DNA from: a virus
DNA: 64,000 bases
Strand: one strand, 5' to 3'
Virus record (IMG/VR): IMGVR_UViG_3300014325_000011
Coordinates: 51,126 to 115,125 of that record
Shown: in pieces, positions 1-64,000 of the stretch
Numbering within the stretch: the first letter of the stretch is position 1
How the letters are laid out: every line of letters begins with the position of its first letter
The notes under the pieces: generated by a model
Databases searched by the model: none
Seen by the model: the letters and a program-made list of their open reading frames with translations, nothing else
What the model was told of the DNA's origin: nothing
Made by a program: the position numbers and the translations under genes

Positions 1-1910
1 ATCCACGACAGATCCCCGAAGGGCGCCGTGGTCGCGATCTCCATCGTCGTCCCGGCGGACACCGGTGAGGTGTAGGACAAGACGGCGCCGGTCATCGACC
101 CGGTGATCGACGAATAGCGGCTGCCAGGTGAGACGGTGGGTGCGCCGGAGCCCGACAGGTCGGCGTAGATCGCCCACAGTTGGGAGCCGGTGCGGGTGCA
201 GGTCATCGACTGGGCCATGAGCGACGACGGACCCGACGGGGTGCCACCCCCACCGCCGGTACCTGTGCCGGTGGTTGCCTGCGGACCGGCGAGCAGGGTC
301 GGAACGGTGACTCCGGAGAATCCGCCGACGACCGTGTTCCCGGAGATCGTGTTGTTTCCCGAGCCGCCGGACCAGTTACCGGTGATCTGCGCGGGGGCAA
401 CGTCTAGATGGTTACCGATGACAGAGTTGTTCTTCGACCGGTTGGCGTCGGCCCGGTCGCCACCCGTCTGATCCATGTAGATGATGACCGAGTTGCCGCC
501 GTTGTTCCAGATGAAGTTGTTCTGCACGGTGTCGTGGTTACTGGACTGGATGGCGATTCCGCATCTGCGGAAGCCGTCAAGGCCGCTGCCGTACGCATTG
601 CCGACGATCAGGTTATTCTTGAAGACGTTGTTTCCGCCGGTTTCGTCGCAGATGCCACCCGAATAGTTCGAGTAGATGATGTTACTATCGTAGACGTTCC
701 CGAACGCCGGATAGTTCCCAGTCCTGTCGGCCAGGTTGATACCGCAGGAGACATCCTGCCAGACACCGTGGCCGCCAATGCCACCGTAAGACCCGCCGTT
801 TCCATTGCCCTTGTGGATCAGATTGCCGATCCACGTGGCACCGGTCTGCAACGCCATTTTGACGTTCGAGTCGTCCGCGCCCGAATCGTAATAATTATTC
901 TGGCCGGGGGTCAGGTTGAAAAAGAACTGGTTGTACCGGATGATCGAGCCCTGCTCGCCGTCACCGATAGCCTTGCCACCGTTGTGATGCAGCGTGCAGT
1001 TCTCCAGGATGAAGTTCGGCCCGAGCTGAATGCCAATGTAACAGTTGGTGATCTCGCAGTTGGCCACATGCCAACCGCTGGCGGTCTGGTTCTCCGAGAA
1101 ACACGAGTCGATCGCACCGCGCTGCGAGGTGTTCGGACCCACATCGCGCAACGTCAGATTGAAAATGCCAATGTTCGTGGTGGCCGAGCTTCCCCGGTGA
1201 ATCTGAATGTTCGACAGGATCGTTTTACCGGCGCCCTGGCCGTAGAACTGCTGACCTGGGTTAGGAACGATCGTGTAGCCGCCGCTGTAGGTTCCAGCGT
1301 CGAGGACGAACACAGTCCCCGCGCCGTGGCTCGACGCGGCCGACGCGATATTCGATCCGAGCGGAATACGCACCGCACCCGACGGGATCGGCAGCGCCGA
1401 TGGCATGATGACCGAGTTCGGGTAGGCGGTCGTGTCATTGACGTTCGTCGACCCGCCGTAGTAGTTGCCGGTGCTGCTACTTCCGCCGCCCGACGAGCCG
1501 CTGGAGCCCGACCCCGAACCGGACGATGGGTTCCCAACACCAGTCACATGCTGCGGGAACGTCGCCGCCAGATCAGCGCCTGTAAACACCAGCACTTGGA
1601 CAAACTTCGCACGACTGTTATCGGACGCGCCGACAACTGTCACCGTCCGCGGCGCCGCCGCCGTCGCGATCGTCGCCCAAAAATCGACCTCGGCGGTTGT
1701 CGACGTCGGCGCCCGCCAATCCCAGCGGGGCCAGTCCAACCTGCCCGAGTCGAACGCGAACGCGCCAACCGTGGTCCCATCGGCGCGGGGCGCCATCGCC
1801 GCGAGAATGACGATGACCGACCCGGCGGGGGCCGTGAACGAAGCTGTCGTCGCGTTGCCGGTGGCGACGTAGACCGCGGGCGGGGACGACGGGTCGACAG
1901 CGAGAGTCAT
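1..1910 (-). CDS. Tail spike / beta-helix receptor-binding protein (3' end outside window)
   Basis: This frame is open from an ATG at 1910 to the window edge, giving at least 636 residues. Residues 1 to about 125 look like a small beta-sandwich. They are followed by a Ser/Gly linker (about residues 127-145) and then a long stretch rich in Asn, Gly and short hydrophobic turns, with patterns such as ILENCTLHHNGGKAI and NNLIVGNAYGSG, typical of right-handed parallel beta-helix (pectate-lyase-like) spikes. It is the last tail-region gene seen, directly downstream of the tape-measure gene, so a distal tail protein or glycan-binding/depolymerising spike is likely. No catalytic residues could be assigned. 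Spike versus other beta-helix structural protein is inference. Confidence 0.75.
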   Translation of the reverse strand, partial: MTLAVDPSSPPAVYVATGNATTASFTAPAGSVIVILAAMAPRADGTTVGAFAFDSGRLDWPRWDWRAPTSTTAEVDFWATIATAAAPRTVTVVGASDNSRAKFVQVLVFTGADLAATFPQHVTGVGNPSSGSGSGSSGSSGGGSSSTGNYYGGSTNVNDTTAYPNSVIMPSALPIPSGAVRIPLGSNIASAASSHGAGTVFVLDAGTYSGGYTIVPNPGQQFYGQGAGKTILSNIQIHRGSSATTNIGIFNLTLRDVGPNTSQRGAIDSCFSENQTASGWHVANCEITNCYIGIQLGPNFILENCTLHHNGGKAIGDGEQGSIIRYNQFFFNLTPGQNNYYDSGADDSNVKMALQTGATWIGNLIHKGNGNGGSYGGIGGHGVWQDVSCGINLADRTGNYPAFGNVYDSNIIYSNYSGGICDETGGNNVFKNNLIVGNAYGSGLDGFRRCGIAIQSSNHDTVQNNFIWNNGGNSVIIYMDQTGGDRADANRSKNNSVIGNHLDVAPAQITGNWSGGSGNNTISGNTVVGGFSGVTVPTLLAGPQATTGTGTGGGGGTPSGPSSLMAQSMTCTRTGSQLWAIYADLSGSGAPTVSPGSRYSSITGSMTGAVLSYTSPVSAGTTMEIATTAPFGDLSW

Positions 1911-1942
1911 CACATCTCCCGCTGTCGACGCCGACGTTCAGA

Positions 1943-4900
1943 TCAGACCCCGGCGATACGGGCCAGACCGTTGCTGGGGTTCCGCCGGTTGTACCGGAGG
2001 GATTGCTTCTGGGTGGACTTGAAAACCTTCTGGCCGTCGATGACGACATCGGACGCCTGCACCGTCAGGTTGATCGTGATGCCGCCTCCGCCGCCCGACG
2101 GCTGCATCCCCACCCAGCCGCCGCCAGCCTTCCCGCCGGCCAGAATCGACTTGGTCTCGTTGGCCGGGTGGATGTAGGCCGGTGCGCCGAACACGGCCAG
2201 CTCCGGGCCACGCTCACCGACGAGCACCGCCTGGCCGACGGGCGGGGAACCACCCTCGGCAAACGGGGCAATCTTGTTCAGGGTGCCGACGAACCCGCCG
2301 ACCGCCTTGGCGACACCACCGATACCTCCGGTGATGGTGCTGATCGCATGACCGATCGAGTCGAAGATCGGTTTGAGGACGCCCCAGATCGTGGTAACTG
2401 TGGTCTTGATCCCACCCCAGATCGTGTCCCAGGTGATTTTGAGGGCGCGGAGCGCGGCACCGATCGCCGTGTCAAGCGCCCCGCCAATCGCGTTGAACGT
2501 CGGCGACAGGAACGACGTCCACACCGTGGACACGGCAGTGTGGATCGCCCCCCAGATCGTGTTCCACGTGGTCTGCAAAGCACGCAGCCCAAACCCGATC
2601 ACAGCGTCGAACGCCGAAGCGATCGCATGGAACGTTGGCGACAGGAAACCATTCCAGATCGCGGAGAGGGCTGTTTGAATAGCACCCCACACGGCGTTCC
2701 ATGTCGCCTGGAGCAGACGCAGCCCGAATCCGATGACCGCGTCGAACGCTGTTGCGATCGCGTGGAACGTGGGCAGCAGCACCGAGTTCCACACAAACGA
2801 CACGGCGGTGCCAAGCGCCGACCAGATCCCGTTCCAGATCGCCTGAGCTAGGCGAAGGTTACCGATGATGAACGTTTCGACGCCTGAGACAATCGCATGG
2901 AAGGCGGGCAGCAGCACCGAGTTCCACACCCAGTTGACTGCGGTTCCGAGCGCATTCCAAACGGTTCGCCAGGCAGTTTCCAGCCAGCGGATCGCCGTTC
3001 CAATCGTGCCGGTGACGACCGAGGCAACACCCTTGCCGAACGGTTCGAGCACGTTGTGCCAGAACCAGAGGACCGCCTTGCCGATCGCCCGGTAGGCGAT
3101 CTCCCAGGCGAGCACCTGCAACCGGATCGGCAGCAGCAGAAGGTTGATCGCCTTCGCGATGGCCTTGAGGATCGGCTCCAGGAAATGCCAGGTGGCGAGC
3201 GCTGCTGTTCTGATCGCACCCCACGTGACCCGGGCCGCGGTCGTCAAAGCGCCTGTGACGGCCCGCCAGGCGGTTTCAACCCCACCGACGGTCGCCCGAA
3301 ATGCTGAGACGAACGGGCGAGCGACGGCCGACAGGAACGAGATTGTCGCCCGCCACGCTGTCGACAGTGCCGATCCGACCGCATGCCAGGCGGTGACGAT
3401 CCCACCCCACGCCGCCTTGAGGCCGCCGATCATGCCGTTCCAGCCGGCGACGAAAAACCCGGAGACGGCATGCCACGCGGTCACCAGCGCGCCGAGGGTC
3501 GCCGACCAGGCGATTTTGAGTGCGTCCCAGACCGCGAGCGCGGCGGTTTTCATCGCACCCCAGACGGTCGACCAGTGCTTGACGAGTTCGTAGATGGCGA
3601 AACCGAGCAGCGCCAGAGCCGCGACGATGAGAATCACAATCGCTGTGATCGGTGCGGCGGCGACCTCTGCGCCGACCAAGGCAATCCCGAGCGCAACAAC
3701 AGCCTCAATCACACCGTAGATCCACATGGCGACGGAAAGTGCCATAAGGGCCGCGAACGCTATGACGATGCCCTTTGTCAGGTTCTGATGGCTCGCGAAA
3801 AACTTGGCGATCGCTTCTAGCTTCGGAATCAGCCAGTTGCCAAGCTGGATCATCAGCGCCTTGGCGGACATCTCCAGTTGCTTCAACTGCTGGGAAAACG
3901 AGTTCGCCTGCGTGGACGCGAACGCCTTGTTGATGTCGCCGGTCGCGGAGCCGGCAGCCTTGACCTTCTCCGTGTAGACCCCGTAGGCGCCGATCATGTC
4001 GGAGATCGAGTTGCCGCCCTTGGTCCCGAACATGCTGGTCAGGGCGATCTGCTTCTTCAGATCGGCTTCCTTGCCCGAGCCGTACAGCTTGTCGAGCGAC
4101 ATCTTGATGTCACCGATAGCCTTCGGCAGGCCGCCTGTCGTAATGTCTTTCGACAGCTTGTCTACGGACAGGCCCATCTCGTTGAAGTATTTCGGTGCCG
4201 TCGCCGCGGGATGCAGCAGATACTTCATAGTGTTCGTCATCGCCGTGCCGGCAGCGGCGCCGCGAAGGTTCATGTCACCGAACAGGGCGAGAGACGCCGT
4301 CACATCGGTGATCGACAGGCCATAGTTCTTCCAGATCACGACGTTGCCCTTGCCGAAGGCGTCGGACATGTCCTGCATGGACATGTCACCTTCACCGACA
4401 GCAGCAACGAGCTGACCGGCCGCCTTGGAAAGGTTTTCCATCCCGGGCAGGCCGGAGACCATCGCCGCGTCGAGGGCGTTGGTTACGTCGACCAGGTTCG
4501 CCCCGGAGACCGCGGCGGCCTTACCGGCGATCGTCAGGACATCCATCGCCTTCGGGGCGCTGGTCCCCATCGACTTCGTGGCGGCCTCGACGTGGAGCAG
4601 CGCTTCGGCAAGCGAATCCGGGTCTTGGCCGATTTTGCCGGCCAGGGCGAGCACTTGGCCTTTGAGTGCGTTGACCTGCGGCATGGTCATGCCCAACTGG
4701 GAGTTGAGCTTGACCATCTCCTTGTCAAAGTCGGCGGCCATTTTGACCGACTCGGCTCCGACGGCGATGAATGCGACGGCGGACGCTTTGCCGAAGGCGG
4801 TGACGGCTTTGCCCATGGAGGCGACGGCCTTCTCACGGGACGCGGCAATCTTCGCGTCCGCGGCGGCCTGCGCGGCTACTTGGGCGTCGAGGGCGGCCTT

Positions 4901-5200
4901 CCACTCGATCGTGCCTACGGTGGCCGCCCGAGTCTGGGCAACCTGCATCGCCAGCGCGTTGCGGTCTGCGGCAACAGCCTGCTTCGCCCATTCGGCGTCC
5001 CACGCTGCACCCCACTTCGCGGCACCCTCAGCTCCGGACAGGGCCATAGCGTCGCTGGCGGCTTTAACCGCTGCGGCGCTCGACTCGGCCATCTCCTTGA
5101 CGGACGCGCCGGCCTCTTTCATGCCAACGGCGAACTCGGCCGCATTGTTGACCAGCTCGATCATGACCGGGGGCAGAAGGCCCCTCACGGGAGACCCCAT
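1943..5200 (-). CDS. Tail tape measure protein
   Basis: This 1085-residue protein sets tail length and is threaded through the tail tube. Residues 1-150 are Ala-rich helix. Residues 150-450 carry the TP901-type tape-measure core (LVDVTNALDAAMVSG, GTAMTNTMKYLLHP). Hydrophobic segments at about 480-550 look membrane-active. A long Trp-rich repeat region follows, and the C-terminus has the usual PVGQAVLVGERGPELA motif. The protein is among the largest here and follows the tail chaperone and gp10-like genes, as expected. An internal ATG about 12 codons downstream (MIELVNNAAEF) is an alternative start. At roughly 0.15 nm per residue the tail would be about 160 nm, which is an inference. Confidence 0.95.
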   Translation of the reverse strand: MGSPVRGLLPPVMIELVNNAAEFAVGMKEAGASVKEMAESSAAAVKAASDAMALSGAEGAAKWGAAWDAEWAKQAVAADRNALAMQVAQTRAATVGTIEWKAALDAQVAAQAAADAKIAASREKAVASMGKAVTAFGKASAVAFIAVGAESVKMAADFDKEMVKLNSQLGMTMPQVNALKGQVLALAGKIGQDPDSLAEALLHVEAATKSMGTSAPKAMDVLTIAGKAAAVSGANLVDVTNALDAAMVSGLPGMENLSKAAGQLVAAVGEGDMSMQDMSDAFGKGNVVIWKNYGLSITDVTASLALFGDMNLRGAAAGTAMTNTMKYLLHPAATAPKYFNEMGLSVDKLSKDITTGGLPKAIGDIKMSLDKLYGSGKEADLKKQIALTSMFGTKGGNSISDMIGAYGVYTEKVKAAGSATGDINKAFASTQANSFSQQLKQLEMSAKALMIQLGNWLIPKLEAIAKFFASHQNLTKGIVIAFAALMALSVAMWIYGVIEAVVALGIALVGAEVAAAPITAIVILIVAALALLGFAIYELVKHWSTVWGAMKTAALAVWDALKIAWSATLGALVTAWHAVSGFFVAGWNGMIGGLKAAWGGIVTAWHAVGSALSTAWRATISFLSAVARPFVSAFRATVGGVETAWRAVTGALTTAARVTWGAIRTAALATWHFLEPILKAIAKAINLLLLPIRLQVLAWEIAYRAIGKAVLWFWHNVLEPFGKGVASVVTGTIGTAIRWLETAWRTVWNALGTAVNWVWNSVLLPAFHAIVSGVETFIIGNLRLAQAIWNGIWSALGTAVSFVWNSVLLPTFHAIATAFDAVIGFGLRLLQATWNAVWGAIQTALSAIWNGFLSPTFHAIASAFDAVIGFGLRALQTTWNTIWGAIHTAVSTVWTSFLSPTFNAIGGALDTAIGAALRALKITWDTIWGGIKTTVTTIWGVLKPIFDSIGHAISTITGGIGGVAKAVGGFVGTLNKIAPFAEGGSPPVGQAVLVGERGPELAVFGAPAYIHPANETKSILAGGKAGGGWVGMQPSGGGGGITINLTVQASDVVIDGQKVFKSTQKQSLRYNRRNPSNGLARIAGV
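2341..2979 (-). repeat. Tandem ~45-residue repeats in tape measure protein
   Basis: Within the tape-measure gene at least four tandem units of about 45 codons, plus a degenerate fifth, share the pattern W-x3-W-x-A-(L/I)-x-T-A-(V/L)-x3-W, then (L/S)P-x-F-x-A-I, then an (F/A)D-x-(V/A)-IG segment. Spacing is regular at about 135 bp. Change in copy number would alter tail length by a fixed step. Confidence 0.8.
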
Positions 5201-5218
5201 GGGGACCTCCCGGGACGT

Positions 5219-5647
5219 TCAGAATCCGAGCGTTCGCCGTATCGCGGTCAGCGCGGCGGTCTGCATTTCGCCGTACGCCGTGTTGTAAGCCGGCTGCACG
5301 TAAGGCCGAGGTGGCAGTGTTGTGCGATGGTGCCGCCCGGTGGCCCCACCCAGTTCTTGGATGCGGGCGTAGACGACTGACGGGCCAACGGCCACATATC
5401 CGGGGCGGGTTTCGACCATCACGGAGCGGCGAAGGGTGCCGCTGATGACCGCTGGTGGCGCGTCGGGCGGGGATGGGGTGGGTGTGCCTCTGCGATGGGA
5501 GTAGATCGACAACTGGCGTTTGATCGACGCCTCGGCTACCGCCGCGCCAGCTTTCGCGCCTGCCATCGCGGCAAGGTCGGCCTTGGCGCCGAGCGCGTTC
5601 AGTCCGGCGAGCAACGCCTCCACGTCGACCCGGAGGGCCATCACCAT
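5219..5647 (-). CDS. HK97 gp10-like tail completion/connector protein
   Basis: The 142-residue product has the usual layout of the HK97 gp10 / virion morphogenesis family: a helical N-terminus, a basic middle with SHRRGTPTPSPPDAPP, a strand with ISGTLRRSV, then GPSVVYARIQELGG and a C-terminal LPPRPYVQPA. Family members act at the head-tail joint or in tail completion. The ATG overlaps the stop of the upstream chaperone T frame (TGATG). The gene sits just before the tape measure rather than in the connector block, which is a less common position. Family assignment is from motif recall; the exact role is inferred. Confidence 0.8.
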   Translation of the reverse strand: MVMALRVDVEALLAGLNALGAKADLAAMAGAKAGAAVAEASIKRQLSIYSHRRGTPTPSPPDAPPAVISGTLRRSVMVETRPGYVAVGPSVVYARIQELGGATGRHHRTTLPPRPYVQPAYNTAYGEMQTAALTAIRRTLGF

Positions 5648-5914
5648 CAGCGCGACCTCGCGTCCATCTCGGCGCGGCGCACATCCCGGTCGTGTTTACG
5701 CTGCCGGCCTTCGTCGATCGCTCGCATCATCAGCGGCCAGTCGTCGACCAGCGGCAGCGGAAGCGCATCAACCTGGTCTGGCGTCCACTGCCAGCGTTCC
5801 GCGTACCAGGAGTAGAGCTGGGCGTCGTCGATCCAGTCGGGTAGCGGCGCCTGGTTGGGTCGGAGTTCTTCGCCCTCGGCGAGTTGGCTCAGTCGCGCGA
5901 GGGCACGGAAGGGG
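5647..5914 (-). CDS. Tail assembly chaperone, T extension (frameshifted part of GT)
   Basis: The coding part runs from about VPFRALARLSQLAEGEE to the stop at 5647 and lacks a sensible start of its own. It lies in the -1 frame relative to the preceding gene and overlaps its end. In siphoviruses the two tail chaperones are made as G and a -1 frameshifted G-T fusion, and this arrangement, between tail tube and tape measure, fits exactly. The frame stays open upstream to 6102, but that part reads as arginine-rich shadow of the G frame. The T part is rich in W and D (DWIDDAQLYSWYAERWQW), as often seen. Confidence 0.75.
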
Positions 5915-6326
5915 ACTGCGGGTCCATGCTCGGCTTGGTGTCCCGCCGTCCGTTGATCTTGTCGAGGACGGGCTTCAACTCGTCTTCCAAGACGTCGATG
6001 ATGTCCAGGTCGATGGCAGCAAGCGCCTCGTCGTCGAGATCGAGGGGGATCGGAACCGGCTCGCCGCTCTCCGGGTCCTTCAGCGACCAGGCGACGACCC
6101 AATGCCGGAGCAACGCATCGAACGACGCGACCGACGCCGCCCCGACATTGGTGACCTTGCCGTCATCGTCGAGTTCCACAACGCTGAACGACGCGACCCG
6201 CAGATCATCCCGGTCGCCCTTCGTGACCCGCTTGGGGTTGCGGATCTCGGCCCACTGGCCGGTGCCATAGTCCTCGGTGGCTGGCAGGTCGACGCGCACG
6301 GTCTGCGCGCGAGGGTTGTTGGACAA
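5889..6326 (-). CDS. Tail assembly chaperone G
   Basis: The 145-residue acidic protein (VRVDLPATEDYGTGQWAEIR at the start, repeated D/E near the end) lies between the tail tube and tape-measure genes, the standard place for the chaperone that coats the tape measure during tail assembly. No catalytic motif is present. The last codons overlap the T frame, which is reached by -1 frameshifting. A strong hairpin separates this gene from the tail tube gene upstream, so it is probably expressed at a lower level. Confidence 0.8.
   Translation of the reverse strand: MSNNPRAQTVRVDLPATEDYGTGQWAEIRNPKRVTKGDRDDLRVASFSVVELDDDGKVTNVGAASVASFDALLRHWVVAWSLKDPESGEPVPIPLDLDDEALAAIDLDIIDVLEDELKPVLDKINGRRDTKPSMDPQSPSVPSRD
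5907..5915 (-). other. Candidate -1 ribosomal frameshift site in tail chaperone gene
   Basis: On the coding strand the run TCCCCTTCC, read TCC-CCT-TCC in the G frame, lets tRNA-Pro slip from CCT to CCC. A -1 shift joins ...PQSP to FRALARL of the T frame. It is not a perfect X-XXY-YYZ heptamer, so the precise slip point is a proposal; any site in the 5889-6102 overlap would work. A missing C in the assembly would produce the same picture. Confidence 0.45.
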
Positions 6327-6355
6327 GGGAGTCTCCTGCGGTCTGCGCGGTCGAG

Positions 6356-6391
6356 CCCACCCCCGGTGCGACCGCCTGCACCGGGGGTGGG
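6356..6391 (-). terminator. Perfect 14-bp hairpin after tail tube gene
   Basis: CCCACCCCCGGTGC (6356-6369) and its exact complement (6378-6391) flank an 8-nt loop, directly after the tail tube stop and before the chaperone gene. There is no U-tract, so it may lower read-through or protect the abundant upstream mRNA rather than terminate fully. Confidence 0.7.
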
Positions 6392-6403
6392 AGAACGGGG
6401 GAT

Positions 6404-7627
6404 CTACTGGAAAGTCGAACTGGAGATCGCCGACTTGGTGACGATCGTGCAGGCCCCGAAGCCGCCGGAGGCGCCCACGTTGGTCGTGTTCCCGATCGCC
6501 GAAAAGTCGGTTTCGACGGTCGTGTAGTCCTGGCCGCGGCCGACCTTCGCACCCCGATAGGACACCGACTGCATGGCAATGTCGATGCCTACCAGCGACG
6601 CCCCGCTACCGGCTTCGAAGTTGACCGTCAGGGCCGGGTTGGTGGCGTTCAGATAGCGAAGGAACTCGGTTTCGTCCGCGGCGATGAACGTCAACTTGCC
6701 AGTGGCGGCGAGCGGCCCGAGCCACACGGCATAGGGGCCCTGAACGCCGTCAACGGTGTTCAGCACCTTCACGTCGCGTTTGAGCTGCAACTCGCCGGAC
6801 TGGACGTAGAGAACCGGGCTACCGCCGATCGACGTCACACCCCGCCACGCGGGAAGCGGCGGACTGATACCCGACCACGACGAGGTCGGCTTGGGGATGA
6901 CACCGGACGGCCAGCCGGTGAGCTTCGCCGACCAAGTCAGCAGAGCTTCCGACGACCAGGTGATCGTCAGTTCGGATACGACGCTTCCCGGGTAGGCACG
7001 GGCCTTGTTCGACGAGGCACCGGTCAGACCAGAGAAGTCCGCGATGGTCAGCGATTCGGGCTGGCCGCCGCCGTACACACCAATGTTGTTCTTGATGTTG
7101 AAGGTGTGGCTGTACGGGGCCGACCCTCCGGTGACGGCATAGTCGCCGAGCAGGGCGCCGAGAAAATAGCCGATGCTCTCCGGGTACACGTCACCGGAGG
7201 TGCTGTACTCCGAATGGATGACACCGGGAATCGCCCCGAACAGGCCCACCTCGGAGCCGCGGTAGCCCATGTCCTCAAGAATGGTCAAGTTGTCGACGGG
7301 CTCAAACGTCTTGACCGGGATGTACGCGGTCGGGGCGGCGTTCGCGGCGGTGACGACGACAAGGTTCCCGGCACTGTGCGCTGCGACGGTCGCCGCACAG
7401 GTCACCGTGGTCCCCGACACCGACGTATAGGCGACCGTCTCAACGGTTGTGCCACCAGACGTCGGATCGTAGATGGTGAGGTTGCCGGAGTTCGGCCAGT
7501 TGGTGGTGTCCGAAACCGACAGCGACGTCGCCGACTGGTTCGCGCTCGCGGTCAGGAACGCCCGGTACTTGTCGAGGGACACGCCTAGGTAGGAGAGATT
7601 GGTTGCCTGTGCCGGAGCCGCGCTCAC
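6404..7627 (-). CDS. Major tail (tube) protein
   Basis: The 407-residue product has an N-terminal segment (LTASANQSATSLSVSDTTNW, YTSVSGTTVTCAATV) that looks like an inserted beta domain. The tube-protein core follows from about residue 110 (IPVKTFEPVDNLTILEDMGY, GQPESLTIADFSGL, VSELTITWSSEALLTWSAKL). It follows the tail terminator and precedes the tail chaperone pair, which is the canonical position. The long beta-rich sequence with few Cys or Lys fits a hexameric tube subunit. The start overlaps the stop of the small upstream gene by 4 nt (ATGA). Confidence 0.9.
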   Translation of the reverse strand: MSAAPAQATNLSYLGVSLDKYRAFLTASANQSATSLSVSDTTNWPNSGNLTIYDPTSGGTTVETVAYTSVSGTTVTCAATVAAHSAGNLVVVTAANAAPTAYIPVKTFEPVDNLTILEDMGYRGSEVGLFGAIPGVIHSEYSTSGDVYPESIGYFLGALLGDYAVTGGSAPYSHTFNIKNNIGVYGGGQPESLTIADFSGLTGASSNKARAYPGSVVSELTITWSSEALLTWSAKLTGWPSGVIPKPTSSWSGISPPLPAWRGVTSIGGSPVLYVQSGELQLKRDVKVLNTVDGVQGPYAVWLGPLAATGKLTFIAADETEFLRYLNATNPALTVNFEAGSGASLVGIDIAMQSVSYRGAKVGRGQDYTTVETDFSAIGNTTNVGASGGFGACTIVTKSAISSSTFQ

Positions 7628-7809
7628 TTCCCACCGCCTTTCTTGGGCGTCGAGGCCGGCTCGACGGCGATGGGAGAGGTATCGGGCGCCGACCAGTGGG
7701 GGTCGGGTGGTTCGGGCCAGTCGGCTATCTCGCCGGGCTGAAACCAGCTACCCCGGTCGGAGTAGTAGCGGGCCTGCCCATCGGCCGGGGCGAACGTGAA
7801 TGCGGGCAT
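7624..7809 (-). CDS. Small conserved protein between tail terminator and tail tube genes
   Basis: The 61-residue product begins MPAFTFAPADGQARYYSDRG and ends in a Pro/Lys/Gly tail. Short proteins of this type, with an aromatic N-terminus followed by PGEIADWPEPPDP, are seen in this position in actinophages, but no role is known to me. It is translationally coupled to the tail tube gene through ATGA, which supports it being real. A terminator-like hairpin lies just upstream. Confidence 0.75.
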   Translation of the reverse strand: MPAFTFAPADGQARYYSDRGSWFQPGEIADWPEPPDPHWSAPDTSPIAVEPASTPKKGGGK

Positions 7810-7812
7810 GCG

Positions 7813-7835
7813 AAAACCCCCAGCCGAAAGGCGGG
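7813..7835 (-). terminator. Intrinsic-terminator-like hairpin before tail tube operon
   Basis: The transcript folds CCCGCC-TTTC-GGC(U)GGG and is followed by GGTTTT. It lies between the tail terminator gene (stop at 7840) and the small gene at 7809, and could insulate the tail tube unit from the head genes. Confidence 0.6.
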
Positions 7836-7839
7836 TAGA

Positions 7840-8382
7840 CTATGAAATGATGAATTCGGTGACGGTCGTGATGACGGCGACTTCAACGTGAAGCCGGTTG
7901 TCTTTCAGTTCCGGCTCGCCCGGGTTGATTTCAATGTCTTCGCCGGCCTGCCAGATGACGCCGAAGTCTCGACCACCGGTTCCCCAGGTGCGGTCTGCGC
8001 GCGCTCGTTCGGCGAGTGCGTCGAGGAATGCGTCGAAGTCATCGATCGCGTCCTCAACACGCGGCTGCCGGGACCGGAAGTAGGTTTCGAGGTAGACCGT
8101 GCGGTCGATCCGCTTTTCGCCGGCTGGCGTGATGCCGTTGGTGCCGCCTCCGCCGATCGACTCTCGCTTCTCCAGGTGGTTGACGAGGTGAACCGTGCAG
8201 ACAGCGCCGGAAACCTGGCCGGGCAGGGGGCAATAGTCGTCGTCCTGTGCCTCACGCGGGCCGCTGGTCCAAAGGGTGCCCAAGAACTTGACGGGGCCAT
8301 CGCGGTACATCGACGGTCGGGAGGGTTGCGGTCTTCCCCCGAACCAGGCTGCGGTGGCGGCGCGGATTGTGGCCCGAGACAT
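7840..8382 (-). CDS. Tail terminator / head-tail joining protein
   Basis: The 180-residue protein has an N-terminal helix (SRATIRAATAAWFGG), a central strand with TVYLETYFRSRQPRVEDA and a C-terminal strand pair (LKDNRLHVEVAVITTVTEFI). This resembles tail terminator proteins (gpU/gp22-like fold), which form the ring closing the tail tube. Position between the adaptor-like gene and the tail tube supports this. Assignment is by context and overall pattern rather than a signature motif. Confidence 0.65.
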   Translation of the reverse strand: MSRATIRAATAAWFGGRPQPSRPSMYRDGPVKFLGTLWTSGPREAQDDDYCPLPGQVSGAVCTVHLVNHLEKRESIGGGGTNGITPAGEKRIDRTVYLETYFRSRQPRVEDAIDDFDAFLDALAERARADRTWGTGGRDFGVIWQAGEDIEINPGEPELKDNRLHVEVAVITTVTEFIIS

Positions 8383-8400
8383 GACGCCTCCGGGCTGGGT

Positions 8401-9555
8401 TCAGACTGCGATCCGCTTGTACCGGTCGAGGATCATCCGTGCGGCTTTTTGGAAGACGTCCATGTCGGTGCCCACCGACTTGTCTACCGACGGCGCCCCG
8501 GTGTCCGACGACCGGCGGATGAGCACCACGGCCATCTGGCCGACCGCGGTCTTGATGTCTTCGGGCATCGCGCCGATGGAGGTACCTGCCGGGTGGGCGT
8601 AGGCCGCCGTGCCGACGAGGGGAAGGGTTGCCGGGCCGGTTGTCGGGGTCCACGAGGTGGCGACGCTGACAGCTTCTTCCGAGCCTGGGTGGTGGATGTT
8701 GAGCGTCTGGCCGGGTTGGATGCCGGTGGCGTCCTGTATGGCCAGCGTCGTGGCGGCAGCAGCCGAGGCCGCGGTGAGAATCGAGATGGGGAAGCCGGCG
8801 ATGTAGTCGTACTCAACCCACATCCGCTGGCCCGGTGGAGGTCCGCCGAACTGCAACGGTACCGTTCCACCGCCGCCCGTGAACGGGACGACGATCAGCC
8901 CATCCGCGGGCCAGTAGACGGCCGGGGTGGAGTCAGTCATCTGCCCAGGGCTGCCGTAGGCCAACCTGGACAGCGACACTGCGGGTACGGTGCCGGAGGT
9001 GTGCCGGGGCGACAGGGTGATGGTGCCGTCGCCCGCGACCCGCACCGACTGCCGCTCCGACAGCACTCGGTGCGCGCCGAGTTGCACAGCGCAGTAGTTG
9101 TCGCACCATCTGGACGCCCTCAACAAGATGTTGCCCAGCTCGGCATCGTTCGCTGCCAGCGAGCCGTTGGCGATCAGGTCGTCAACGTTGGTGCCCGTCG
9201 GCATCGCCCTGAACTCGGCGATCGTCACATAGGAGCCGGGCCAGCCGAACACCTGCCCGGAATCGGCATACGCACCCGACGGCAGGGCGGTGAACTCGCC
9301 GTCGAGGCCGCCGTTCGGTGCGGTTGCCCTGTACCAGTAGGCATACCGGCCCTCGTTCGGCGGCGTGTACACATACTCGTACGAGCCGACGCCCAACCGG
9401 GTCAGATCGACCAGGTTGGCGGTGACGGTCGACCCGTCGGGCAGCCTGATCGTCAGCGACAGCGTTTCCGGATCGACCGGCGTACCGCTGACCGGGTCGA
9501 CAAGCTGGCAGGGCAGACGAACAGCCTGCCCCGCCGCGTAGGGGGTCGTCGACAT
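8401..9555 (-). CDS. Head-tail connector (gp6-like adaptor) with N-terminal Ig-like domain
   Basis: Residues 1-90 look like an Ig-like/beta domain (TLSLTIRLPDGSTVTANLVD, GSYEYVYTPPNEGRYAYWY). Residues 105-384 carry features of head-tail adaptors: YVTIAEFRAMPTG, NILLRASRWCDNY, and a C-terminal helix with MPEDIKTAVGQMAVVLIRR and DVFQKAARMILDRYK. Adaptors bind the portal ring and provide the platform for the tail. At 384 residues it is longer than simple adaptors because of the added domain and an inserted beta segment. It follows the block of fibre-like genes. Confidence 0.75.
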   Translation of the reverse strand: MSTTPYAAGQAVRLPCQLVDPVSGTPVDPETLSLTIRLPDGSTVTANLVDLTRLGVGSYEYVYTPPNEGRYAYWYRATAPNGGLDGEFTALPSGAYADSGQVFGWPGSYVTIAEFRAMPTGTNVDDLIANGSLAANDAELGNILLRASRWCDNYCAVQLGAHRVLSERQSVRVAGDGTITLSPRHTSGTVPAVSLSRLAYGSPGQMTDSTPAVYWPADGLIVVPFTGGGGTVPLQFGGPPPGQRMWVEYDYIAGFPISILTAASAAAATTLAIQDATGIQPGQTLNIHHPGSEEAVSVATSWTPTTGPATLPLVGTAAYAHPAGTSIGAMPEDIKTAVGQMAVVLIRRSSDTGAPSVDKSVGTDMDVFQKAARMILDRYKRIAV

Positions 9556-9570
9556 GACACCCCCACAGGG

Positions 9571-12183
9571 TCAGATCGTCGGACTGCCGGTGAGGACCAC
9601 GGCGGGTTCGTCGCCGCCGGCCGGCGCTGTCGCCGCGCTTGGGGTGCCGGTGAGGATTGCTCCGCCGAGCATTCCTCCGTAGTCGCCGCCGCCGTAGCCG
9701 ACATCCCCGTAGCCGACCGCATCGCCCGGTCCGGATGGGACATCGAGGCCGGTGAGGATCGCAGTCACAATGCGGGCGAGCGCGTCGGAGTCATCGAGCA
9801 CGACCGTGTCGACGCCGCCGTTGACCGCCGCGTCGATGTGCGCTTGGTCAACTGCCCGCGAGGATTCGGAGGCGGTAACCGTGGCCGACATCGGGCCGAA
9901 CGTGTCGGCACCTGTAATCCCGTCAACACTGAACGCGGTGACGGCAAGTCCGGTCTGGTCGGCCGCAGAGCCAGCGTCTGTGCTGGCCATACCGACTGCC
10001 GGGGTCTGCTCGCCAGCAGCGGCCTGGTCAAGCCCGGCGACGTTGGCGGACAGCGATCCGACCGCCTCCGCCAGCCCACCCTGATCGGGTGTGGCTGCGG
10101 TGACGCCGATCGCGACTGCCACACCCCCGTAGGGGTCGACACCGTAGCCGGCCTCGCCGTAGCCGTCGCCGGCCATCAGCGCGGACACGGTGTCAACGTC
10201 GGCGACCTGCGCGGACAGGGCTGCGAGGGTGTCGACGGCGACATGGTTGTCACGCGAGGTCAGCGTGACCTGCGGGGCACCCTCAGCGACCGAGGCTGTA
10301 TCCGTGTCGGACAGGCCGACGAGCGCCACCTCGGCTACCGCACCGCTGTCACTGGCGGTCAGGCTGGCTGCGACTGCCGGGGTTTCGCCCGCAGTCGCCC
10401 CATCCCCCCCGGCCACCGTGGCATTCAGCGACACCACCGAGTCGGCCGCGGTGATGCTGTCCATGCCGAACACGGTGGGGGACAGAACAGTCGCATCGGC
10501 GGCGGTAGCACTGTCCGAGCTGACCAGCAGGTAGGTCAGCGCACTACTGTCCGCTGCCGTGGCCGCATCAACACCGGCAACACCGATGGTCGGTGTCGCC
10601 TCAACGAACGCCGCCGTGTCCGAACTGGCGATCGACGGGGTGAGTGTCGCGCCGTCGATGGCTGTGATGCCATCAACGGCGGCCAGCGAGATGAGGGGAA
10701 CATCGCCGCCGTAGGAGCCGCCGCCGTAGCCACCTGCGCCGTAGCCATCCCCGGACCCGGTCGCGGCGACCACATCAACATCGGCAACCGAGGCGGTCAA
10801 CGAAACCAGCACATCGGTAGCGGTGACCGTGTCGCTGTCCGATTTGACAACTGCGGTGGCCGTCGTTTCGGAGGCGGTCGCACTATCCGAACTCGTAGCC
10901 GTGCCGGTGACCGCGCCCAAGTCGACGGCCGTACTACTGTCCGAATCGGCCGGCGTGGCCGTGATGGCCGCAGCGTCGGTAGCCGTCGCCGTGTCTGTCG
11001 ACGTCGGTCCGACGGCAGGGATGCTTCCCGTGTCGGCGGCGCTGCCGGCGTCCACCGAGGTCAGCGAGGCGGCGACCTGGCCAACATCAGCCAACGTCGC
11101 GGAATCGACAGGACCAGTCAGGGAGATCGCCGGGGCGGCCTCGCCGAACGTCGCCAGGTCGACGATCGAGGTCAGGCTGATCGCCAGTGCGGCCCCGTCG
11201 GCGAGGCTGGCCGTGTCCGAACCGGTGAACGTGGCGGTGAGCGCTGTCAGGTCCGCCGCGGAGGCCGCATCCGACCCGGCCACAGACGCCGACAGGGCGG
11301 TGACATCGGCAGCCGTAGCGGTGTCCGCCGAGGACAACACGGTGGTGATGCCCGCGGTTTCAGTACCAGTCGCAGTGTCCGCCGCCGCCGGAGTGACAGC
11401 GATCGAGACGGGGCTTCCTATCCCGCCGCCGTAGCCACCCTCGCCGTACAGACCCGCTCCGTAGCCGCCGGAGCTGGCGTCCATCTGCGCCGTGTCCGAC
11501 GCGGTCACCGTCGCCGTGATGCTGGCGGTCGCTGTGGCGGTCGCACTGTCCGAGGAGAGCAGCGTGACGGTCGCCGTCTCGGTGGCAGTACCACTGTCTG
11601 TCGACGTTTTGGCAACCAGCGCCTGCACTGCGGAGGCGACGGTGAACGCCGAGAACACGACGTCGCCGGACGAGTTGTACGTGTCCAGACCGGCCTTGCT
11701 GCCGCCCGTGATCGACGAGTCCGTACCCGACCAGATCGCCGACCCGTTTAGATCAACCTCAAGGGCGGTGCCATACACCGAAAGAGTGGTCGTGCAGGGA
11801 AACGACGGCGCGGTGAACGCGACCGACGTCAACACGCTGACCGAGCCGGACACGCATTTCAGAACATACATGGTGCCGGTGTCAAAATGAAAATCGGCCG
11901 CGTAAAACGACTGGGAACTCAGCAGCGTGCCCGAGTTCGACATGCGGGCGGCGACACCAGCCGACCGGCCCGACGGTGCGGCGTTGACCGTGACCGTGAC
12001 CGCCATGTCCGCCGACGGCACCGACGTGTTGTCACACCGGGCGTAGGCCACCGCGCTGCCCAGCGTCACCGTCGCAGTGTTACTGCCAGCATTAACCCAG
12101 TTGCCGGTGATCTCCGTCCACGACTGGTCGCCGCCAAACGCCGGACTCGCCGACGGAAACGTCTCGGTGTAGTAGGTGGTCAC
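9571..12183 (-). CDS. Repetitive structural protein: lectin-like domain plus Ser/Asp/Thr/Ala repeats and Gly-Tyr boxes
   Basis: Residues 1-190 form a concanavalin/LamG-like beta domain (SWTEITGNWVNAGSNTATV, FHFDTGTMYVLKC, TLSVYGTALEVDLNGS). The remaining ~680 residues are near-periodic (about 17-18 residues) units built on SDTATAAD-type motifs. They are interrupted by four Gly-Tyr boxes such as YGAGGYGGGSYGG, spaced through the chain and again near the C-terminus. There are no Lys-rich or catalytic regions. The acidic repeats could form a long fibre or a decoration coat; some such repeats bind divalent ions, but that is inference. It lies between capsid and connector genes. No close family is recognised. 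Confidence 0.8.
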   Translation of the reverse strand: MTTYYTETFPSASPAFGGDQSWTEITGNWVNAGSNTATVTLGSAVAYARCDNTSVPSADMAVTVTVNAAPSGRSAGVAARMSNSGTLLSSQSFYAADFHFDTGTMYVLKCVSGSVSVLTSVAFTAPSFPCTTTLSVYGTALEVDLNGSAIWSGTDSSITGGSKAGLDTYNSSGDVVFSAFTVASAVQALVAKTSTDSGTATETATVTLLSSDSATATATASITATVTASDTAQMDASSGGYGAGLYGEGGYGGGIGSPVSIAVTPAAADTATGTETAGITTVLSSADTATAADVTALSASVAGSDAASAADLTALTATFTGSDTASLADGAALAISLTSIVDLATFGEAAPAISLTGPVDSATLADVGQVAASLTSVDAGSAADTGSIPAVGPTSTDTATATDAAAITATPADSDSSTAVDLGAVTGTATSSDSATASETTATAVVKSDSDTVTATDVLVSLTASVADVDVVAATGSGDGYGAGGYGGGSYGGDVPLISLAAVDGITAIDGATLTPSIASSDTAAFVEATPTIGVAGVDAATAADSSALTYLLVSSDSATAADATVLSPTVFGMDSITAADSVVSLNATVAGGDGATAGETPAVAASLTASDSGAVAEVALVGLSDTDTASVAEGAPQVTLTSRDNHVAVDTLAALSAQVADVDTVSALMAGDGYGEAGYGVDPYGGVAVAIGVTAATPDQGGLAEAVGSLSANVAGLDQAAAGEQTPAVGMASTDAGSAADQTGLAVTAFSVDGITGADTFGPMSATVTASESSRAVDQAHIDAAVNGGVDTVVLDDSDALARIVTAILTGLDVPSGPGDAVGYGDVGYGGGDYGGMLGGAILTGTPSAATAPAGGDEPAVVLTGSPTI

Positions 12184-12215
12184 CGACGCCCCCGTCCAGG
12201 CTCACCTTCCGCCGG

Positions 12216-13766
12216 TCAGATCGCCTGCCAAGAGGTCCCATCCCAGACGAACGTGATGCCGGTCGTCGCAGAGGCCGTTGTCGAAAACGACTTTCCGTTC
12301 AGCTTGAACACCGCGTTCAGGGTCACCGTCCGGCCGCCAGTGCCGTCCTGCGTGAGCAGCAACGTGAGTTTCTGGCCCACCACCAGGTAGATCCCGGTGC
12401 CCGTGTTCGTACCCGTCAGCGCCGGGGCGCCGACCGTCGTGTTCCCGGTCAGCGTCATCGCGTACGTTTCGGACAGGAACGGGTCAGGTGTCCAGCTCGA
12501 CGAGTAGGATAGGGCGTTGAACCCGCCGCCCTGCACACCCATCTGCACCTTGTTCGACCCGATCACACTTGACGCCTGAAGGGGCGGCATGTTGGTGCTG
12601 TTGTCGTTCAACTTGCCGTAGAAGATCAGCTCGACGCGGTTCCCTGTGGCACTTGACGTGATATTCAGCCCGGAGGCCTGATGGTTCAGGTTCGCCGCCC
12701 GATCCCAGGTCAGGCCGGTGACCGTACAGTTGCTGCTACCGCCCAGATCCACCCCGGCGAAGGAGCCGACCGGCGTGCCCGTGGACGTGCCGTCCGAGGT
12801 GCCATTGTGGCTGTTGCTGTCCGCCTCGATGCCGACCAGCGTCTGTCGGCCGCCGCGCACATAGAAGCCCGCGCGCGCGTTGTCCTGCGCGCAACAGCCG
12901 GTGGATTCGCCGCCGTTAAAGTTCCCGGCCGCCGAGCTGCCGCCAATGTTGTAGTAGAGGAATCCGTTGCCGAACCCGTTGGCCAGGCTGTAGGTCAGAC
13001 CGCCGGTGATGTTGCCTCCGTCCCACGAGTTCGCAGGAGCGGAAACGCTGACCGCCGTGCTCGTCCCGAAACGGTTGGTCATCAACGAGTAGCCCGAATA
13101 CCAGGCCTTGCAGTTGGACAGCATGTTGTTGCCCTGGACCAGGAACCCGTCCAGCCCGTTGCCGCCCGAATCGCAGTTGGTGTACATGGAGTCGATCGAC
13201 AGGTTGAAGCCGAAGCCGTTGCAGGTCCACACCTGGATGTTGGCGCCCTGGACGACACCGCGGCCCGTCTGCACGAAGCCGTCGCCAGTGAAGTTCTGAA
13301 TCAGAACATTGGAGACCTGGTGGCGTGCGTCCGTGTACTCGTAGGAACCCGACGGGGTCGAGTTCTGAAACACTATTCCGCAGTTCCAGTTGCTGCCGGA
13401 AACGGAACCCTTGTTGCCCTCCAAGCGCATCTTGTGAACACCACAGGCCTGCGCATCGTTGACGCCCGAGTAGTTCTGGACGTTCATGATCAGGTTTTCG
13501 AGAGTGGTCGCCGACGCCCGCAACGTCAACTGGGTGGCGAGCCCAACACCCTCCAGAGTGACCCGTTCCGGCAGGTTGATCTGGCCGGTGATGTAGTTCC
13601 CCGCCGGGAAAAACACGGTCCCCGACTGGGCGTAGATCGACACCGGAGCGACCGACGCAACCGCAGTGGCAATCGCATTCGTATCGTCGGTGCTGCCATC
13701 ACCCTTGGCGCCGAAGTCCTTGACGTTTACGTAGATCCCACGCGGAGGGTAGAAAACATCGCTCAC
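12216..13766 (-). CDS. Pectate-lyase-like tailspike / depolymerase
   Basis: The 516-residue protein starts with the Pectate_lyase_3 signature (YVNVKDFGAKGDGSTDDT, GTVFFPAGNYITGQI), followed by a right-handed beta-helix (GVHKMRLEGNKGS, NIQVWTCNGFGFN, NCDSGGNGLDGF). Residues 430-516 form a small C-terminal beta domain (VGQKLTLLLTQDGTGGRTV) of the kind used for trimerisation or glycan binding. Family members degrade or bind capsule and wall polysaccharide. The start codon lies 4 nt inside the end of the upstream fibre gene, so the two are co-translated. Catalytic residues cannot be assigned by eye. Confidence 0.85.
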   Translation of the reverse strand: MSDVFYPPRGIYVNVKDFGAKGDGSTDDTNAIATAVASVAPVSIYAQSGTVFFPAGNYITGQINLPERVTLEGVGLATQLTLRASATTLENLIMNVQNYSGVNDAQACGVHKMRLEGNKGSVSGSNWNCGIVFQNSTPSGSYEYTDARHQVSNVLIQNFTGDGFVQTGRGVVQGANIQVWTCNGFGFNLSIDSMYTNCDSGGNGLDGFLVQGNNMLSNCKAWYSGYSLMTNRFGTSTAVSVSAPANSWDGGNITGGLTYSLANGFGNGFLYYNIGGSSAAGNFNGGESTGCCAQDNARAGFYVRGGRQTLVGIEADSNSHNGTSDGTSTGTPVGSFAGVDLGGSSNCTVTGLTWDRAANLNHQASGLNITSSATGNRVELIFYGKLNDNSTNMPPLQASSVIGSNKVQMGVQGGGFNALSYSSSWTPDPFLSETYAMTLTGNTTVGAPALTGTNTGTGIYLVVGQKLTLLLTQDGTGGRTVTLNAVFKLNGKSFSTTASATTGITFVWDGTSWQAI

Positions 13767-15382
13767 AGTGCGCTCCAGGTGAGGCGACCCAGCCGCAGTG
13801 CGCGGGCAGAAGAGGCAAGAGTTCGCAGCCGCGCCGTGTAGCCCAGCGCCGCCGAGCTCGATGGCAGGTTGGTCGTGTGCGTCGCGGCCAACGTCCCGTT
13901 GACCCAGAACCGGACCTGCGACACGGCGCTGTTGATCTCAATCAGCAGCTCGTACGCACTGTCCAGCACAATCGCCGACGTCGTGGTTGTGACTGTCGCC
14001 GTCGTCCCCGAGCTGGTGACTGTCCGCCAGACCGCCGTCCCGTCAACCCCGGTGTCATATCTGAGCCATGCACCCTGCGCGGTGCTGTACGAGCCGGTCG
14101 TCGCCGGACCGGCGTTGCCCGCAATGTCGGCGGAGACGAGACCCACCGCGAGCCGCGTCGAGGTGATCGCCGAAGGGTCGGTACGGATCCGGGCGTAGAC
14201 GTAGGGCGCCCACCTGGGTTGGATCACCCCGAACGGGGAGATCAGCCCGGCGTCAACCGACGAAGCCGCTGTGGTCGTGTACCGGACCAGCGGCCCTTCC
14301 GCCTGGTCGTCGGAGGTCGGCGTGATGTTGACGGTCGCGACGGTTGGTGGCGAGACCCCGTCGAGGATCAGCGTTGTATCGCCGCCCGGTGCGGCAACAG
14401 ACGCCGTCCGCCGGGTCACAGGGGCCAGCAGCTCATCCTCATGACCGACAGACGAGCGTGCCCGAGGGCGGCCGTTGCGCACCCAGATGACCGAACCCTC
14501 GGCAGTGGTGAACGACCCTTCCGCCTGGTGCGACCCGTCCGGGTTACCGGTCGGCGGGGTCGACGAGTTGCCGAGCGCGAGCACGTCCACGCCGCCGGCG
14601 GGGTCACCGGCCGCACCCCGGATACCGCCGCCAGCGGTGATGACAGATGCCCGGGTGGTGACTGTCGGCGCGGTACCGATCGCATCGGAGGGCTGCCCCG
14701 AATACATGGTCGCTCCGCCGACCTGGCCGACGCCGAAGACCGGGGCGCCGGCATAGTCGCGGGCGAGGATCAGGTTTTTCGTCGACGATTCTCTGCCGCG
14801 TACGACCAGCCCGTCATGGGAGGCGTCGGGTAGGAGGAGATTCCAAACGCCTTCGTTGGTGGAGCCGGTGCCACCGAAGTTCCGCTGAACGGTGCCACCG
14901 GACGTGTAGCTACCAGAGCCGGTCGTCGATTGGAGAGTGAACTGGGTGGGCGCAACCTTGGTGATCGTCTTGACGCCGTTGACGCCTGTGATGCCGCCGA
15001 CGTTCGCGATCGTCACCACGTCGCCCGTGCCGTAGCCATGGGATGCGCTGGTGGTGACCGTGACCGTTGTCGTACCGGTCACGTTGGAGATCGTCAGCGG
15101 CGCGTCACCGGTTTGGATCGTCCCGTCGGCGAGCAGACCCACCCGGGCCAACAGGTCTGCGGCCTGCTTGACCGCGAGCACCACCGCGGACGTGGAAGCG
15201 GCCGTGGTCTGGGTGGCTACAGCGCCGATGTCGGAGGGGGCGATCGCGTCGCCGCCGCCTGTGAGGTGCTGGTCGGCGTGGGTGTTGACCCGGTTGACGA
15301 TGGTCGTCAGGGCCGTGTTGAGGGTGGTGTCCCAGGCTGCCTGGTCGTGCGTTGGCAGCGTGGGGTTGATAGGTCCAGTCAC
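13763..15382 (-). CDS. Fibre-like protein with LamG-like C-terminal domain
   Basis: The N-terminus (TGPINPTLPTHDQAAWD, then NRVNTHADQHLTGGGDAIAP) is homologous to that of the 17.1-19.5 kb fibre gene and probably anchors both to the same virion site. A short beta repeat (TSASHGYGTGDVVTIANVGG) follows. The C-terminal ~190 residues resemble a jelly-roll carbohydrate-binding domain (LAVGLVSADIAGNAGPATTG, QVRFWVNGTLAATHTT). Translation starts at GTG inside a stable hairpin, with the Shine-Dalgarno-like GGGGGTGAG in the opposite arm. The gene overlaps the downstream spike gene by 4 nt. Confidence 0.8.
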   Translation of the reverse strand: MTGPINPTLPTHDQAAWDTTLNTALTTIVNRVNTHADQHLTGGGDAIAPSDIGAVATQTTAASTSAVVLAVKQAADLLARVGLLADGTIQTGDAPLTISNVTGTTTVTVTTSASHGYGTGDVVTIANVGGITGVNGVKTITKVAPTQFTLQSTTGSGSYTSGGTVQRNFGGTGSTNEGVWNLLLPDASHDGLVVRGRESSTKNLILARDYAGAPVFGVGQVGGATMYSGQPSDAIGTAPTVTTRASVITAGGGIRGAAGDPAGGVDVLALGNSSTPPTGNPDGSHQAEGSFTTAEGSVIWVRNGRPRARSSVGHEDELLAPVTRRTASVAAPGGDTTLILDGVSPPTVATVNITPTSDDQAEGPLVRYTTTAASSVDAGLISPFGVIQPRWAPYVYARIRTDPSAITSTRLAVGLVSADIAGNAGPATTGSYSTAQGAWLRYDTGVDGTAVWRTVTSSGTTATVTTTTSAIVLDSAYELLIEINSAVSQVRFWVNGTLAATHTTNLPSSSAALGYTARLRTLASSARALRLGRLTWSAL

Positions 15383-15405
15383 GGGGGCTGCTCACCCCCG
15401 TGACT
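15377..15405 (-). promoter_or_regulatory. Hairpin enclosing ribosome-binding site and start codon of fibre gene
   Basis: AGTCACGGGGG (15377-15387) pairs perfectly with CCCCCGTGACT (15395-15405) across a 7-nt loop. On the coding strand one arm contains the GTG start of the gene ending at 13763 and the other the GGGGGTGAG ribosome-binding site. It may hide the start, or serve as a terminator after the gene at 15422-15730. Confidence 0.6.
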
Positions 15406-15421
15406 CGACTAGGTCATGCGG

Positions 15422-15730
15422 CTAGGAAGCTTCGGACACGTGCGCGGCGGGGACCTTGCAGATCTTCGGTGCGTGCGGGCCACGGAGCCTGTGCTGGTCG
15501 GCCGGGCCCGGGTCGCCGGTCTTCTTCCATCGGGCATAGTGCATCCCGCACCATGTTCGGCAGTGAACCGGTTGGTCGCAGCCGGGGACGGTGCAGACCG
15601 TCGGACGGCTCGGCCTCGCCGCCCGAGGTGTGCCGTACTTGCGGTGCCACGACCGGTAGTGGTTCTTGCAGCGCCCCTTGGCGTAGGAGGGGAGTTCACA
15701 TTCGTCGTTCAGGCAGATAGCCTTGGCCAC
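15422..15730 (-). CDS. Small double zinc-motif (HNH-like) protein
   Basis: The 102-residue basic protein has two copies of a Cys/His unit: C-x4-C-x7[15 protein letters not shown], then C-x3-GC-x5[19 protein letters not shown]. This Y-x-RW-x-KxGDPG motif is common in phage proteins related to HNH endonucleases, though a full catalytic HNH is not evident. It may be a DNA-binding or nuclease-derived protein. It is inserted among structural genes and has its own promoter-like region upstream with a -10-like TAGAAT and a LexA-like box, so it may be expressed separately from them. Confidence 0.75.
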
Positions 15731-15768
15731 GTCGGGCCACCTCTCGTTGCGGTGTAGGTGGTGCGGCA

Positions 15769-15798
15769 GACGGCGGGGAGGTGCAACTCTCCGCCGTC
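15769..15798 (-). terminator. 12-bp hairpin in leader of zinc-motif gene
   Basis: GACGGCGGGGAG and CTCTCCGCCGTC pair (one G-U) around a 6-nt loop. It lies just after the putative -10 box on the minus strand. It could terminate transcription from the gene ending at 15879 or act as a 5' stem in the next transcript. Confidence 0.5.
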
Positions 15799-15802
15799 AC
15801 CT

Positions 15803-15854
15803 ATTCTAAAGCCCAGTGTCGCCCTAGTCTCCCACTGTTCGAACAACTGTTCCG
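15803..15854 (-). promoter_or_regulatory. Putative promoter with LexA-like box upstream of zinc-motif gene
   Basis: Minus-strand TAGAAT (15808-15803) is a good -10 hexamer. About 30 nt upstream lies TCGAAC-AACT-GTTCCG (15839-15854), which matches the actinobacterial SOS box TCGAAC-N4-GTTCGA at 10 of 12 positions. No clear -35 is visible. Confidence 0.35.
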
Positions 15855-15878
15855 TGCGGCGCTGTACACAAAGCGAAA

Positions 15879-16439
15879 CTAGGAGAGCGATATGCTAACT
15901 TGTAGCTGCCAACTCGCCGCGCTCGTTTTCGTGCCCAAGGCCACGACTTTTCTATTCAGAAGGCGCCCCCCACTGGACGCATTCGCGAGTCCCCATTCGG
16001 CCCATTGAAAATTCCCGACGCCGGTGCCGAACGTCGCCGTCCACGTCGCTGTGGCCGATCCGGAGGAGGTTCCATCGGTGTGGGACACAGTCGCAGCGGC
16101 CCGCACCTTGTTGGAGCTGGCCTGGAGATCCGTTTGAGTCGCCGCTTCAGCCGTGGAGCTATCTCCTACAGCCAAGTAGGAGTTGCTCGAATTGAAGTAG
16201 GTGAGCGTCTGCCCACTTGTGGCCGTCCCGTTTCCGATCAGGCACTCCCAGATACAGCTCGCCCCGCCGTACATCAGCAAGTTGCCCGCACCCTCAACCA
16301 CCTCGTACGGGTCGACCGACTGATCGTCACCCCACCGCTTCGTAACCGTCCACGTGCAGCGCCACCGGGCCGGTTCGTGGTCGGCCACGGCCACACCGAG
16401 CCGGGCTGTTTCGGCCACACCGGCCGCATCCTTGTGCAT
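15879..16439 (-). CDS. Virion-associated protein, function unknown
   Basis: The start is set at the ATG at 16439, because AAAGGGG lies 7 nt upstream; a further ATG at 16463 has no such site. The 186-residue product (MHKDAAGVAETARLG...) has a long beta-rich middle (YFNSSNSYLAVGDSSTAEAA, ATWTATFGTGVGNFQWAEWG). This resembles the small beta-sandwich proteins often found with fibre genes in Gram-positive phages. It is preceded by a terminator hairpin with a U-tract and so may have its own promoter. Confidence 0.75.
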   Translation of the reverse strand: MHKDAAGVAETARLGVAVADHEPARWRCTWTVTKRWGDDQSVDPYEVVEGAGNLLMYGGASCIWECLIGNGTATSGQTLTYFNSSNSYLAVGDSSTAEAATQTDLQASSNKVRAAATVSHTDGTSSGSATATWTATFGTGVGNFQWAEWGLANASSGGRLLNRKVVALGTKTSAASWQLQVSISLS

Positions 16440-16465
16440 GGGGGAGCCCCTTTCAGCGGGCATGG

Positions 16466-16489
16466 GAAAAGACCCGCATGAGGGCGGGT
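16466..16489 (-). terminator. Rho-independent terminator
   Basis: On the minus strand ACCCGC-CCTCAT-GCGGGT is followed by CTTTT. It sits between the gene ending at 16531 and the one starting at 16439. Confidence 0.75.
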
Positions 16490-16530
16490 GGGAACGTTCG
16501 GATGTGCTGCCGGTCAGGTCGGCGGAACGG

Positions 16531-16881
16531 TCATGTTCCGCTCGTCGAGTCGAGCTGGCCGAGCAGCAGCCGGATGAGCGCGGAGCATTCGCGGGTGAGC
16601 CGGCCGACCTGGGTGGCTACCTGCGCGGCAGTCGGAGTGCCGATCGCCAGGTAGGTGGCGTTGGCGTCCAGTGCGGCCGACGCCAGTGCGCGCAGGGTGG
16701 CCGCGTTGACGTCAGCCAGCGGCGGGCTGGGCCAGGTGTAGCCGCCGGCCTGCGCCGCCGCCAGGGTGAGCAGCTGGGTGCCGGCGGGCGGGGTGTAGGG
16801 GCTGGTGCCGTCCCAGGTCACCGGACCGCCCTTGATGGTGAGGTCCGCTGTGTCTACTGACACGACCACGTAGGCCGCCAT
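16531..16881 (-). CDS. Small tail-fibre-associated protein
   Basis: The start at ATG 16881 follows the stop of the 56-residue gene by 1 nt. The 116-residue product ([20 protein letters not shown]...) ends in a helical region with [20 protein letters not shown] and [17 protein letters not shown]. Proteins with this PT-x-AQV-x2-QV-x2-LTR pattern are commonly encoded next to fibre genes in Gram-positive phages. Their role is unclear; attachment or assembly of fibres is possible. The translation of the upstream extension is arginine-rich and is not believed. Confidence 0.75.
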
Positions 16882-16882
16882 A

Positions 16883-17053
16883 TCAGCTGCTGGAGATCGC
16901 TTGGTTGAGAGCCTGGGCGAACACGTTGTCGAGGGCGTCCTCGGTCTCGTCCGGCAATTCCGACGCAGGCTTGCGCCAAAAAATGTAGGAACCCCAATAG
17001 GCCACGGCATCACCCGTGCCGGATTCGAGGAAAACCTGCAACTTGTCCGACAT
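16883..17053 (-). CDS. 56-residue protein downstream of fibre gene
   Basis: ATG at 17053 has a good ribosome-binding site (GAGGAAGCGG) and the frame ends with TGA at 16883, just before the next ATG. The product ([20 protein letters not shown], then [20 protein letters not shown]) is acidic and amphipathic. It lies between the polyglycine fibre gene and the gene at 16531-16881 and shows the tight spacing of an operon. Function unknown. Confidence 0.7.
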
Positions 17054-17067
17054 TCCGCTTCCTCACT

Positions 17068-19536
17068 TCAGATGGAAATTGCAACAACGAGACCGCCGCC
17101 GCCCACGCCACCGGCACCCGAGTTGTTGCCGTTCAGCGACGCCCCGCCGCCGCCACTTCCGCCGCCATAACCGCCGACACCTCCCGCGCCGGCTGCCGCA
17201 GACGTGGATGATCCGCCGCCGCCACCACCCGATCCGGGAACCGGGACACCTGTACCCGCATTGTTGCCCGGATTTCCCGCGCCACCGGCGGAGCCACCGG
17301 TACCGCCCGCGAGGCCGCTCGCAGAGGAAACGGAGCCGCCCGGCCCGCCGCTCGATGTCGCGTCACCACTGGTGATGCCGCCACCAGAGCCGCCGCCGCC
17401 GCCGCCGATGCCCACGTTGCCACCAGCGCCACCGCCACCAGTCCCGGATGCGGCCCCGCCGGTAGCGCCACCGAACATGGCCGAGCTGCCGCCAGTGCCC
17501 GCGGTACCGGCAGCGTTGGTGCCACCGCCGCCGCCATTACCGCCAGTCGAGGTGCAAAATGAGGTCGATTTGAACGTCGACGCCCCACCAGCGCCACCAC
17601 TCTGGCCATCGGTGTCATCCGTGGTCCGCGCAGCGCCAGCTGTGCCGCCTGCGCCGACCGTGACCGATTCCGTGGCGCTGAGCGCCGACGCGGGCAGTAG
17701 TCGATAGGTCATCGTGCCCGACCCGCCACCGCCGCCACCGCAGCGCACAGTGCCAGCAGCGCCACGCCGACCCGACCCGCCGCCGCCACCCGCACCGATA
17801 CAGGCGACGTAGACCATCGTCGCCCCCGCCGGCTTGGTCCAGGTGCCCGAGGATGTGAATGTCTGGACATCGGCCGTCGCCGCCCACGCGAGCCCGGTCG
17901 ACTGCCCGGACGCCGCCTTGAGCAGCTGGCCATCGGTGCCGACACCGAGCCGGGCGAGAGTCGCCGACGCCGTCGCAGCGAGCAGATCCCCCTTCGTGGT
18001 GACCGTCGACGCCTGCACCGCGCCCGTGATCCGCGAGTCGTCACCGGCGGCCAACGTCCCCGACGAGGTGCCCACGTTGGCGGAGATCGTCCGGTTCGCC
18101 GACAGGTCCCCGCCGCCCGTCAGTCCAGTGCCGGCGCTGACCGTCCGCGAGGCCGGCACTCCGGCATGCACATGGTCATCCCGCGCCGACGCAGTACCAG
18201 TGCCGACCGCTCCGGACGCCGCGATGGCCGCTGGCGTGTTGCTGGTGAGCTGCGGGGAGGCATGCACATGGTCCGAGCGGGCCGTATCTGTCGCGGTCCC
18301 CACCGTCCCCGACGCAGCCGTAGCTGCCGGGGTACTGGCCGTGAGCTGCGGCGACGCATGGGCATGGTCGGAACGCGACACGGTCGTCGACGTGCCGGCC
18401 GCACCGGACGCCGCCGTCGCTGCCGGAGTCGACGACGACAACGCCGACCCCTGAAGAGCAGTGCCCGCCGTCGACCCGTACGAGACCGCCAACGTCCGAT
18501 CAGCCGAAAGGTCGCCGCCGCCTGTCAGACCTGTCCCCGCGAGCACCTGGCGGGACTGCTGTACGGACGTCGGCCCCGGGGCCGCTTGCTGAGACCCGGT
18601 CCCCAACGTCCGGAGCGAAGCCGTACCCGCGTCCTGGTCGGCCGGTAGCGTTGCCGCCAACTGCGTCGGCGTACGCGCGGCCCACGCCCCGCCCGACTCC
18701 TGGATCACCGCCGAACCGGACGCGGTCAGACCGGCGATCGTCGTCAGGTCGCTATCCAGCGGCTGCTTTCCGTCCAACGCCGACTGAGTCGCCGTGGAAA
18801 TGGGCTTGGCCGCGTCGGAAGTGTTGTCAACCGAACCGAGGCCGACATCGCCCTTGACGAGCGTGACCACACCGGTCTTGCCCGCGACGCTCGAAACCGC
18901 GCCGGAACCGCCTGACGACCATTGGAGGCCCGTTGACTGGCCGGACGCCGCAGTAAGAACCTGCCCGTCGGTTCCGACAGGCAGCCGGGTCACCGTGTTG
19001 TCGGCCGTGGCTACATACAGATCACCCTTTGCGTCGACCGCGGAAAGCTGGACGTAGCGACCATCAAGGCTGCCGACGGTTTTCTGCCCGCCGGAGATCC
19101 ACCAGTGCCCGGCGCCGTCCGACGTGAGCGTGATGACCTGGTCCTGAAGCTGCACCTGCGTCGACGTCGACGCACTGTTGATGACGTCCGAGCCCGCACG
19201 GGCCACTGACACGACAACCGACGCGGCCAGGTTCTTCACCGCGACCATCTGACCAGCCACGTTCGCCGCCGGCAGGGTCACCGTGAACGTGCCGCCCGTC
19301 GGATCACACAGGACCAGCTCCCACGGGGCGGCCGTGTAGGCGCTCTCCGTCGCGGTGACCGTGAACCGAGACTGCGCGCCGATCGCGGACGGAGCGATAG
19401 GGTCCGCGCCGCCGGTCACATGCTGATCCGCATGGGCGTTCAGCCGGGAGACGACCGTTCCAAGACTGGCGTTAAGGTCCGAGTCCCAGTTTTTCTCCCC
19501 ATGCGTCGGCCACGTCGGATTGATCGGACCAGGCAT
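17068..19536 (-). CDS. Long fibre protein with polyglycine-rich tip
   Basis: This 822-residue protein shares its N-terminus (PGPINPTWPTH, NRAHAD-type QHVTGG) with the 13.8-15.4 kb fibre. Residues 170-560 hold beta-repeat shaft motifs: SSVAGKTGVVTLVKGDVGLG, three copies of a STPAATAASGxxGT...SDHxHAS unit, and two VLAGTGLTGGGDLSADRT-type units. From about residue 580 a domain starts (QTFTSSGTWTKPAGATMVYV) and becomes extremely Gly-rich to the C-terminus. Such tips fold as polyglycine-II sandwiches in T4-like adhesins and tolerate frequent sequence change, so a host-recognition tip is likely. Confidence 0.85.
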   Translation of the reverse strand: MPGPINPTWPTHGEKNWDSDLNASLGTVVSRLNAHADQHVTGGADPIAPSAIGAQSRFTVTATESAYTAAPWELVLCDPTGGTFTVTLPAANVAGQMVAVKNLAASVVVSVARAGSDVINSASTSTQVQLQDQVITLTSDGAGHWWISGGQKTVGSLDGRYVQLSAVDAKGDLYVATADNTVTRLPVGTDGQVLTAASGQSTGLQWSSGGSGAVSSVAGKTGVVTLVKGDVGLGSVDNTSDAAKPISTATQSALDGKQPLDSDLTTIAGLTASGSAVIQESGGAWAARTPTQLAATLPADQDAGTASLRTLGTGSQQAAPGPTSVQQSRQVLAGTGLTGGGDLSADRTLAVSYGSTAGTALQGSALSSSTPAATAASGAAGTSTTVSRSDHAHASPQLTASTPAATAASGTVGTATDTARSDHVHASPQLTSNTPAAIAASGAVGTGTASARDDHVHAGVPASRTVSAGTGLTGGGDLSANRTISANVGTSSGTLAAGDDSRITGAVQASTVTTKGDLLAATASATLARLGVGTDGQLLKAASGQSTGLAWAATADVQTFTSSGTWTKPAGATMVYVACIGAGGGGGSGRRGAAGTVRCGGGGGGSGTMTYRLLPASALSATESVTVGAGGTAGAARTTDDTDGQSGGAGGASTFKSTSFCTSTGGNGGGGGTNAAGTAGTGGSSAMFGGATGGAASGTGGGGAGGNVGIGGGGGGSGGGITSGDATSSGGPGGSVSSASGLAGGTGGSAGGAGNPGNNAGTGVPVPGSGGGGGGSSTSAAAGAGGVGGYGGGSGGGGASLNGNNSGAGGVGGGGLVVAISI

Positions 19537-19558
19537 CGGAAATCACCCCCCGATGCCT
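19531..19558 (-). promoter_or_regulatory. Hairpin over start codon of polyglycine fibre gene
   Basis: AGGCATCGG (19531-19539) pairs exactly with CCGATGCCT (19550-19558). The ATG at 19536 is in one arm and the GGGGGGTGA ribosome-binding sequence in the loop. The other fibre gene with the same N-terminus has an equivalent hairpin. Confidence 0.6.
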
Positions 19559-19565
19559 TTCGCGG

Positions 19566-19874
19566 TCAGCCCAACAGTTCGACGATGCAGTCGGTTTCGG
19601 GGTCGAGCAGCACGGAGAAGGTGCGGCCATCCGGCCAGCCGATCCCCGCCGACGTGTAACCCGAATGGGGAAACAGGAAGCCCACGTACTGGCCGGGCAG
19701 TGGATTGTCCGGGTCGAACGGAGGCGGCTCGACCGGCACGTCGGGCGCGGTCTCCGGTTCGGGCTCGACAGGTGCCGGGGTCTCCGGGGGAACGTCGACG
19801 ACCGGTGGTGTGACCTGCGCGGCCCGCGGCGGTGAGGGGCGCGGGCCGGAGGTGCGACGAGTCTGACCGGCCAT
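19566..19874 (-). CDS. Proline-rich small virion-region protein
   Basis: The 102-residue product has a Pro/Glu-rich N-terminal half (PPVVDVPPETPAPVEPEPE) and a compact C-terminal half (GQYVGFLFPHSGYTSAGIGW, PDGRTFSVLLDPETDCI). It lies in the block of structural genes between capsid and connector, overlapping neither neighbour. No family recognised; a linker or accessory head protein is possible. Confidence 0.7.
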   Translation of the reverse strand: MAGQTRRTSGPRPSPPRAAQVTPPVVDVPPETPAPVEPEPETAPDVPVEPPPFDPDNPLPGQYVGFLFPHSGYTSAGIGWPDGRTFSVLLDPETDCIVELLG

Positions 19875-19875
19875 C

Positions 19876-20745
19876 TCAGGTCACGATGACCAGGGGGATC
19901 TTGCCGGACGCGGTCGAACTGGTGATCGTCGCCGGGGGAGTGCCGTTCAGAGACGACCCGGACGTCTGCGAGATCTGCTTGTTCCCGGTGATGACCGCCT
20001 TCGACGCGCCCGCACCCGCCCGCCCGAGTCCGACGAGTGACGGCATCGTCGTACCGTCAGTGATCGACAGGGCGGCGTAGTACACACCCGACGTCGTGAC
20101 CGTGTACGGGCTCGACATCGCATAGGTGTAGGCCGTCTCCGCCGCCCACACAACAGTGTTCGTCGCATCCGCCGAGTTGGCGAGCAGTGCCGGAGTCGAC
20201 GCCGTCGAGTAGAGCGCGGCGAACGAATGCGTCGGCCCAGCCGCCGCGGTCGCCCCGGTGACGAACGTCAGGTTCGTGACGACCGCACCCGCGGGAAGCC
20301 AGATCGCCGTCGACAGCATCGTGTTCGACGTGAACGCAGCCAGGTCGGTGCCTGCCAGATGCCGCGGCATGTTCTCGAAGTACACACCCGTCGGGCTGCC
20401 GTTCAGCGCATACGTCGCCTGGCCGGTGTAGGCCGACGACAGGCCACCCGAGGCGTTGAGCGGTGCGCTGACCGGCAGGAACACCTGTAGTGGCACGTTC
20501 GACTCGATGAGGGTCGACCCGTTGTAGATGTCGACCGCGGCGATACCGGAGGTGCAGAACTCGGCGAAACCGTTGCCGTCGGTCGTGAACGACCCTGAGC
20601 CGGACAGAGCCGACGTCAGTGTCGGATCGGTGTACAGCGTCGCCGCTGTACTCGTTCCGACGAGCTTCGCGGTCAGCGTCGTGGACCGGGTCGGGTTGAC
20701 CCCATCGGGCGCGACGATGCGGGCGAACTGGAAGGCGGTGGCCAT
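19876..20745 (-). CDS. Beta-rich virion protein, possibly head decoration or fibre
   Basis: The 289-residue protein begins MATAFQFARIVAPDGVNPTR and has a small N-terminal beta domain (ATLYTDPTLTSALSGSGSFT, GFAEFCTSGIAAVDIYNGST). Residues 125-289 form a separate jelly-roll-like domain (RHLAGTDLAAFTSNTMLSTA, GVYYAALSITDGTTMPSL). The N-terminal part resembles carbohydrate-binding-type beta modules found in phage structural proteins. Genes of this composition next to the capsid gene often encode exposed virion components; this is inference. Confidence 0.7.
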   Translation of the reverse strand: MATAFQFARIVAPDGVNPTRSTTLTAKLVGTSTAATLYTDPTLTSALSGSGSFTTDGNGFAEFCTSGIAAVDIYNGSTLIESNVPLQVFLPVSAPLNASGGLSSAYTGQATYALNGSPTGVYFENMPRHLAGTDLAAFTSNTMLSTAIWLPAGAVVTNLTFVTGATAAAGPTHSFAALYSTASTPALLANSADATNTVVWAAETAYTYAMSSPYTVTTSGVYYAALSITDGTTMPSLVGLGRAGAGASKAVITGNKQISQTSGSSLNGTPPATITSSTASGKIPLVIVT

Positions 20746-20751
20746 GTGCGG

Positions 20752-21006
20752 CTACTCCTCGGTACGGGGGTTGTCGGTGCCGCAGCGGGAACACCTGACA
20801 AACAGTGATCGGAAACCGCACCCGCACGGGTAGCCGGAGGTGCGAGGGGCGCCGCCGAGGTTGACCGGAAAGGCGCCCTGGTCGCGGAGCATGCGAAGGT
20901 GCCGCGGATTGTCGACGTCGAAGATCCGGCCGTTGTAGGCCGTCTTTCCGTGTTCGGTGCGCACGTCGAGGCCGACGCAGGCACCGTCAGGACTGGCCAT
21001 GCGCAT
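20752..21006 (-). CDS. Small protein with C-terminal zinc-ribbon-like Cys pairs
   Basis: This 84-residue protein starts MRMASPDGACVGLDVRTEHG and has NGRIFDVDNPRHLRMLRDQG, then a C-terminal CGCGFRSLFVRCSRCG zinc-binding pattern. Similar proteins of this size, with an I-x-VDNPRHLRML-type central motif, occur near capsid genes in actinophages. Function unknown. The tight spacing on both sides supports co-expression with the head-region genes. Confidence 0.75.
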   Translation of the reverse strand: MRMASPDGACVGLDVRTEHGKTAYNGRIFDVDNPRHLRMLRDQGAFPVNLGGAPRTSGYPCGCGFRSLFVRCSRCGTDNPRTEE

Positions 21007-21009
21007 TGG

Positions 21010-21282
21010 TCAGCCTCCGTTGGTCGCGTAGGCGTAGGACACGGCCGGGCTGGTGCCGGTCACGGTCAGCCGGACGCCGCCGAGAACCCAGCGGACCGTC
21101 GCCCCGGCGGGCAGTACGAATCCGGCGACACAGCCTGGGGCGGTCAGCGTGGCCGCGTTCGACGCGGAAGCGTTGGTGATCGTGACGGCGCCGAGTTCGC
21201 CGGGCGCCTGGCCGATGGCCTCCGCGGGAAGCAGCGCACCCGAACTGGTCACCTGCCCGGTGATGAACTTCGGCGCCGACAT
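21010..21282 (-). CDS. Small beta-rich head-region protein
   Basis: The 90-residue product (MSAPKFITGQVTSSGALLPA..., TVRWVLGGVRLTVTG) is almost entirely beta-like and neutral. Its ATG overlaps the stop of the gene upstream by 1 nt. It may be a minor decoration protein, but nothing in the sequence proves this. Confidence 0.7.
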   Translation of the reverse strand: MSAPKFITGQVTSSGALLPAEAIGQAPGELGAVTITNASASNAATLTAPGCVAGFVLPAGATVRWVLGGVRLTVTGTSPAVSYAYATNGG

Positions 21283-21602
21283 CAGACAGTCACATCCGCG
21301 GCGGTCTGCACGATGCTCGTCAGCGCGGTCACCTGTGCGGCCACATCGGCGGTCAGCACCGGGTAGGAGCAGTGCGACACGTCAAGGTGGACGTTCACGC
21401 CGACCTGGGCTGCGGACAGACGCAGAATCGACGTGCACTTCGATGACGACAGGTAGGTGTTGATCTGGTTGAGCACGGCGGCGAAACCGGGGCCGTTGAG
21501 GTTGAAGTTGTCGCGGGCGACGAGGGTCAGGGTGACGACGCCGTTCGGGCCGCCGGTCGTTTCGATCTGGAACGGGCTGCCCGTGATCGCGTACATGCGC
21601 AT
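21282..21602 (-). CDS. Small head-region protein, function unknown
   Basis: The 106-residue product starts MRMYAITGSPFQIETTGG and contains LRLSAAQVGVNVHLDVSHC and a helical C-terminus. It is the first gene after the capsid gene, separated from it by a stable hairpin. It could be a decoration or completion protein. No family recognised. Confidence 0.7.
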   Translation of the reverse strand: MRMYAITGSPFQIETTGGPNGVVTLTLVARDNFNLNGPGFAAVLNQINTYLSSSKCTSILRLSAAQVGVNVHLDVSHCSYPVLTADVAAQVTALTSIVQTAADVTV

Positions 21603-21628
21603 GGCGCCCCTCCTTTCTCTGGGGACGC

Positions 21629-21666
21629 CGACGGCCGCCCGCCGGAGTAGAGGCGAGCGGCCGTCG
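21629..21666 (-). terminator. Hairpin after major capsid gene
   Basis: CGACGGCCGC (21629-21638) and GCGGCCGTCG (21657-21666) form a 10-bp stem with an 18-nt loop, 19 nt past the capsid stop codon. There is no U-tract. It probably attenuates read-through into the fibre block or protects capsid mRNA. Confidence 0.6.
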
Positions 21667-21684
21667 GGGATGAGAAGGGGAGGG

Positions 21685-23448
21685 TCAGCTCGTCGGCTGA
21701 ATGCCGACGATCATCGAGCTGCGGTCCGGGGCGTGCGCGGCCACCGTCGACGTCCAGTAGACCGAGGTGTCATACGACATCTGGGTCACCGGCCAATCTA
21801 TGCTCATGTAATCCTGCGGGCCGCGGACCTCCCAGCAGTTCGGCACGGTAATGCCCGGCTGGGTGATCGAGTCCTGCAAGATGACCGCGTTGCCCTGCGG
21901 CATCCACGGGTGGACCATGATGCCGACCGACTTGCCGGTCGTCTGGTTCACGATGCCGTTGACAACCGCGCCGAGCTTGACGCCCATCAGCTGGTCTTCG
22001 GAGATTTCCAGCCGGTAGTTCGACGCCGACTGGCCGCGCAGAGCGTTGGAGATCTGGTTGCGGTCCTGGCCCGCCATCCAGATTTCCTCCGGGTCGGCCT
22101 TGGTGTTCGTCCAGGTCTGCGCGAACGCGGCCTGGAATTCGGCACCCGGGCTGGCCGTGGAAAACGGGGCGTTGAGGCGGCCCACGTAGCCGGTGGTGCC
22201 GGCGACGCTGTGGATCCACGGGATGACACCGTCGTAGTTGTCCGCGCGGGCGGACACGCCGTCGACGGAGGCCAGGTTGACGGTGCCGCCGGCCTGGATC
22301 GGGAACGCGGCGACGGACGCCCCGGAGGTCGGCAGCGCACCCTGAAGCGTCAGCGTGAGCGTCGGAGTGCGACCAGCGGACTGGCCGTTCGGGAACGCCG
22401 CGCCGGTGTACAGCCAGCGCGAGGCGTCCCCTGGGTCGGAGGCGCCCGTGGAGACGAACACCTTGTAGCCGGTCGCGCCGGACACGAAGTTCGGGATGGT
22501 GATGTCGACGACCTGGCCCGAAGACACGGCAATACCGGCGGACGCGGACGAGGCGGCGGACACGCCGAAGTCGCCCGACTCGGCGACGATCTTGACGTAG
22601 ACGTTGGTGGTGAAGCCGGTCAGCGCGGTCTCGCCGGTCGCCGCGGTACGCGCCGCGCCGGTCGGGGTGCCCGACGGGGCGGACAGGGTGCCCGAGTAGC
22701 CACTGAGGGTGCCGCGGCCGTAGAGCAGAACCCGCTCCTCGGCGAGCATCGACGCGTACAGGGTCGCCTGCCGGGAAAGCTGCCGGGTGTCCTGGAAACC
22801 GACCGCGGAGAAGTAGGTCCAGAACGACTGCTCGTCGGAGGCACCCATCTGGACGTACGACAGGTTGGTGTCATCACCCGCGTAGGTGATCTTCGGCGGG
22901 CGGTTCAGGTAGTAGCCGTTCGCCGACCCCGGGTTCGCGAAGTTCGTCTGCGTCGGGTCGGTGAAACCCGGATTGAACGCACCCACACCGCCGGTACCGG
23001 AACCGGAAATACCGGTGATCCGCTTGTACCGGAACGACGTGCCCTGACCCTGTGTGCGGGGAAACTTGTTCCGCCACGGGGTGAGGATCGGGGCGAGCAG
23101 CATCGCCGGGGCGCGCAGGTCGAACGCGACCAGACCGCCGGCGACAGGACTCGTCGGGGTGATGTCCTTCGCGAGGAACTCGGTTCCGAGGGCCTGCGCG
23201 GCAGCGGCCTCGATCGCGGCCATCACGTCGGGCGTGACACCCATGTCGGAGTACGCCTTGGTCAGGACGTCCCTCGCCGAACCGCGGGTCGTCTTCGTCA
23301 GCGTCCGGGAGGTGATGTCGACCTCGACGTCACCGCGGACGGTGGATGGCGCCGCTTCGACGGCCATCCGATAGTCGGCGGCGGCCTTGACGAGGTCGGC
23401 GTCGGAGAGTTGCGCGCCGAACAGCTCGCGCAGCAGCTTCGCGCTCAT
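21685..23448 (-). CDS. Major capsid protein (HK97 fold)
   Basis: The start is set at ATG 23448, which has GAAAGAGG 7 nt upstream; the longer frame to 23469 lacks one. The 587-residue product has a helical N-terminal arm, then the HK97-fold core (LRAPAMLLAPILTPWRNKFP, SFRYKRITGI, LAEERVLLYGRG). Residues about 270-395 (GETALTGFTTNVYVKIVAES, FVSGATGYKVFVSTG) look like an inserted Ig-like domain that would stand on the capsid surface. The C-terminal segment (NCWEVRGPQDYMSIDWPVTQ) is typical. It follows the protease-scaffold gene and a U-tract terminator, consistent with separate high expression. Confidence 0.9.
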   Translation of the reverse strand: MSAKLLRELFGAQLSDADLVKAAADYRMAVEAAPSTVRGDVEVDITSRTLTKTTRGSARDVLTKAYSDMGVTPDVMAAIEAAAAQALGTEFLAKDITPTSPVAGGLVAFDLRAPAMLLAPILTPWRNKFPRTQGQGTSFRYKRITGISGSGTGGVGAFNPGFTDPTQTNFANPGSANGYYLNRPPKITYAGDDTNLSYVQMGASDEQSFWTYFSAVGFQDTRQLSRQATLYASMLAEERVLLYGRGTLSGYSGTLSAPSGTPTGAARTAATGETALTGFTTNVYVKIVAESGDFGVSAASSASAGIAVSSGQVVDITIPNFVSGATGYKVFVSTGASDPGDASRWLYTGAAFPNGQSAGRTPTLTLTLQGALPTSGASVAAFPIQAGGTVNLASVDGVSARADNYDGVIPWIHSVAGTTGYVGRLNAPFSTASPGAEFQAAFAQTWTNTKADPEEIWMAGQDRNQISNALRGQSASNYRLEISEDQLMGVKLGAVVNGIVNQTTGKSVGIMVHPWMPQGNAVILQDSITQPGITVPNCWEVRGPQDYMSIDWPVTQMSYDTSVYWTSTVAAHAPDRSSMIVGIQPTS

Positions 23449-23465
23449 GGGGTTGCCTCTTTCGG

Positions 23466-23501
23466 GCATGGAAAAGGCCCGCCACCGTGGGGTGACGGGC
23501 C
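23466..23501 (-). terminator. Rho-independent terminator between protease-scaffold and capsid genes
   Basis: On the minus strand GGCCCGTCACC...GGTGGCGGGCC folds as a strong stem and is followed by TTTTCC. It lies 20 nt before the capsid start. The capsid gene must therefore have its own promoter or be reached by read-through. Confidence 0.75.
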
Positions 23502-23528
23502 CTGGGAGTTGTCTGGGGTGGGTGGGGA

Positions 23529-25286
23529 TCAGGCGGCGTCGAGCTGTTCGATCTGCCGGTTGATCTCCGCGCGCAGGTCGGGTGCCGCGCCGGGCAGCAT
23601 GGCCCGCAGCGCCGCCTTACGCATGTCCGCCTCGGCGTTCTTCGCCATCTGGGCGGGGGACACCGGAGGCTGAACTCGCGTCACCGCAGGTCCGCCCGGC
23701 CTCGGGGTGCTCTTGAGCAGCGTCTCCACCTCTGCCACCCGATCAACGATCGGGCCCATGGCCTTCGTGAGGACGTCGCCGAGTTGCACGGTGAGGTCGG
23801 CGGTCACCTTGTCGGCGACAGCCTTTGTCAGCGTCTCGGTGTCAGTGGTGCTGGCCGCCGCAGGGGCGGGGGTCTCAGAGGCGGCGGCCTTGAGCGCGGT
23901 GTTCTTGCGGGCCTTCTTCATCGCCTTCTCCAGCCGGCGGGAAAGCTCGTCCGACAGGCTGGGGGCGGCAGGCGCAGCCGGCTCGGTGGGCTCGGCAGCC
24001 TTCTCGACGTCCGGGGTTGCGGCGAGCTGCATCACGGTCGGAGCCGGGGTGGTGTCGCCGCCGGCAGCAGTGTTCTCCGCCATGGCGGCGGCCTCCAATT
24101 CGTAGGTCTCGCGCTCCACAAAGCACGTCAGGGTCGCCATGACGCTGACAAGCATGTCCATGTCGGCGACCTCACCGGCGCCGCCGCCGGAGAGGAAGCC
24201 CGCAGCCTCGGACTGCACGAGCGCAGCCAAGTCCGCGAGGACGCGCTTGGCGCGGGCGATGTCGTCCAGCTCGTCGTCGACCGACTTGACAATGTCCGGA
24301 TCGGTGGTCTTCTCGACAGGCTCGGGCTTGGCTGCTGGCTCGTCGGCAGGTGTCTGCTGCTTGGCGAGTTCGGCGAGAACCGCTTTCACGATCGCGTCGA
24401 CATCAGGCCCGGCGGCCTTGGACGCAGTGGCAGGCTTCGGCTTGTTCGACGGGTGGTCGGCGTCGTCCTCGTCTTCGGTGCCGTCCCCGTCGTCGTCCGC
24501 GTCGTCACGGTTGTGCTTGCCGTCGCCGTCAGGGTCCGAACCGCCCTTGCCGCCGTCTTCGGAGGTGAAGGGCTTGGCCTTCCGCTTCTCCAGCGTCTCC
24601 GGGTCGGCTGCGTCCGGGTCGTCCGGGTTCACGACGACCAAGGGGGCGGTGAGTTCGTCCACCAGGGCGGCGGTCATCGGACGCACCTGCCCGTCTGCGG
24701 TCTTGAGCAGCATCTGCGGGCGGGTGATGATGTCGCCTTCGGCCGTCTTCTCGATGGCGTCGGTGTCCTCTTCGAGGTGCTGGTCTTCGACGACTTCGAG
24801 CGTGCCAGCGGCCTTGTTCAGGGTCGCCATCCGAAGAACGGCAGTCGGGAGCGAGGGGCGGTCGACGGCACTTACCTCAGTGACGTCCCCACGGCACACC
24901 ATTCCGTTCGGGGCGTTGGTGGCCTTGGCCAGACCATAGTTCGCCACGCCGATTGAGAAGCCGGACAGAATGCCATGCTCAATCTTCTTTTCGGCGACCG
25001 GGTCAACGATCTTCGCGCGCATGTGCCACGAATGGTCGTCGGTCTCCCAGACCTCGACGGCCTTACCGATCGGCCGCTGGGCCGAGTGACCCTCACGGAC
25101 GTTCCCACCTGATGGCCCGTGCATGTACGCCGGAATCGCGGATTTGAGCCACGTCGGGTCCATCCGCTGGCCGTCCGAGTCGAGGTCTGGGCCGGTGAAC
25201 TTGCCCTCGACCCACAGAACGCCATCGGCGTCCCGCTCCTTGCGTAGGAACGGGGTGTAGATGTCCAGCCGCTCAGCGACAGGCAT
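23529..25286 (-). CDS. Prohead protease fused to scaffold
   Basis: Residues 1-170 carry the S78/HK97-type prohead protease pattern: WVEGKFTGPDLDSDGQRMDP, a conserved His in VREGHSAQRPIGKA and a Ser in EHGILSGFSIGV. The rest (about 400 residues) is acidic, Ala/Glu-rich, helical scaffold. It includes a DPDGDGKHNRDDADDDGDG segment (residues about 255-275) with calcium-loop-like spacing. A fused protease-scaffold upstream of the capsid gene matches many actinophages. The scaffold is expected to be cleaved after assembly. The gene is divergent from a small plus-strand gene 56 bp upstream. Confidence 0.9.
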   Translation of the reverse strand: MPVAERLDIYTPFLRKERDADGVLWVEGKFTGPDLDSDGQRMDPTWLKSAIPAYMHGPSGGNVREGHSAQRPIGKAVEVWETDDHSWHMRAKIVDPVAEKKIEHGILSGFSIGVANYGLAKATNAPNGMVCRGDVTEVSAVDRPSLPTAVLRMATLNKAAGTLEVVEDQHLEEDTDAIEKTAEGDIITRPQMLLKTADGQVRPMTAALVDELTAPLVVVNPDDPDAADPETLEKRKAKPFTSEDGGKGGSDPDGDGKHNRDDADDDGDGTEDEDDADHPSNKPKPATASKAAGPDVDAIVKAVLAELAKQQTPADEPAAKPEPVEKTTDPDIVKSVDDELDDIARAKRVLADLAALVQSEAAGFLSGGGAGEVADMDMLVSVMATLTCFVERETYELEAAAMAENTAAGGDTTPAPTVMQLAATPDVEKAAEPTEPAAPAAPSLSDELSRRLEKAMKKARKNTALKAAASETPAPAAASTTDTETLTKAVADKVTADLTVQLGDVLTKAMGPIVDRVAEVETLLKSTPRPGGPAVTRVQPPVSPAQMAKNAEADMRKAALRAMLPGAAPDLRAEINRQIEQLDAA

Positions 25287-25342
25287 GGTGAGACCACCTC
25301 GCGAGGTGAGACCAGCCGCGCGAGGGCTGGGAGAATGAAGGA

Positions 25343-25645
25343 ATGAGCGACGAGACGCCGCGTGAGCCGCGGGTTGTGGTGGTCGAGGTCGACGAGAACG
25401 GCTACGGCCGCGTCGACCCGCCGGTCACGGTCAGCGCCGAAGACCCGGTCCAGTTCGCGGTGAGAATGCCCAGCGATCTGGCGTCACGGGTCGCACCCTG
25501 CTTGCTGCACGGCCTGTCGATCGGCACGCCCGCCACTGAGGGTGGACAGGATGCGGACCGGCTGATCCCCTACTGGGATCGGACCAACATGGCCATTGAT
25601 GCGCCTGTCATGCCGCGATCATCCGGCGAGGGTGAGCAGTCCTAG
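25343..25645 (+). CDS. Small plus-strand protein in head module
   Basis: The 100-residue product (MSDETPREPRVVVVEVDENG..., FAVRMPSDLASRVAPCLLHG) is encoded opposite to all its neighbours. Third codon positions are almost all G or C, which is not expected of a shadow frame, and GAAGGA precedes the ATG. It ends overlapping the convergent gene at 25619. Function unknown. An isolated plus-strand gene in a late operon is often a morphogenesis-independent insertion (moron-like) gene. Confidence 0.65.
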   Translation: MSDETPREPRVVVVEVDENGYGRVDPPVTVSAEDPVQFAVRMPSDLASRVAPCLLHGLSIGTPATEGGQDADRLIPYWDRTNMAIDAPVMPRSSGEGEQS

Positions 25646-25846
25646 CGCCGTCTCACACCGCAGAACGGTCCGGCCCAGCCCGGTCAGCCGCTGGTAGTCG
25701 ACCGGTTCGGCGTTGAGCACGTCCAGGGCGTGGTCGAGCAGTACATCGGCCAGCAGTGCGGCGTGGGGCGACGGGTCGCAGAGCAGGGCCAGGCGGATGG
25801 CGTGGACACGGGCGGCAAGGTCATCCGGATCAGCCCGCATCGCCAT
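25619..25846 (-). CDS. Small helical protein, function unknown
   Basis: The coding part is MAMRADPDDLAARVHAIRLA... to the stop at 25619 (about 75 residues). Starts at 25852, 25846 and 25840 are all possible and overlap the end of the upstream ParB-like gene. The product is helical and Leu/Ala-rich (HAALLADVLLDHALDVLNAE). Further upstream extension reads as Arg/Pro-rich shadow. It is translationally coupled to the neighbouring gene. Confidence 0.6.
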   Translation of the reverse strand: MAMRADPDDLAARVHAIRLALLCDPSPHAALLADVLLDHALDVLNAEPVDYQRLTGLGRTVLRCETALGLLTLAG

Positions 25847-26228
25847 CCCCATCGCTCGTGGTCTGGGTGTGCATGGCCTCGTGGAACTGGGCCAGCCGCA
25901 GGTAGACGTCTCGTTCCTGTTTCCACCCGTCGGAGAGGAACGCGCGGGCGGGCACCGACTCATCTCCGAGCCGCATGGCTGCCTCAAGACGGTGCTGTCC
26001 GTCGACCGAAAGGAGAGATCCGCTCTTGCGTACGCCGATCAGTACCGGGTGGGCTTCGCGGGCCTCCGGGTTGTTCATCAGCGCGAGAACCTTCTCTTCC
26101 GACCTCGGACGCTGATAGTGGACCCGGTCGACCTGGACAAGTTGGGGGTCGACGTCGATCGAGGTCAGTTCGTCGTCAAGGCCGAGGTCTTCGGCGGTGT
26201 AGGGCCGATGGGCGGGCTGGTCGGCCAC
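25830..26228 (-). CDS. ParB/sulfiredoxin-like domain protein in head module
   Basis: Translation is taken from the GTG at 26228, which shares its G with the TAG of the upstream gene. The 132-residue product has a ParB N-terminal-like core: SIDVDPQLVQVDRVHYQRPR, then HPVLIGVRKSGSLLSVDGQH, followed by RLEAAMRLGDESVPARAFL. ParB-fold domains bind CTP or carry nuclease/phosphotransfer activity. Such proteins occur in phages near terminase and head genes, where their job is not established. A longer frame extending to 26729 is an artefact of high GC. Confidence 0.75.
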   Translation of the reverse strand: MADQPAHRPYTAEDLGLDDELTSIDVDPQLVQVDRVHYQRPRSEEKVLALMNNPEAREAHPVLIGVRKSGSLLSVDGQHRLEAAMRLGDESVPARAFLSDGWKQERDVYLRLAQFHEAMHTQTTSDGDGDAG

Positions 26229-26518
26229 TACAACCCCCCCGGGCCGTTGCGGCGGTCGAGGCGCAACAGCCGCTCCCGGAGATCGTCGCCTATGGCGTCT
26301 AGGCGTTCGGTTTCTGCCCGCACCAGGTCGTTGAGCTTCGTGTGCAGGATGTGGATCTGGTTCTCGTGGTAGTCGTGCCGGCGGTGCAGCCGTTCGAGAT
26401 GCACCCGCGTCCGCCAGACTGCGACCGCAGCGGCGGGGGTGGCCCAGAGCAGCGAGGCGATCAGGTTGGTCAGCACCGAGCCGTTCGGGAATCCCATGAG
26501 AAGCCACAGGGTGTGCAT
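26228..26518 (-). CDS. Small membrane protein with coiled-coil tail
   Basis: The 96-residue protein has one predicted membrane segment (GSVLTNLIASLLWATPAAAV, residues about 13-35) followed by a charged helix (ENQIHILHTKLNDLVRAETE). Topology is like small phage membrane proteins (holin-like or superinfection-type), but the position between MuF-like and ParB-like genes is not that of a lysis cassette. The ATG closely follows the stop of the MuF-like gene. Function unknown. Confidence 0.7.
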   Translation of the reverse strand: MHTLWLLMGFPNGSVLTNLIASLLWATPAAAVAVWRTRVHLERLHRRHDYHENQIHILHTKLNDLVRAETERLDAIGDDLRERLLRLDRRNGPGGL

Positions 26519-26520
26519 GG

Positions 26521-27345
26521 CTACCCCTTGCCCGCGGCCTTGTTGCCGTGTTTCCGGCGCTGTCCGGGATCGGGTGGGAGTTCGGTGATCTGTTCGGCGA
26601 GGTCGTCTTCGGACAGGTCGTCGGTCTCGGGAACTGTGCCGGGGGTTTGCCGTTCGGCTCGTTGCTGGGCTGCGAGTGCGGCCAGGGCGGCAGCGGTAGC
26701 GAGAGGGGAGGCCGACGGTGCGACCTCACGGGTAGAGCCTGCGGTCGGATGGGCAGGTACGTCAGGGATGGTGGGCAGCAGCGGGTTGGTGTCCGATGCG
26801 GCCGGCGCGTCGGTGGGGAGAATCAGCTCAGGCAGTACACAGCATCGGCAGCGACCGTGCTGTGGTGGGCCGTCGTCGCCTGTCGGGAACGGAGCGTCGA
26901 GGGGGATCGGCCCGGCCGCTTCGTTGTCGTTGCATGGGTCACAGACCATGTCGTCCGACGATGTGAGCCAGCTTTTGCCTTCGATGCCCGCATCGGCGTA
27001 GCTCGCGAGGCTGGCGGCGGTCATGGCCCGGTTCATCTCGGTTGTGGCGACCAGCTCCGCCCAGCGGGAGTCGTCCAACACGCCTTGCAGGACCTGCGCG
27101 AGCTGGTCTACCGAGTCGCCGCGGGCTACCGCATCGGCCACAGCGGAGGCGAGACGGTCCAACCGGTGGTCTTCGATGGAGGCGAGCAGCGAGCCGCGTT
27201 GTGCTGCCCGGTCGGACCAGCCGGGGTTGCGGCCGACGGCGGTGGCGATCAGCTCGTCCAACTTGGATGCTTGACGGGCAGCGGGGATGGAGCCCGGGGT
27301 CCACGCATCCCAGTTGATCGAGGCATCTACGACCGGTGTGGCCAC
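26521..27345 (-). CDS. MuF-like minor head protein
   Basis: Residues 30-120 are helical and residues 100-170 carry the Mu gpF C-terminal motif: ELVATTEMNRAMTAASLASY, WLTSSDDMVCDPCNDNEA and QHGRCRCCVLP, with the conserved Cys pair and the final GRCRC. MuF proteins are injected or assembled at the portal and start head assembly. The C-terminal 100 residues are low-complexity linker ending in a Lys/Gly tail, with no fused toxin domain. It is separated from the portal by an inserted plus-strand HNH gene and five short genes. Confidence 0.85.
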   Translation of the reverse strand: MATPVVDASINWDAWTPGSIPAARQASKLDELIATAVGRNPGWSDRAAQRGSLLASIEDHRLDRLASAVADAVARGDSVDQLAQVLQGVLDDSRWAELVATTEMNRAMTAASLASYADAGIEGKSWLTSSDDMVCDPCNDNEAAGPIPLDAPFPTGDDGPPQHGRCRCCVLPELILPTDAPAASDTNPLLPTIPDVPAHPTAGSTREVAPSASPLATAAALAALAAQQRAERQTPGTVPETDDLSEDDLAEQITELPPDPGQRRKHGNKAAGKG

Positions 27346-27400
27346 AGGTCACCCACCAAGGTCACATGATCGAGCCTGTTCCCGCAGGTAGAATGGTGAC

Positions 27401-28084
27401 GTGGCCGACGATCGGCGCAAGCGGCGCAACCTCGAACGCGCATTGCGAACGACCAGTGGCAGATGCTGGAGCTGCGGCGCCCGCCTATCCATCAACGGCC
27501 TCACGTCCGGCACGGTTGCCGCTGTCGCCGAACTCATCACACCACCGAGCGCAGGTGGCACCTACCAAGCCCTCAACATCCGGCCAAGTTGTGCGCCATG
27601 CAACCAAGCGCGCGCCACCCGCGTTGAAGCCGGGACCGCGACCGTCCACATGCCCACGTCGAACTCAAACCGAATTCTGGCGTGGATCTTGGAGCGCGAC
27701 GGGCCGGCCTGCTGCCACTGTGGAGTTCCGCTGTCGATCGAGGGTACTGCGCCGGGAACCGCCGCCGCCACCTTCGAACATGTACGCCCCGCCAGCAGAA
27801 AAGGTGCGCGCGTACTTCCCAATGGTCGTGCGGCCTGTCAGCCATGCAATAGCGCTCGCGGGTCGACAATCGGGATTCTCGACGGGGACCACAGGCATGT
27901 GTACACGTCCCACGAGGATGGCGCTGAATGTGTGTTCTGCGGTAGGCCGATGTCCAGCAGGTCGCAGTATCGACATCGACAGGAGGGTTGCCGATGCGAG
28001 GATCGCGCCCGGATGCTCGTGGAGGACCCGGAGGCCCTTTTGGCGCTGGCTTTCCCGCCGGACCGCTACCCCCTTCCGCGTTGA
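27401..28084 (+). CDS. HNH-type endonuclease with duplicated zinc/HNH unit (inserted, plus strand)
   Basis: The 227-residue protein has two related units. The first (CWSCG... AELITPPSA... IRPSCAPCNQAR) has lost the first catalytic His. The second (CCHCG... ATFEHVRPASRKG... RAACQPCNSAR) keeps EHVRP. A third Cys cluster (CVFCGRPM) follows. Proteins of this kind are free-standing HNH homing or DNA-recycling nucleases. It lies opposite the head operon, with a 55-bp divergent gap upstream and a bidirectional-looking hairpin at its stop, as expected of an invading endonuclease gene. Confidence 0.75.
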   Translation: MADDRRKRRNLERALRTTSGRCWSCGARLSINGLTSGTVAAVAELITPPSAGGTYQALNIRPSCAPCNQARATRVEAGTATVHMPTSNSNRILAWILERDGPACCHCGVPLSIEGTAPGTAAATFEHVRPASRKGARVLPNGRAACQPCNSARGSTIGILDGDHRHVYTSHEDGAECVFCGRPMSSRSQYRHRQEGCRCEDRARMLVEDPEALLALAFPPDRYPLPR

Positions 28085-28097
28085 GGAAGGGGGTAGC
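28065..28097 (+). terminator. Perfect 13-bp hairpin at end of HNH gene
   Basis: GCTACCCCCTTCC (28065-28077) is followed, after a 7-nt loop that contains the HNH stop codon, by its exact complement (28085-28097). It lies between convergent genes and can act in both directions. No long U-tract follows. Confidence 0.7.
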
Positions 28098-28160
28098 CAG
28101 GTTGTGCGTGCTGGCGTCGTGGCCGCCTCAAGGTCGCGACGCCAGCACGGTCTCAGAGGG

Positions 28161-28502
28161 TCAGGTGCCGACCTTCTCAACGTGCTCGGACGGCGCATGG
28201 TTGTCATGCCAGTAGAACTCACCGCCCGGACCGACGGGTCGATGCTGACCGCAGGCCACGCAGTAGGTCGACCCGTAGAACACAGGATCGCGCGCATAAG
28301 TCTCGGCGATCGCGACACCCATTGTGGTTGTCGTCCCGCAGGTCTCATGCCAGTAGGTGCGCCGGACCGGTCGGACGAACCCTCGGGCGCGTTCTTCGTC
28401 GCTCAGCACAAGGTAGACGGGCGCCTGCGGCTCGGGCTCCGAGTCAGCCGGGTCGGCACCGTGGGTGAGCCGTGGATCGCTTGGGTCGGACGTTGTGGTC
28501 AT
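28161..28502 (-). CDS. Small Cys/His protein in portal-MuF interval
   Basis: The ATG at 28502 follows a strong GAGGAGGG site, and the product is 113 residues. The N-terminus is acidic and disordered; the C-terminal half has TYWHETCGTT, YCVACGQH and FYWHDNH, a possible zinc site. It is co-transcribed with the four short genes upstream. Function unknown. Confidence 0.7.
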   Translation of the reverse strand: MTTTSDPSDPRLTHGADPADSEPEPQAPVYLVLSDEERARGFVRPVRRTYWHETCGTTTTMGVAIAETYARDPVFYGSTYCVACGQHRPVGPGGEFYWHDNHAPSEHVEKVGT

Positions 28503-28512
28503 CAGGCCCTCC

Positions 28513-28752
28513 TCATCGACGGATGGGAACCAGCCAGTCGCCATCGCTGAGACTGACCGAACCGTCCGAACGCTGGTTGCAGGTCGCACAAGGCTGGCCC
28601 GCGCCACCACAGCCGCAGCAGCGATGGGACGGATCGGAACCGTCACGGACGACCGGCTGGCAGCAGTAGCCAGCCCACGGCTTGTCGGGATGTCTCTCGC
28701 AGACCCATTCGAGCCCGTCACAGGTGGGGCAGGGCCCTACGCGGGTATCCAT
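28513..28752 (-). CDS. 79-residue zinc-finger-like protein
   Basis: The product starts MDTRVGPCPTCDGLEWVCER and has repeated CxxC pairs (CPTC, CCGCGGAG, CATC), resembling DnaJ-type or ribbon zinc binding. Its stop lies 10 nt before the next start, with the ribosome-binding site in the overlap. The translated region upstream of this ATG has shadow composition. Function unknown. Confidence 0.7.
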   Translation of the reverse strand: MDTRVGPCPTCDGLEWVCERHPDKPWAGYCCQPVVRDGSDPSHRCCGCGGAGQPCATCNQRSDGSVSLSDGDWLVPIRR

Positions 28753-28979
28753 CGGCCCTCCCGCACGAACCCATGATCGCCGCAGGCCGTACATAGCACC
28801 GACGGCGAGATGGTGGATGGCTGCTCGGACTCCAGCGTCCACCCTGCAGGTTCGCCGAAGTAGATCCAGCCATACCGGCAGGGCTCGCCGTCTCTGCCCG
28901 GGTGGTCGATCTGCGCGCCGTGTAGCTCACCGTCGATCCGCCGATAGGTGAGCGTGTGACCGTGGCCCAGGTCAATCAT
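28737..28979 (-). CDS. 80-residue protein, function unknown
   Basis: The product (MIDLGHGHTLTYRRIDGELH..., YGWIYFGEPAGWTLES, VLCTACGDHGF) looks compact and mostly beta, with one Cys pair near the C-terminus. Its start overlaps the stop of the gene upstream, and its end overlaps the next gene's start. It belongs to the short-gene cluster between MuF-like protein and portal. Confidence 0.7.
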   Translation of the reverse strand: MIDLGHGHTLTYRRIDGELHGAQIDHPGRDGEPCRYGWIYFGEPAGWTLESEQPSTISPSVLCTACGDHGFVREGRWIPA

Positions 28980-29163
28980 CGGCACAGTAGCCACAGACTG
29001 CTGACACCGTGCCGAACATGGTGGATGCGAAGCGCCATCCGACAGCCTCCAACGCGCGCCGGCCGTCAACCTCCGAAGCGATTGGGCCGAACTTGGCTGC
29101 GTCCTCGTCGTCGCCACACAGGTCACAGGTTGCGCGGACATCAAGGTGGACGTCGAGCGTCAT
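28972..29163 (-). CDS. 63-residue protein with two CxxC motifs
   Basis: MTLDVHLDVRATCDLCGDDE begins a small protein ending in VSAVCGYCADD, so CxxC pairs sit at both ends and probably bind one zinc ion. It overlaps the downstream gene by 8 nt and follows the 29179 gene by 15 nt. Function unknown. Confidence 0.7.
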   Translation of the reverse strand: MTLDVHLDVRATCDLCGDDEDAAKFGPIASEVDGRRALEAVGWRFASTMFGTVSAVCGYCADD

Positions 29164-29178
29164 CTCCCAGCGCCCCCT

Positions 29179-29676
29179 TCAGAAGATGCTGCGCCCACCG
29201 CGCGGGGCTCCGGGTGCTTCCCGCATGAGCCGGTCGAGGTCGCGCAGTTCACGTTTCCGACCGGAGTCGTCAGGCTTCGCGGTCTTGAACTGGGGTGTCG
29301 GCCGGTGGTGGAGCGGCACGGCGACTGTCGGTGGCACTGACGGTTTCACCCGCACCACTGCGTCCTCTGCCGCTACCTCGCCCGCTTTCCACCCTGCCCG
29401 GTAGACCTCGGTCAGCGCCGGGCCGAGCACACCCTTACGGGCATGCTGGCCGAGGATCATCCGTATCTCAGCCCGCAGAATCGTCGGGTCGGTGGTCGTC
29501 CCCGACGGCCAGCGGGACGCGAGGATCCCCGCCACTGCTTCGGCATCAATAAGCCGGTTCGCAGCCTGGGAGACGTGCCCCGCCATCCGTGGCCCTAGCT
29601 GGTCGTGGGCTTGGAAGCCCAGCCATGCCGCCCGCTCCCGTTGCCGGTTGCGGGCTTTCGGCTCGCCCCCCGCCAC
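29179..29676 (-). CDS. Minor head-region protein overlapping the portal gene
   Basis: The core MAGHVSQAANRLIDAEAVAG..., TILRAEIRMILGQHARKGVL, YRAGWKAGEVAAEDA is helical and clearly coding. Two starts are possible: a GTG at 29676, which overlaps the portal C-terminus by about 130 bp, or an ATG at 29586, which overlaps it by 41 bp. Codon bias in the overlap favours neither frame strongly. It sits where a second MuF-type or head-internal protein is common, but has no Cys motif. Function unknown. Confidence 0.65.
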   Translation of the reverse strand: MAGGEPKARNRQRERAAWLGFQAHDQLGPRMAGHVSQAANRLIDAEAVAGILASRWPSGTTTDPTILRAEIRMILGQHARKGVLGPALTEVYRAGWKAGEVAAEDAVVRVKPSVPPTVAVPLHHRPTPQFKTAKPDDSGRKRELRDLDRLMREAPGAPRGGRSIF

Positions 29677-31678
29677 CACCCGCCTTGCGGAGTTCGGCGG
29701 CGGTCGCCTTCGCGAGGCTTGCGGCGTCGGCGGGGGAGTCGTCCAACACCATGTGGTTGAGCGTCCGGGCCGTGTCGTCGTCCACCGTCGTGAAGGTGAA
29801 CGGCCGGGCGGGTGTCTTCCCAGTCTTGGCGAGCCTTGCCGCCCAGGTGGCGAACGCGGACAGTTCGGCGGCACTGGCGGACTTCTCCGCACCCTTCACG
29901 GGCTTCTGTGTGTCGCCAGACTTCGCGTTGCCCTTGGCCGGGGGCTTCGAGCCAGCATCCGGGCTGCCCTCGTCGGGGGTCTGCTCGTCGCCGTCCTCCC
30001 GCTCGCTGGCGGGAGTGTTCAGTGGCTTCCCGGAGGGCAGGTTGCCTGCTTGCAGGTTCTGCTTCGCCGCTTCCGCACCGGCCTTGACCGCCTCACCCTG
30101 GGCTTCCTGCTGCTCCTGCAAGCCGCGGATGAACTGGGGGCCCATCCTCGACAGGATGTAGGGTTCGTCGGCTTCGGGCATGTCGGCGTAGGGGGCCATG
30201 CCCATTTCGTCGCGGGCTTCGTTCAGCGTCATCCGGCCCGACTCGACACGGGCCAGCAGGACGGCGTCGGCGGCGGCCTCGTCTTCCTCTTCCAGGCCAA
30301 GGAACCGGAACTCGATCGCCGGGTCGAGGCCGAGGTACCGGCGGTTGACCATGTTGAAGATGCCGGACAGCCACTTCGCCCACGGCAGGATCATCTTCCG
30401 GTACTGGATGTTCTCCTGACCCTCATGGTAGCTCGCCCCACCCAGTCCGCCGGTTTCGATGAACCCGATCTCCGCCGGGGTAACCTGGAACGACGCACAG
30501 ATCAACTTGACGATGTAGGTGTCATACTCGGGCTTGTACAGTTCCGAGTTGTCGGCGAACTTCGCGAGCTTCCCACCTGGCAGGCCGATCTGAATCCGCT
30601 GCCGCTCGGCAAGATCCCCGGCAAGCTGGGTGTTGATCGACCGCCGCCAGCGTTGCATCTCGTCCGGTGTCATCCGGACGCTCTCCGGCAACTCCATCAG
30701 CGCCAGGGGCAGCGCGTTCGAGTCGAACTGGCGGGTCATCCACTCGGCGCGCTTCATCCACAGATTGATCCGCACCAGGGCGTTCTCCACCGGGCCGAAG
30801 CCGTAAGGGGACGACACCCGCTTGTTCCGCACCGAGTAGATCAGCTCGTCGGCTGACCTGCCACCATCAACCGTGCCATCCTTGCCGATGGGTGCGGTGA
30901 ACTCGCCGCGGGGGAAGCCATACAGGATCTCTTGGAACGCAGGGTCCGGAGGCTTCGGCCTACGCCCACGATGATCCAACAGCGGCTTGACAACGTCACC
31001 TGACATGTTCCACAGCGCGTAGAGATCATTGCCGTAGGTCAGATTCGCGTGCAGTGGCCAGGCGTCAAGGACCAGCACCTCTTCGAGGCCCACCCACAGC
31101 CAGTCGGCGAACTCCAAACCCTCGTCACGGTCCGGGGTCTGCCAGAAGTCCATCGCCTTGGCGATCTGCGGGGCCAGCTTCTCGCGAAGCTTCTGCTTCG
31201 CCTCCGTCTGCCGCAGACCTTCCAGTTCGGCCGCCGCGGCGATCGCCTTTTCGGAGACGACGATCGACCAGTCCAAACCGCAGACCTCGGTGCGGATCAC
31301 CCGCATGCAGTCCTGGACAATGTCCGTCCGCGCTGCGGCCCGTAGCGTGTCGAACGGGATGAGCCTGTGTTCGCCGCCGGGGATGTTCCAGCCGACCGGA
31401 TATTCCCAGGCCCTCGGATCGCTGCGACCATCCGGCCGCACCGGGTCGATGCCGTACGGCGGCAGGGGGGTCAGCGGGCCGAACGGCACCGTGTACGGCA
31501 ACTCACGGGGAAGCGGCTCATACGAGCCGACCGGCATCCCGGACTGCATCGTCGCAAGGGCGTTGGCCTGCGCGGACATGTCCCGGGTCTGCGCACCAGC
31601 CGCACGGGCGCCGGCCGCATAGCTGGCCTTGTCGAGGCGGCGGCGCTGCTGGGCGCGGCGACGGCTACGGGAGGACAT
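29546..31678 (-). CDS. Portal protein
   Basis: The 710-residue protein shows portal features: a basic N-terminus, RVIRTEVCGLDWSIVV, YGFGPVENALVRINLWMKRA, TPAEIGFIETGGLGGASYHE, and the typical MTLNEARDEMGMAPYADMPE near residue 500. The last ~190 residues are low-complexity, Lys/Glu/Pro/Ala-rich and longer than in most portals. The portal forms the dodecameric DNA entry channel and binds the terminase. It lies directly after the terminase and a small intervening gene, as expected. Confidence 0.95.
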   Translation of the reverse strand: MSSRSRRRAQQRRRLDKASYAAGARAAGAQTRDMSAQANALATMQSGMPVGSYEPLPRELPYTVPFGPLTPLPPYGIDPVRPDGRSDPRAWEYPVGWNIPGGEHRLIPFDTLRAAARTDIVQDCMRVIRTEVCGLDWSIVVSEKAIAAAAELEGLRQTEAKQKLREKLAPQIAKAMDFWQTPDRDEGLEFADWLWVGLEEVLVLDAWPLHANLTYGNDLYALWNMSGDVVKPLLDHRGRRPKPPDPAFQEILYGFPRGEFTAPIGKDGTVDGGRSADELIYSVRNKRVSSPYGFGPVENALVRINLWMKRAEWMTRQFDSNALPLALMELPESVRMTPDEMQRWRRSINTQLAGDLAERQRIQIGLPGGKLAKFADNSELYKPEYDTYIVKLICASFQVTPAEIGFIETGGLGGASYHEGQENIQYRKMILPWAKWLSGIFNMVNRRYLGLDPAIEFRFLGLEEEDEAAADAVLLARVESGRMTLNEARDEMGMAPYADMPEADEPYILSRMGPQFIRGLQEQQEAQGEAVKAGAEAAKQNLQAGNLPSGKPLNTPASEREDGDEQTPDEGSPDAGSKPPAKGNAKSGDTQKPVKGAEKSASAAELSAFATWAARLAKTGKTPARPFTFTTVDDDTARTLNHMVLDDSPADAASLAKATAAELRKAGGGGGRAESPQPATGAGGMAGLPSPRPARATDGGARLPGCEPAY

Positions 31679-31699
31679 CGGCCCTCCGCGGCGTTCAGG

Positions 31700-31981
31700 T
31701 CAGTTCCGGGCCTGCTCGGCTATCTCACGCCAGCGTCGGGCGTTCTCGGCAAGGGCGGCTGTCAGTGCATCCCGCAGCCGGGCGGCGTCCTGTTCGGACA
31801 GCTCGACGTACACCTCTGGGTCGGCGGCGGTATCCACGGTGGCGATCCGCACCGCATAGCCGGACGGTTCCGCGGCTGGGTGCATCCCGGTGCGGGCCAC
31901 GTCGAGTTCGCGGCCGTCACAGTCGCGGATCGGCTCTGGCAGGTCGAGGGAACTCCAGATGCTCACAGCGGCCTCCGCCAA
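31700..31981 (-). CDS. Small protein between terminase and portal
   Basis: The 93-residue acidic protein (MAEAAVSIWSSLDLPEPIRD..., YVELSEQDAARLRDALTAAL) ends in a helix and overlaps the terminase end by 19 bp. The LSEQDAARLRDALTAAL part resembles small regulatory or adaptor helices seen in actinobacterial proteins. Function unknown. Confidence 0.7.
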   Translation of the reverse strand: MAEAAVSIWSSLDLPEPIRDCDGRELDVARTGMHPAAEPSGYAVRIATVDTAADPEVYVELSEQDAARLRDALTAALAENARRWREIAEQARN

Positions 31982-34421
31982 CCCTCCTGTGAGGTCTGGC
32001 CGGGGAACAGGTCGTCGATGCCCAACGGGGCTGGTGTCTCGTCGGGCGGAAGCTGGGGCTGTGACCCGGCGGCGTCCTCTTTGGCGAAGACGTGGTTCAT
32101 GTAGAACTGCATCCCACCGATGTCGGCAAGATCAGTTATCGCCCAGACGCAGTTGTGGACCAGCACACCGTTCGCCACGAACTCGTGGACGTCGGCGACC
32201 TGTAGGTCATACACGTCCCGCAGCTCGGGCTCGGCGTAGAGCTGCACCACACGTCCGGCCGCAGGTCTCGGGCTTGACCCGGTACTTGTTCTGCCAGAAC
32301 TCTGTTCCGCAGAGAGGACACGGCACGCGGACCTTGTAGGTGTTGGCGTCTCGGTGATCTTTTTCGATGCACTGTTTCGAGCAGTGCTTGGCTCCCCGGG
32401 GGTTGCGGCTGAGGAACTTCGTGCCGCAAGTGACACAGGTGTACTCGACGTGCTCACGGTCTTCCCAAGTCCGGGCGCCGTGTTCCCGGTGCCACGCTCG
32501 CCCCTCGTCGCTTCGGTGCCACTCGGAAGCCAAATGCCGGACATCGGCGAGATGAGCCTGTTGTCTTGGCCCTCGGTTCCGCTCCAAGACCTCGTCGGCG
32601 TGTTCGGCGAAGTGCTCCGGCGGACTGAGCGCGACAAGGTTCGAGGGGTCGTTGTTGAACGGGTCGTCGTCCTTGTGGTGGACGTGGTAGCCGTCGGGAA
32701 TTGGACCGTGATGGCGCTTGTAGATCTCACGGTGGTACTGCTCAAGGCCGGAGCCACGAGGAGGCGAGTAGTAGACCCGGTTGGCGCGCTGCCGGCCTTT
32801 CGGGTTCCGGGTATAACGCACGCCGTCGAGGTAGACGGAGATAGGCGATTCCATACCACGATTGTATCTGCCCAAACCAGAGAATCGAGACGAGCCCATC
32901 CGCGATTCTCGGTCCAGACAAGGTGATCGGGAGTACCCGTAATCCGTCGCCCGTCAGCCGTAACTGCGGTCATCACCCGGGCTTCGCGGCGCGTACAGCG
33001 CGTCGCTTCGACCAGACGCCATCCCGCGCGGGTCCACACCAGTTCGCCCGGCTGGACATCTTCAATCGGGACGTCACCCCGACGCGCGAGAACCGTGGTA
33101 CCCGCGATCAGGCAGGCGTCGAGCCTGTTCGGCGACCAGTCCGCGTCCGGCGTCCACGAGATCATCTCGTCCTCAAGGTCAGGTAGCCCGCCGACATGGT
33201 GCGCCCGGCCCTGCTCGTAGATCGCCGAGATCGGTTCGGCGCGGATCTTCTTACCGCGGCTGGCCGTGACCTTCGTGTAAGCCACGTTGTGATCCACATG
33301 GCGGATCGTCGACTCGACCATGTCCGCCCCGAAGTTGACCTCGGCGACGATCCTGTCCGCCTTGTACCGGTGGTAGGCGTCGACCGCGGCCCGAGCCCAA
33401 CCATCCGGGCTCGCCTTCAACGTCAGGTCTTCCAACACCCAGAAGTGCTCCTGCGCGTCGACACCGGCTACGACGATGCCCGTGTGGTCCGACTCGTCGT
33501 TGGCCGTACCTGCCGGGTCGATCGCGACCACGATCCGGACCAGAGTGGGTAGGTCTGTGAGCGCACGACGGTGCTCGTCGATGTTGCCCCGGGTCCACAG
33601 GGCGCCCGGGTTGTCGTCCAGGTATTCGCCGTACAGCTCCTGGCGGCCAAGACGGGTGCCCTCGTAGCGCTTGCGCAGTTCCGACAGGGCGGCAGCGGAC
33701 AGGTTCGCCGCGTTGTCGAATGTCGAGCCGCGGGTGACGACTACCGAGCCGTCATCGCGGCCCATCCAGTCCTTGAGCAGGATCGATGGCTTCGGTGTGG
33801 TCGTGACGATGACCTGCGGGCGGCCGATGCGTAGCGCCGGGGCTAGGCCCTCAGTCCAGGACGCGCGGGCGTAACGCCACTTGGCAATTTCATCGAACCA
33901 ACCGCCGGACAGGTTCAGGCCACGGCCTACGTCGGCGTCATCCGCACCCAGCATGTGGATGATCTGGCCTGTGCTCAGCCTGATCTGCCAGAGCGACCGG
34001 TTATACACGTAGTCGACGTGGCGGTTGTTGAGCACGGTGCGAACACCGGCCGGACCTTCGACGCAGACCAGCCGAGCGTCGGAGAACGTTTCGGCGACGA
34101 TCGCCCATTCGGTGGGAGAGCCGTCGGGAGCGGTTGGGGTGTCGAGGACGCGCTGAACCAGCGTCTCGGCACCCGTTCGACTTTTCCCCAACCACGTCCC
34201 GCCAGGATCAGCCAGACGAGCCAGTCGCCGTCAGGTGCCCGCTGGGCGGTCCGTGCATGCTTCCACGTAAACGTGCCGTGGGGTTCGCCGTCACAGTCGT
34301 CGAGGCCGCACGCCCACGGCTTGTCTGCCGTAACGGTGACGGCTTCGAGTTGCTGGCGCAGTTCGAGCTCCCGCCGAAGGAGGGCGAGGCGTCGTTCAGC
34401 TAGGGTCGCCGGTTTCGGCAA
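31963..34421 (-). CDS. Terminase large subunit (needs -1 frameshift; contains intein)
   Basis: The ATPase-nuclease motor is split over two frames. The first (likely TTG start at 34421, MPKPATLAERRLALLRRELE) ends ...LILAGRGWGK; the second continues SRTGAETLVQ. Only the -1 join at 34182-34188 gives the Walker A motif GRGWGKS. Walker B is LSGGWFDEIA; nuclease acidic residues are in VVAIDPAGTAND and VAEVNFGADMVE. The chain is interrupted by an intein at residue about 437, between NRLDA and CVWAITDL, close to the last nuclease motif. Removing the intein gives a normal-length protein. Terminase cuts and packages DNA at the portal. Confidence 0.85.
32152..33114 (-). other. Intein in large terminase (321 residues)
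   Basis: Splicing blocks are recognisable: block A CLIAGTTVLARRGDVPIEDV starting at Cys1; block B ITGTPDHLVWT; and block F/G VYDLQVADVHEFVANGV, then LVHN followed by Cys+1 of the C-extein (CVWAITDL). The Hint halves are about 90 residues (N) and 35 residues (C). Between them the frame is open but reads as a Ser/Thr/Arg low-complexity sequence, because this segment holds an HNH gene in another frame. The insertion point lies in the nuclease domain, a conserved site as usual for inteins. Confidence 0.85.
32207..32854 (-). CDS. HNH homing-type endonuclease nested out of frame in the intein
   Basis: The frame gives 215 residues from ATG 32854 (MESPISVYLDGVRYTRNPKG) and lies -1 to the intein frame. 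The HNH core is HREIYKRHHG, YHVHHKDDDPFNNDPSNLVA, LSPPEHFAEH, followed by Cys clusters (YTCVTCGTKFLS, HCSKQC, CPLCGTEFWQNKY, CGRTCG). It ends at its own TGA, about 34 nt into the intein C-block coding region. Homing endonucleases of inteins are normally fused in frame; here it appears to be a separate overlapping gene. No strong ribosome-binding site is seen, so expression is uncertain. Confidence 0.8.
   Translation of the reverse strand: MESPISVYLDGVRYTRNPKGRQRANRVYYSPPRGSGLEQYHREIYKRHHGPIPDGYHVHHKDDDPFNNDPSNLVALSPPEHFAEHADEVLERNRGPRQQAHLADVRHLASEWHRSDEGRAWHREHGARTWEDREHVEYTCVTCGTKFLSRNPRGAKHCSKQCIEKDHRDANTYKVRVPCPLCGTEFWQNKYRVKPETCGRTCGAALRRARAAGRV
34182..34188 (-). other. Slippery heptamer GGGAAAA inside Walker A codons
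   Basis: Read in the first frame as TGG-GGA-AAA-GTC, the run G-GGA-AAA is a classical X-XXY-YYZ -1 slip site: both tRNAs can re-pair on GGG and AAA. The shift lands exactly on AGT-CGA-ACG and restores GRGWGKSRTG. One missing G in the run, from mutation or sequencing, would look the same. Confidence 0.6.
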
Positions 34422-34890
34422 GGTCGCGGTGGACAAGGCGGCGCTCCAACTCGGCGATCTCCGCTTCGATCTGGCCGACGGTTCGGACCTCAACCTTGGT
34501 CGGGGCGTCAAGGCCGAGGAGCTTCGCCCGACGGTCTTGGATCTTCAACAGCCGGTCGATGGCGGCGAGGATGGGTGCGTCGTCTTCCAACGGTTTGCCG
34601 TCGTGCCAGATGACGCCGTCTTTCTGGACGGTGTAGTGCTTGGCTTCGAGTACCTGCATGCCGGCCTGGTAAAGCCGGTCGAGGCGTTCGAGTTCGAGGG
34701 CGCGTAGTTCGTCGGCGGTTTCGCGGACGTCGGCGGCGATGATCCGCTGGACGGCGCGGTAGGCGACGCCGCGGTTCGGGTAGCGGAGTTCGGTGGCGAT
34801 CTGCTCGTAGGTCTTGCCTGCGATCCGCATGCGGGCGGCGTCGGCGTCCCGGGCGGCGGTGGCAGGGTTGTTGCGGGCGCGGGGCGGCAT
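34396..34890 (-). CDS. Terminase small subunit
   Basis: The 164-residue protein begins with a basic helix and a helix-turn-helix (ADAARMRIAGKTYEQIATEL, NRGVAYRAVQRIIAADVRET), then a coiled-coil oligomerisation region and a C-terminal segment (EVRTVGQIEAEIAELERRLV) that contacts the large subunit. It recognises the packaging site. It lies just upstream of, and overlapping, the large terminase. A palindrome immediately upstream may regulate this late operon. Confidence 0.85.
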   Translation of the reverse strand: MPPRARNNPATAARDADAARMRIAGKTYEQIATELRYPNRGVAYRAVQRIIAADVRETADELRALELERLDRLYQAGMQVLEAKHYTVQKDGVIWHDGKPLEDDAPILAAIDRLLKIQDRRAKLLGLDAPTKVEVRTVGQIEAEIAELERRLVHRDLAETGDPS

Positions 34891-34901
34891 GTGTCACTCC
34901 C

Positions 34902-34918
34902 CGCGTTTCTGAAACGCG
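34902..34918. promoter_or_regulatory. Palindromic operator-like site upstream of terminase operon
   Basis: CGCGTTTC-T-GAAACGCG is a perfect 8-bp dyad 11 bp before the small terminase start. It lies in the intergenic gap shared with the plus-strand ribbon-helix-helix gene, which is an obvious candidate to bind it. Confidence 0.5.
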
Positions 34919-34957
34919 CCTAGTCATCGGCTTGCGTTTGGCTTACACTTGTCTTTC

Positions 34958-35217
34958 ATGGGACGTAAACGTGCTGGTCAGCGGGTCGGGTCGTCGTCGT
35001 GGCCCGGGTAGCGCGGGTATCCGTCACGTTCCGGATGGCGCCGACGGCACGGGACCGGTTCGACCGGATCGCCGAGGTGACTACTGTCGACCGTTCGGAC
35101 GTGATCCGCGACGCGCTCGGCCAGTGGCTCGGGCAGCGCGACAAGGACTGCGCCTACAAGCACAAAGGCCCGATCGTCGACGGTGCCTGTGGGCACTGTG
35201 GGAAGGAGTTGGGATGA
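34958..35217 (+). CDS. Ribbon-helix-helix DNA-binding protein (frame break near start)
   Basis: From 34999 (GTG) the frame encodes VSVTFRMAPTARDRFDRIAE and TVDRSDVIRDALGQWLG, a MetJ/Arc-type ribbon-helix-helix, then a CGHCG zinc-like tail (72 residues). From an ATG at 34958 in another frame comes MGRKRAGQRVGSSSWPG, a typical basic arm. One extra G in CCCGGGTAG would fuse the two into one protein. It probably represses its own and the divergent terminase promoter. Either the gene starts at GTG 34999, or a one-base indel has split it. Confidence 0.65.
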
Positions 35218-35422
35218 CCGCGACCAGACGACCAGTCTCACCCGTCGGTGTTGCCGAGGTGAAGGCCCTTGAGACCAGCAACCCGCGGTTGCAGTGCATG
35301 AGCCTCGGGCCGCCGCTCGGGCTGACCGGCATGGCCGGGGTGTACTGCCAGTCCCGTTCAACCAGCACGGCCACGACTACGTCATTGACTGGGATGACGA
35401 CAGCGCCGAGGGGGAGAAGTGA
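35214..35422 (+). CDS. Small acidic protein, probably frameshifted
   Basis: ATG 35214 overlaps the upstream stop (ATGA) and starts MTATRRPVSPVGVAEVKALE. After VYCQS the natural continuation, PFNQHGHDYVIDWDDDSAEG ending at 35422, lies one frame back. Without a shift, the first frame runs on as Ser/Thr/Arg shadow to 35453. Adding one C to CAGTCCCGTTC restores a single frame that ends with a GTGA overlap to the next gene. A separate gene starting at GTG 35294 is the alternative. Function unknown. Confidence 0.5.
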
Positions 35423-35793
35423 ACAGCCCGCCGGAGACCAAGCTCGACGTTGACCAGCTCCGCGTCCTCGCCGCCGTGGACCGGGGCTGGGTGGATTACC
35501 TGCCTGAGTACACGATCGGTTGGGGCAGCCGGCAGAGGACCATCATCGAGACCTACGAGATCAACAGTAGCGCCGGGGTGCTTCGCAAAGACGGTCAGAC
35601 GTTCATGCGCGGCGAGCAGAAGACCGTGCGTGGCCGGGCGCTTCGCCGTCTCGGGTTCATCGAGATCGGCGACTCGGATGGCCGTCGCAAGCCGGTGACG
35701 GTCACCGAGAAGGGTCGACAGTACCTTGCGAAGGACCCGAGGTCGACGACCGTTCTCGACGCGGAATCAGCCAGTTCCCGCCACCGAGGCTGA
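35419..35793 (+). CDS. Winged-helix-like small protein
   Basis: The 124-residue product starts at GTG overlapping the previous stop. It contains LDVDQLRVLAAVDRGWVDYL, TVRGRALRRLGFIEIGDSDG and PVTVTEKGRQYLAKDP. The pattern of helix, helix, short beta wing and VTEKG(R)QYL is typical of MarR-like winged-helix regulators. It is the last gene of a plus-strand trio next to the terminase operon and could regulate late genes. It is convergent with the gene at 35873. Confidence 0.7.
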   Translation: MNSPPETKLDVDQLRVLAAVDRGWVDYLPEYTIGWGSRQRTIIETYEINSSAGVLRKDGQTFMRGEQKTVRGRALRRLGFIEIGDSDGRRKPVTVTEKGRQYLAKDPRSTTVLDAESASSRHRG

Positions 35794-35872
35794 CAGAACC
35801 GTGATCAGCGTGACGACGTACACGCAGGGACTGAGCCTCAGCCGTTCCGGTGGTCTTCGAGGTCGTCGCAGG

Positions 35873-36079
35873 TCAGTAGCGTCGACTCGTGGGGACAGGA
35901 ACGCCCGGGGCGGCCTCGGTGTGGAGCCGGTGTCCGAGGTCGTGGCCGCAGACGCAGTTCCCCGCACCTGAGTGGACGTCTCGGGCGTAGACGTGCGGAC
36001 GTCCGTACTGGCCCTTGAACGGGCCGACGGTGCCCTCGAAGCCGGGAACGTCGACAGTTGCGGCGGCAGCGAGGCTCAT
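35873..36079 (-). CDS. 68-residue protein with CxC/His motif
   Basis: MSLAAAATVDVPGFEGTVGP to a C-terminus containing NCVCGHDLGHRLHTEA, a likely small metal site (C-x-CGH...H). It starts in an ATGA overlap with the gene upstream. Last gene of the small-gene operon. Function unknown. Confidence 0.7.
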   Translation of the reverse strand: MSLAAAATVDVPGFEGTVGPFKGQYGRPHVYARDVHSGAGNCVCGHDLGHRLHTEAAPGVPVPTSRRY

Positions 36080-36408
36080 CCCTGATCTTCCCTTGCTGTA
36101 GCAGTCGGGCCTTGCAGGAACGCGGTCAGCTTCCCGGTTGCGACGTCTTCGTCGAGGTCGTCGAGGTTGACCAGTAGCCCTGACCACGTCTCGGCAGGGT
36201 CGGAAGCACTAGAGGGGAGTTCCCTCCACTGGTCGGAGGGCCCCATGTCGCCGTGCTGACCGGTGTAGCCGTCGAACCGCCACTGCCGGCCGCAGATGTC
36301 GCACTGCCAGACCGAGTTCCGGTCGAACGCGGTTCCTTTGCCCGAGTCAGGCTTCTTGCACGCACGCGCAGTGTGAGCAGGCAGGTTGTTCTTGGTGATC
36401 CACGGCAT
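36076..36408 (-). CDS. 110-residue protein with zinc-ribbon-like N-terminus
   Basis: The product (MPWITKNNLPAHTARACKKP..., VWQCDICGRQWRFDGYTGQH) has an N-terminal HTARAC and CDICGRQW metal-like site and an acidic C-terminal tail. It resembles the many short Cys-rich early or middle proteins of actinophages. Function unknown. Confidence 0.7.
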   Translation of the reverse strand: MPWITKNNLPAHTARACKKPDSGKGTAFDRNSVWQCDICGRQWRFDGYTGQHGDMGPSDQWRELPSSASDPAETWSGLLVNLDDLDEDVATGKLTAFLQGPTATAREDQG

Positions 36409-36423
36409 GTCAGACCCCCACGC

Positions 36424-36609
36424 CTAGTAGCACTGCCAACGGGCGCCGCAGTCGCAGCGCATCCCAGACCAGCGGACCTTCAGCCGGCGGGAACAGCCCT
36501 TGGCGTGCTTTCGGTGCCCATTGGGGAGCCGTTCGCCAACCCGGTCCACCACGGACACCGTATTGGGGTCACGCTCATCGACGATGACCTGATACCGAGC
36601 TTCTTCCAC
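36424..36609 (-). CDS. 61-residue Cys-rich protein
   Basis: MEEARYQVIVDERDPNTVSV is followed by HRKHAKGCSRRLKVRW and CDCGARW. It is basic, with three Cys in its C-terminal half. It is the first gene downstream of the structured intergenic element at 36.66-36.83 kb. Function unknown. Confidence 0.7.
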   Translation of the reverse strand: MEEARYQVIVDERDPNTVSVVDRVGERLPNGHRKHAKGCSRRLKVRWSGMRCDCGARWQCY

Positions 36610-36664
36610 CTGCCCATTCTACCGCGTTTCCGCTGGTAGGGTGGTGTGTAGGTGCCGCCCATCC

Positions 36665-36831
36665 GACCGGGTGATCGCGACGAACAAACCCATCGGGCGG
36701 CGCCCCTCAAGCGGAACCGCGATGGTTCCTTGGGGCGGGAGGCGAGGGAACCACCGGGCGTCGCGCCGTAGCCGCGACACCCCCGTAAGGGGCTGACATC
36801 TCGGCCCGGCCTCCCGCCCAACCTACCCGGT
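36665..36831. ncRNA. Candidate structured RNA or regulatory element (multibranch inverted repeats)
   Basis: The 250-bp gap between divergent genes contains nested perfect complements. The outer arms are ACCGGGT (36665) with ACCCGGT near 36825. A second long stem pairs GGGCGGGAGGC (about 36733) with GCCTCCCGCCC (about 36809). Internal hairpins are GTCGCG/CGCGAC, CCCC/GGGG around CGTAA, and GGAACC/GGTTCC. Such a closed multibranch fold suggests a riboswitch-like leader or small RNA; either strand could be the transcript. No known family is recognised. Confidence 0.45.
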
Positions 36832-36859
36832 GCGCGGTGAAAGCCCATTCACTGCGATC

Positions 36860-37051
36860 ATGGATCGCATGAACGTTTCAGTTGATGTAGATGTGGGGGC
36901 GATTGTCGACGCCCGGGTAGCAGCCCGGATTGAACGGGTCCGCCGGCGGCGTGCAGCGCTAGCCGCCTTCCAGAAAGCGCACGTTCAGCGCCGCGAGTAC
37001 GGCAACCGTGCGCGCCATGCGGCGAAACTCGCCCGTCAGGCAGACGGGTGA
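36860..37051 (+). CDS. Small basic plus-strand protein
   Basis: MDRMNVSVDVDVGAIVDARV continues as a very basic helix (ARIERVRRRRAALAAFQKAH) to 37051, 63 residues in all; starts at 36860 and 36869 are possible. It follows the structured element and is convergent, overlapping by 16 bp, with the gene ending at 37036. The composition is compatible with DNA or RNA binding. Function unknown; it could be a minor or non-functional frame. Confidence 0.5.
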   Translation: MDRMNVSVDVDVGAIVDARVAARIERVRRRRAALAAFQKAHVQRREYGNRARHAAKLARQADG

Positions 37052-37212
37052 ACCTCAACCGCCGGTTCGGTCGCCACCACGGCGTGCATGGCCCCGCAGG
37101 GTTCCGCGTCCCACGGCTGGTCACACTGGCCACAGACGGGGCGGGAACGGGCTGTACGAAGCGCCTCAGCCCACGCCGCGGCGAACGAGCCAAGCTCGGC
37201 AGTCTCAGTCAC
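37036..37212 (-). CDS. 58-residue Cys-rich protein
   Basis: From GTG 37212 (GTGA overlap with the upstream stop) the product is MTETAELGSFAAAWAEALRT, then CGQCDQPWDAEPCGAMHAVV. It has three Cys and one His in metal-site spacing. Longer versions of this frame upstream are shadow sequence. Function unknown. Confidence 0.7.
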   Translation of the reverse strand: MTETAELGSFAAAWAEALRTARSRPVCGQCDQPWDAEPCGAMHAVVATEPAVEVHPSA

Positions 37213-37442
37213 GCCGCCTCCCATTCGTCGTCGTAGCTGGCACTGGGGGCGCGATGCCTGAGCGGTTCGAGGTCTGCGAAACGCCACAGCAACGGGCGGT
37301 GTCCGGTGGTGAGCTGGGCCGCAGGCTGGATGCCGTGCCGGGCCAACAGTTTCCGGGTCGCCATGTAGTCGCGTTGGGGGTTGTGGCGGAAGAAGGTGCA
37401 GGCGTCGCGCAACAGCAAGAAGCCCGGAGGTGGCATCGGCAA
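37209..37442 (-). CDS. Small HTH-like protein
   Basis: ATG 37442 has GGAGG 6 nt upstream. The 77-residue product has LLLRDACTFFRHNPQRDYMA followed by TRKLLARHGIQPAAQLTTGH, a helix-turn-helix-like arrangement with a basic second helix, and an aromatic end (LLWRFADLEPLRH). It could be a small DNA-binding protein. It is the first gene after the tRNA-like segment. Confidence 0.65.
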   Translation of the reverse strand: MPMPPPGFLLLRDACTFFRHNPQRDYMATRKLLARHGIQPAAQLTTGHRPLLWRFADLEPLRHRAPSASYDDEWEAA

Positions 37443-37523
37443 CCTCCGGGCACACTTCTGGACGCATCTCCGATCCTATACATCTCGGCGGCGGGGTCAA
37501 CAGCGGGGTCCGCACAACACGTC

Positions 37524-37650
37524 GTGTCGGGGTGGCCGGACTCGAACCGGCGACCGGGCCGCCTGCCACACGTCGACCATCTCGCGCGCGCTCCAGTCGA
37601 CGTCGGGATTCGAACCCTGGCGCTCCACCCAGCCTTTGCCTTTCACCCCA
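37524..37650 (-). tRNA. tRNA-like locus (two T-arm signatures, cloverleaf not resolved)
   Basis: Read on the minus strand there are two typical T-arm sequences. GCCGG-TTCGAGT-CCGGC is followed by CACCCCG-A, a plausible acceptor arm; 60-70 nt earlier comes CAGGG-TTCGAATCCC with poorer pairing. A possible matching 5' acceptor TGGGGTG (37650-37644) would make an unusually long (~120 nt) RNA. A hairpin ACGTCGAC...GTCGACGT lies between. This may be a degenerate or chimeric tRNA pair, a tRNA with an insertion, or an old attachment-site fragment. No complete cloverleaf could be drawn. Confidence 0.35.
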
Positions 37651-37885
37651 TGTCCGATTCTGCCAGCCAGATCTCCGCCTTGTGATGCTCACAGTCGCAG
37701 CGAGTGTCGCAGGTCCGCCACCATGCCTGGCCGAAGTGTCGTTGACCAGTCGGGTAGTAGCGCCACTCGTAGCAGTCCAGGCAGGTTCCGTCGTCGGGCG
37801 GGAGGATGCCGCGCTCGCGCTCCACAGCGGTCTCGTTCCGCTCGACCGCTCGGGCGGCCATCCGGGCTTCCCAGGTGTCAGGCAT
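37643..37885 (-). CDS. 80-residue Cys/His-rich protein
   Basis: MPDTWEARMAARAVERNETA leads to GTCLDCYEWRYYPTGQ, CDTRCDCEHH near the C-terminus. The five Cys and paired His suggest a zinc ribbon. It overlaps the gene upstream by 8 bp and is followed by the tRNA-like segment. Function unknown. Confidence 0.7.
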   Translation of the reverse strand: MPDTWEARMAARAVERNETAVERERGILPPDDGTCLDCYEWRYYPTGQRHFGQAWWRTCDTRCDCEHHKAEIWLAESDMG

Positions 37886-38120
37886 CCTCGCCGGTCTCCC
37901 CGTGGATCGCATCCCACATACCCATGACGACGTCCCACCGCCGCTCGATCGTGCCGGGAACATGCTGCGGGTTCGAGCAGCGCCAGTCGACGTACGGAAC
38001 ACCGTCCTCGCCAACCCCAGTGAACGACTCCCGGGGGGCACCGCAGCCCACGCAGAAGCCGTACAGGGTGATGTTCCGCCAGTCGGCGGCGGTCCAGGTC
38101 GACCGGTCGGCGCTAGCCAC
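37878..38120 (-). CDS. 80-residue protein with Cys motif
   Basis: GTG 38120 overlaps the upstream stop. The product has WRNITLYGFCVGCGAPRESF and YVDWRCSNPQHVPG, then an acidic helical end (RWDVVMGMWDAIHGETGED). CVGCG plus a later Cys and His form a likely metal site. Function unknown. Confidence 0.7.
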   Translation of the reverse strand: MASADRSTWTAADWRNITLYGFCVGCGAPRESFTGVGEDGVPYVDWRCSNPQHVPGTIERRWDVVMGMWDAIHGETGEDA

Positions 38121-38334
38121 AACCAACCTCCCGCCGGCAGCGTGAACACAGATGCCGCGCCCGCCGTCGCACCATCACCGCCTTGTCGTCGAACTGTGCG
38201 CCGCACACGGTGACCACGGGGCCGCTGGGAATCGTGTTCCAGCCGGCCGGTTCGGGTGGCGGGTCGGCGATCAGGCTGAGGTGTAGCTGCTGTTCGAGAC
38301 GGCCGCGGAGCACGGCCCGAAGCTGGTCAGGCAT
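38113..38334 (-). CDS. 73-residue protein with C-terminal CxxC
   Basis: MPDQLRAVLRGRLEQQLHLS, then VVTVCGAQFDDKAVMVRRRA and CSRCRREVGCG. It overlaps both neighbours by 8 bp. Basic, one probable zinc site. Function unknown. Confidence 0.7.
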   Translation of the reverse strand: MPDQLRAVLRGRLEQQLHLSLIADPPPEPAGWNTIPSGPVVTVCGAQFDDKAVMVRRRARHLCSRCRREVGCG

Positions 38335-38638
38335 CGTCGCCCAGCAGCCCGGCGAGCTTTCCGTGGGCCTCGGCTATCCAGTCGCGCCTGTACCAAGCGG
38401 TCGAGTAGGGCTCCAGGGTGCCGTCGTCGAGCGCTTCGGGATCGGTCGCGGCAGCCAGTTCCTTCGCCGCAGCTTCGATGGCCAGTAGCCGGCCGATCGG
38501 ACCGTACTCGACTCCGACCTTGTGGCCGCCACCCGTACAGGGACTGTCATCGTCGTCGGGCACTATCAGGTCGTCGTAGTGGTCGACAGCGAACCAGTCG
38601 CCGCAGTGCTCGCACCAGTGGCGGTCGTCGACTGTCAT
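38327..38638 (-). CDS. 103-residue protein, N-terminal CxxC-His
   Basis: The product starts MTVDDRHWCEHCGDWFAVDH and continues acidic, with a helical region (LLAIEAAAKELAAATDPEAL) and an aromatic segment (YSTAWYRRDWIAEAHGKLAG). It overlaps neighbours through ATGA-type junctions. Function unknown. Confidence 0.7.
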   Translation of the reverse strand: MTVDDRHWCEHCGDWFAVDHYDDLIVPDDDDSPCTGGGHKVGVEYGPIGRLLAIEAAAKELAAATDPEALDDGTLEPYSTAWYRRDWIAEAHGKLAGLLGDDA

Positions 38639-38937
38639 GGCCGACCTGGGATCGCCGAGACGAGAAACGACTTCACTCCACCCGCGCCCACCAGCCGCCG
38701 GCCGCCTGACAGATGTAGCGGCCCCTCATACTCGCCTGGCGGCAGGTAGACGGTCACACCCTCTGGGGTGCTGTCGACGAACTCTTGGAGCGACATGCCG
38801 GGGCGGATGACGGCCGGCGTCTCGGTGAACCGCGGTCGCGTCGATCGCGGTTGGCCGGCTCCAGCCCACATTGCAGTGGTCCAGTCGAGCACCTCGGCGC
38901 GGGTGTGTTCGTAGAGCTGGCGCAGGTCGTCAGTCAT
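38635..38937 (-). CDS. 100-residue protein with short pectin-lyase-like motif
   Basis: After a helical start (LRQLYEHTRAEVLDWTTAMW) the sequence IRPGMSLQEFVDSTPEGVTV, then YLPPGEYEGPLHL resembles the first coil of a beta-helix protein, but only about 50 residues are present. No full beta-helix follows. Function unknown; it could be a stub derived from a larger protein. Confidence 0.65.
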   Translation of the reverse strand: MTDDLRQLYEHTRAEVLDWTTAMWAGAGQPRSTRPRFTETPAVIRPGMSLQEFVDSTPEGVTVYLPPGEYEGPLHLSGGRRLVGAGGVKSFLVSAIPGRP

Positions 38938-38971
38938 CGTGGGTATCCCTTCGCTGCTCTCGGCGCCACGC

Positions 38972-39133
38972 CTAGCCCTCCCGACGTCGGGTTACACGGC
39001 AGGCCATCCTGCCCCACTGGCGGGCGTTGCGCTTCCCATGATGGGTGCCGTGGTTCGGGACGCCCGGGGGAGTCTCGCCATATGGGTCGAACATCGACTG
39101 GTGGGAGCGGGACAGCATCGGACCTTTCACCAT
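38972..39133 (-). CDS. 53-residue basic protein
   Basis: ATG 39133 overlaps the stop of the gene upstream. MVKGPMLSRSHQSMFDPYGE, then HHGKRNARQWGRMACRVTRR is basic and His-rich. A competing frame over the same bases (38934-39230) is Gly/Arg/Pro-rich shadow. Function unknown. Confidence 0.6.
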   Translation of the reverse strand: MVKGPMLSRSHQSMFDPYGETPPGVPNHGTHHGKRNARQWGRMACRVTRRREG

Positions 39134-39312
39134 TGCTCCGCCTTCCAGAACCTGTCTTCCCGTCGCCGTGCCCACCGTCGCCAGAACCGGCCGTCAGCCG
39201 CTCGAACCTGCGGCTTGCAACGCCGGCCATGAGACCGGGGGTGGTGGATGTGCTCGTCGCCGGGGTCGTCCGTAGTCAGCTTCGACCGGGCGAGCATCGG
39301 ACCGTCAGTCAT
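39127..39312 (-). CDS. 61-residue very basic protein
   Basis: MTDGPMLARSKLTTDDPGDE is followed by a strongly basic C-terminal half (GRFWRRWARRREDRFWKAEQ). Its GPMLARSK start is like the GPMLSRSH start of the next gene, suggesting a shared motif or an old duplication. Overlaps neighbours by 7-8 bp. Function unknown. Confidence 0.65.
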   Translation of the reverse strand: MTDGPMLARSKLTTDDPGDEHIHHPRSHGRRCKPQVRAADGRFWRRWARRREDRFWKAEQW

Positions 39313-39577
39313 CGGATCGGAACGTGACGTGCTGCGGCTTGTTTCTCTCCACCGACAGGACCAGTACGCCTCCGAAGCCCGGCGGCTGATTGAGGACGGC
39401 GTGGGTGCCTTCCACGCCAGCCCGGCGAATCGGCCGCAAGAACTGCGGGCGGGCGGGTGCCCCGCTGTCCTCGCGGAGAACGGCGACGATCGGCGTGTCC
39501 GGCCCCCACGTGTCGAGCAGGACGCTGGTGGCCTCGGCAAGGTCTCCGAGAGTCAGTGGTGCGCCATTCTCAGCCAT
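39305..39577 (-). CDS. 90-residue protein, function unknown
   Basis: ATG 39577 has GAGGGAGAA upstream. MAENGAPLTLGDLAEATSVL, then DTPIVAVLREDSGAPARPQF and GFGGVLVLSVERNKPQHVTF suggest an alpha/beta fold without Cys. This differs from the neighbouring Cys-rich genes. Function unknown. Confidence 0.7.
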   Translation of the reverse strand: MAENGAPLTLGDLAEATSVLLDTWGPDTPIVAVLREDSGAPARPQFLRPIRRAGVEGTHAVLNQPPGFGGVLVLSVERNKPQHVTFRSDD

Positions 39578-39878
39578 CGTTTCTCCCTCGGTAGCGGACC
39601 GCGAACCCGGGCAAGCCCAGTCCGAAATCCGGGTCGGACGATGCGGGCCGCAGTGGGGCGCGTAGCTCGGTCTCGTCAGGCGAGCACATCGGCCGACCCT
39701 GCGACAGGCCAGCTTGGACGCCGACCCAGCGGAACGGCTCGTCGCACTGTGCGCAGGACACCCGGATGTCGGCGGCATACCCGGTCACCGGGCCGCCATC
39801 GGTGGCGGTCAGACGGTTGACGTCAACGAAGGCGTTGAAGTCCTCATGCGGGCAGGGAAGGTCAGCATTGGCGGTCAT
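39570..39878 (-). CDS. 102-residue protein with Cys pairs
   Basis: The start MTANADLPCPHEDFNAFVDV and the later ADIRVSCAQCDEPFRWVGVQ form a zinc-like site of the kind seen in small actinophage proteins that match C-x-H...C-x2-C. The C-terminal third is Pro/Arg-rich. It overlaps both neighbours. Function unknown. Confidence 0.7.
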   Translation of the reverse strand: MTANADLPCPHEDFNAFVDVNRLTATDGGPVTGYAADIRVSCAQCDEPFRWVGVQAGLSQGRPMCSPDETELRAPLRPASSDPDFGLGLPGFAVRYRGRNDG

Positions 39879-40014
39879 GGGTTCCTTCCTTCGCTACCGC
39901 GCGGTGCGCCTTGTGGCGTTCGATCGCCGCAGCGAGCAGGTCGACCAGCGCCGGGTCCAGTTCGTCCGCGTCCAGGCGGACACAGACCGCATTGACGAGC
40001 TGATGGGGTGTCAC
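39862..40014 (-). CDS. 50-residue protein
   Basis: From GTG 40014 (GTGA overlap), MTPHQLVNAVCVRLDADELD, then LVDLLAAAIERHKAHRAVAK. A short two-helix protein; the frame further upstream is shadow. Function unknown. Confidence 0.6.
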   Translation of the reverse strand: MTPHQLVNAVCVRLDADELDPALVDLLAAAIERHKAHRAVAKEGTHDRQC

Positions 40015-40379
40015 GAGTCCTCCCAGTGCGATCCGACGATGGTTCGCGGTTGGCCGTCGGGGGCGACCAGGTCGACATGCTGGCCGGTGCCGTCGGACAT
40101 GGTGATGACCAGCGTGAAGGCGCCCATGGCCGCCCGTTCCAAATGGACCATGGTGATCGTCGTCGAATCGGACGGGCGGACGACGATCTCGTCGAGGCCG
40201 CCGCCGTCCTCCCCGATGTGACCCCACGGCAGGTCTCGGCTGACGAACGCGGCCGACCCTTTGCAGACGCCGTCTGGGGGTGGCGGTCCGGGCTGGCCGT
40301 AGGCCGTGTCCGTGGCGGCACAGTCCAGGCAGTGCCAGGTTTCGTCGTCCTCATCCCAGTGCCAGCGGTGGCCGGTCAC
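40011..40379 (-). CDS. 122-residue zinc-site protein
   Basis: MTGHRWHWDEDDETWHCLDC is a W/H-rich metal-binding-like start, followed by a beta-rich C-terminal domain (SDSTTITMVHLERAAMGAFT, LVITMSDGTGQHVDLVAPDG). Overlaps both neighbours through 4-nt junctions. Function unknown. Confidence 0.7.
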   Translation of the reverse strand: MTGHRWHWDEDDETWHCLDCAATDTAYGQPGPPPPDGVCKGSAAFVSRDLPWGHIGEDGGGLDEIVVRPSDSTTITMVHLERAAMGAFTLVITMSDGTGQHVDLVAPDGQPRTIVGSHWEDS

Positions 40380-40807
40380 GGCAGCGCCTCCCGAAGCGCG
40401 TCAACCAGCCAGTAGGCGCCCTCTGTGGTCGTCAACGCACTCCACACGGCGGCCATCACCTCATGGTCGGTGTCCCGCCGGGCGTACTCGACTTCCCGCT
40501 GGGCGGGGGAACTGAACGGGTTGCAGCCCGCGTCGTAGTGGCCGAGACAGCGCTCACAGACGTAGCCGACCCCCTTCGACTTCGCGAAGCACAGCGGCAA
40601 CTCGCAGCATTCACAGTGGAAGCGGGCGATCGGCGGGCGGATGCCCCGCGGGCGACCCTCAACTGGGCCGATCAGGCGCTGCACGTCAACCGGATGCTCA
40701 TGGGCGAACGCGACCCGCTCGTCCATGGTCCAGCCGACGCCGCTACGGGTGGAGAGGATGCCGCAGACGTCGCAGCACAACTGCCACACCTTCTCGTCGG
40801 GATTCAT
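40376..40807 (-). CDS. 143-residue protein with multiple CxxC pairs
   Basis: The ATG at 40807 starts MNPDEKVWQLCCDVCGILST. Further Cys pairs are in FHCECCELPLCFAKSKGVGY and VCERCLGHYD, so two zinc ribbons are likely. The C-terminal helix (HEVMAAVWSALTTTEGAYWL) is hydrophobic. The gene overlaps the membrane-protein gene upstream by 4 nt. Function unknown. Confidence 0.7.
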   Translation of the reverse strand: MNPDEKVWQLCCDVCGILSTRSGVGWTMDERVAFAHEHPVDVQRLIGPVEGRPRGIRPPIARFHCECCELPLCFAKSKGVGYVCERCLGHYDAGCNPFSSPAQREVEYARRDTDHEVMAAVWSALTTTEGAYWLVDALREALP

Positions 40808-41079
40808 CGCGCATCCTCGGTTTCGACCGCACGCCCGGACGGCCCCAACTGGAAGGTGCTCAGCACCGGGTCTCCGTCCATCAGCCGACGCTGATGTGGA
40901 ATCTGTGCCTCGCAGAACCGTTCGGCCTCGGCTCGGTCGCGGAACAGGTCGACGGACACGTAGTACGGGTCTCGGCCGGTACAGACCGTGTAGACGGTCA
41001 CGGTCTGGTTGCGGCGGGCTGCACGCCAGCCGAGCGCGAACCCGAAGACGACGAAGACCGCGGCGATGGTGGCAGTCAT
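40804..41079 (-). CDS. Single-span membrane protein
   Basis: ATG 41079 begins MTATIAAVFVVFGFALGWRA, an N-terminal membrane segment followed by Arg residues, so the C-terminal domain (TVYTVCTGRDPYYVSVDLFR, AEAERFCEAQIPHQ) should be cytoplasmic. That domain resembles short protein-interaction folds but is not recognised. One of three such one-span proteins in the early and middle genes. Confidence 0.7.
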   Translation of the reverse strand: MTATIAAVFVVFGFALGWRAARRNQTVTVYTVCTGRDPYYVSVDLFRDRAEAERFCEAQIPHQRRLMDGDPVLSTFQLGPSGRAVETEDAR

Positions 41080-41654
41080 TCGCGCACTCCAGCGGGTGGT
41101 GGGACAGCGCGAAGTGACCCGGACACCCTGCGCCCGTCGGGCCACCATGAGCGGAATGTGCCCTCCCAGAGAAACGGGGGCACCATCGCGGCGTCCGCAT
41201 CAAACACAGGATCGGGCTTACGTCCACACCACGCCACAGCGTCCTCTGCGTACTCGTCACGTGTCGTCATCGACCCGTGAGACCAGTAGGTCACCCGATC
41301 GGGTTCGGCGGACACCCGCCAGCCACCCGAACAGCCGCAGGTGCAGCCGTCGAGCAGCCAGCGACGGTCGAGGCGGGCGGCTTTCGCCAACACGACCTTC
41401 TCGGGGACTTCGATATCGCCGCCACGGTCACGGATCATCCAGTTGAGGACGCGGCCAACCTCGAACCGGGACACTGACCATCCGCCGCGCGGGGGAGCCG
41501 AGAAGAAGTCGGTCTGCACGCTACTGGCGCCCATCTGGGCGAAGAACGGGCGGAGCTGGTCGACGGGGTTGCCCTGGGCAAGCTGGGCGATTCTGACCGC
41601 GTCGACGAACACCACGTCCGGGATGTGCTTGGCCTGCACCCGACCGGTGCTCAC
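41076..41654 (-). CDS. 192-residue protein, function unknown
   Basis: GTG 41654 overlaps the upstream stop. The N-terminal part (KHIPDVVFVDAVRIAQLAQG, VDQLRPFFAQMGASSVQTDF, RFEVGRVLNWMIRDRGGDIE) is helical and could bind nucleic acid. A C-terminal CTCGCSGGW and FRSWWPDGRRV follow. No family is recognised. It is the largest protein in the small-gene cluster. Confidence 0.7.
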   Translation of the reverse strand: MSTGRVQAKHIPDVVFVDAVRIAQLAQGNPVDQLRPFFAQMGASSVQTDFFSAPPRGGWSVSRFEVGRVLNWMIRDRGGDIEVPEKVVLAKAARLDRRWLLDGCTCGCSGGWRVSAEPDRVTYWSHGSMTTRDEYAEDAVAWCGRKPDPVFDADAAMVPPFLWEGTFRSWWPDGRRVSGSLRAVPPPAGVRE

Positions 41655-41935
41655 CGGTCCGGCTCCAGTGCATCGGCGTAGTAGGCAGCGCGAAGCGAGG
41701 CACCCTCGGCGGTATTGCTGTCGAATGGCACCCGCCACCTGACCCGGCGACCGTGCCCGCAGAACACCTGCACCGTGCCCCCATCGCCGTCGGGGTAGCC
41801 AGACAGTGACGAGCCCACCCCCGGGCAGGTACGCAAATGGGCGGCTGCGCGCCGAGCGGTCTCCGACAACGCCCCCGGATTGGGTTCTTCGCCCCGACAG
41901 AATCGGGCCTCGATCTCCAGCAGGTCGGCGCTCAC
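41651..41935 (-). CDS. 94-residue protein, function unknown
   Basis: From GTG 41935 the product is MSADLLEIEARFCRGEEPNP, then AAAHLRTCPGVGSSLSGYPD and VQVFCGHGRRVRWRVPFDSN. Three Cys may bind metal. The start overlaps the original stop of the interrupted gene upstream. Function unknown. Confidence 0.7.
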   Translation of the reverse strand: MSADLLEIEARFCRGEEPNPGALSETARRAAAHLRTCPGVGSSLSGYPDGDGGTVQVFCGHGRRVRWRVPFDSNTAEGASLRAAYYADALEPDR

Positions 41936-42198
41936 GCTGCGACCACCTTCGGCTCGTCGGCGTACCGCCACAGCACACCGCGCGGATCACGCTAGATCTC
42001 AACGGGTCGCAGCCGGCCGACCGCGGCAAGAAGCTGTTCGACATGCGTGACCACCTCGAACCGCGGGCCGTGGCGGGGAAAGTCGTGGTCGCGGACACAC
42101 GGGTCGAACCAGCCTTCACCGTTCGGTGCTACACCCGCGCTCTGCGCAGGGGGCGGATCGGCTGGGATCGGAGGCCGCCCGCCATACCAGCCGATCAT
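41932..42198 (-). pseudogene. Small gene interrupted by an in-frame amber codon
   Basis: MIGWYGGRPPIPADPPPAQS to RLRPVEI is followed by TAG (41992-41994), and the same frame continues RDPRGVLWRYADEPKVVAA to a TGA at 41932 that overlaps the GTG of the next gene. That overlap is the rule in this operon, so the original gene probably was 88 residues, with a TAC-to-TAG or similar change. The truncated 68-residue product may still be made; read-through is possible. Confidence 0.65.
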
Positions 42199-42944
42199 GC
42201 AGCCCTCCCCGGGGTCAGCTCGTGCAGACGGTCATGCCCAACCCGCCACGCATGGCGCATCGACCGTTCCGACCGGCGACACAGCACCAAAGGCAACTGG
42301 CCCCAGCAGACAGGGCAGGCAGGGTCCCGCCGGTCCGCGCAGCCGGAACAGAGGGCACGGCAGGACGGATACTGCTCATCGTCGTGGCACCCCTCCGGGC
42401 CGCCCATCGAGCAGTAGACATCCCCCGACTTCGGGTCCTGGACCAGTGTCCGATTCCCACACACCCCGCAGCGGGCACCGGGGGAGCGGATCGCAACAGG
42501 AGCACGCTCAAACCGCAACATGATCAGTGCTTGGGCGCGTAGCGACCGGAAATCGGCCAGCACCTCTTCGCCGAACGGATGACCCACCGTCAGGTCGGCA
42601 AGGTTCTCCAACGCCCATACGAAGGTTGGCTCCGTCTTGCCGAAGCCCTGCACCGGATGCAGCTTGCCAGCCCAGTAGATGACCTCTTCGCGGACCTTCT
42701 CCGCCAACGACAGCGCCGGGATGTCACCGGGAGCCTGCGAGTGCGGCTTCGCCTTCCGGATCGCCACATCGTCGCCCTGTAGCGGCGTGCCGAACTGGTG
42801 GTGCAGGCGGAACGCGAGCGGCGTGTCCTCACCGTCGTCGTTGTCGCCGGTCGGCTTGTAGGAGCGGTAAAAGTCCCACATCAGACCGCGAATCTCTTCC
42901 GCAATAGGGTCGAGGACCGTCACAAACTCATCATATCGCCGCAT
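42195..42944 (-). CDS. 249-residue protein with C-terminal Cys clusters
   Basis: Residues 1-150 are helical (VTVLDPIAEEIRGLMWDFYR, SLAEKVREEVIYWAGKLHPV, ADLTVGHPFGEEVLADFRSL). The C-terminal third has CGVCGNRTLVQDPKSGDVYC, CRALCSGCADRRDPACPVCW, a multi-zinc region. This architecture is known from hypothetical actinophage proteins that begin middle-gene operons. The true start may be the GTG seven codons in (VTVLDP). Divergent from the SOS-box promoter region. Confidence 0.75.
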   Translation of the reverse strand: MRRYDEFVTVLDPIAEEIRGLMWDFYRSYKPTGDNDDGEDTPLAFRLHHQFGTPLQGDDVAIRKAKPHSQAPGDIPALSLAEKVREEVIYWAGKLHPVQGFGKTEPTFVWALENLADLTVGHPFGEEVLADFRSLRAQALIMLRFERAPVAIRSPGARCGVCGNRTLVQDPKSGDVYCSMGGPEGCHDDEQYPSCRALCSGCADRRDPACPVCWGQLPLVLCRRSERSMRHAWRVGHDRLHELTPGRAA

Positions 42945-43013
42945 CCCCGCAGGTCAGACACGGCGGGCCGTCGCCGACCTTATCGATAGTCGGCCCCGAC
43001 CGCGCCCGCACAA

Positions 43014-43045
43014 TCGAACAGTCGTTCGCGCTATTCCTGTAGAAT
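43014..43045 (+). promoter_or_regulatory. LexA/SOS box and -10 element upstream of GIY-YIG gene
   Basis: TCGAAC-AGTC-GTTCGC (43014-43029) matches the actinobacterial LexA box TCGAAC-N4-GTTCGA at 11 of 12 defined positions. It lies 10 nt before a good -10 hexamer TAGAAT (43040-43045), so bound LexA would block the -35 region. The regulated gene would be the GIY-YIG gene starting at 43112. Confidence 0.65.
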
Positions 43046-43059
43046 TAGGGGCATAGGTT

Positions 43060-43088
43060 GCCCCCGCGACGCGCGAACGTCCGGGGGC
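43060..43088 (+). promoter_or_regulatory. 5' leader hairpin
   Basis: GCCCCCG (43060-43066) and CGGGGGC (43082-43088) form a 7-bp stem in the leader between the TAGAAT box and the GIY-YIG start. It may stabilise the transcript or modulate translation. Confidence 0.45.
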
Positions 43089-43111
43089 GTGGCCGACTGG
43101 TTGGAGTCGAC

Positions 43112-43651
43112 ATGGAAGAGGATAAGGGCGAAGGCCCTGGCACGCCTACGACGCTGTACCGGATGTACGACGATGCGGGGACCTTGCTCTACGTCGGCAT
43201 CTCGGGCACGACCGCTACGCGACTGTCCCAGCACCGCGCTGGCAAGGACTGGTGGCACCGGGTGTCGTTCATCCGGTGCGAACACTTCGCGACCCGGTCC
43301 GACGCCGCGAAGGCCGAACTGCGGGCTATCGCTGCGGAACAGCCGGAGTTCAACAAGACCGGCGCTGTCGCCGTGCCCCACCCGCCCACGGCAGAGCAGT
43401 ACGCCGCCGTCCTCGCAAGGTACGAGGAGGCGCGTCGCGAACAGGAACGGCTGGAGGAACTCAAACGGCAGGCGCAGGCGCGGCGCGAGGCTGAGGAGGC
43501 GGCGCTGCGCGTCGAATACGCGGCGTTCGTGCATGACTGGGTAGCGGCTGGGATGCCGGAGTTCTTCCGGAACGAGCAGATGCGCGACAACCCCATCTTC
43601 AAGGGCTTCCTCGACCACCCCGTCGTGCTCGCTGTCCTTGCGGGCCAGTAG
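43112..43651 (+). CDS. GIY-YIG domain protein
   Basis: ATG 43112 with GGAG upstream gives 179 residues. The GIY-YIG core is TLYRMYDDAGTLLYVGISG (LY-x-MYD..LLYVG replaces GIY..YIG), then RLSQHRAGKDWWHRVSFIRC and the Glu-containing SDAAKAELRAIAAEQPEFN. A long charged helix follows (YEEARREQERLEELKRQAQA). GIY-YIG proteins cut DNA in homing, repair or defence. The LexA-like box suggests induction by DNA damage. It is convergent with the tyrosine recombinase, stop beside stop. Confidence 0.8.
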   Translation: MEEDKGEGPGTPTTLYRMYDDAGTLLYVGISGTTATRLSQHRAGKDWWHRVSFIRCEHFATRSDAAKAELRAIAAEQPEFNKTGAVAVPHPPTAEQYAAVLARYEEARREQERLEELKRQAQARREAEEAALRVEYAAFVHDWVAAGMPEFFRNEQMRDNPIFKGFLDHPVVLAVLAGQ

Positions 43652-44701
43652 CTAGAGGCCCAGACGTCGAGCGGGGTTGGTCGCGTCGAGCGCCCGACCC
43701 CGCTGCACGTAATTGCGGGCGATCTTGACCGACTTCCACCGCCCCTGTCGCATGATCTCTCGCTCTTCGACGCCCGCCCTCGCGGCAGTCGTCGCGAAGC
43801 CAGAGCGCAACGAGTGACCCGCGAAGTCGTCGGCATCTAGCCCCGCCGCCGTCGCGCGCCGCTTCACGATGAGGGCCACACTCTGCGGCGACAGGCGACG
43901 GGGGAGGATCTGCCCCGAGCGGGCGACGGGCCGGAACGCTGGACTGACATCGTGGCCAGAGTCGGCAAGCAGGGCACACCATGCCTGCCACGCATGTACC
44001 GGGCTGGTTGCCTCCCGGTCGCCGGGCGGCAGACCGATGATGTCGCCGTCGGAACGCTGGTCGGTCTTCGACGTGGCGATCAGCACTTCTAGCCCTTCGC
44101 CTGTGTCGACGATGTTGGCCAGGTCGAGTGCGGCCAGTTCGCTGCGCCGCATTGCTCCGGCAAGGCCGAACAGCAAGATTGCGCGGTCGCGGACATCGGC
44201 CGGCTTGTCAGGGTCGAGCCCGGCCACGAGGCGAACGACGGTGGCGGTGGTGGCCGCGGTCTTTGGCGCCGAAGAGAACTCCGGGCCACGGCGCGCGATG
44301 CCTTCAAGGACGAACTGCACGGCTGCGTCGCCCGTAGGGGAGTTGTGGCCGTGGGCCTTGTGCATGACGGAGATGGAGGAGACGCGACGGAGGATCGTCG
44401 ACGTCTTCGCGGGCCTACCGCCAGTCGCCTCAGTGCCGTTGTTCGCGAGGTCGGTGACGTAGCGCCAGACGGCATCGGGGGTGGCCGGTAGAGGATCGGA
44501 CTCGTGACGCGCACACCAGCCGACGAAGTGCGCCCAGTCGGTTTCGTAGGCGCGACGCGTGTTCGGGGCCATCGACCGGTCGGCGTACTCGCGGGCCTGT
44601 GCGTCCAGCGCGGCATTGATCTCAGCGACCGAGCCGGGGACGGGGACGAGCACGCCAGCCGACACCGTTTCCAAGGTCATTACCGACCACTCTCCCGCCA
44701 T
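43652..44701 (-). CDS. Tyrosine recombinase / integrase
   Basis: The 349-residue protein has a core-binding SAM-like domain (RSMAPNTRRAYETDWAHFVG, WRYVTDLANNG) and a catalytic domain with Arg in LAGAMRRSELAALDL, the H-x-x-R of DDFAGHSLRSGFATTAA and the nucleophilic Tyr of KIARNYVQRG. Family members do phage integration, excision or dimer resolution. It sits in the middle of phage genes rather than at an edge, so either this is not the integrase in use, or the genome is permuted. A perfect 10-bp palindrome lies 11 bp upstream. Confidence 0.85.
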   Translation of the reverse strand: MAGEWSVMTLETVSAGVLVPVPGSVAEINAALDAQAREYADRSMAPNTRRAYETDWAHFVGWCARHESDPLPATPDAVWRYVTDLANNGTEATGGRPAKTSTILRRVSSISVMHKAHGHNSPTGDAAVQFVLEGIARRGPEFSSAPKTAATTATVVRLVAGLDPDKPADVRDRAILLFGLAGAMRRSELAALDLANIVDTGEGLEVLIATSKTDQRSDGDIIGLPPGDREATSPVHAWQAWCALLADSGHDVSPAFRPVARSGQILPRRLSPQSVALIVKRRATAAGLDADDFAGHSLRSGFATTAARAGVEEREIMRQGRWKSVKIARNYVQRGRALDATNPARRLGL

Positions 44702-44711
44702 TGATAATGGT

Positions 44712-44721
44712 GCGATATCGC
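44712..44721. promoter_or_regulatory. Palindrome GCGATATCGC upstream of tyrosine recombinase
   Basis: A perfect 10-bp palindrome lies 11 bp before the recombinase start, in a short AT-richer gap. It could be an operator or part of a recombination site; nothing else identifies it. Confidence 0.35.
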
Positions 44722-44748
44722 TAGTCGATGTTGATTAGGGGGGGAGGC

Positions 44749-44967
44749 TCAGTCCTGCGAGCCGAGCCGTCGCATCGCCCGTTCGATGTCCCCGCTGACC
44801 CGTTCCCAGTCGCCGCGGATCGCGGCGGCATCCCGCTCGTGAAGTTCGCGGAGACTGGGTTGGGCCAGACGGCGTGGGATCGAGATCGACGCCGGAGAGA
44901 AGGTCTGCGCGACTCGCGGATGTACGTGCTGGGCGAGCCACCTACTGATCCTGTTGCGCATGGTCAC
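44749..44967 (-). CDS. 72-residue protein upstream of recombinase
   Basis: MTMRNRISRWLAQHVHPRVA, then RRLAQPSLRELHERDAAAIR and GDIERAMRRLG form a basic helical protein. A frame over the same bases (44735-44941) is shadow. Its place directly before the recombinase would fit an accessory or directionality factor, but no winged-helix signature is visible. Confidence 0.6.
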   Translation of the reverse strand: MTMRNRISRWLAQHVHPRVAQTFSPASISIPRRLAQPSLRELHERDAAAIRGDWERVSGDIERAMRRLGSQD

Positions 44968-45015
44968 TCTCCGTATCGGCGTGCAAAATGCCTGTTGGGT
45001 GAAGGGATCACGGCC

Positions 45016-45579
45016 CTACTTGGCCGCGCAATCTTCCCCGCCCGGCGCGCTATCGTCGTCGGCGCAGTGATCGTGAGCGCGATCCCGGGTCAGCCTCTCG
45101 ACCGACGCGGGTCCGCGAAGGCCACGCGCCATGCCAATGCGAACGTCAGCCTCACGGTCGAGGCGCTTGTTACTGACAATCTGATCCGGGTCGATCGCCC
45201 CGACTGCTTCCATCGCCTCCTCGAACCCGTCGTGCAGTGGCACCCCAAGTCGCTCGTAGAGCCGGCGCGCCAAGTTGTCCCACCGCCTGTCGCGCAGGCG
45301 CAGTCGCTTCACGTCGTCCTCAAGCTCCGCGACCCGCAGCCGCAACCTCTCATTGTCGGCGTCGAGTTGGGCGACCCTTGGCCCTTCGGCCGCATCCCGT
45401 TCGGCGACCAGTGCACGCCGCTCAGTCACCGCGGCGTCTGCCTGTCGGGCCGCCTTCTCCCTGACGGCCGCGAGTTCAGCCGCTAGGCGCACCACCTCCA
45501 TCTCGGCTTTCTCGGCCCGAACGGTCAGCACCTCCCAGTCGCGGCGCACCGTCGCAGCGGCGCCATGCTTGCCCTTCAC
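45016..45579 (-). CDS. Coiled-coil protein A
   Basis: The 187-residue protein is a long heptad-rich helix at residues 15-100 (EKAEMEVVRLAAELAAVREK, RVAQLDADNERLRLRVAELE) followed by a short globular tail (LYERLGVPLHDGFEEAMEAV). It forms a pair with the coiled-coil gene upstream, overlapping by 4 nt, so the two products may interact. Function unknown. Confidence 0.7.
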   Translation of the reverse strand: MKGKHGAAATVRRDWEVLTVRAEKAEMEVVRLAAELAAVREKAARQADAAVTERRALVAERDAAEGPRVAQLDADNERLRLRVAELEDDVKRLRLRDRRWDNLARRLYERLGVPLHDGFEEAMEAVGAIDPDQIVSNKRLDREADVRIGMARGLRGPASVERLTRDRAHDHCADDDSAPGGEDCAAK

Positions 45580-46175
45580 AGCTGGCTCCTGTTCTTGTTG
45601 ACAACGCGTGCCGGCCGGCTTTTCGCTCGGGCCGTGGTGGTGGAAGTCGGACCCGGCGTGGACTGCATCAACCGCTCAAGGTCCCGCAGCTCGTCATAGC
45701 GGCGGCTCACCTCGGCCCGCAGGGTCTCGACGCTGGCGGCGACCCTTCCCCGGAGGGACTTCGCGCGGCGCGCCTCCTCGCGCAGCGCTTCAACCTCGGC
45801 CGCCCGCGTAGCCCTGGGTGCGCGGGCGGCCTCGATCCGGGCCTCACGTTCGCGAAGTGCCTTCTCAACGGCTTCGGCTTCGGCCTGCTGGCGCAACGCC
45901 TCGATCTCGGCTGCCTGACGCTGGGCTTCCCGTTCGCGCTGTGCCTCCTGCTCCCGCAGTTCCCTCTCGGCCGTTTCGGCGGCGGCGATGGCCGCCTTCT
46001 CGCGTTCGGCCTTCTCGCGCAATGCCTTCTCGGCGCGCTCAAGGCGCCGCTGCGCGTCGCGCCAAGCCTTCTCGGCCTTGCGCACCGACGCCTCTACCTC
46101 AGCAAGGTAGCGGTCAGATAGAGGCGCCTCAGGACGCACCCATCCGAAATTTATTTTGTGAGATAGCCGGACCAT
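45576..46175 (-). CDS. Coiled-coil protein B
   Basis: After a short N-terminus (MVRLSHKINFGWVRPEAPLS) residues 25-165 are an uninterrupted Glu/Arg/Ala-rich coiled coil (EKALREKAEREKAAIAAAET, REAQRQAAEIEALRQQAEAE), ending in a basic Ser/Thr tail. A good ribosome-binding site GGGGGAGAG precedes the ATG. It could be a structural or DNA-bridging protein. Function unknown. Confidence 0.7.
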   Translation of the reverse strand: MVRLSHKINFGWVRPEAPLSDRYLAEVEASVRKAEKAWRDAQRRLERAEKALREKAEREKAAIAAAETAERELREQEAQREREAQRQAAEIEALRQQAEAEAVEKALREREARIEAARAPRATRAAEVEALREEARRAKSLRGRVAASVETLRAEVSRRYDELRDLERLMQSTPGPTSTTTARAKSRPARVVNKNRSQL

Positions 46176-46176
46176 G

Positions 46177-46320
46177 TCAGCTCTCCCCCTTGGCCTCTAC
46201 ATGTGGCGGACGGCCAGCCCCTACACAGGTCGCGCCCGGTGTTATCCCGTCCGGACGCCATCCCCTGCGGTAGTCGTTCCTGATGCCAGTGACAACACCC
46301 TCCCAGCGTTCGGCACCCAT
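46177..46320 (-). CDS. 47-residue protein
   Basis: ATG 46320 follows the upstream TAA directly. MGAERWEGVVTGIRNDYRRG, then TPGATCVGAGRPPHVEAKGE ends at TGA 46177, with the next gene's ribosome-binding site inside its end. The spacing and coupling support it despite its size. Function unknown. Confidence 0.55.
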   Translation of the reverse strand: MGAERWEGVVTGIRNDYRRGWRPDGITPGATCVGAGRPPHVEAKGES

Positions 46321-46497
46321 TTAGATCACGCCCGATCCGGTGCAGGATGACCCGTCGTCGTTGTGCTGGGCCAACAGCACCTGGCCGCGGCGTGGACCGG
46401 TACGCGCCGGCCGGTCTGTTCCGCAGTAGGGGCAGCAGCGGTCGCCGAGAGGCTGATCCGCCTGGTGGGGTGTCGAGTCTGGGATAGGGACGCTCAC
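46321..46497 (-). CDS. 58-residue Cys-rich protein
   Basis: GTG 46497 overlaps the upstream TGA. MSVPIPDSTPHQADQPLGDR, then CCPYCGTDRPARTGPRRGQV and CTGSGVI. The CCPYCG motif suggests zinc binding. It ends at TAA 46321. Function unknown. Confidence 0.6.
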   Translation of the reverse strand: MSVPIPDSTPHQADQPLGDRCCPYCGTDRPARTGPRRGQVLLAQHNDDGSSCTGSGVI

Positions 46498-46820
46498 GGT
46501 GTCTCCCCGTCATCCTTGGCGGCCCAGCCGAACTCGTCACAGTTCTGCCGTTGCGCCTCCGCCCGCATCTGCGCCGGGTCCATGCCGAACACCTGGGCGA
46601 TGATGACGTCCACCTCCGCGTCAGAGAAGGCGAACGGATCATCGGTCAGATGGTGGCGCCACTCCTTCTTCGCCTCCGCTTCGGCGGCGATCAGCCGGGC
46701 AGAAGCTGCGGCCAGGCGCTGGCGGGAACGTGTGACCCGGCGGTTTGCCCGCCAGAGGTAGGCGATCGCGGCGGCACAGACCAAGGCGACGCCGGCACAC
46801 CAGAGGATCAGCGTTGTCAC
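46494..46820 (-). CDS. Single-span membrane protein with charged tail
   Basis: GTG 46820 starts TTLILWCAGVALVCAAAIAY, a membrane segment, then an Arg/Ala-rich helix (VTRSRQRLAAASARLIAAEA) and an acidic end (DAEVDVIIAQVFGMDPAQMR). It overlaps neighbours on both sides by 4 nt. Function unknown; a small inner-membrane phage protein. Confidence 0.65.
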   Translation of the reverse strand: MTTLILWCAGVALVCAAAIAYLWRANRRVTRSRQRLAAASARLIAAEAEAKKEWRHHLTDDPFAFSDAEVDVIIAQVFGMDPAQMRAEAQRQNCDEFGWAAKDDGETP

Positions 46821-47089
46821 CGGTCCAGCTCCGTTCGTACCGCATCCACAGCGGCCATCCACGCGGCGCGGGTGGTCACGGGAAGGTCGGCCCATGTGGG
46901 CATCGGAAGACCCTGCCAGTTCTTGCCGCCCGTCGAATCGCCGTACGCCGCGTAGGCAGCCTTGGCGAGATGGGCGACCGGTTCGACATCGACAGCCTCG
47001 ACAGTGCGGCGACCGCGCAGCCTGCCTACCGCCTTCTCGATGACGCAGGCGGCGACGAACAGGGCGGCGCCGAACAGGAACCCGGTCAC
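46817..47089 (-). CDS. Single-span membrane protein
   Basis: GTG 47089 gives 90 residues starting TGFLFGAALFVAACVIEKAV, a membrane segment, followed by a soluble part (VAHLAKAAYAAYGDSTGGKN, TRAAWMAAVDAVRTELD) that resembles small host-factor-binding helices. It is adjacent to another one-span protein gene. Function unknown. Confidence 0.65.
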   Translation of the reverse strand: MTGFLFGAALFVAACVIEKAVGRLRGRRTVEAVDVEPVAHLAKAAYAAYGDSTGGKNWQGLPMPTWADLPVTTRAAWMAAVDAVRTELDR

Positions 47090-47091
47090 GG

Positions 47092-47571
47092 TCAGCCTCC
47101 GTAGGCGGCGAGCAGCCAGCCCGGCCGCTCCGATGATTCGATGCCGAGTGTCGCCATCGCCGCGGACACCGCCTCGAACAGTGGGGCGAGACTGCCCACC
47201 TGCGGCACCGAGACCGGCCGGTTCCAGTCGGTGCGGTAGGTCGGCTTCGCGGCGAGAATCAGATGGGTGTCCGTGTCGTCGCCGTGGCGGATCAGGTCGA
47301 CCGCGAGGGCACTGTGGGCCGCGGATCGGCGCTTGTTCCAGGCATCCCAAAACTTGGGCTGTAGGGCGAAGTCCGGTTCCCGGTCGGTGAACCCGGCGAG
47401 GCGGTCGCGGAGGAAGTCGGCGATGCCGTCTTCCAACTGTGGCGGGGTGGACCAGTCGTGGTCCTCGTACAGGTCGTCGATCTCATCGAAGATGCCCCGG
47501 CGGGTCAGGAAGTAGCCGGAACCGTCGCCGAGGTTGACCCCGTAGGCGAAGATGGCGGACGGGTCGCTCAT
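47092..47571 (-). CDS. 159-residue acidic protein, function unknown
   Basis: MSDPSAIFAYGVNLGDGSGY, FDEIDDLYEDHDWSTPPQLE, WNKRRSAAHSALAVDLIRHG and THLILAAKPTYRTDW suggest an alpha/beta globular protein with no recognisable catalytic motif. It is closely spaced with the DEDD exonu­clease gene upstream. Confidence 0.7.
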   Translation of the reverse strand: MSDPSAIFAYGVNLGDGSGYFLTRRGIFDEIDDLYEDHDWSTPPQLEDGIADFLRDRLAGFTDREPDFALQPKFWDAWNKRRSAAHSALAVDLIRHGDDTDTHLILAAKPTYRTDWNRPVSVPQVGSLAPLFEAVSAAMATLGIESSERPGWLLAAYGG

Positions 47572-48216
47572 TCAGACCACCTTCCGTCTGCCGCACAACT
47601 GGCACTCGAACAACTTCCGCATGCCCGTGTCGATCAGCCAGCCGCGGTCGAAGGCGCGGGGATGGGAGCAGTGGCGGCGGGTCAGCCAGCGACGGATGAT
47701 GGCCTGCCCGAACCGTCGGCTCGTCGTGGCCTTCTGCCAGCAGAGCGCCGACACGAGGGCGTCATCGACCGGGTTGTGTTCGACAAGGTTGGGCCGACCG
47801 GCGAGCTTCCTCCGGTCGGCATGCCGGTCGAAGCCAGCGACCCGGAGCGCTGTGCCCACCTCGTCGAGTGGGTACGGGCCTTCGAAGGTGCGGATGTCGT
47901 CCAGCTCGACGCAGGCGCGGAACAGGCCGGCCTCGACTGGCACACCAAAGTCGGCGATGCAGTCGTCTGAGCTGTCCTTGTGGGCTGTCCAGAAGTCCCA
48001 GAAGGCGTTCAGCAGGTCAGTGCGGTTGTCGTAGCGACACAGGTTGACCGCTGGCACCACGTTCTTGTGTACCCACGGGTCGGTCACCGCGGCCGGGTCT
48101 AGCTGGCCTTCGAAGTGTGCGGCGGTTCCGCCGTCTAGCCAGACGGCGCCGATTGCCCACACATCGCCGTACAGGCCGTCCGTCTCGGCGTCGACCGAAA
48201 AGATCTTTCGCGTCAC
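47572..48216 (-). CDS. DEDD-family 3'-5' exonuclease-like protein
   Basis: The 214-residue protein has the ExoI motif in SVDAETDGLYGDVWAIGAV (D and E of the DED set), an intermediate acidic region, and the ExoIII motif HNPVDDALVSAL with His and Asp. This RNase H-like fold degrades DNA or RNA from the 3' end and is common in phage replication and recombination modules. A C-terminal CQLCGRR zinc-like tail is extra. It overlaps the gene upstream by 4 nt. Confidence 0.8.
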   Translation of the reverse strand: MTRKIFSVDAETDGLYGDVWAIGAVWLDGGTAAHFEGQLDPAAVTDPWVHKNVVPAVNLCRYDNRTDLLNAFWDFWTAHKDSSDDCIADFGVPVEAGLFRACVELDDIRTFEGPYPLDEVGTALRVAGFDRHADRRKLAGRPNLVEHNPVDDALVSALCWQKATTSRRFGQAIIRRWLTRRHCSHPRAFDRGWLIDTGMRKLFECQLCGRRKVV

Positions 48217-48653
48217 TGGCTCTCTCCGAACGTGTGTGCGACGCTGTTGCGGTGCATCTGCTCATCGACAGTGAGCTGGTCGTCCCGATCCGGCCCGCCG
48301 CGGTTCGCGTCATCCTCGACCGGTCCGAAGACCTCACACGAGCCCACGAACTCACCTGGGTTCAGGGACCCGATGGGTCGGAGATCGGAGTCCACTGGGA
48401 CGCGATCGGAACTGTCGAGGTCGTCAGCGACTGAACTGGCCACCGCCGCGCGGATCAGCCGGACCGCTTCCTCTCGACGGCGCACCGTCTTCTCAATCAA
48501 CGCCAGATAGGCGCCGATCACCGACGCGGCGAACAGAAGATCCGACCGGGTTTGGGTGCCGTAGCGGAGCCGCCAGCCCAACTCTGCCGCCGCGGGCGGG
48601 TTCGGCCAGATTGTGTCGTCCGGCAGGAACAGATAGCCCGTGTGGTCAGCCAT
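48213..48653 (-). CDS. 146-residue protein, function unknown
   Basis: ATG 48653 starts MADHTGYLFLPDDTIWPNPP. A hydrophobic helix (LLFAASVIGAYLALIEKTVR) follows and may be amphipathic or membrane-associated. The C-terminal half is acidic (DDLDSSDRVPVDSD, GPVEDDANRGGPDRDDQ). Frames further upstream are shadow. Function unknown. Confidence 0.65.
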   Translation of the reverse strand: MADHTGYLFLPDDTIWPNPPAAAELGWRLRYGTQTRSDLLFAASVIGAYLALIEKTVRRREEAVRLIRAAVASSVADDLDSSDRVPVDSDLRPIGSLNPGEFVGSCEVFGPVEDDANRGGPDRDDQLTVDEQMHRNSVAHTFGESQ

Positions 48654-48906
48654 CTGGCCTCTCCCCCTTCCGGGCTTCCCGTGCGGCGTCCCGCACCTCG
48701 GCTGGGCTGGCGTCGTACAAGCCCAGTTCCTCTTGGTGCCGGACCAGGTCGGCGAACGCCCGGCTCTGCCGCCGCCGTTGGCGCCAAGGCCGCTGGTGGA
48801 ACCACCGCCAACGCCACCGGTCGCAGCCGCATAGGGAACAGTCCGAACCGCGGCGGTAGTGCTCGTGTGAACGGCTGTGGCCGCAGACACAGCGAAGAAC
48901 GATCAT
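48646..48906 (-). CDS. 86-residue Cys/Trp-rich basic protein
   Basis: MIVLRCVCGHSRSHEHYRRG, then CSLCGCDRWRWRWFHQRPWR is a zinc-ribbon-like segment followed by a highly basic Trp-rich stretch and a helical end. It overlaps both neighbours. RNA or DNA binding is plausible from charge alone. Confidence 0.65.
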   Translation of the reverse strand: MIVLRCVCGHSRSHEHYRRGSDCSLCGCDRWRWRWFHQRPWRQRRRQSRAFADLVRHQEELGLYDASPAEVRDAAREARKGERPDG

Positions 48907-49796
48907 TGCGCACCCGGCCTATCGGGAAGGTTCGCTGACTGCGGCCACCGGACCTCAGCCAGGCCATGGCCCAAGCTGGCCGCATGGTCGCCCTTATGGC
49001 CGGGCCTCAGATCGCAGATCCATCCGCACCGACCCAACGGAGCGGGCACGCTTGAAGCCCTACCTCCAACTTCGCTTGGACCTTCTACCTGCGCCTCCAA
49101 GCGATCCGGCGAGTTACTTGTAGGTTCGAGGGCGCCGAGGATGCGCATGATCTCGATGGGGGCCAGAAGTTCGTAATCCCGGCGGCGCTCCTCCGCCAGC
49201 GCCCGAACCCGGGCCGCCTGTGCTTCGGCGACAGCGGCACGGGCCATGTAACTCGCCCCTGCGGCGGCCAGGCGCCCAGTCTGCGCCTCCAGTTCGGCGA
49301 CCATGGCCTCTGCGGCGACCGCCCGCGACTCCTGTACCGCCGCATCCAACCCGCGGAGCTGGGCCACCTTCGCTTCGGCAGCGACAGCGCGGGCAGTCAG
49401 CTCGGCGACTCGGGCGCGGGTCTCGGCGAGCTGGGAGGTAAGCGCATCGACAGCGCCGACCAGCCCTTCCACCCGGCGGGTTGCCCGCATTGCGATCCGT
49501 CGAACCCGTCGGTAGGCCCGCTCGGCGTCGGCTAGTTGCTCGTCGACGGTCTGCTCCGGCAGGCCGGCGGCGATGGCGTGAAGAAGGTCAACTAGTGCGG
49601 CCGGGTGTCCGGCGTCGACAGCCTCGTTCTCCGCTTCCAATCTGCTGATCTCGTCGAGCAGAGGAACGACTACCGGCGTGAGGGCGGCCCGCCACACTCG
49701 CTGACGGTCAGCAAGGCTGTCCTCGCGTCTGAACCAGCCGGCCAACGCTGCTGCGCCGTTCGCGTCCTCAACCATGGAGTCGGTGATCTCGGTCAT
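48903..49796 (-). CDS. Long Ala-rich coiled-coil protein with C-terminal Cys/His motif
   Basis: ATG 49796 gives 297 residues. Residues 50-230 are coiled coil (DEISRLEAENEAVDAG, LTSQLAETRARVAELTARAV, AEAKVAQLRGLDAAVQESRA). The end has CGWICDLRPGHKGDH, a small C-C-H-H motif often seen in actinobacterial hypothetical proteins. Codon-level repeats of Ala-Glu pairs suggest growth by duplication. Function unknown. Confidence 0.7.
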   Translation of the reverse strand: MTEITDSMVEDANGAAALAGWFRREDSLADRQRVWRAALTPVVVPLLDEISRLEAENEAVDAGHPAALVDLLHAIAAGLPEQTVDEQLADAERAYRRVRRIAMRATRRVEGLVGAVDALTSQLAETRARVAELTARAVAAEAKVAQLRGLDAAVQESRAVAAEAMVAELEAQTGRLAAAGASYMARAAVAEAQAARVRALAEERRRDYELLAPIEIMRILGALEPTSNSPDRLEAQVEGPSEVGGRASSVPAPLGRCGWICDLRPGHKGDHAASLGHGLAEVRWPQSANLPDRPGAQ

Positions 49797-50032
49797 GCCG
49801 ACTCCCTCCCTGGAAACACGGTCCGGTCTCGGCCGCAGCCCGAACACTCCCGGCGCCACACAGGCTCGTAGTACGACTCCATGTCGGGCGGATCGCCGGT
49901 CAGAACCTCGTCATGGGGTAGCCGTTTCCGGCAGCCGAAACACCACATCTCCCCCGCCGACTCGCGGGCATATTCATGCTTCGGCCCGACGCCGCACACG
50001 ACAACGCCCGACGGCAGGTAGATGCAGGTCAT
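49793..50032 (-). CDS. 79-residue zinc-ribbon protein
   Basis: MTCIYLPSGVVVCGVGPKHE, MWCFGCRKRLPHDE and RRECSGCGRDRTVFPG give two CxxC pairs plus further Cys and His. Starts in an ATGA overlap with the preceding gene. Function unknown, but a zinc-ribbon nucleic-acid-binding role is plausible. Confidence 0.7.
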   Translation of the reverse strand: MTCIYLPSGVVVCGVGPKHEYARESAGEMWCFGCRKRLPHDEVLTGDPPDMESYYEPVWRRECSGCGRDRTVFPGRESA

Positions 50033-50475
50033 GAGGCTTTTATTCTAACAGAATTGCTATCGGCGAACCCGCCGGAAAGGCGTGCGTCAAAACGCATCCG
50101 CCACCTACGGGCATCATTGTTCGTGATCCCCGCAGCCGCATACAGCGGGCCAACAGACCGCCCCTCCGCGACCGCCTCATCCAACGCATCGGCCAACGCC
50201 ACATCGGGCGCTATCGCCGCCATCACCGGCGCATGCACCCGCCTCGGAACGGCCAACAGCACGGCGTCCACCATCCGCTGGCGGACGTCCCGCCCGGCCC
50301 AGATGCCATCCGGTTCAAGGTAGGCCAGCGACTCGGCATCACACGCATTCCGGACTGGGCACCAGGCACAGATCCGCGTTGCCTTCTCAACCGCACGCCT
50401 CGAACCGGTTGCCGCCGCGTCGAACAGGTCGATGTGGTCACGGCATCTGGCCCGGCCCGCATCCCAGCCGCTCAT
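50029..50475 (-). CDS. WhiB-like transcription factor 1
   Basis: The 148-residue protein has the WhiB Fe-S pattern: Cys in ARCRDHIDLF, then ICAWCPVRNAC (C-x2-C-x5-C), followed by the turn motif DGIWAGRDVRQR. The C-terminal half is helical. WhiB proteins are actinobacterial regulators that bind sigma factor; phage versions can mimic or block host WhiB proteins. It is one of two here, separated by a small HTH gene, all with 4-nt overlaps. Confidence 0.85.
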   Translation of the reverse strand: MSGWDAGRARCRDHIDLFDAAATGSRRAVEKATRICAWCPVRNACDAESLAYLEPDGIWAGRDVRQRMVDAVLLAVPRRVHAPVMAAIAPDVALADALDEAVAEGRSVGPLYAAAGITNNDARRWRMRFDARLSGGFADSNSVRIKAS

Positions 50476-50723
50476 GCCGCCCTCCGATCTTGGCCGAGTT
50501 CCCGGAGCCGGTTCCGGTCGCGGACCACCGTCCGCGACGAGATCCCCAACCGGATGGCGATCTGCCTCGCAGAACAGCCCAGCAGCGTCAGCACGCGCAC
50601 CGCATTGCGCCGTTCGGCCACCCGGCTGTCGGCGCAGGTCCAGCAGAACCGCTCACCGCTGACGCGGATAGTGACCACATGACCGGCGTGTTTTCTGGCG
50701 TAGTCGCCCGGCCGGGTCGTCAT
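50472..50723 (-). CDS. Small HTH regulator with zinc-like CxxC
   Basis: The 83-residue protein has RFCWTCADSRVAERRNAVRV followed by a clear helix-turn-helix (LTLLGCSARQIAIRLGISSR, TVVRDRNRLRELGQ), similar to sigma region 4/LuxR-type HTHs. It lies between the two WhiB-like genes, so the three may form one regulatory set. Confidence 0.75.
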   Translation of the reverse strand: MTTRPGDYARKHAGHVVTIRVSGERFCWTCADSRVAERRNAVRVLTLLGCSARQIAIRLGISSRTVVRDRNRLRELGQDRRAA

Positions 50724-51247
50724 GCTGCAACCCCATCGAGTCGGGCGGCGAACTCTGCACGCCAGCGGAGAACCGCTTCCTTGTCCATGCCTGTCAGCCG
50801 TGCGCCTTCCCGCGCCCCGGAGGTTTCGTCCAACACCTCGGCCAGGTTGATGTCTGGGTCGAGGTCAGAGACCGTCAGCGACGGCCGGTGGGCTGTACTG
50901 CGGCGGCGGACCAACAGATCCCGTTCGGCTGGCATCAGACCGCCCCACATGCCGGCCTCTTCCCGGTGCAGCAGCGCGACCAGCAGGCAGACCGTCCGCA
51001 CCGGGCATACCGCACAGACCCGCCGGCCTTCGTCGACCGCGGGTGACTCGGCGTCGGGGGCGACCTCGGACAACGTGTCAAACAGGTCGACATGGGTGCC
51101 GCAGGTGCCACGTCGCCGCCAGGCTGGCGGCGGGTCGAAGTCGGCCAGCAGGTCGGCGACCGTGCGGGCCGCGGTGCCGGCGAGAAGGTAACGGCCCGCC
51201 GGGCTTGCGGCACGCCGGATTGTGGACAAGTAGTTGTCGGGGATCAT
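50720..51247 (-). CDS. WhiB-like transcription factor 2
   Basis: The 175-residue protein carries GTCGTHVDLF, VCAVCPVRTVC and the G-[MIV]-W turn in AGMWGGLMPAERD, giving the four Fe-S cysteines and signature loop of WhiB proteins. It has a longer N-terminus than the first copy. It starts in an overlap with the RusA-like gene. A role in timing of phage or host genes is inferred. Confidence 0.85.
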   Translation of the reverse strand: MIPDNYLSTIRRAASPAGRYLLAGTAARTVADLLADFDPPPAWRRRGTCGTHVDLFDTLSEVAPDAESPAVDEGRRVCAVCPVRTVCLLVALLHREEAGMWGGLMPAERDLLVRRRSTAHRPSLTVSDLDPDINLAEVLDETSGAREGARLTGMDKEAVLRWRAEFAARLDGVAA

Positions 51248-51729
51248 CGCAGCACCTCCGACACCGTGATCCGAACCCCAGGAACGGTCAGAGGGCAGCC
51301 CGGACCGTCGGCGTAGTGCTGGGAGTTGCCATGTTCGATGACCTGAGAGTCGTCCCTGTACACCTGGGCGACCGTGAGGGCGTCGGAAATTGCTCTGACC
51401 AACTTGTCAAGATCGCCAGAGCTTTGCGTGATCGGCAAAACCCAGTCCGGGTTTGTCCGCCAGTTCTTCGGCGCCGTCTTCCGCTGAGGCATCGCGAACA
51501 CCAAGTCGAGGCGAACCCCACCGAGAAGAGGACCCCGACGACCCGCGTGGGTGTACCACGCCTCCCGAGCCTTCGCCGCGACCAGTGCCCGCCAGTTCGT
51601 CAGCTTCGCCGGGTCGTCGGGGATCACGAAGGTCTTCTCGCCGCGGGTGAACGCCTTCATCGACCCTTGGGTTGCGGCCATGCCCTCCACGTCGAAGGTG
51701 ACAGCCCGAGCGGCTTCCACGATGCTCAT
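51244..51729 (-). CDS. RusA-like Holliday junction resolvase
   Basis: ATG 51729 gives 161 residues. The RusA pattern is present: VTFDVEGMAATQGSMKAFTR at the N-terminus and SGDLDKLVRAISDALTVAQV followed by YRDDSQVIEH, with the acidic residues of the active site. Members resolve branched recombination or packaging intermediates. The gene belongs to the recombination group with Cas4-like and Sak4-like genes. Confidence 0.85.
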   Translation of the reverse strand: MSIVEAARAVTFDVEGMAATQGSMKAFTRGEKTFVIPDDPAKLTNWRALVAAKAREAWYTHAGRRGPLLGGVRLDLVFAMPQRKTAPKNWRTNPDWVLPITQSSGDLDKLVRAISDALTVAQVYRDDSQVIEHGNSQHYADGPGCPLTVPGVRITVSEVLR

Positions 51730-51971
51730 GCCGCCGCCTGCCTTCTGTATAGGAACGGCGTCTTGCGGAACCCGACCGTCCGATCCTGGCGGCGGTCGTA
51801 ACGCCACATCCCAGACGGTGTTTCTCCCTCATGCCACAGGGCGAAGAACCTGCGACGGGCCATCCGGATGCGGCGTGCGAACGCCTGATACTGGACGCCG
51901 AGCGCGTCGGCCGCGGCCTGATAGGTGTTGAACGTGGCGAGCGCGGCGAACCGGGCGACGCGGTCAGACAT
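51726..51971 (-). CDS. Small HTH-like protein
   Basis: The 81-residue product has an HTH-like region (FNTYQAAADALGVQYQAFAR) followed by basic RIRMARRRFFALWHEGE. It starts by overlapping the Cas4-like gene's end by 8 bp. Possibly a DNA-binding accessory protein. Confidence 0.65.
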   Translation of the reverse strand: MSDRVARFAALATFNTYQAAADALGVQYQAFARRIRMARRRFFALWHEGETPSGMWRYDRRQDRTVGFRKTPFLYRRQAAA

Positions 51972-53052
51972 CGCCCACCCCTGCGGGCTTCTTCGGGAAC
52001 GTCACGCGCAGAGAGACCGCGGTCGTCTTCGTGACCTGCTTGGTTGGAATCGGCCCGCAGACCAGTTCGTATTCGCGGCGCACCCGGTCCAGGTCTTCGA
52101 CCTCGTCGACCTTCGGGTTGCCGCCCGACCAGGCGATTTTGGTGCCGTCGTCGAGAGCAATCCTCTTCACGCCTTCAAGGTGGGGACGCCACTCCTCCAA
52201 CAGGGCTTCGGCTTCCCGCTTCTGCCAGGTCGCCGCCGCGTACTGCTGGGCCGCTTCGATCAGCACCGGATCGTCGGCGGTCGGGTACTTGCCCTCGGGG
52301 CCTCGACAGTCGGTCACCCGAGAACAGAACTGGCGACAGAAGAAGTGGTCCTCGTCGCGCAGGTCCCACATGTCGATGGCATGGCGGATCTCGGCGGTCC
52401 TGGCGTCGACTGTGTGCATCTCGAAGCGGTCGAGGATGCCAGCCATCTCCGCGGCGCGGGCGTTCTCCTGTGCGACCCGGTCGGCGGCCTCGTCGGCGAT
52501 CTCCTGTGAGAATGGTTCGCTGTACTCCCAGGCGTCGTCGAACTCGCCGTCGCGGGGCAGGCAGACCAGCGACACCCGGTCGATCTGATGGCCTTCGGCG
52601 CGCAACGCGGCGGCGCCCATGTGCAACTGGCCCCGGTAGCCGCTGCCGATGCCGTACTTCTGCATCCACACGATCTTCGACAGGCGAGGGAACTTCCAAT
52701 CGGAAAGGAGATTGGCGGTGATGTTGCCCAAGTCGATCGTGCAGGGCACGCCCCGGTAGACGGCCCGATGCTCCACCAGCAGACCGGGACGGCCCTTGAG
52801 GGCACGTTCGGCCGCAGCGTGGGCTGCCTTGCCGATCCAGGCGTCCAGACGGAGCCGCGGGTCGGACTCGGGGATGCCCAGCAGGCGCCACAGAGACTCG
52901 GCCCGGCAACCCATCGCCTGAGACGCCCCTGTCTGGATCTGCAAGGCGCGTGGGTCGGCGGCCTCCTTCTCGGCGAGCGCGGCCATCAGGAGGCCCAAGC
53001 CGGTCGTCGGGGCGGTGGTCTCGAACGTCGGCCGGTCATCGAGGGCGGTCAC
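51964..53052 (-). CDS. Cas4/RecB-like PD-(D/E)XK nuclease
   Basis: The 362-residue protein has the nuclease motifs GKAAHAAAERAL (His), HRAVYRGVPCTIDL (Asp) and ANLLSDWKF (D-x-K), and four cysteines for an iron-sulphur cluster: one in MGCRAESLW and three in FFCRQFCSRVTDC. This arrangement is that of Cas4-like phage exonucleases that prepare DNA ends for recombination. It is unrelated to any CRISPR array here. It sits with RusA- and Sak4-like genes. Confidence 0.85.
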   Translation of the reverse strand: MTALDDRPTFETTAPTTGLGLLMAALAEKEAADPRALQIQTGASQAMGCRAESLWRLLGIPESDPRLRLDAWIGKAAHAAAERALKGRPGLLVEHRAVYRGVPCTIDLGNITANLLSDWKFPRLSKIVWMQKYGIGSGYRGQLHMGAAALRAEGHQIDRVSLVCLPRDGEFDDAWEYSEPFSQEIADEAADRVAQENARAAEMAGILDRFEMHTVDARTAEIRHAIDMWDLRDEDHFFCRQFCSRVTDCRGPEGKYPTADDPVLIEAAQQYAAATWQKREAEALLEEWRPHLEGVKRIALDDGTKIAWSGGNPKVDEVEDLDRVRREYELVCGPIPTKQVTKTTAVSLRVTFPKKPAGVGDV

Positions 53053-53399
53053 TTTGGCTCCCCTTCGGGCTGAACCGAGATCTCAATCCACCAGTCGCAG
53101 TCGCATCCTTCGAGCTGCCCGCAACGGCCGACGGGGTGAGGGTTCTGCCATTCGAGGCGGACCGGGACCGCAGACATGGTGAGGAGGTCGGTGTAGTCGA
53201 CGCCCGGGTCGGCGTGGCAGTCCGCGCAGGACACCGATGCCTGCCCGCAGTCGATCTCCAAATGCCAGCGGTGGCCGCCGTCGCGCTTGCCGCATTCGGC
53301 TTGGCGGGCTTCCTGCTCACGCCAGGCGACCGCACTCGGGCTGTTGTCGTTCGCGGCCAGTTCCTCGGGCGTGGCAACACGCCAGTTGAGCGCGGTCAC
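53049..53399 (-). CDS. 116-residue Cys/His protein
   Basis: From GTG 53399 the product is MTALNWRVATPEELAANDNS, then AECGKRDGGHRWHLEIDCGQ, SVSCADCHADPG and GCDCDWWIEISVQ. Many Cys/His suggest two metal sites. Overlaps both neighbours by 4 nt. Function unknown. Confidence 0.7.
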   Translation of the reverse strand: MTALNWRVATPEELAANDNSPSAVAWREQEARQAECGKRDGGHRWHLEIDCGQASVSCADCHADPGVDYTDLLTMSAVPVRLEWQNPHPVGRCGQLEGCDCDWWIEISVQPEGEPK

Positions 53400-53590
53400 A
53401 GGACAGTTCCTTTCGGGCGCGGGTCCTTCGGTGACGGGCCAACAAGTCCAGCCGAATGCAGCACCTGCCACACGTCGGGATGGGTCTCAAAGACGTGCCA
53501 GACCGCGCGGGCCTCGGTCTCGGCCGCGACCAGCAGGCCGTAGGGCACAGTCCAGTCGCAGTGCTGGCAAGCGATCACGTCGGCGGTCAT
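53396..53590 (-). CDS. 64-residue protein with CxxC-His motif
   Basis: ATG 53590 overlaps the upstream stop (TGATG). MTADVIACQHCDWTVPYGLL, EARAVWHVFETHPD resembles a C2H2-type finger (C-x2-C ... H-x4-H). Such C-x2-C...H-x3-5-H small fingers are common in actinophages. Function unknown. Confidence 0.65.
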   Translation of the reverse strand: MTADVIACQHCDWTVPYGLLVAAETEARAVWHVFETHPDVWQVLHSAGLVGPSPKDPRPKGTVL

Positions 53591-54060
53591 CAGGTCTGCC
53601 CCTGACCAGCTAGACGCATTTCCTGGTTCACGGTCGCGTTGGTCGACCGGTTGGACTCCTGCATGGTCTTGAGGCGCCACATCTCGTTCTTCGCCGTGTC
53701 AGCGATGATGTTGGCTGTCTCGGCGGCGAGCAGAAGATCGGCCGTTTCCAGGTCGGCGATCTTCTTGCGGACGTCCATCGGACCTTCGGCGCGTAGGAAC
53801 GCCTCCGCTTTCGCCCGTTCGTAGGCAACCTGCGTCTGAGCGGCGGCCTTTGCGAGGCGGGACCATTCCTCGCTCTGCTCTTTGACCAGGTCGTCGAGCA
53901 GGTCGAACTTGGCCTGTACCTCGATCGGGCTTGGCAGTTCCCGGCGGTGCTTGCGCCAGCCGGTGCCGTCCCAGATCCAGCCCTGGCGGCATTCTCCGAG
54001 CCGGGGCCGGGTGTCGTGGCGGATCTCCCCGGTCTCCCGGTCCACCGTTGGGGCGGTCAT
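53590..54060 (-). CDS. 156-residue helical protein of recombination module
   Basis: Residues 20-45 have an aromatic segment (GWIWDGTGWRKHRRELPSP). Residues 50-150 are coiled helix (KFDLLDDLVKEQSEEWSRLA, ADLLLAAETANIIADTAKNE). Genes of this size and shape accompany phage Cas4-like and Sak4-like genes, but their role is not known. Confidence 0.7.
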   Translation of the reverse strand: MTAPTVDRETGEIRHDTRPRLGECRQGWIWDGTGWRKHRRELPSPIEVQAKFDLLDDLVKEQSEEWSRLAKAAAQTQVAYERAKAEAFLRAEGPMDVRKKIADLETADLLLAAETANIIADTAKNEMWRLKTMQESNRSTNATVNQEMRLAGQGQT

Positions 54061-55022
54061 GCTGCGACCTCAAACAGACCCGACTCGGGCTCGGCCGGCC
54101 GTCGTGGAGGAACCCTAGATGGACCCCGGTAGCCGGATACCTCTCGGCAAGCTCGAACCCGGGCCAGCGGTGAATCCTCGACCTCGCCCAGAGTCCACGA
54201 ACAGTCCCACAGCCCGGCACGGCTATGGAGCCTCTGCCGCCAGCCCTCCGCGAACGCCGGACAGTTCGCCTCCGAAACGTGGGTCGGTGTGCAGCCAGCC
54301 TTGAACCTGCCGTCGAACGACCAGGCCATCGAGTCGGCGGAGGCGAGCATCCGGCCGTAGCGGACCAGACCGCTGGTCTTACAGCCGAAGCCGTGCAGGG
54401 GAAACTCGGCGGCGAACGCGGCGACGATGGCGCCGATCTCGGCGGTGTCCTGCCGGCGGCATACCGATCCGAGGCCGACAAGTTCGTAGGCGTGGAGGTC
54501 AACCCCGGCCTGTGCGTACAGGTCGGCGCAGTGCTCGTAGTCGCCCAGCGTCCAACCCTGAAGCACTGGCATGACGGGGCACGACTCGTCCGACACCTTC
54601 GGCCACAGGGCCCGCAGCGTCTGGAAGTTGTCGACTGTGCGGGCCTGATGCTCGCGGACCGTCAAGCCGGTCTTGGCCAGCATGAACGGCTCACACATCC
54701 AGTCCTGTGGCGCCGCCCAGTCCATCCGTCCAACCGTCGCCTCGTAGCGGGCCAGCGCCTCCACATAGGCCTGTGGTGGCGTGCGCCACTCGCCATATTT
54801 CGACAGTTCGGTGAACCCACCGGAGTCGATTGCGTAGGGGCCGACGGCCTTTGCCGGCGAGGTGATCGGCGCGAGAGCGCGATGCGAGACGAACAGGGGC
54901 CAGCGTGCCCAGCCCAACCATGATGGGTGATGGCTGCCCAGGTAGAAGCACATCCCGTCCGTGGATGTGTGCTGGTCCAGTCCGTCGATGTCAGCTTCGT
55001 CGAACAGCGTTATGCCGGTCAT
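54057..55022 (-). CDS. DpdA-like DNA 7-deazaguanine transglycosylase
   Basis: ATG 55022 gives 321 residues. TGT-fold motifs are visible: PYAIDSGGFTELSKYGEWRT with the catalytic-type Asp (DSGGF), DWAAPQDWMCEPFMLAKTGL, PVMPVLQGWTLGDYEHC, ELVGLGSVCRRQDT, and FPLHGFGCKTSGL, MAWSFDGR. Bacterial tRNA-guanine transglycosylases and the DNA-acting DpdA proteins share these. The phage setting and lack of tRNA-type zinc motif favour DpdA, which exchanges guanine in DNA for preQ0-type bases. No preQ0 biosynthesis gene is in the window, so the base would come from the host. Confidence 0.75.
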   Translation of the reverse strand: MTGITLFDEADIDGLDQHTSTDGMCFYLGSHHPSWLGWARWPLFVSHRALAPITSPAKAVGPYAIDSGGFTELSKYGEWRTPPQAYVEALARYEATVGRMDWAAPQDWMCEPFMLAKTGLTVREHQARTVDNFQTLRALWPKVSDESCPVMPVLQGWTLGDYEHCADLYAQAGVDLHAYELVGLGSVCRRQDTAEIGAIVAAFAAEFPLHGFGCKTSGLVRYGRMLASADSMAWSFDGRFKAGCTPTHVSEANCPAFAEGWRQRLHSRAGLWDCSWTLGEVEDSPLARVRACREVSGYRGPSRVPPRRPAEPESGLFEVAA

Positions 55023-55375
55023 GCGACACCGGCCTTCCGGTCGTACACGGTGATCCAATCGTGAAGCCCCGACCACTGAACCGGCCGATGCTCGGCCACC
55101 TCGACCCACCCCTTGTCGAGCGCGGCGAAGAAGTTGTCGTCCGCGCAGCAGCCGCCGTCACCCTCACCGATGTAGATGACCCGGTTGCCGGTGTAGAAGT
55201 CGAGCGCGGCGGCGGCCATCGGCGAACCGTAGGGCGGCCAGCAAAGGAACAGCGCCCGGTCCGGGAAGTCTTTCGCCGCCCGGGTGTAGCCGGTGGCCAC
55301 CGGGTGGTAGGTGGCACGGAGCCGCTGGCCGACGGGCAGCTTGCCGATCGGCGCCAGGTCCAGCGAATCAGACAT
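55019..55375 (-). CDS. Methyltransferase-like small protein next to DpdA
   Basis: ATG 55375 gives 118 residues with DRALFLCWPPYGSPMAAAAL, NRVIYIGEGDGGCCADDNFF. The CWPPY resembles the catalytic (D/N/S)PP(Y/F) loop of DNA methyltransferases, and the rest looks like half of a Rossmann fold. A complete SAM-binding site is not evident at this length. Overlap with the DpdA-like gene suggests a shared DNA-modification role, which is inference. Confidence 0.6.
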   Translation of the reverse strand: MSDSLDLAPIGKLPVGQRLRATYHPVATGYTRAAKDFPDRALFLCWPPYGSPMAAAALDFYTGNRVIYIGEGDGGCCADDNFFAALDKGWVEVAEHRPVQWSGLHDWITVYDRKAGVA

Positions 55376-55706
55376 CGCCATCCACCGCCCGAATCCGCTC
55401 CCGCAGGTCGGCGAGCATCGCCTCACGGTTCGGATCGTCCAAACCGAACCGGCTGGCAGCCGTCCGCTCGCGCGGGAGTAGCCAATCCACCATCACCGGC
55501 AGGTTCACCACATGCGGATCGCCGTCAGGGTCGAAGACGAGCACACCTCGCAGGTGCCGATGCTCGGCCGCTTCTTCCGTAGTGGCCATCCGCCAGCCGG
55601 CCGGCAGATGGTTCGCGAGGTCTTCGATCATCGACCGTTCGATCTGACCCGCTGGAGTAGCAAGACGGGCCTTCGCCCAGTCCGACGTGTAGTCAGGGGC
55701 ATTCAT
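55368..55706 (-). CDS. 112-residue protein, function unknown
   Basis: MNAPDYTSDWAKARLATPAG, EDLANHLPAGWRMATTEEAA, VLVFDPDGDPHVVNLPVM and DPNREAMLADLRERIRAV. Mixed alpha/beta, no Cys. Overlaps both neighbours by 4-8 nt. Function unknown. Confidence 0.7.
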   Translation of the reverse strand: MNAPDYTSDWAKARLATPAGQIERSMIEDLANHLPAGWRMATTEEAAEHRHLRGVLVFDPDGDPHVVNLPVMVDWLLPRERTAASRFGLDDPNREAMLADLRERIRAVDGDV

Positions 55707-55873
55707 GCCGCCACCCACCTACGGTCGTGGGACACGGCCCGGCCCTCGTCCTGCAAGGCACGCAGACCATCCCGAACCTGCTGGACGTCCAGTCCGGTCA
55801 GGTGGGCGAGTTTGCGAGCCCGCACCGGCTGGGAACCGAGGACCCCGGCCAGCGCCCGCTCCACGGCGGTCAT
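55703..55873 (-). CDS. 56-residue winged-helix-like protein
   Basis: ATG 55873 overlaps the end of the Sak4-like gene and the TGA overlaps the next ATG. MTAVERALAGVLGSQPVRAR, KLAHLTGLDVQQVRDGLRAL, QDEGRAVSHDRRWVAA is a compact helix-helix-wing DNA-binding fold, including the RWV end typical of winged helices. Confidence 0.7.
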   Translation of the reverse strand: MTAVERALAGVLGSQPVRARKLAHLTGLDVQQVRDGLRALQDEGRAVSHDRRWVAA

Positions 55874-56976
55874 GCCGCACGCTCCGCAGGGGCGGAGCCG
55901 TTCGCGGCGACCTGCGCCAGCGCCGGACGTGGCGCCAGTTCCTTACCGCGCAACTTCAAAAGCTCACCGAGGGGCATCGTCGTGTCGTCCAGCCCGTTGC
56001 CGACCATCAGCCTGTCCAGCCCGTCGGCCACGGCCTGCCGGTACATCGCGCCGACCTGCTCGAAGGTCGCCGTGTTTGACAGGGCGTCGTCGCGGAGCTT
56101 CGCCGCCCGCGGGTCCTCGCCGCCCTCCTCTGGGAGCAGGGCACCAACGGTCGTTGACACGATGTCGCGGACCTGCGTGTTCTGCGGGTCGAACCGAATC
56201 GCATCGAAGATCAGCCATTCAAGGAGACGGCCATCCGCCTCCTTGACCAACACTGGCTGAGACTCGTCGATCCCCGGGCGGATACCGGCATGTACCGAAC
56301 GGGCGCCGATGATCGTCGGCGGTTCAGTGCGGGACAGCCGCATCCACACCGTCGCGTCAAAGCCAAGGTTCTTCTGCCCGTCGACCCGGTAGTCCTTCTG
56401 CCGCTCGACAGGCTTTCCCGCATCGTCGAACGACGCGATCTCCTTGCCCCTGGCAAGCAGGATCACGATCCCGGGAAAAGTCAGGAACTTGGTCATCAGC
56501 GTGCCATGACGACGATTCGCGTCGTTCCACAGATCAACCGTCGGCTTGACCTCGACATCCTCGCCGACCCGGCGCCCCCGCTTCGCGAGCCGTTCCCGCT
56601 GCCGGTCGGACGCCCACGCGGACAGCCCAGCCCACACATCCGACATGGTGTCGACAACAAGGACGGCCGGCTTCTCCCCGCTGTCCTTCGCCCACTGGGC
56701 GTACGCCTTGACTTCGTCAACTCGGCGGACCAGCGTCGACCAGTCGCTTTCACCTTCGACGATCTCGAACCGGGCGCCGGGCCATGCCCCGTACTCGTCG
56801 GCACTGCCCTCGCCTCGGTCCAACCAGAACGTGCGACCGACCCGATCCGACGCGGACAGGATGACGGCCGCAGTTGTCTTCCCGCACTTTTCCGGGCCTT
56901 CGACGAGGACAACCGGGCAGGACACCCGACCGGTTGGGCGGCGGGTCGGAACCTGCGGTGGCTGGGGGGCGCTCAT
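55870..56976 (-). CDS. Sak4-like RecA-fold ATPase (recombination)
   Basis: The 368-residue protein has Walker A VEGPEKCGKTTAAVIL, Walker B PAVLVVDTMSDVW and GIVILLARGKEI, DATVWMRLSRTE in the RecA-like core; C-terminal 100 residues are helical. Sak4 proteins anneal single-stranded DNA with a partner SSB and replace RecA-type functions in phages. It lies early in the operon together with Cas4-like and RusA-like genes, forming a recombination set. Confidence 0.85.
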   Translation of the reverse strand: MSAPQPPQVPTRRPTGRVSCPVVLVEGPEKCGKTTAAVILSASDRVGRTFWLDRGEGSADEYGAWPGARFEIVEGESDWSTLVRRVDEVKAYAQWAKDSGEKPAVLVVDTMSDVWAGLSAWASDRQRERLAKRGRRVGEDVEVKPTVDLWNDANRRHGTLMTKFLTFPGIVILLARGKEIASFDDAGKPVERQKDYRVDGQKNLGFDATVWMRLSRTEPPTIIGARSVHAGIRPGIDESQPVLVKEADGRLLEWLIFDAIRFDPQNTQVRDIVSTTVGALLPEEGGEDPRAAKLRDDALSNTATFEQVGAMYRQAVADGLDRLMVGNGLDDTTMPLGELLKLRGKELAPRPALAQVAANGSAPAERAA

Positions 56977-57338
56977 GCGGCCACCGCCAGTGGCGTGACG
57001 ATGCCGTACTCGGCGTTCAGTTCGGCGAGTCTCGCCGCCGACGCCTCCCGCAGCGCGTCCCGCAGCGCCAACATCCGGCGAAGCGACATCATGACCGACT
57101 CGCCGTTGCCCAGCTCCCAGCCGATCAGCAGCAGGTCCAGTTCGGCGTCGTACCGGCCGACAGCGGCCGGACTCGTCGAACCATCCGCCGTGATGCGGGC
57201 CACGGTCGCCCGAGCTTCCTCCCGGTCCTGCGCCGTCGGCTCGATCGAACCGGTCACACCGACCTGTTCCATCAGATCGGCCGACAGGCGCAGAGCGCGC
57301 GCCGTCGGGTTACTCTTCTGGGTCAAGGCCCTCTCCAT
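56973..57338 (-). CDS. 121-residue helical early protein
   Basis: The product has ARALRLSADLMEQVGVTGSI, QDREEARATVARITADGSTS and MMSLRRMLALRDALREASAA. Helical and Arg/Ala-rich, with an acidic middle. It overlaps the Sak4-like gene by 4 nt and follows a hairpin after the HTH gene. Function unknown. Confidence 0.7.
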   Translation of the reverse strand: MERALTQKSNPTARALRLSADLMEQVGVTGSIEPTAQDREEARATVARITADGSTSPAAVGRYDAELDLLLIGWELGNGESVMMSLRRMLALRDALREASAARLAELNAEYGIVTPLAVAA

Positions 57339-57368
57339 TCCTGCTTGACGTCATGGGTGGGTTCAGGG

Positions 57369-57397
57369 CGCCCCTGCCGTGGCTGCGGCTAGGGGCG
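57369..57397 (-). terminator. Hairpin between first and second early genes
   Basis: CGCCCCT (57369-57375) and AGGGGCG (57391-57397) form a perfect 7-bp stem, extendable with wobble, over a 15-nt loop. It lies 9 nt after the HTH gene stop and may attenuate the early transcript. Confidence 0.5.
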
Positions 57398-57405
57398 TCC
57401 GCATT

Positions 57406-57744
57406 TCAAGCGGCCTCAGCGGTAGGCCGTGGATAGCGGCCGGACTGGTGCCTCAGCCGCGCCGCCCACGTCTCACTCGCCGCGTAGACCTCGGCGTCCG
57501 CCTGGTCGATGACGAAGGTGCCGCGCGCGCCGACCCGTTTGGCTACGAGCCACAGGCCTGGGTCTGGCCGCTGGCCGGTGCGGTCCCATTCGTCGGCGCC
57601 AGCGGCGGCGGCCCGAGAGGCGGTTCGGGGAGTGCAGCCGAGGATTCGGGCGGCTTCGGCGGTCCCGATCCACTGTGGTTCGGCGGCCAGGTCGACGGCG
57701 CGGAGGTGTTCTCCGGTGTCGTCGGCGGGCTGGTCGATGTCCAT
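57406..57744 (-). CDS. Excisionase-like HTH protein, first early gene
   Basis: The 112-residue protein carries an HTH_17/MerR-like DNA-binding unit (QWIGTAEAARILGCTPRTAS, AGADEWDRTGQRPDPGLWLV) and a C-terminal segment (GTFVIDQADAEVYAASETW). Such proteins serve as excisionases or Cro-like repressors. Its ATG lies 6 nt after a -10 box, so the mRNA is probably leaderless. It is divergent from the repressor-like gene across the dyad operator, the classical place of a Cro/Xis gene. Confidence 0.8.
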   Translation of the reverse strand: MDIDQPADDTGEHLRAVDLAAEPQWIGTAEAARILGCTPRTASRAAAAGADEWDRTGQRPDPGLWLVAKRVGARGTFVIDQADAEVYAASETWAARLRHQSGRYPRPTAEAA

Positions 57745-57748
57745 GGAT

Positions 57749-57792
57749 CTATTGTCCTAGACTGTCCTTGATCCGTCAAGTATCTAGGACAA
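57749..57792 (-). promoter_or_regulatory. Early promoter with nested dyad operator
   Basis: Minus-strand -35 TTGACG (57779-57774) and -10 GACAAT (57756-57751) are 17 nt apart. The start codon of the first early gene lies 6 nt past the -10, implying a leaderless message. TTGTCCTAGA (57752-57761) and TCTAGGACAA (57783-57792) form a perfect 10-bp dyad around the promoter, and CTTGA-TCCG-TCAAG lies inside over the -35. Confidence 0.75.
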
Positions 57793-57897
57793 GTCGGAGC
57801 AGGGCTGCGGGCCGAATATGACGACCACATCAACAGCCGGAGCGAAACCCTCACACCGCAGCCAGAACAGGCCTCAGATGTGGCACCATGACCCACC

Positions 57898-58881
57898 GTG
57901 GCCCACGACGACGGCGGAGGCCGCTACCTCACCGCCGCCCAGACCCAGCGCCTAGCCGACGCCATGGTCCGACGTCGGACCACACTCGGCGGAGCCGGCC
58001 ACCTCATCTGGCCCCTGTCCCGCAACACCCTCAATCTGTGGTCCGCGGGCAAAGGTCACCGCGCCCAGATCGGCCGACTCGCAGACGTCGACCAGGTCAT
58101 GTGGTGGGAACCAGGCTCGGCCCTCGCCTACGCGCGCGGCGAAGGCCCACTACGACCACTACCGGACCCCACCGACTTCCAGTGGAAGATCTTCGTCGCC
58201 CGGTGTGAGCGGAGGCTCCGCTACGGGGACGTCGCACTCGAAGCCGGCCACCGGGCCGACGGCACACCACAACTCACCGCCGACGACGTCGAACGGTTCG
58301 AGCGGCACCCGCTCTACGAACCGCCCCCCGCCGATCTGATCGCCGCACTCGCCGCCAGTCTCGGCCTGAACGCCGACCATCTGGCCCGGCTCGCCGCAGA
58401 ATCGGTCCAGCCCTCCGGCGACGCCGCCACCGAGAAGGCCATCGGCCGGTTCCTCCACCAGGTCCACAGCCTGCCGCTCCACTGGCAGGCCGCCGTGGTT
58501 GACACGGCAACGTTCCTCGCCGGCTCCGATGAGATCCGGCAGGTTGTCGACCTGCTCGCAGACCTACCCGAACACACCAGAGTTGGAACGGTCCGCACGA
58601 TCCGCCGACTCCTGGCCGACGTGGAACTTCGACAGGTCGTTGAACGGTTCGGCCGCCTCGCCGGGCCTTCACGCATAGACGCCCTGGAGGCGTTTACGGC
58701 GGTCGTCCGCGGCCTGTCACGCACGGCGATTACGGTCGAACCGGTCGACTATGAGGAGGAAGCGGTCGCGATCGCACGGAACGCGGAGGACGAAACGCTC
58801 GTCGAACAGTTCCGCGACGAGCAGGCCGATGATCTGGCCGCCGAGGTCGACGAGCGGCCGGGGGGCGACGAGGCCGGCTAG
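57898..58881 (+). CDS. Candidate immunity repressor
   Basis: The 327-residue protein starts at GTG with YLTAAQTQRLADAMVRRRTT, LGGAGHLIWPLSRNTLNLWS, an atypical DNA-binding-like start. Long helical domains (DFQWKIFVARCERRLRYGDV, LIAALAASLGLNADHLARLA) follow. The second half (AVVDTATFLAGSDEIRQVVD, RVGTVRTIRRLLADVELRQV) could be the multimerisation region. It is divergent from the early operon and next to the operator, the usual repressor position. The repressor call is inference from place. Confidence 0.6.
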   Translation: MAHDDGGGRYLTAAQTQRLADAMVRRRTTLGGAGHLIWPLSRNTLNLWSAGKGHRAQIGRLADVDQVMWWEPGSALAYARGEGPLRPLPDPTDFQWKIFVARCERRLRYGDVALEAGHRADGTPQLTADDVERFERHPLYEPPPADLIAALAASLGLNADHLARLAAESVQPSGDAATEKAIGRFLHQVHSLPLHWQAAVVDTATFLAGSDEIRQVVDLLADLPEHTRVGTVRTIRRLLADVELRQVVERFGRLAGPSRIDALEAFTAVVRGLSRTAITVEPVDYEEEAVAIARNAEDETLVEQFRDEQADDLAAEVDERPGGDEAG

Positions 58882-59054
58882 TCGACGGGGGGCGGCAGTT
58901 CCAAGCCCAGGTCTTCGCGGATTTCGCGGAGAAGTTTAGAACGGAGTTCAGCTTCGTAAAGCGCGCGGGCGCGTTCGAGTCGCGGCTTGGTGGTGTCGTT
59001 TCCTACGGCGTCGAGCGCCTGGATCAGAAGCTTCGCCCGTGACCCCACCGTCAT
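58878..59054 (-). CDS. 58-residue helical protein convergent with repressor gene
   Basis: ATG 59054 starts MTVGSRAKLLIQALDAVGND; the rest is a helix (LERARALYEAELRSKLLREI, REDLGLELPPPVD). The stop overlaps the stop of the repressor-like gene by 4 nt. Codon use fits a gene. Function unknown. Confidence 0.55.
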   Translation of the reverse strand: MTVGSRAKLLIQALDAVGNDTTKPRLERARALYEAELRSKLLREIREDLGLELPPPVD

Positions 59055-59359
59055 TGCCTTGCGCCCGCCGGCCACAGCTCCCCCAAGAGATCGCCAGTGC
59101 CACCACCTGTCGGCCATCGGACATTAGGCGATCGTTCGACATTTGCACAAGATTTTCCGGCAGCCGTGTGTGCCGGTTGTGTGCCCTGAGCAGCCAGAAT
59201 AACAGAGTGTCGCGGCCAATTGGGGTTGGAAGCGGACAGATCGGTCGTGTCGTTAACTGTGTGCCGATCATACGCAGGTCGGCCCGTTGTGGCCTCCTTG
59301 AGCTATCCGGAACGGCCCTCCACTTCTACATAGGTGTAGATAAGTGTGCCTCCCTAGCC
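59055..59359. other. 305-bp AT-richer non-coding gap with one dyad
   Basis: No gene is supported here. Base composition is closer to balanced than the rest of the window. ACTTCTACA-TAGG-TGTAGA-TAAGT (59322-59345) is an imperfect dyad that could be an operator or attachment-site arm. This gap may contain an element boundary. Confidence 0.4.
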
Positions 59360-59565
59360 CTACCAGCCGCGGGCGCGCCATTCGGCGAGGTGGGGGCGCT
59401 CCCGGCCGAGGGTGGAGTCCTTGCCGTGGCCGGGGTAGATCCAGGTGGTGTCGGGCAGCGGGCCGAAGACCTTGGCCTCCAGGCCGTCCATCAGACTCCG
59501 AAAATCAGCCGGAAGTGTTGTCCGCCCGGGGCCGCCCGGGAACAGGCAGTGTCCCAGCCGGCTAA
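59360..59565 (-). pseudogene. 3' fragment of a metallo-beta-lactamase-fold hydrolase
   Basis: The frame ends with a clear MBL-hydrolase C-terminus: LFPGGPGRTTLPADFRSLMD, GLEAKVFGPLPDTTWIYPGH, then GKDSTLGRERPHLAEWRARG. Homology stops abruptly upstream of LFPGG at about 59,565, just before the serine integrase gene; the missing N-terminal ~150 residues with the HxHxDH zinc site are not nearby. This is how a host gene looks when an element has inserted into it, so the break is a candidate att junction. Confidence 0.7.
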
Positions 59566-59576
59566 CATGACCGACC

Positions 59577-61040
59577 ATGGTGAACGGCGACGAAAACCAC
59601 CTCGAACCCGCCATCTCCTACGGCCGCGAATCCTACGACCGGTACAACGACGAACACACCGTCGACGCCCAGCTCGCCGGCAACCGCGACGCCGCACCCC
59701 ACCTCGGCCTGCGGATCGTCACCGAACGGCGCGACGATGACATCTCGGCCCACGACGGCACCCACCGGCCCGGCTACCAGCAGGTCGTCGACGACATCCG
59801 CGGCGGCGTCGCCCGAGTCGTCCTCGTGCTGCACACCTCACGGCTGTGGCGGGACCGGGTCGAACGATCCAAGGACATCAACCTGTTCGGCACCTACGGG
59901 GTGCGGATCGTCGCCCGCCGCGGACCCCACCTCGATCTGTCGACAGCGGCAGGCCGCGGACTCGCCGGGCTGATGGGCGAGTTCGACACGATGGAGTCCG
60001 AGACGAAAGGCGAACGGGTCCGCGACGAGCTGGCGCTGCGTGCCGCCGCCGGCCGGTCGATCGGCCCGGTGGCCTACGGCTGGCGCCGGGAAAACGTGTT
60101 CGACGACCGGGGCCGTCGGGTCGACTTCAACGACGTGGAGCATCCCGAGCAGGCCGACGTGGTCCGGTGGATCGTCGATCAGCTTCTCGCCGGCAAGTCG
60201 ATCAAATGGGTGGTGGCCAGTCTCAACGACCGCGGCATCGTCGCCCCCGGCGGAGGGCTGTGGCTGCCTTCCGGGGTTCGGAAGGTGGCTCTGCGGCCGG
60301 CGAACATCGCCCGGAAGGTCTACAAGAGTGCGGACATCGGTCGGGCAGTGTGGCCAGCGATCGTCGACGAGGACAAACATCATCGGGTTGTCGCCCTGCT
60401 GAACGATCCAGTGCGGCTCACGTCCCGGTCGGGTGCCCGGCAGCATGCGCTCACCTACAACGCCGACGTCGGCCGGTGCGGGGTGTGCGAGGGACCGCTG
60501 GCTGTCCACACGGTCAAGACCGGGCGACGGCGGACGGCGCATGTGCTATACGCCTGCCAGAAGGGCTGCGTCGGCCGCAACCAGGAGAAAGTCGACCTGA
60601 TGGTCGAAGGGATGGTGATCGGTGTGCTGGCCCGTCCCGACTGGCGTCGCCGGTTCGACCGGAAAGACACCCGCGCGGTGGCAGCCCGAACCCGAGCGGA
60701 GGCGCTGCGGGCACGACTGCTGCAAGCCACCGACGACTACGACGAGGACCGGATCACCCACGAACAGTTCCTACGTCAGACAACTCGGCTCCGGGACCGG
60801 ATCGCCGAACAGGAGGAGATCGCCCGTCGGGCACAGCCCGGGGTGGGGCCGGAGCTTGCCGAGGGGCTGACGGACGGGCCGGTTGAGGATCGGGTGCGTC
60901 GGTGGCGGGCGCTGTCGGCGGGTCAGAAGCAGCGCCTGTTGGCCGCGTTGCGGGTCCAGGTTCGGATTCTGCCGGTGCGTCGGAAGGGTGCCGGGTTTGA
61001 TCCGACGTCGGTGCTGATCGTCGAGTTGGACGATGCCTGA
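59577..61040 (+). CDS. Large serine recombinase (integrase)
   Basis: The 487-residue protein has the catalytic Ser in ISYGRESYDRYND, the Arg-rich active site stretch VLHTSRLWRDRVERS and GEFDTMESETKGERVRDELA, a recombinase domain (GPVAYGWRRENVFDDRG), a zinc ribbon (CGVCEGPL ... YACQKGC) and a coiled-coil region near 390-430. It catalyses attP x attB integration with a two-base crossover. It directly follows the truncated MBL gene and is followed by a small gene under a copy of the early operator. Confidence 0.9.
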   Translation: MVNGDENHLEPAISYGRESYDRYNDEHTVDAQLAGNRDAAPHLGLRIVTERRDDDISAHDGTHRPGYQQVVDDIRGGVARVVLVLHTSRLWRDRVERSKDINLFGTYGVRIVARRGPHLDLSTAAGRGLAGLMGEFDTMESETKGERVRDELALRAAAGRSIGPVAYGWRRENVFDDRGRRVDFNDVEHPEQADVVRWIVDQLLAGKSIKWVVASLNDRGIVAPGGGLWLPSGVRKVALRPANIARKVYKSADIGRAVWPAIVDEDKHHRVVALLNDPVRLTSRSGARQHALTYNADVGRCGVCEGPLAVHTVKTGRRRTAHVLYACQKGCVGRNQEKVDLMVEGMVIGVLARPDWRRRFDRKDTRAVAARTRAEALRARLLQATDDYDEDRITHEQFLRQTTRLRDRIAEQEEIARRAQPGVGPELAEGLTDGPVEDRVRRWRALSAGQKQRLLAALRVQVRILPVRRKGAGFDPTSVLIVELDDA

Positions 61041-61042
61041 TC

Positions 61043-61094
61043 TTGTCCTAACTCGTCCGAATCTATTGACCGATCCAGGACACTATAGGACACT
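61043..61094 (+). promoter_or_regulatory. Second copy of the early promoter/operator
   Basis: TTGACC (61066-61071), a 17-nt spacer and GACACT (61089-61094) align base by base with the promoter at 57749-57779: TTGAC-GATC-AGGACA-TAGGACA are shared. TTGTCCTA (61043-61050) lies upstream as in the first copy. The GTG of the next gene follows 6 nt after the -10, again implying a leaderless message and the same regulator. Confidence 0.7.
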
Positions 61095-61100
61095 GGGTGG

Positions 61101-61286
61101 GTGCTTTCGACCGATCAGACGCCAGCCGAACCGGCCGTATGGACAAGCGGGGACGCTGCCATCGACGCCTATGTAGCTGAGATCGTCGCCCGCTGGTCGG
61201 CGCCCACCGAGCAGCAGATCGCCCAGATCGAGGCGATCCTGTTCCCGGATGCGATCGACCCGCAGCCTGTCCGCCGCGCGGCCTAA
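61101..61286 (+). CDS. 61-residue acidic protein under early-type promoter
   Basis: GTG 61101 starts MLSTDQTPAEPAVWTSGDAA, then YVAEIVARWSAPTEQQIAQI, EAILFPDAIDPQPVRRAA. Helical and acidic in the middle. Its expression signal copies that of the excisionase-like gene and it follows the integrase, so it could be a directionality or regulatory factor. It ends just before a perfect terminator. Confidence 0.65.
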   Translation: MLSTDQTPAEPAVWTSGDAAIDAYVAEIVARWSAPTEQQIAQIEAILFPDAIDPQPVRRAA

Positions 61287-61296
61287 ACCCCCCTGA

Positions 61297-61346
61297 ACGA
61301 TGTTGTGGGGCCCCTGATGAACCTGGCAGGGGCCCCACAACATCGT
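61297..61346. terminator. Perfect 20-bp bidirectional terminator-like hairpin
   Basis: ACGATGTTGTGGGGCCCCTG (61297-61316) and its exact complement (61327-61346) flank a 10-nt loop. It lies between the convergent 61101 and 61354 genes and should stop transcription from both sides; no long U-tract. Confidence 0.8.
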
Positions 61347-61353
61347 CTCGGGA

Positions 61354-61611
61354 TCAGATCCGGTCAGACGCACACCCGGCGGCGAGTTCCGCGACCCGGA
61401 CGGCGATCCACTCGGCGATCGTCAGATCGCCCTTCGACTGGCCGCACGGTGCGCAGCACGGCGCCAGGTTGACGAGCGCATCGGTGCCATGTGGCCGGCT
61501 CCGCGGAATCATATGGTCGAGATGGTCGGCGGGGCGCGCGCCGCAGTAGACGCACATCCCACCGACCTGCGCAGTCAGCCGTTCGCGGCATCCCGCCGAC
61601 CGGACGCTCAC
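61354..61611 (-). CDS. HNH endonuclease (small)
   Basis: The 85-residue protein has the complete HNH layout: MCVYCGARPADHLDHMIPRS with the LDH core, then ALVNLAPCCAPCGQSKGD. It is a minimal HNH nuclease, close in size to packaging-associated or free-standing phage HNH proteins. It overlaps the gene upstream via GTGA. It may belong to the element carrying the serine integrase. Confidence 0.8.
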   Translation of the reverse strand: MSVRSAGCRERLTAQVGGMCVYCGARPADHLDHMIPRSRPHGTDALVNLAPCCAPCGQSKGDLTIAEWIAVRVAELAAGCASDRI

Positions 61612-61964
61612 CCCACAACCTCCACCGGGTCGGCCGGGTCGACGGCGAGCAGTTCCCGCAGATAGCGGAGCACGTCGAACCGGATAACCGCGGCGATCAT
61701 CTGCCCGTCGGTCTGCTCCGGTAGCCGGCGGATGTACGGCTGGGCGTCGTACTCGTCAGCGACCTTGTCGAGGGCTTCGACCGCGGCGAGAACGACCGCC
61801 CCCGGGATCGCACCCACATCCGGCGGCAATGGGGGAAGGTCGTCCTCCTGGCCGCGTTCGCCAGACTCATCCGAGGCTGCGGGGTCACTGTCGACCGGCT
61901 GGCATTCGTCAGTCCAATGGTCGGAGACGGGCTGGCCGCAGCGGGAGCAGACCGGCCGGCTCAC
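61608..61964 (-). CDS. 118-residue acidic protein with N-terminal zinc motif
   Basis: MSRPVCSRCGQPVSDHWTDE starts a CxxC-His motif. Residues 25-50 are acidic and disordered, and the rest is helical (AAVEALDKVADEYDAQPYIR, MIAAVIRFDVLRYLRELLAV). Overlaps both neighbours by 4 nt. Function unknown. Confidence 0.7.
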   Translation of the reverse strand: MSRPVCSRCGQPVSDHWTDECQPVDSDPAASDESGERGQEDDLPPLPPDVGAIPGAVVLAAVEALDKVADEYDAQPYIRRLPEQTDGQMIAAVIRFDVLRYLRELLAVDPADPVEVVG

Positions 61965-62182
61965 CGGGCACCACCCGGGGTGGTGCAGGAGCAGAGGGTT
62001 TCAGGGCCGGCACCGGTGTCGATGTGGTTGCAGCCCTTGTTGTCGTGGTCCGCCTTCGGGTGGGGGCATTCACCGCAGCCCAGGGCCGCCGGGTAGTCGG
62101 CAGCCTTGGCAATCTCGGCGACCCGGGCCTTGAGGGTCGGCCTCGGGTGGAACAGCGGCCGGATGACCGTTGCGGCGCTCAC
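61961..62182 (-). CDS. 73-residue Cys/His-rich protein
   Basis: From GTG 62182 the product is MSAATVIRPLFHPRPTLKAR, then CGECPHPKADHDNKGCNHID and ETLCSCTTPGG. This C-x2-C...H...C-x-H...C-x-C set is probably a zinc fold. Frames further upstream are shadow. Function unknown. Confidence 0.65.
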   Translation of the reverse strand: MSAATVIRPLFHPRPTLKARVAEIAKAADYPAALGCGECPHPKADHDNKGCNHIDTGAGPETLCSCTTPGGAR

Positions 62183-62319
62183 CGGGCAGGCTCCGTCGAA
62201 GACGTGTCGGCCGTGCAGACCGTGTCGTCCGCGTGGATCGGCGCGCCGCCGGTCTCCTGCCAGGCGGTACGGCCACAGGGGCAGGTGACGACGGACGCGC
62301 CCTCGGGGAGGCCGCTCAC
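62179..62319 (-). CDS. 46-residue Cys-containing protein
   Basis: GTG 62319 overlaps the upstream TGA. MSGLPEGASVVTCPCGRTAW, then DDTVCTADTSSTEPAR. Small CPCG motif. The GTGA couplings at both ends support it. Function unknown. Confidence 0.6.
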   Translation of the reverse strand: MSGLPEGASVVTCPCGRTAWQETGGAPIHADDTVCTADTSSTEPAR

Positions 62320-62516
62320 CGGGTGCCACCCTCGCCACCGGACAGGTGACGCTCCAGCATCTCGGCGAGGGTCTTCGCGGCGTCCTCCTCGCCCTCATCC
62401 GAACCGGACGACTGGGACTGGGAGGTGTCACGGAAGTTGATGGCACGATGGAACACGGGCTCGACCTCCTGCGGTCGGGTCAAGGGCCCTGGTGCCCTGC
62501 CGGCAAGCTCCGGCAC
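62316..62516 (-). CDS. 66-residue acidic protein
   Basis: MPELAGRAPGPLTRPQEVEP, SSGSDEGEEDAAKTLAEMLE, then RHLSGGEGGTR. Highly acidic middle, probably disordered with one helix. First gene of this minus-strand group, downstream of the GntR operator region. Function unknown. Confidence 0.6.
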   Translation of the reverse strand: MPELAGRAPGPLTRPQEVEPVFHRAINFRDTSQSQSSGSDEGEEDAAKTLAEMLERHLSGGEGGTR

Positions 62517-62611
62517 CGGGGTCCGCCTGTTAGGACGGGCCGTACAGCGATGGCAGTCGCCGTACGGCTCAGGCGCCCGGTCGTGCTAGCTCACGGCCGG
62601 GCGCCACCTTC

Positions 62612-62647
62612 ACTAGTGAGCAGTCATCACTATGACCACTCACTAGT
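62612..62647. promoter_or_regulatory. Nested dyad operator near GntR gene
   Basis: ACTAGTGAG (62612-62620) and CTCACTAGT (62639-62647) are exact complements, and GTCAT-CACT-ATGAC lies between them. The position between the divergent minus-strand operon and the GntR gene suggests autoregulation by the GntR protein. The surrounding 62517-62766 gap holds nothing else coding except a short leader. Confidence 0.6.
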
Positions 62648-62743
62648 AGAGTGGTCCACGCGGCCACGAACCGTCAACCCCCCAATCGGGCCCGTAGTCG
62701 CACCCCTTCCCTTCGGGACTTTGTGGTCTGTACAGTCATTGCC

Positions 62744-62770
62744 ATGAACCGCAACGAGTCGCAGCCGTGA
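62744..62770 (+). CDS. 8-codon leader ORF coupled to GntR gene
   Basis: ATG 62744 encodes MNRNESQP and its TGA overlaps the GTG start of the GntR gene (GTGA). It could couple or limit GntR translation. Such a short ORF could also be chance. Confidence 0.35.
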   Translation: MNRNESQP

Positions 62771-63555
62771 ACGCCGACCGGCGAGTGCCGAACTACCAGC
62801 GGATCGCGGACGCGCTGATGGCCCGCATCGACTCTGGCGAGTTCCCGTCTGGCTCCCGGCTCCCCACCGAACCCCAGTTGAAGGCCGAGTACGACGTCTC
62901 GTCGACGACGGTTCGCAACGCCGTCAAGGCGCTGGCTGCGGCTGGCATCGTGGAGACCCGCCACGGAGCCGGCACGTTCGTCATCGAGCGGAAGCTGTTG
63001 ACGATCAACGCGACGACGACCGAAGACCTTGACCGGCGCCGAGGCATCGTCGCCCAAGACTCGTGGAGCACCGACGTCAAGGAAGCCGGGCGCGAGCCGG
63101 ACCAGCGGTTCGAGTGCTTGAACGTAGCCGCGTCCGATGAGCAGGCGAAGCTGCTAGGTGTCGAGCCCGGTGCGTGGCTGGTCATGCGCCGCTGCTGGCG
63201 AACCGTTGATGGCATCCCAGCGTCCATCGAAGCCAGCGTGTTTCCGCGCTGGCTCGTCGACGCCCTACCTGAGCTTGGCTCTCCGCATGACATCGCACAA
63301 GGCACGACGTCCTTCGTCGCCGAGCGGGGTTACCCGATGGAAGTCCACCTCGACTACGTCTCTGGACGACCGTTCACCCGTGAGGAAGAGTCGTTCTTCC
63401 GGGCACCTGCCGGCGTGCAGGCACTCATCCGCGGGCGGGTCAGCTACGACAAGCCAGATGGGCGCGTATTGCGGATCATGGAGACGGTGTACCGCAACGA
63501 CATGCACAAGATCCTGTATGTCGTTGCCGGGCGCGGGAACGCGACGTCACGGTGA
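62767..63555 (+). CDS. GntR-family (HutC/KorSA-like) transcription regulator
   Basis: The 262-residue protein has the GntR winged helix (NYQRIADALMARIDSGEFPS, GSRLPTEPQLKAEYDVSSTT, VRNAVKALAAAGIVETRHGA) and a UTRA/HutC-type effector domain (LGVEPGAWLVMRRCWRTVDG, SIEASVFPRWLVDALPELGS). KorSA-type members control transfer and replication in actinomycete integrative elements. A dyad in its upstream gap is its probable operator. The start at GTG overlaps a leader ORF; a GNAT gene follows with a GTGA overlap. Confidence 0.85.
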   Translation: MNADRRVPNYQRIADALMARIDSGEFPSGSRLPTEPQLKAEYDVSSTTVRNAVKALAAAGIVETRHGAGTFVIERKLLTINATTTEDLDRRRGIVAQDSWSTDVKEAGREPDQRFECLNVAASDEQAKLLGVEPGAWLVMRRCWRTVDGIPASIEASVFPRWLVDALPELGSPHDIAQGTTSFVAERGYPMEVHLDYVSGRPFTREEESFFRAPAGVQALIRGRVSYDKPDGRVLRIMETVYRNDMHKILYVVAGRGNATSR

Positions 63556-64000
63556 CGCCAACCCTGTACCTGAGAACCGCGGTCACTGCTGACGCCGCAC
63601 TGATCCTCGACTGGCGGAAGGCCACCGCAGAATGGCTGGCAGCCACCTACGGCACCGATCAGTGGTCGATCCCATACGACTGGGCAAAGGTTGAACGGTG
63701 GGTCTCCGAGGGGCACACGTTCATGGCCGCGCTCGAACCGGACGGCGAACCGGTCGCGACGATCACCAGCACGCCGGAAGGTGATCCGGCACTCTGGACA
63801 CCCGAAGAGCTGGCGGTGCCCGCGCGGTACCTGAACAAGGCGAACGTGCGCCGGGAGTATGCCGAACTCGGCATCGACGCGTGTCTCATCTCTTGGGCGG
63901 CGACACGGGCCGCGAAGCAGGGCGTCGGCTTGGTGCGGATCGACGTGTGGTCCACCAATCATCGACTCCACGACTACTACCGGAACATGGGGTTCCGCTA
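63552..64000 (+). CDS. GNAT acetyltransferase (3' end outside window)
   Basis: Open from GTG 63552 to the window edge (at least 149 residues). The acetyl-CoA region looks conserved: EYAELGIDACLISWAATRAA, KQGVGLVRIDVWSTNHRLHD, YYRNMGFR, the last typical of GNAT proteins. The substrate is unknown. Co-transcribed with the GntR regulator, as is frequent in actinomycete mobile elements. Confidence 0.8.
   Translation, partial: MTPTLYLRTAVTADAALILDWRKATAEWLAATYGTDQWSIPYDWAKVERWVSEGHTFMAALEPDGEPVATITSTPEGDPALWTPEELAVPARYLNKANVRREYAELGIDACLISWAATRAAKQGVGLVRIDVWSTNHRLHDYYRNMGFR

Follow-up and report, generated by a model that had tools for sequence, protein, structure and literature searches.

The large terminase (TerL) gene of a virus genome raises the question of whether an intein can carry its homing endonuclease as a gene of its own, nested in a second reading frame. 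In canonical large inteins, the endonuclease domain is fused in the frame of the intein. The locus lies in a stretch of 64,000 nucleotides, here called the window, which corresponds to positions 51126-115125 of the 115,125-bp virus record IMGVR_UViG_3300014325_000011. We read it, with a probability of about 0.86, as a mini-intein that carries a homing endonuclease as a separate overlapping gene. The element is like a homing intein, yet it fails the defining in-frame fusion; by sequence criteria, it is real, conserved, and functional, with the HNH protein most likely translated separately.

On the minus strand, the TerL frame is free of stops from 34191 to 31963 (ORF 31963-34191) and runs through an N-terminal Hint half, about 190 nonsense-like codons, and a C-terminal Hint half (Table 1). 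The intein has the residues of a class 1 Hint domain, namely C1, TPDH (block B), and a terminal His-Asn before Cys, and C1, T61, and H64 are invariant across 26 aligned inteins. It also passes by profile and by fold, with both Hint halves recognized in one frame by Pfam and by AlphaFold/Foldseek; the Pfam profile Intein_splicing (PF14890) has a cut-off of 35.8 bits and scores 41.6 on the TerL ORF. A split intein would have its Hint halves on separate ORFs, a criterion that is unmet in the window, where a single ORF holds both.

Table 1. Features of the interrupted terminase gene and of the gene nested in it (window positions).
Feature	Position	Strand	Remarks
TerL N-extein	33115..34191	minus	ends with SPNRLDA; Terminase_6N E 3.8e-15, Terminase_6C E 1.1e-12
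Intein, 321 codons	32152..33114	minus	in TerL at SPNRLDA^CVWAITDL; PF14890 41.6 bits
Hint-N half, intein residues 1-91	32842..33114	minus	C1 and TPDH (block B); pLDDT 90-97
Host-frame linker, intein residues 92-278, shadow of the HNH gene	32281..32841	minus	stop-free; pLDDT < 50
Hint-C half, intein residues 279-321	32152..32280	minus	His-Asn end, then Cys+1; pLDDT 88-96 over 281-321
TerL C-extein	31966..32151	minus	starts at Cys+1 (CVWAITDLADIGG)
GGGGAAAA at the TerL Walker A motif	34182..34189	minus	-1 frame step; outside the intein
Nested HNH endonuclease gene, 215 aa	32207..32854	minus	ATG to stop, +2 (= -1) frame relative to TerL

The HNH ORF has its stop at 32207 and its likely start at the ATG at 32854. 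A further ATG stands at 32899, and the ORF read from there matches HNH_3 (PF13392) with 50.8 bits against a cut-off of 24.8 and the HNH family PHROG 15471 with an E value of 8.8e-29. The protein contains the HNH motif and two cysteine clusters that resemble zinc ribbons, although binding of metal by these cysteines is inferred. Between 32207 and 32280 the DNA is coding in both frames, for the end of HNH and for Hint-C. The gene is +2 to the host frame with no in-frame fusion, so the element does not qualify as a canonical endonuclease-bearing intein. A first-pass annotation of this DNA had described a 321-residue insert whose splicing blocks are intact and in frame with each other, an HNH gene one frame back that ends at its own stop, and a host frame that stays open across the HNH region, and the analysis bears out each of these descriptions, with frame and coordinates correct; a -1 step elsewhere in TerL goes unmentioned in that annotation. 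At the Walker A motif of TerL, outside the intein, the upstream part of the protein lies in another frame than that of the N-extein in Table 1; GGGGAAAA, with its -1 step, is identical in two related records without the intein (L144 and L145).

For the host frame (alignment of 23 rows), AlphaFold assigns pLDDT values, in ten-residue blocks, of about 90-97 over residues 1-90 and of 88-96 over residues 281-321; they fall below 50 over residues 92-278, and the pTM is 0.44. The prediction is thus one of a Hint domain whose two parts enclose 187 disordered linker residues, and in Foldseek the model resembles solved mini-inteins. Judging from the alignment of inteins, the richness of this linker in Ser, Thr, and Arg is the shadow of the HNH codons. 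The 215-aa form of HNH (17 rows) is modelled with a mean pLDDT of 91.9; the arrangement of its domains is unsure because the pTM is just 0.51. Foldseek returned no match to this model below an E value of 0.001, and the matches in the PDB, I-HmuI among them, are weak.

The same layout recurs in relatives. A set of 137 other HNH-bearing loci (L002-L138) comprises 3 viral contigs, 5 named-phage loci, 80 viral loci, and 49 loci from bacterial or archaeal genomes, the 80 viral loci being the best 80 of at least 554 found by HNH alignment. A locus is termed nested when Hint-N and Hint-C lie in one ORF with HNH in the +2 frame, so that the frame is required by definition. Nesting is found in 80 of the 137 (81 with the window, and with HNH at host +2 in all 81): the three contigs from the HNH-protein search, each with a terminase-like ORF, intact Hint ends, and a +2 HNH; three of the five named-phage loci; 62 of the best 80 viral loci; and 12 of the 49 genome loci. 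A scan of the loci without restriction on frame detected none whose Hint halves share an ORF while HNH occupies the third frame. The three named phages, Tetrasphaera phage TJE1, Acinetobacter phage Highwayman, and Rhodobacteraceae phage LS06-2018-MD07, make the layout testable, and their records label the whole ORF just as terminase, an annotation that hides it.

The splicing residues are well kept in this family. C1 was scored in 76 and TxxH in 77 of the 81 nested loci, and Asn stands before Cys or Ser in all 81 (76 found by script and the other 5 by eye from that output). The missed scores of L050, L073, and L077 reflect truncated or partial Hint-N matches, L075 and L076 start with Cys despite the missed score, and L062 is truly without TxxH. 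In all 81, a stretch of 8-71 nt is shared by the HNH ORF and the Hint-C match, which makes the final HNH codons and Hint-C dual-coded. The set was found through HNH, a search that favours the nested layout. In a tblastn search with one Hint-N against named phages, which gave 41 records, ten of the other 37 (besides TJE1, Highwayman, and MD07) were examined and none is nested, all being short, in-frame, or split, so the nested share among related Hint domains must lie below the HNH-based estimate.

Among 76 of the 81 nested N-exteins (five short or missing ones omitted), Pfam finds Terminase_6N in 48 and Terminase_3 in 47, two counts that overlap to an unreported extent and for which no union figure is available. 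By eye, most nested insertions are at the nuclease motif of TerL, before the Cys of a C-D-x-x-R-Y-like sequence; that of L137 is in the ATPase region. Apart from the window, 142 loci were classed, of which 80 are nested, 15 split or frame-shifted, 4 with one Hint half, 3 in-frame, 1 weakly nested, and 39 without a detectable Hint. Thirteen split loci were placed by eye at the same TerL motif, for example that of Lactobacillus phage CL2, where the annotated terminase ends in Hint-N and is followed by HNH and then by an unannotated Hint-C ORF; L143 is also split. L093 was placed among the split loci, but its sister is the nested L086, and it resembles a nested copy with a frameshift. Related HNH genes for which no Hint could be detected are found close to terL in Pseudomonas phages PAE1 and FBPa53, Sphaerotilus phage SN1, Exiguobacterium phage vB_EauM-23, and Acinetobacter phage BP10. 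A tree of 123 HNH proteins from the 142 loci and the window (20 matches shorter than 150 residues, including the three in-frame ones, were excluded) is poorly resolved, with 19 of 114 inner branches starred. Nested loci are scattered in it, and 12 of the 15 split loci fall in one 23-row set that also holds free ones; for these reasons, no direction of change is inferred.

Alleles without the intein are available for comparison. The viral contigs L144 and L145, which are identical to each other here, encode nearly the same TerL (99% protein identity in the N-extein) with an empty site, SPNRVDA^LVWAMTDL. The window's insertion is thus exact and is matched by an intact uninserted allele, and the records establish that natural terL alleles occur both with and without the intein. 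The +1 residue is Leu in L144 and L145 and Cys in the window, where it fits the requirement of splicing. The DNA of the window differs from that of the empty site by 0-1% far upstream and by 23% and 13% in the two 100-bp flanks of the insertion point, but the window/L145 pair is a mosaic that differs by 4.5-13.5% elsewhere in the wider region. Co-conversion at the window insertion was accordingly rejected as a demonstrated event, the divergence of the flanks not being clearly above this mosaic background. Because similar divergence occurs elsewhere, co-conversion and homing in the lineage of the window are compatible with the data but not proven, and whether the intein was gained or lost between the window and L144/L145 is undetermined.

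These alleles bear on the possibility that HNH is a nuclease acting alongside TerL in packaging, as in HK97; a role of the HK97 HNH in packaging is mentioned in PMC10448857. HNH would then not be a homing enzyme, and the intein would just house it, an idea that accords with the related HNH genes that are free-standing near terL in the five phage records named above. The near relatives L144 and L145, however, which have no intein, gave no HNH match in their records (which may be incomplete), and the more distant terminases L146 and L147 are likewise without the intein. We regard a packaging role in place of homing as unlikely.

The open host frame needs to be weighed against chance. When the HNH gene of the window is recoded synonymously with the codon usage of the N-extein, the host frame remains stop-free in about 10% of trials; the open frame of the window is by itself therefore weak evidence, and chance cannot be rejected for the window alone (P about 0.10). 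It is rejected for the family, since the layout is kept in 80 other loci and is for that reason more than chance. The term nested itself implies an open frame, and the test therefore spans all Hint-flanked HNH loci, split ones included. Of these, 81 of 96 are open in the host frame against 2.8 expected by chance, and clustering at 70% identity leaves 68 of 82 against 2.3 (the null uses N-extein codon usage where the N-extein is long enough and otherwise that of the HNH gene). Recoding of the N-extein type over the 81 nested loci predicts 362 host-frame stops, and none is observed; the third frame of the same loci contains 1462 stops against 1272 expected.

A stricter null, based on the codon usage of each HNH gene itself, was applied to the 81 nested loci and to 48 others, with 14 loci excluded for a match under 420 nt. 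For the nested loci it predicts 216 stops and 5.9 open loci, against 0 and 81 observed. Under the same null, the split HNH genes (n = 15) have 93 stops with 92 expected, the HNH genes without a detectable Hint (n = 28) have 122 with 134 expected, and the loci with one Hint half (n = 4) have 10 with 15 expected. The host frame is also stop-free in 6 of the 48 other loci, namely L053 (weakly nested), L093, L103, L107, L109, and L125. Dozens of natural, long, same-strand overlapping genes are thus at hand, and they come with an internal control because free and split HNH relatives carry host-frame stops about as often as chance predicts. On these counts and alignments, the existence of both frames, their conservation, and the stop-free state of the host frame may be taken as demonstrated.

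Substitutions at HNH codon positions 1, 2, and 3 number 1162, 909, and 2114 in 28 homologue pairs with a DNA difference of at least 3% (members are shared among pairs), and in all 28 pairs conservation is lower for the host-frame protein than for the HNH protein. Together with the stops, these data indicate that HNH is maintained as a protein and that the host frame is mainly kept readable; the homologue pairs provide clear evidence of purifying selection on the HNH frame. They also speak against the view that the HNH frame of the window is a relic, left by a formerly free-standing gene that is decaying inside a mini-intein. That view draws what support it has from the weak Shine-Dalgarno-like signal of the window and from the lack of a close intein-bearing relative with which selection on the window copy could be measured, the closest relative of its HNH among the loci compared being, at 49%, too distant. 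Yet the columns invariant in 21 aligned HNH proteins, which include the His, Asn, and Cys, are all intact in the window, and the predicted HNH fold is confident, so that decay appears very unlikely.

How HNH would be translated can be approached from the region around the end of Hint-N. A start codon is present from -10 to +30 nt of this point in 76 of the 81 nested loci (64 ATG, 7 GTG, and 5 TTG), compared with 30% (10% ATG) of 2234 same-frame upstream intervals; five loci have none at the expected place. Pairing with the anti-Shine-Dalgarno sequence has a mean energy of -5.95 kcal/mol there, whereas 259 control codons average -3.80 (p = 1e-7), in a test whose loci are not all independent, some being near-duplicates. 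Start codons with Shine-Dalgarno-like signals are in this way documented for the family as a whole. The signal of the window itself is weak (-3.5 kcal/mol), and internal initiation in the window phage is an inference.

HNH could alternatively be made as a fusion to Hint-N through programmed -1 frameshifting, with no internal initiation. Its frame is -1 to the host, which is the common direction of bacterial ribosomal slips, but in-phase X_XXY_YYZ heptamers are found in the overlap zone at just 6 of the 81 loci, no more than in the two remaining phases, each with 8 occurrences. Moreover, 76 of the 81 have an HNH-frame stop less than 120 nt before the end of Hint-N, or after it. Programmed frameshifting into the HNH frame was ruled out for want of slippery-heptamer enrichment, and a fusion made by this route retains at best a slender chance. 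Given the enrichment of start codons and Shine-Dalgarno-like signals near the end of Hint-N and the lack of enrichment of heptamers, internal initiation is the better reading.

Sequencing or assembly error, with an indel at each junction masking an ordinary in-frame HNH intein, is scarcely credible and is ruled out by homologues, for although a frame discontinuity is present also at the Walker A motif, the same +2 relation recurs in 80 other loci (68 clusters at 70% identity including the window), named phages included, and the HNH ORF runs into Hint-C in all 81. Compensating errors at the junctions, or homologues with an ordinary in-frame fusion, had been named at the outset as what would refute the layout. 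This was checked, and it stands: nested homologues range from 31 to 64% in the GC content of HNH (about 40% in L003 and L004), and only three of 137 loci (L126, L131, and L132) look in-frame, all of them distant and weak.

The mini-intein with a separate overlapping endonuclease gene would work as follows. Ribosomes that translate TerL would read through the intein in the host frame and yield a precursor, whose two Hint halves would fold together around some 187 disordered linker residues, join the TerL parts by splicing, and release the intein. Other ribosomes would initiate within the same mRNA at the ATG at 32854, at the end of Hint-N and in the -1 frame, and make a free HNH nuclease of 215 aa whose stop lies inside the DNA coding for Hint-C. 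This nuclease may then cut intein-less terL alleles at the nuclease motif, and repair would copy intein and HNH together. Splicing, cleavage by HNH, and homing are all inferred, as no expression, splicing, or cleavage data exist. The first-pass annotation had offered two overlapping products or a tolerated out-of-frame linker as alternatives; the available evidence favours both together, with expression again inferred.

A wider scenario can be put forward only tentatively, as we would not give it even odds. Out-of-frame nesting may be the standard architecture of a large and ancient intein family at the nuclease site of terminases, founded when a free, terL-cutting HNH gene entered a mini-intein in the one frame that is still kept. 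Both frames would have been maintained since then, with dual-coded ends, and loss of the open frame would have given rise to the split (fractured) terminases at the same site. If this is true, the nested layout is the missing link among free-standing homing genes, inteins, and naturally split inteins. The main reading, for its part, offers a testable route between these three states, and under it the splicing and homing parts of an intein would be decoupled at the level of translation, so that each could be made in its own amount.

Several known systems share part of this design. Group I introns with HNH genes likewise encode the endonuclease in an ORF of its own within an element that is removed by splicing, but in the window the host frame is open and Hint residues are present. 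A search of 31900-34600 against Rfam with E values up to 1 gave no match, group I introns included, and an RNA intron is ruled out by this absence.

Fractured genes, reportedly described by Dassa et al. in 2009, are split inteins whose two halves are separated by an endonuclease gene. The homing gene is separate from the Hint halves in both arrangements; in the window, however, both halves belong to a single uninterrupted ORF, so that splicing in cis is to be expected.

The claim that no intein of this layout had been described holds in part. Full-text literature searches turned up no Hint intein whose HNH is out of frame, although the preprint 10.1101/2025.01.02.630785 may contain one; an out-of-frame HNH in an insert that lacks splicing domains, on the other hand, is already published. 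Arsenault, Gosselin and Gogarten 2025 (PMC11855218) describe the ShiLan domain and the Pacc40 insertion in phage methylases, with a disjunct distribution and an out-of-frame HNH for which they propose translation from a start codon of its own; they detected no splicing domain, and in their view the insert remains in the protein. The window likewise combines an out-of-frame HNH with a host frame that stays open across the insert, but a complete Hint domain flanks its HNH, and the host is a terminase. One more methylase with such an insertion is mentioned in PMC12613952. The preprint named above, by Gosselin et al. on actinobacteriophage inteins of 'non-canonical architecture', is cited for overlapping reading frames in actinobacteriophages in PMC11855218. 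It may describe inteins with an unusual endonuclease layout and may overlap with the present finding; its scope, as far as the title indicates, is actinobacteriophages, whereas several of the loci compared here belong to phages or genomes with other hosts. The mycobacteriophage TerL inteins of Kelley et al. 2016 (PMC5050341) are located in the ATPase domain, and cleavage is shown for two that have an identifiable endonuclease domain. A TerL host and a Hint splicing domain are common to these inteins and to the window, but the intein of the window sits at the nuclease motif and has its endonuclease in a different frame.

The reading frame of the large terminase (TerL) in the window steps by -1 at GGGGAAAA, within the Walker A motif, where the heptamer is G_GGA_AAA. 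The same bases are present at the step in L144 and L145, two viral contigs with nearly the same TerL and an empty intein site, and no differences from the window were found over the 329 nt up to the site. In the more distant intein-less terminases L146 and L147, TerL lies in a single frame and is read through at the corresponding stretch. Besides the TerL containing the step, no second match to Terminase_6N was found in the virus record, and RNA folding downstream of the step was not better than that of shuffled sequences. The step may be either a programmed slip or a real lesion.

Coordinates of the features discussed (window unless stated)
Feature	Position	Strand
TerL N-terminal part, ORF	34511-33975	minus
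TerL remainder after the -1 step, ORF	from 34191	minus
TerL -1 step	34182-34189	minus
terL-portal interval, ~262 bp	31704-31965	
93-aa ORF	31700-31981	
Portal-like ORF of contig L002	L002:2444-5275	

The interval between terL and the portal gene, most of which is made up by the 93-aa ORF, is missing from the intein-less relative L145/L162.

In L002, a viral contig with the nested layout, an ORF judged portal-like by eye adjoins terL. It seems to hold a second intein-like insert, in frame and starting CLDDQTDCLTRDGWKRQ, and therefore the nested and in-frame layouts may sit side by side in this contig. The nested layout also occurs in Beijerinckia mobilis (L137), but at a different terminase position, judged by eye to be close to the ATPase-domain Walker B motif.

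In Campylobacter phage vB_CjeM_WX1 (L150), Hint halves separated by two small ORFs split ribonucleotide reductase alpha, and no match to the HNH family of the window was found in that locus. The annotated large terminases of Lactobacillus phage CL2 (L143), Brochothrix phage BL3 (L155), and Vibrio phage 1.245.O (L142) end in or near a Hint-N half, for which the match in the Vibrio phage is weak; the Hint-C half and TerL tail lie on a separate or unannotated ORF. An HNH or HNH remnant, matched over just ~72 aa in BL3, lies between the two halves in these phages.

What the first reader, a model, noticed from the sequence alone, without database searches (positions are those of the whole stretch)
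61043..61094. Near-identical second copy of the early promoter/operator beyond the integrase
The 29 bases from TTGAC to the second TAGGACA align with the promoter at 57.75 kb and the following start codon is at the same distance. The matched pair ties the integrase side to the repressor side. It predicts that the 61-residue gene at 61101 is switched with the early operon.
Basis: seen in the sequence. Interest (0 to 1): 0.75.

Follow-up and report, generated by a model that had tools for sequence, protein, structure and literature searches.

The report
Phage switch site beside the integrase
A phage of soil actinobacteria carries three near-identical copies of its early on/off switch, and one of them controls a single 61-residue gene next to the enzyme that inserts the phage into its host; that gene belongs to a small-protein family that usually sits behind such integrases and may be the factor that lets the phage cut itself out again.

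Summary
TTGACCGATCCAGGACACTATAGGACA (61066-61092, +) matches TTGACGGATCAAGGACAGTCTAGGACA (57753-57779, -) at 23 of 27 bases; no shuffle gave a match. In both, the start codon lies exactly 35 nt after the first T of TTGAC and 6 nt after a -10-like GACAAT/GACACT, which suggests leaderless genes. It is not a pair but a trio. A third site, identical to the early one over 30 bp, heads a rightward operon about 95 kb away in the same record. Nothing else in 115 kb comes close (next best 3 bits, against 49-55). A related phage keeps the early and left-arm copies unchanged; its record stops before the integrase.

attP lies between the two window sites, so in a lysogen they would sit at opposite prophage ends. 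The 61-aa gene is a one-gene unit: operator-promoter, leaderless GTG, strong hairpin. Its product is a divergent member of an unannotated small-protein family. Twelve of 17 genomic members found by sequence alone lie 0.12-0.68 kb behind a serine integrase, on the same strand. Best reading: the repressor-controlled copy keeps this protein, probably the integrase's recombination directionality factor, off until induction. Co-regulation is well supported by sequence; the excision role is inferred. Nothing was tested at the bench.

The parts
61043..61094 (+). Site B: promoter-operator of the 61-aa gene; half-sites TTGTCCTA 61043-61050, AGGACA 61077-61082, TAGGACA 61086-61092; -35-like TTGACC 61066-61071, 17-bp spacer, -10-like GACACT 61089-61094
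57751..57792 (-). Site A: early promoter-operator of the leftward operon; TTGACG 57779-57774, 17 bp, GACAAT 57756-57751; upstream half-site TTGTCCTA 57792-57785
   Evidence: identical copy in relative G001
61101..61286 (+). 61-aa gene, leaderless GTG; divergent member of an integrase-linked small-protein family; candidate recombination directionality factor
   Evidence: first possible start in its frame; GC by codon position 0.71/0.52/0.79 and codon score +14 in this frame only; rank 1 of 2002 record ORFs with the family matrix
61292..61352 (+). Perfect 20-bp inverted repeat with 10-nt loop (61297-61346) in a longer hairpin, probable terminator; shared with the convergent HNH gene
   Evidence: -49.7 kcal/mol, z -8.6
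59577..61040 (+). Large serine integrase, 487 aa
   Evidence: PF00239, PF07508; phrog_95 integrase 3e-68
59360..59551 (-). 3' end of an MBL-fold hydrolase gene carried beside attP; inferred crossover near CCGCCCGGGAA, about 59532-59542
   Evidence: 66% identical over 62 aa to the hydrolase fragment beside the integrase of Larva, Kratio and relatives; junction comparison
57406..57744 (-). 112-aa HTH protein, first gene of the early leftward operon, leaderless ATG
   Evidence: weak HTH_17 match E=0.0098; identical in G001
57898..58881 (+). Divergent 327-aa orphan, candidate repressor
   Evidence: position; no family match; no relative in 299 genomes of the order
51964..57338 (-). Rest of the early leftward gene block: 121-aa ORF, AAA ATPase 55870-56976, exonuclease 51964-53052 and small ORFs; transcript extent inferred

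Best explanation
Site B is one of three copies of a single phage early operator-promoter. In the lysogen a phage repressor, most likely the divergently encoded 327-aa protein, binds the TAGGACA half-sites that overlap the promoter hexamers and keeps three units silent: the leftward recombination operon, the rightward left-arm operon, and the single 61-aa gene behind the serine integrase. Integration at attP puts sites A and B at opposite prophage ends, so the integrase-end gene needs its own operator copy. On induction all three fire together. The 61-aa protein then acts with the integrase, most likely as its recombination directionality factor, so that attL x attR excision happens only when the lytic programme starts. 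Shown from sequence: the three sites, their geometry, conservation of A and C, the one-gene unit, and the family link to serine integrases. Inferred: repressor binding, leaderless starts, co-induction, and the excision role. About 0.8 for co-regulation, about 0.5 for the RDF role.
For: Sites and chance. Conservation of A and C in a second phage. Identical start distance and sigma-70-like hexamers with 17-bp spacing. One-gene unit with hairpin. attP between the sites, by comparison with Kratiovirus phages. Family membership of the 61-aa protein: where a matrix from 16 independent genomic members gives it 8.6 bits against -1.0 for the next of 2002 ORFs and 0 of 3000 shuffles. Family linkage: a small gene of the family follows every MBL-site integrase examined, and 12 of 17 independent members follow a serine integrase on the same strand. 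Precedent: the 62-aa phiJoe RDF is adjacent to int, and the phiRv1 and SPBc RDFs lie within one or two ORFs of it (PMC5311408); SPbeta sprB is thought to be released by derepression of a repressor-site promoter (PMC4191935).
Against: No binding, RNA or excision data. The B copy could not be checked in the relative, whose record ends inside the candidate repressor gene. Default profile HMMs of the family did not find the 61-aa protein; only the ungapped position matrices did. A pairwise BLASTP with Larva gp40 gave nothing. Similarity of the family to the verified phiJoe RDF is only suggestive (shuffle P about 0.004, negative score). In Larva no copy of the presumed early operator was seen upstream of the small gene, so operator control of this gene is not a general rule. 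Four of 17 family members were seen beside no integrase, and one lies beside a tyrosine integrase. The repressor is an orphan with no usable structure model.
Confidence: 0.6

Rival explanations
1. Site B is a repressor-controlled early promoter, but the 61-aa protein is not the RDF. It is another integrase-linked factor (for example one that adjusts integrase level or activity), and the RDF is the 112-aa HTH protein of the early operon, which looks more like an excisionase.
For: The 112-aa protein has weak HTH_17 and phrog_66 'excisionase and transcriptional regulator' matches. In Lentzea an HTH_17-like excisionase-type gene stands just before the small gene. In LastHope the small gene is 50 nt behind int and could be co-transcribed with it.
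Against: Matches of the 112-aa protein are below significance (E=0.0098 and 0.08). The strong family link to serine integrases is to the small protein, not to an HTH protein.
Confidence: 0.25
2. The shared motif is mainly the binding site of a phage-coded activator (for example the 112-aa protein) or a phage-specific promoter class, so the three units are switched on together by activation instead of off together by a repressor.
For: Three identical sites at three unit heads and an early HTH product would fit equally. No repressor binding is shown and the 327-aa protein has no recognisable domain.
Against: The inner half-sites lie within the spacer and over the -10 hexamer, where a bound protein would block polymerase; reasonable -35 and -10 hexamers are already present; the divergent gene next to site A is in the usual repressor position.
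Confidence: 0.15
3. Site B is a relic or chance copy of the early promoter without a role, and the 61-aa ORF is not a gene.
For: B differs from A at 4 of 27 bases and could not be checked in a relative.
Against: Zero expected by chance; all three half-sites, the hexamer spacing and the start distance are kept; the ORF has the codon statistics of a gene and family similarity.
Confidence: 0.05

Closest known systems
SPbeta SprA/SprB with SPBRE repressor sites (Bacillus subtilis; PMC4191935)
   Same: Small RDF gene near a serine integrase, expected to be released with other units when a repressor leaves repeated operator sites
   Different: sprB is reached from a promoter 5 kb upstream on induction and has a sporulation promoter; here the small gene has its own operator copy directly in front of the start codon
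phiJoe integrase and gp52 (Streptomyces; PMC5311408)
   Same: 62-aa RDF gene adjacent to int near attP
   Different: gp52 is divergent from int on the other side of attP; the 61-aa gene follows int on the same strand; sequence similarity only suggestive
Kratiovirus mycobacteriophages (Larva, Kratio, Agent47)
   Same: MBL hydrolase 3' end, serine integrase (about 40% identical), then a small gene (gp40) in the same order and orientation
   Different: Repressor and early operon lie on the integrase side; no early-operator copy seen in front of the small gene
TP901-1 CI operators and genetic switch
   Same: One repressor acting on several operators beside divergent early and lysogenic genes (compared from general knowledge; papers seen only as titles and abstracts)
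   Different: Here the three sites lie at unit heads up to 98 kb apart in the record, each with three half-sites; no sequence relation tested

Membership tests
Phage early operator-promoter regulon | Several near-identical sites at heads of transcription units, above chance | tested here: met
   three sites, next best score 3 bits against 49-55
Phage early operator-promoter regulon | Binding elements overlap the promoter | tested here: met
   half-sites lie in the spacer and over the -10 hexamer; hexamers 17 bp apart; sequence evidence only
Phage early operator-promoter regulon | Sites conserved in relatives while flanks change | tested here: inconclusive
   A and C identical in G001, C within an 82%-identical region; B not covered
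Phage early operator-promoter regulon | Bound by the phage repressor | not testable with these tools
   needs binding assay
Recombination directionality factor of a serine integrase | Small phage gene regularly linked to serine integrase genes | tested here: met
   12 of 17 independent members 0.12-0.68 kb behind a serine integrase, same strand
Recombination directionality factor of a serine integrase | Similarity to a verified RDF | tested here: inconclusive
   phiJoe gp52: shuffle P about 0.004, negative score
Recombination directionality factor of a serine integrase | Promotes attL x attR and inhibits attP x attB recombination | not testable with these tools
   needs recombination assay
Integrase-linked small-protein family (includes phrog_24177) | Core EYxExVxxxAPPLTxEQRxRIAxLLR | tested here: met
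   rank 1 of 2002 ORFs with two position matrices; default HMMs missed it and it does not match phrog_24177, so a divergent member
MBL-site serine integrases | Large serine integrase beside an MBL hydrolase 3' end | tested here: met

The most novel reading that the evidence does not exclude
The widespread but unannotated small proteins with the core APPLTxEQRxRIAxLLR behind actinobacterial serine integrases are a common RDF family, and in this phage its gene has been given a private copy of the early operator so that excision is wired directly to the lytic switch.
Probability: 0.42. Interest if true: 0.72.

Novelty: new member of a known kind. Interest (0 to 1): 0.52.

Why it matters
RDFs are the missing half of most serine-integrase tools, and the literature states that no sound generalisation exists for finding them (PMC5311408). 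An operator copy that places a one-gene unit under the lytic repressor is independent evidence for what that gene does. With the family linkage it gives a short, testable list of RDF candidates for many integrases of actinobacteria and their phages. It also shows a simple solution to a layout problem: when attP lies between repressor and integrase, integration separates them, and a second operator keeps both ends under one switch.

Tried and rejected
Scanned 84,980 genomes for the operator: no match. Two viral-contig scans, one strict and one relaxed, gave only G001. Relatives of the repressor: none among viral contigs, though that scan could not use the GTG start, and none in 299 genomes. Considered that the record holds two tandem elements joined at the MBL fragment; rejected because Kratiovirus virion genomes carry the same fragment beside int with phage genes on both sides and because the operators link both sides. 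Looked for near-repeats upstream of the small gene in 17 prophage stretches, Larva and LastHope: inconclusive, since the test did not single out site B either. Full MBL domain search of the record: none. Repressor structure from single sequence: mean pLDDT 37, unusable. Small-protein model: two helices, core pLDDT about 90; not searched further because a helical hairpin matches everything.

Full report
OBSERVATION. The two sites are as described. Site B, 61066-61092 (+), reads TTGACCGATCCAGGACACTATAGGACA; site A, 57753-57779 (-), reads TTGACGGATCAAGGACAGTCTAGGACA; 23 of 27 bases agree. The degenerate pattern has two matches in the window and none in 100 shuffles. Read as sigma-70-like promoters, both have TTGAC[G/C], a 17-bp spacer and GACAAT or GACACT; the scanner lists A, while B falls just short of its threshold. 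The start codons, ATG 57744 and GTG 61101, lie 6 nt after the -10-like hexamer and 35 nt after the first T of TTGAC in both cases. That is the geometry of leaderless transcripts, which are common in actinobacteria (general knowledge). In the frame of the 61-aa gene a TAG at 61086-61088 precedes the GTG, so 61101 is the first start available.

THREE SITES. The window lies in a 115,125-base virus record. A search of the whole record found a third site at 14281-14307 (+) that shares exactly 30 bp with site A and nothing around it. It stands in front of a rightward run of small genes that includes a cytosine methylase. A matrix from the three sites scores them 49-55 bits; the next best place in the record scores 3. 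Each site also has an upstream inverted half-site. The offsets of the three half-sites are 0/+32/+42 in B and C and 0/+22/+32 in A, a difference of 10 bp or about one helical turn. No other cluster of three such half-sites occurs in the record.

CONSERVATION. One other viral contig carries the motif: IMGVR_UViG_3300025941_000016, 99,986 bases. It has sites A and C unchanged, with the same gene order and patchy 71-98% identity to this record. Its record ends inside the candidate repressor gene, so the integrase side and site B cannot be checked. No genome in GTDB r220 matches.

WHAT LIES BETWEEN. Between the sites are the candidate repressor (57898-58881), the 3' end of an MBL-fold hydrolase gene (59360-59551, -) and the serine integrase (59577-61040, +). 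Mycobacteriophages Larva, Kratio, Agent47 and relatives have the same block: hydrolase 3' end, serine integrase 38% identical by tblastn, then a small gene. Prophages in Mycobacterium and Mycolicibacterium show the hydrolase end beside int as well; Lentzea carries two such hydrolase ends farther off. The fragment is therefore read as part of attP, and the record as the unintegrated form. It follows, as inference, that integration would move A and B to opposite ends of the prophage.

THE 61-AA GENE. It has the codon statistics of a gene in this frame only and is followed by a perfect 20-bp inverted repeat that folds at -49.7 kcal/mol, z -8.6; the next gene is convergent. It is thus a one-gene unit. 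No family library recognises it. All MBL-site relatives and also LastHope have a small gene behind int with the core APPLTxEQRxRIAxLLR. A position matrix of ten members ranks the 61-aa product first of 2002 ORFs of the record, above all 5000 shuffles. To avoid circularity the family was sought by profile in 150 genomes of the order. A matrix built only from 16 of the resulting genomic members gives the 61-aa product 8.6 bits, the next ORF -1.0, and no shuffle reaches it. MAFFT places it in the same register, and the model gives two confident helices over the core. Against this, default HMMs did not find it, so it is a divergent member.

FAMILY LINKAGE. Seventeen genomic members found without reference to integrases were examined with up to 5 kb on either side. 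Twelve lie 122-681 bp behind a serine integrase match on the same strand. A thirteenth lies beside a tyrosine integrase, judged by its sequence. Such linkage, the size and the position fit an RDF; known RDFs of phiRv1, SPBc and phiJoe are 58-110 aa and lie near int (PMC5311408). The verified phiJoe RDF gp52 aligns with the core at shuffle P about 0.004 but with a negative score: suggestive only.

MECHANISM. The simplest account is a repressor that binds all three operators in the lysogen. Induction would fire the recombination operon, the left-arm operon and the 61-aa gene together, and the last product would turn the integrase to excision. A precedent for repressor-released RDF expression is SPbeta sprB (PMC4191935). 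Not shown: which protein binds, co-induction, and the excision role. The main rival keeps the co-regulation but gives the RDF role to the 112-aa HTH protein of the early operon.

VERDICT. As an operator system it is a member of a known kind. The added value is the third site, the attP between the sites, and the link of the controlled gene to an unannotated integrase-associated family that is a good RDF candidate. No paper found here describes that family, but most subscription journals are not in the library.

Noticed in passing
window 31963-34191 (-), with 32207-32899 (-): The terminase large-subunit ORF holds an intein (PF14890 E=1.5e-10) whose middle is also read in another frame as a 230-aa HNH endonuclease (phrog_15471 8.8e-29): a homing endonuclease gene apparently nested out of frame inside an intein that stays open.
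   Followed up: partly
window 43652-44701 (-): A tyrosine recombinase (PF00589, phrog_1) in the same phage as the serine integrase; its role is unclear.
   Followed up: partly
window 59360-59551 (-): attP carries about 64 codons of an MBL hydrolase 3' end, so integration probably restores the host gene, as in Kratiovirus phages, although serine integrases need only a short site.
   Followed up: partly
window 62767-63555 (+) and 61354-62516 (-): A GntR/UTRA regulator (phrog_10724 2e-34) faces a leftward run of small ORFs including an HNH nuclease; the repeats CACTAGTGA/TCACTAGTA near 62.6 kb look like its operator.
   Followed up: no
window 9571-12183 (-): 870-aa Ala/Thr/Ser-rich repetitive protein among the structural genes with no PHROG match.
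   Followed up: no
record G000:14307-14356 (outside the window): Between site C and the first gene a possible short leaderless leader peptide (GTG ... CCC GCA CCG CAC GGG CTC TGA) is kept in both phages although the bases before it differ.
   Followed up: no
L066, L072: Two members of the small-protein family with a variant core (RIAAEAPPLTPEQRAKLRGLF) have no integrase found nearby; possibly a separate branch with another job.
   Followed up: no
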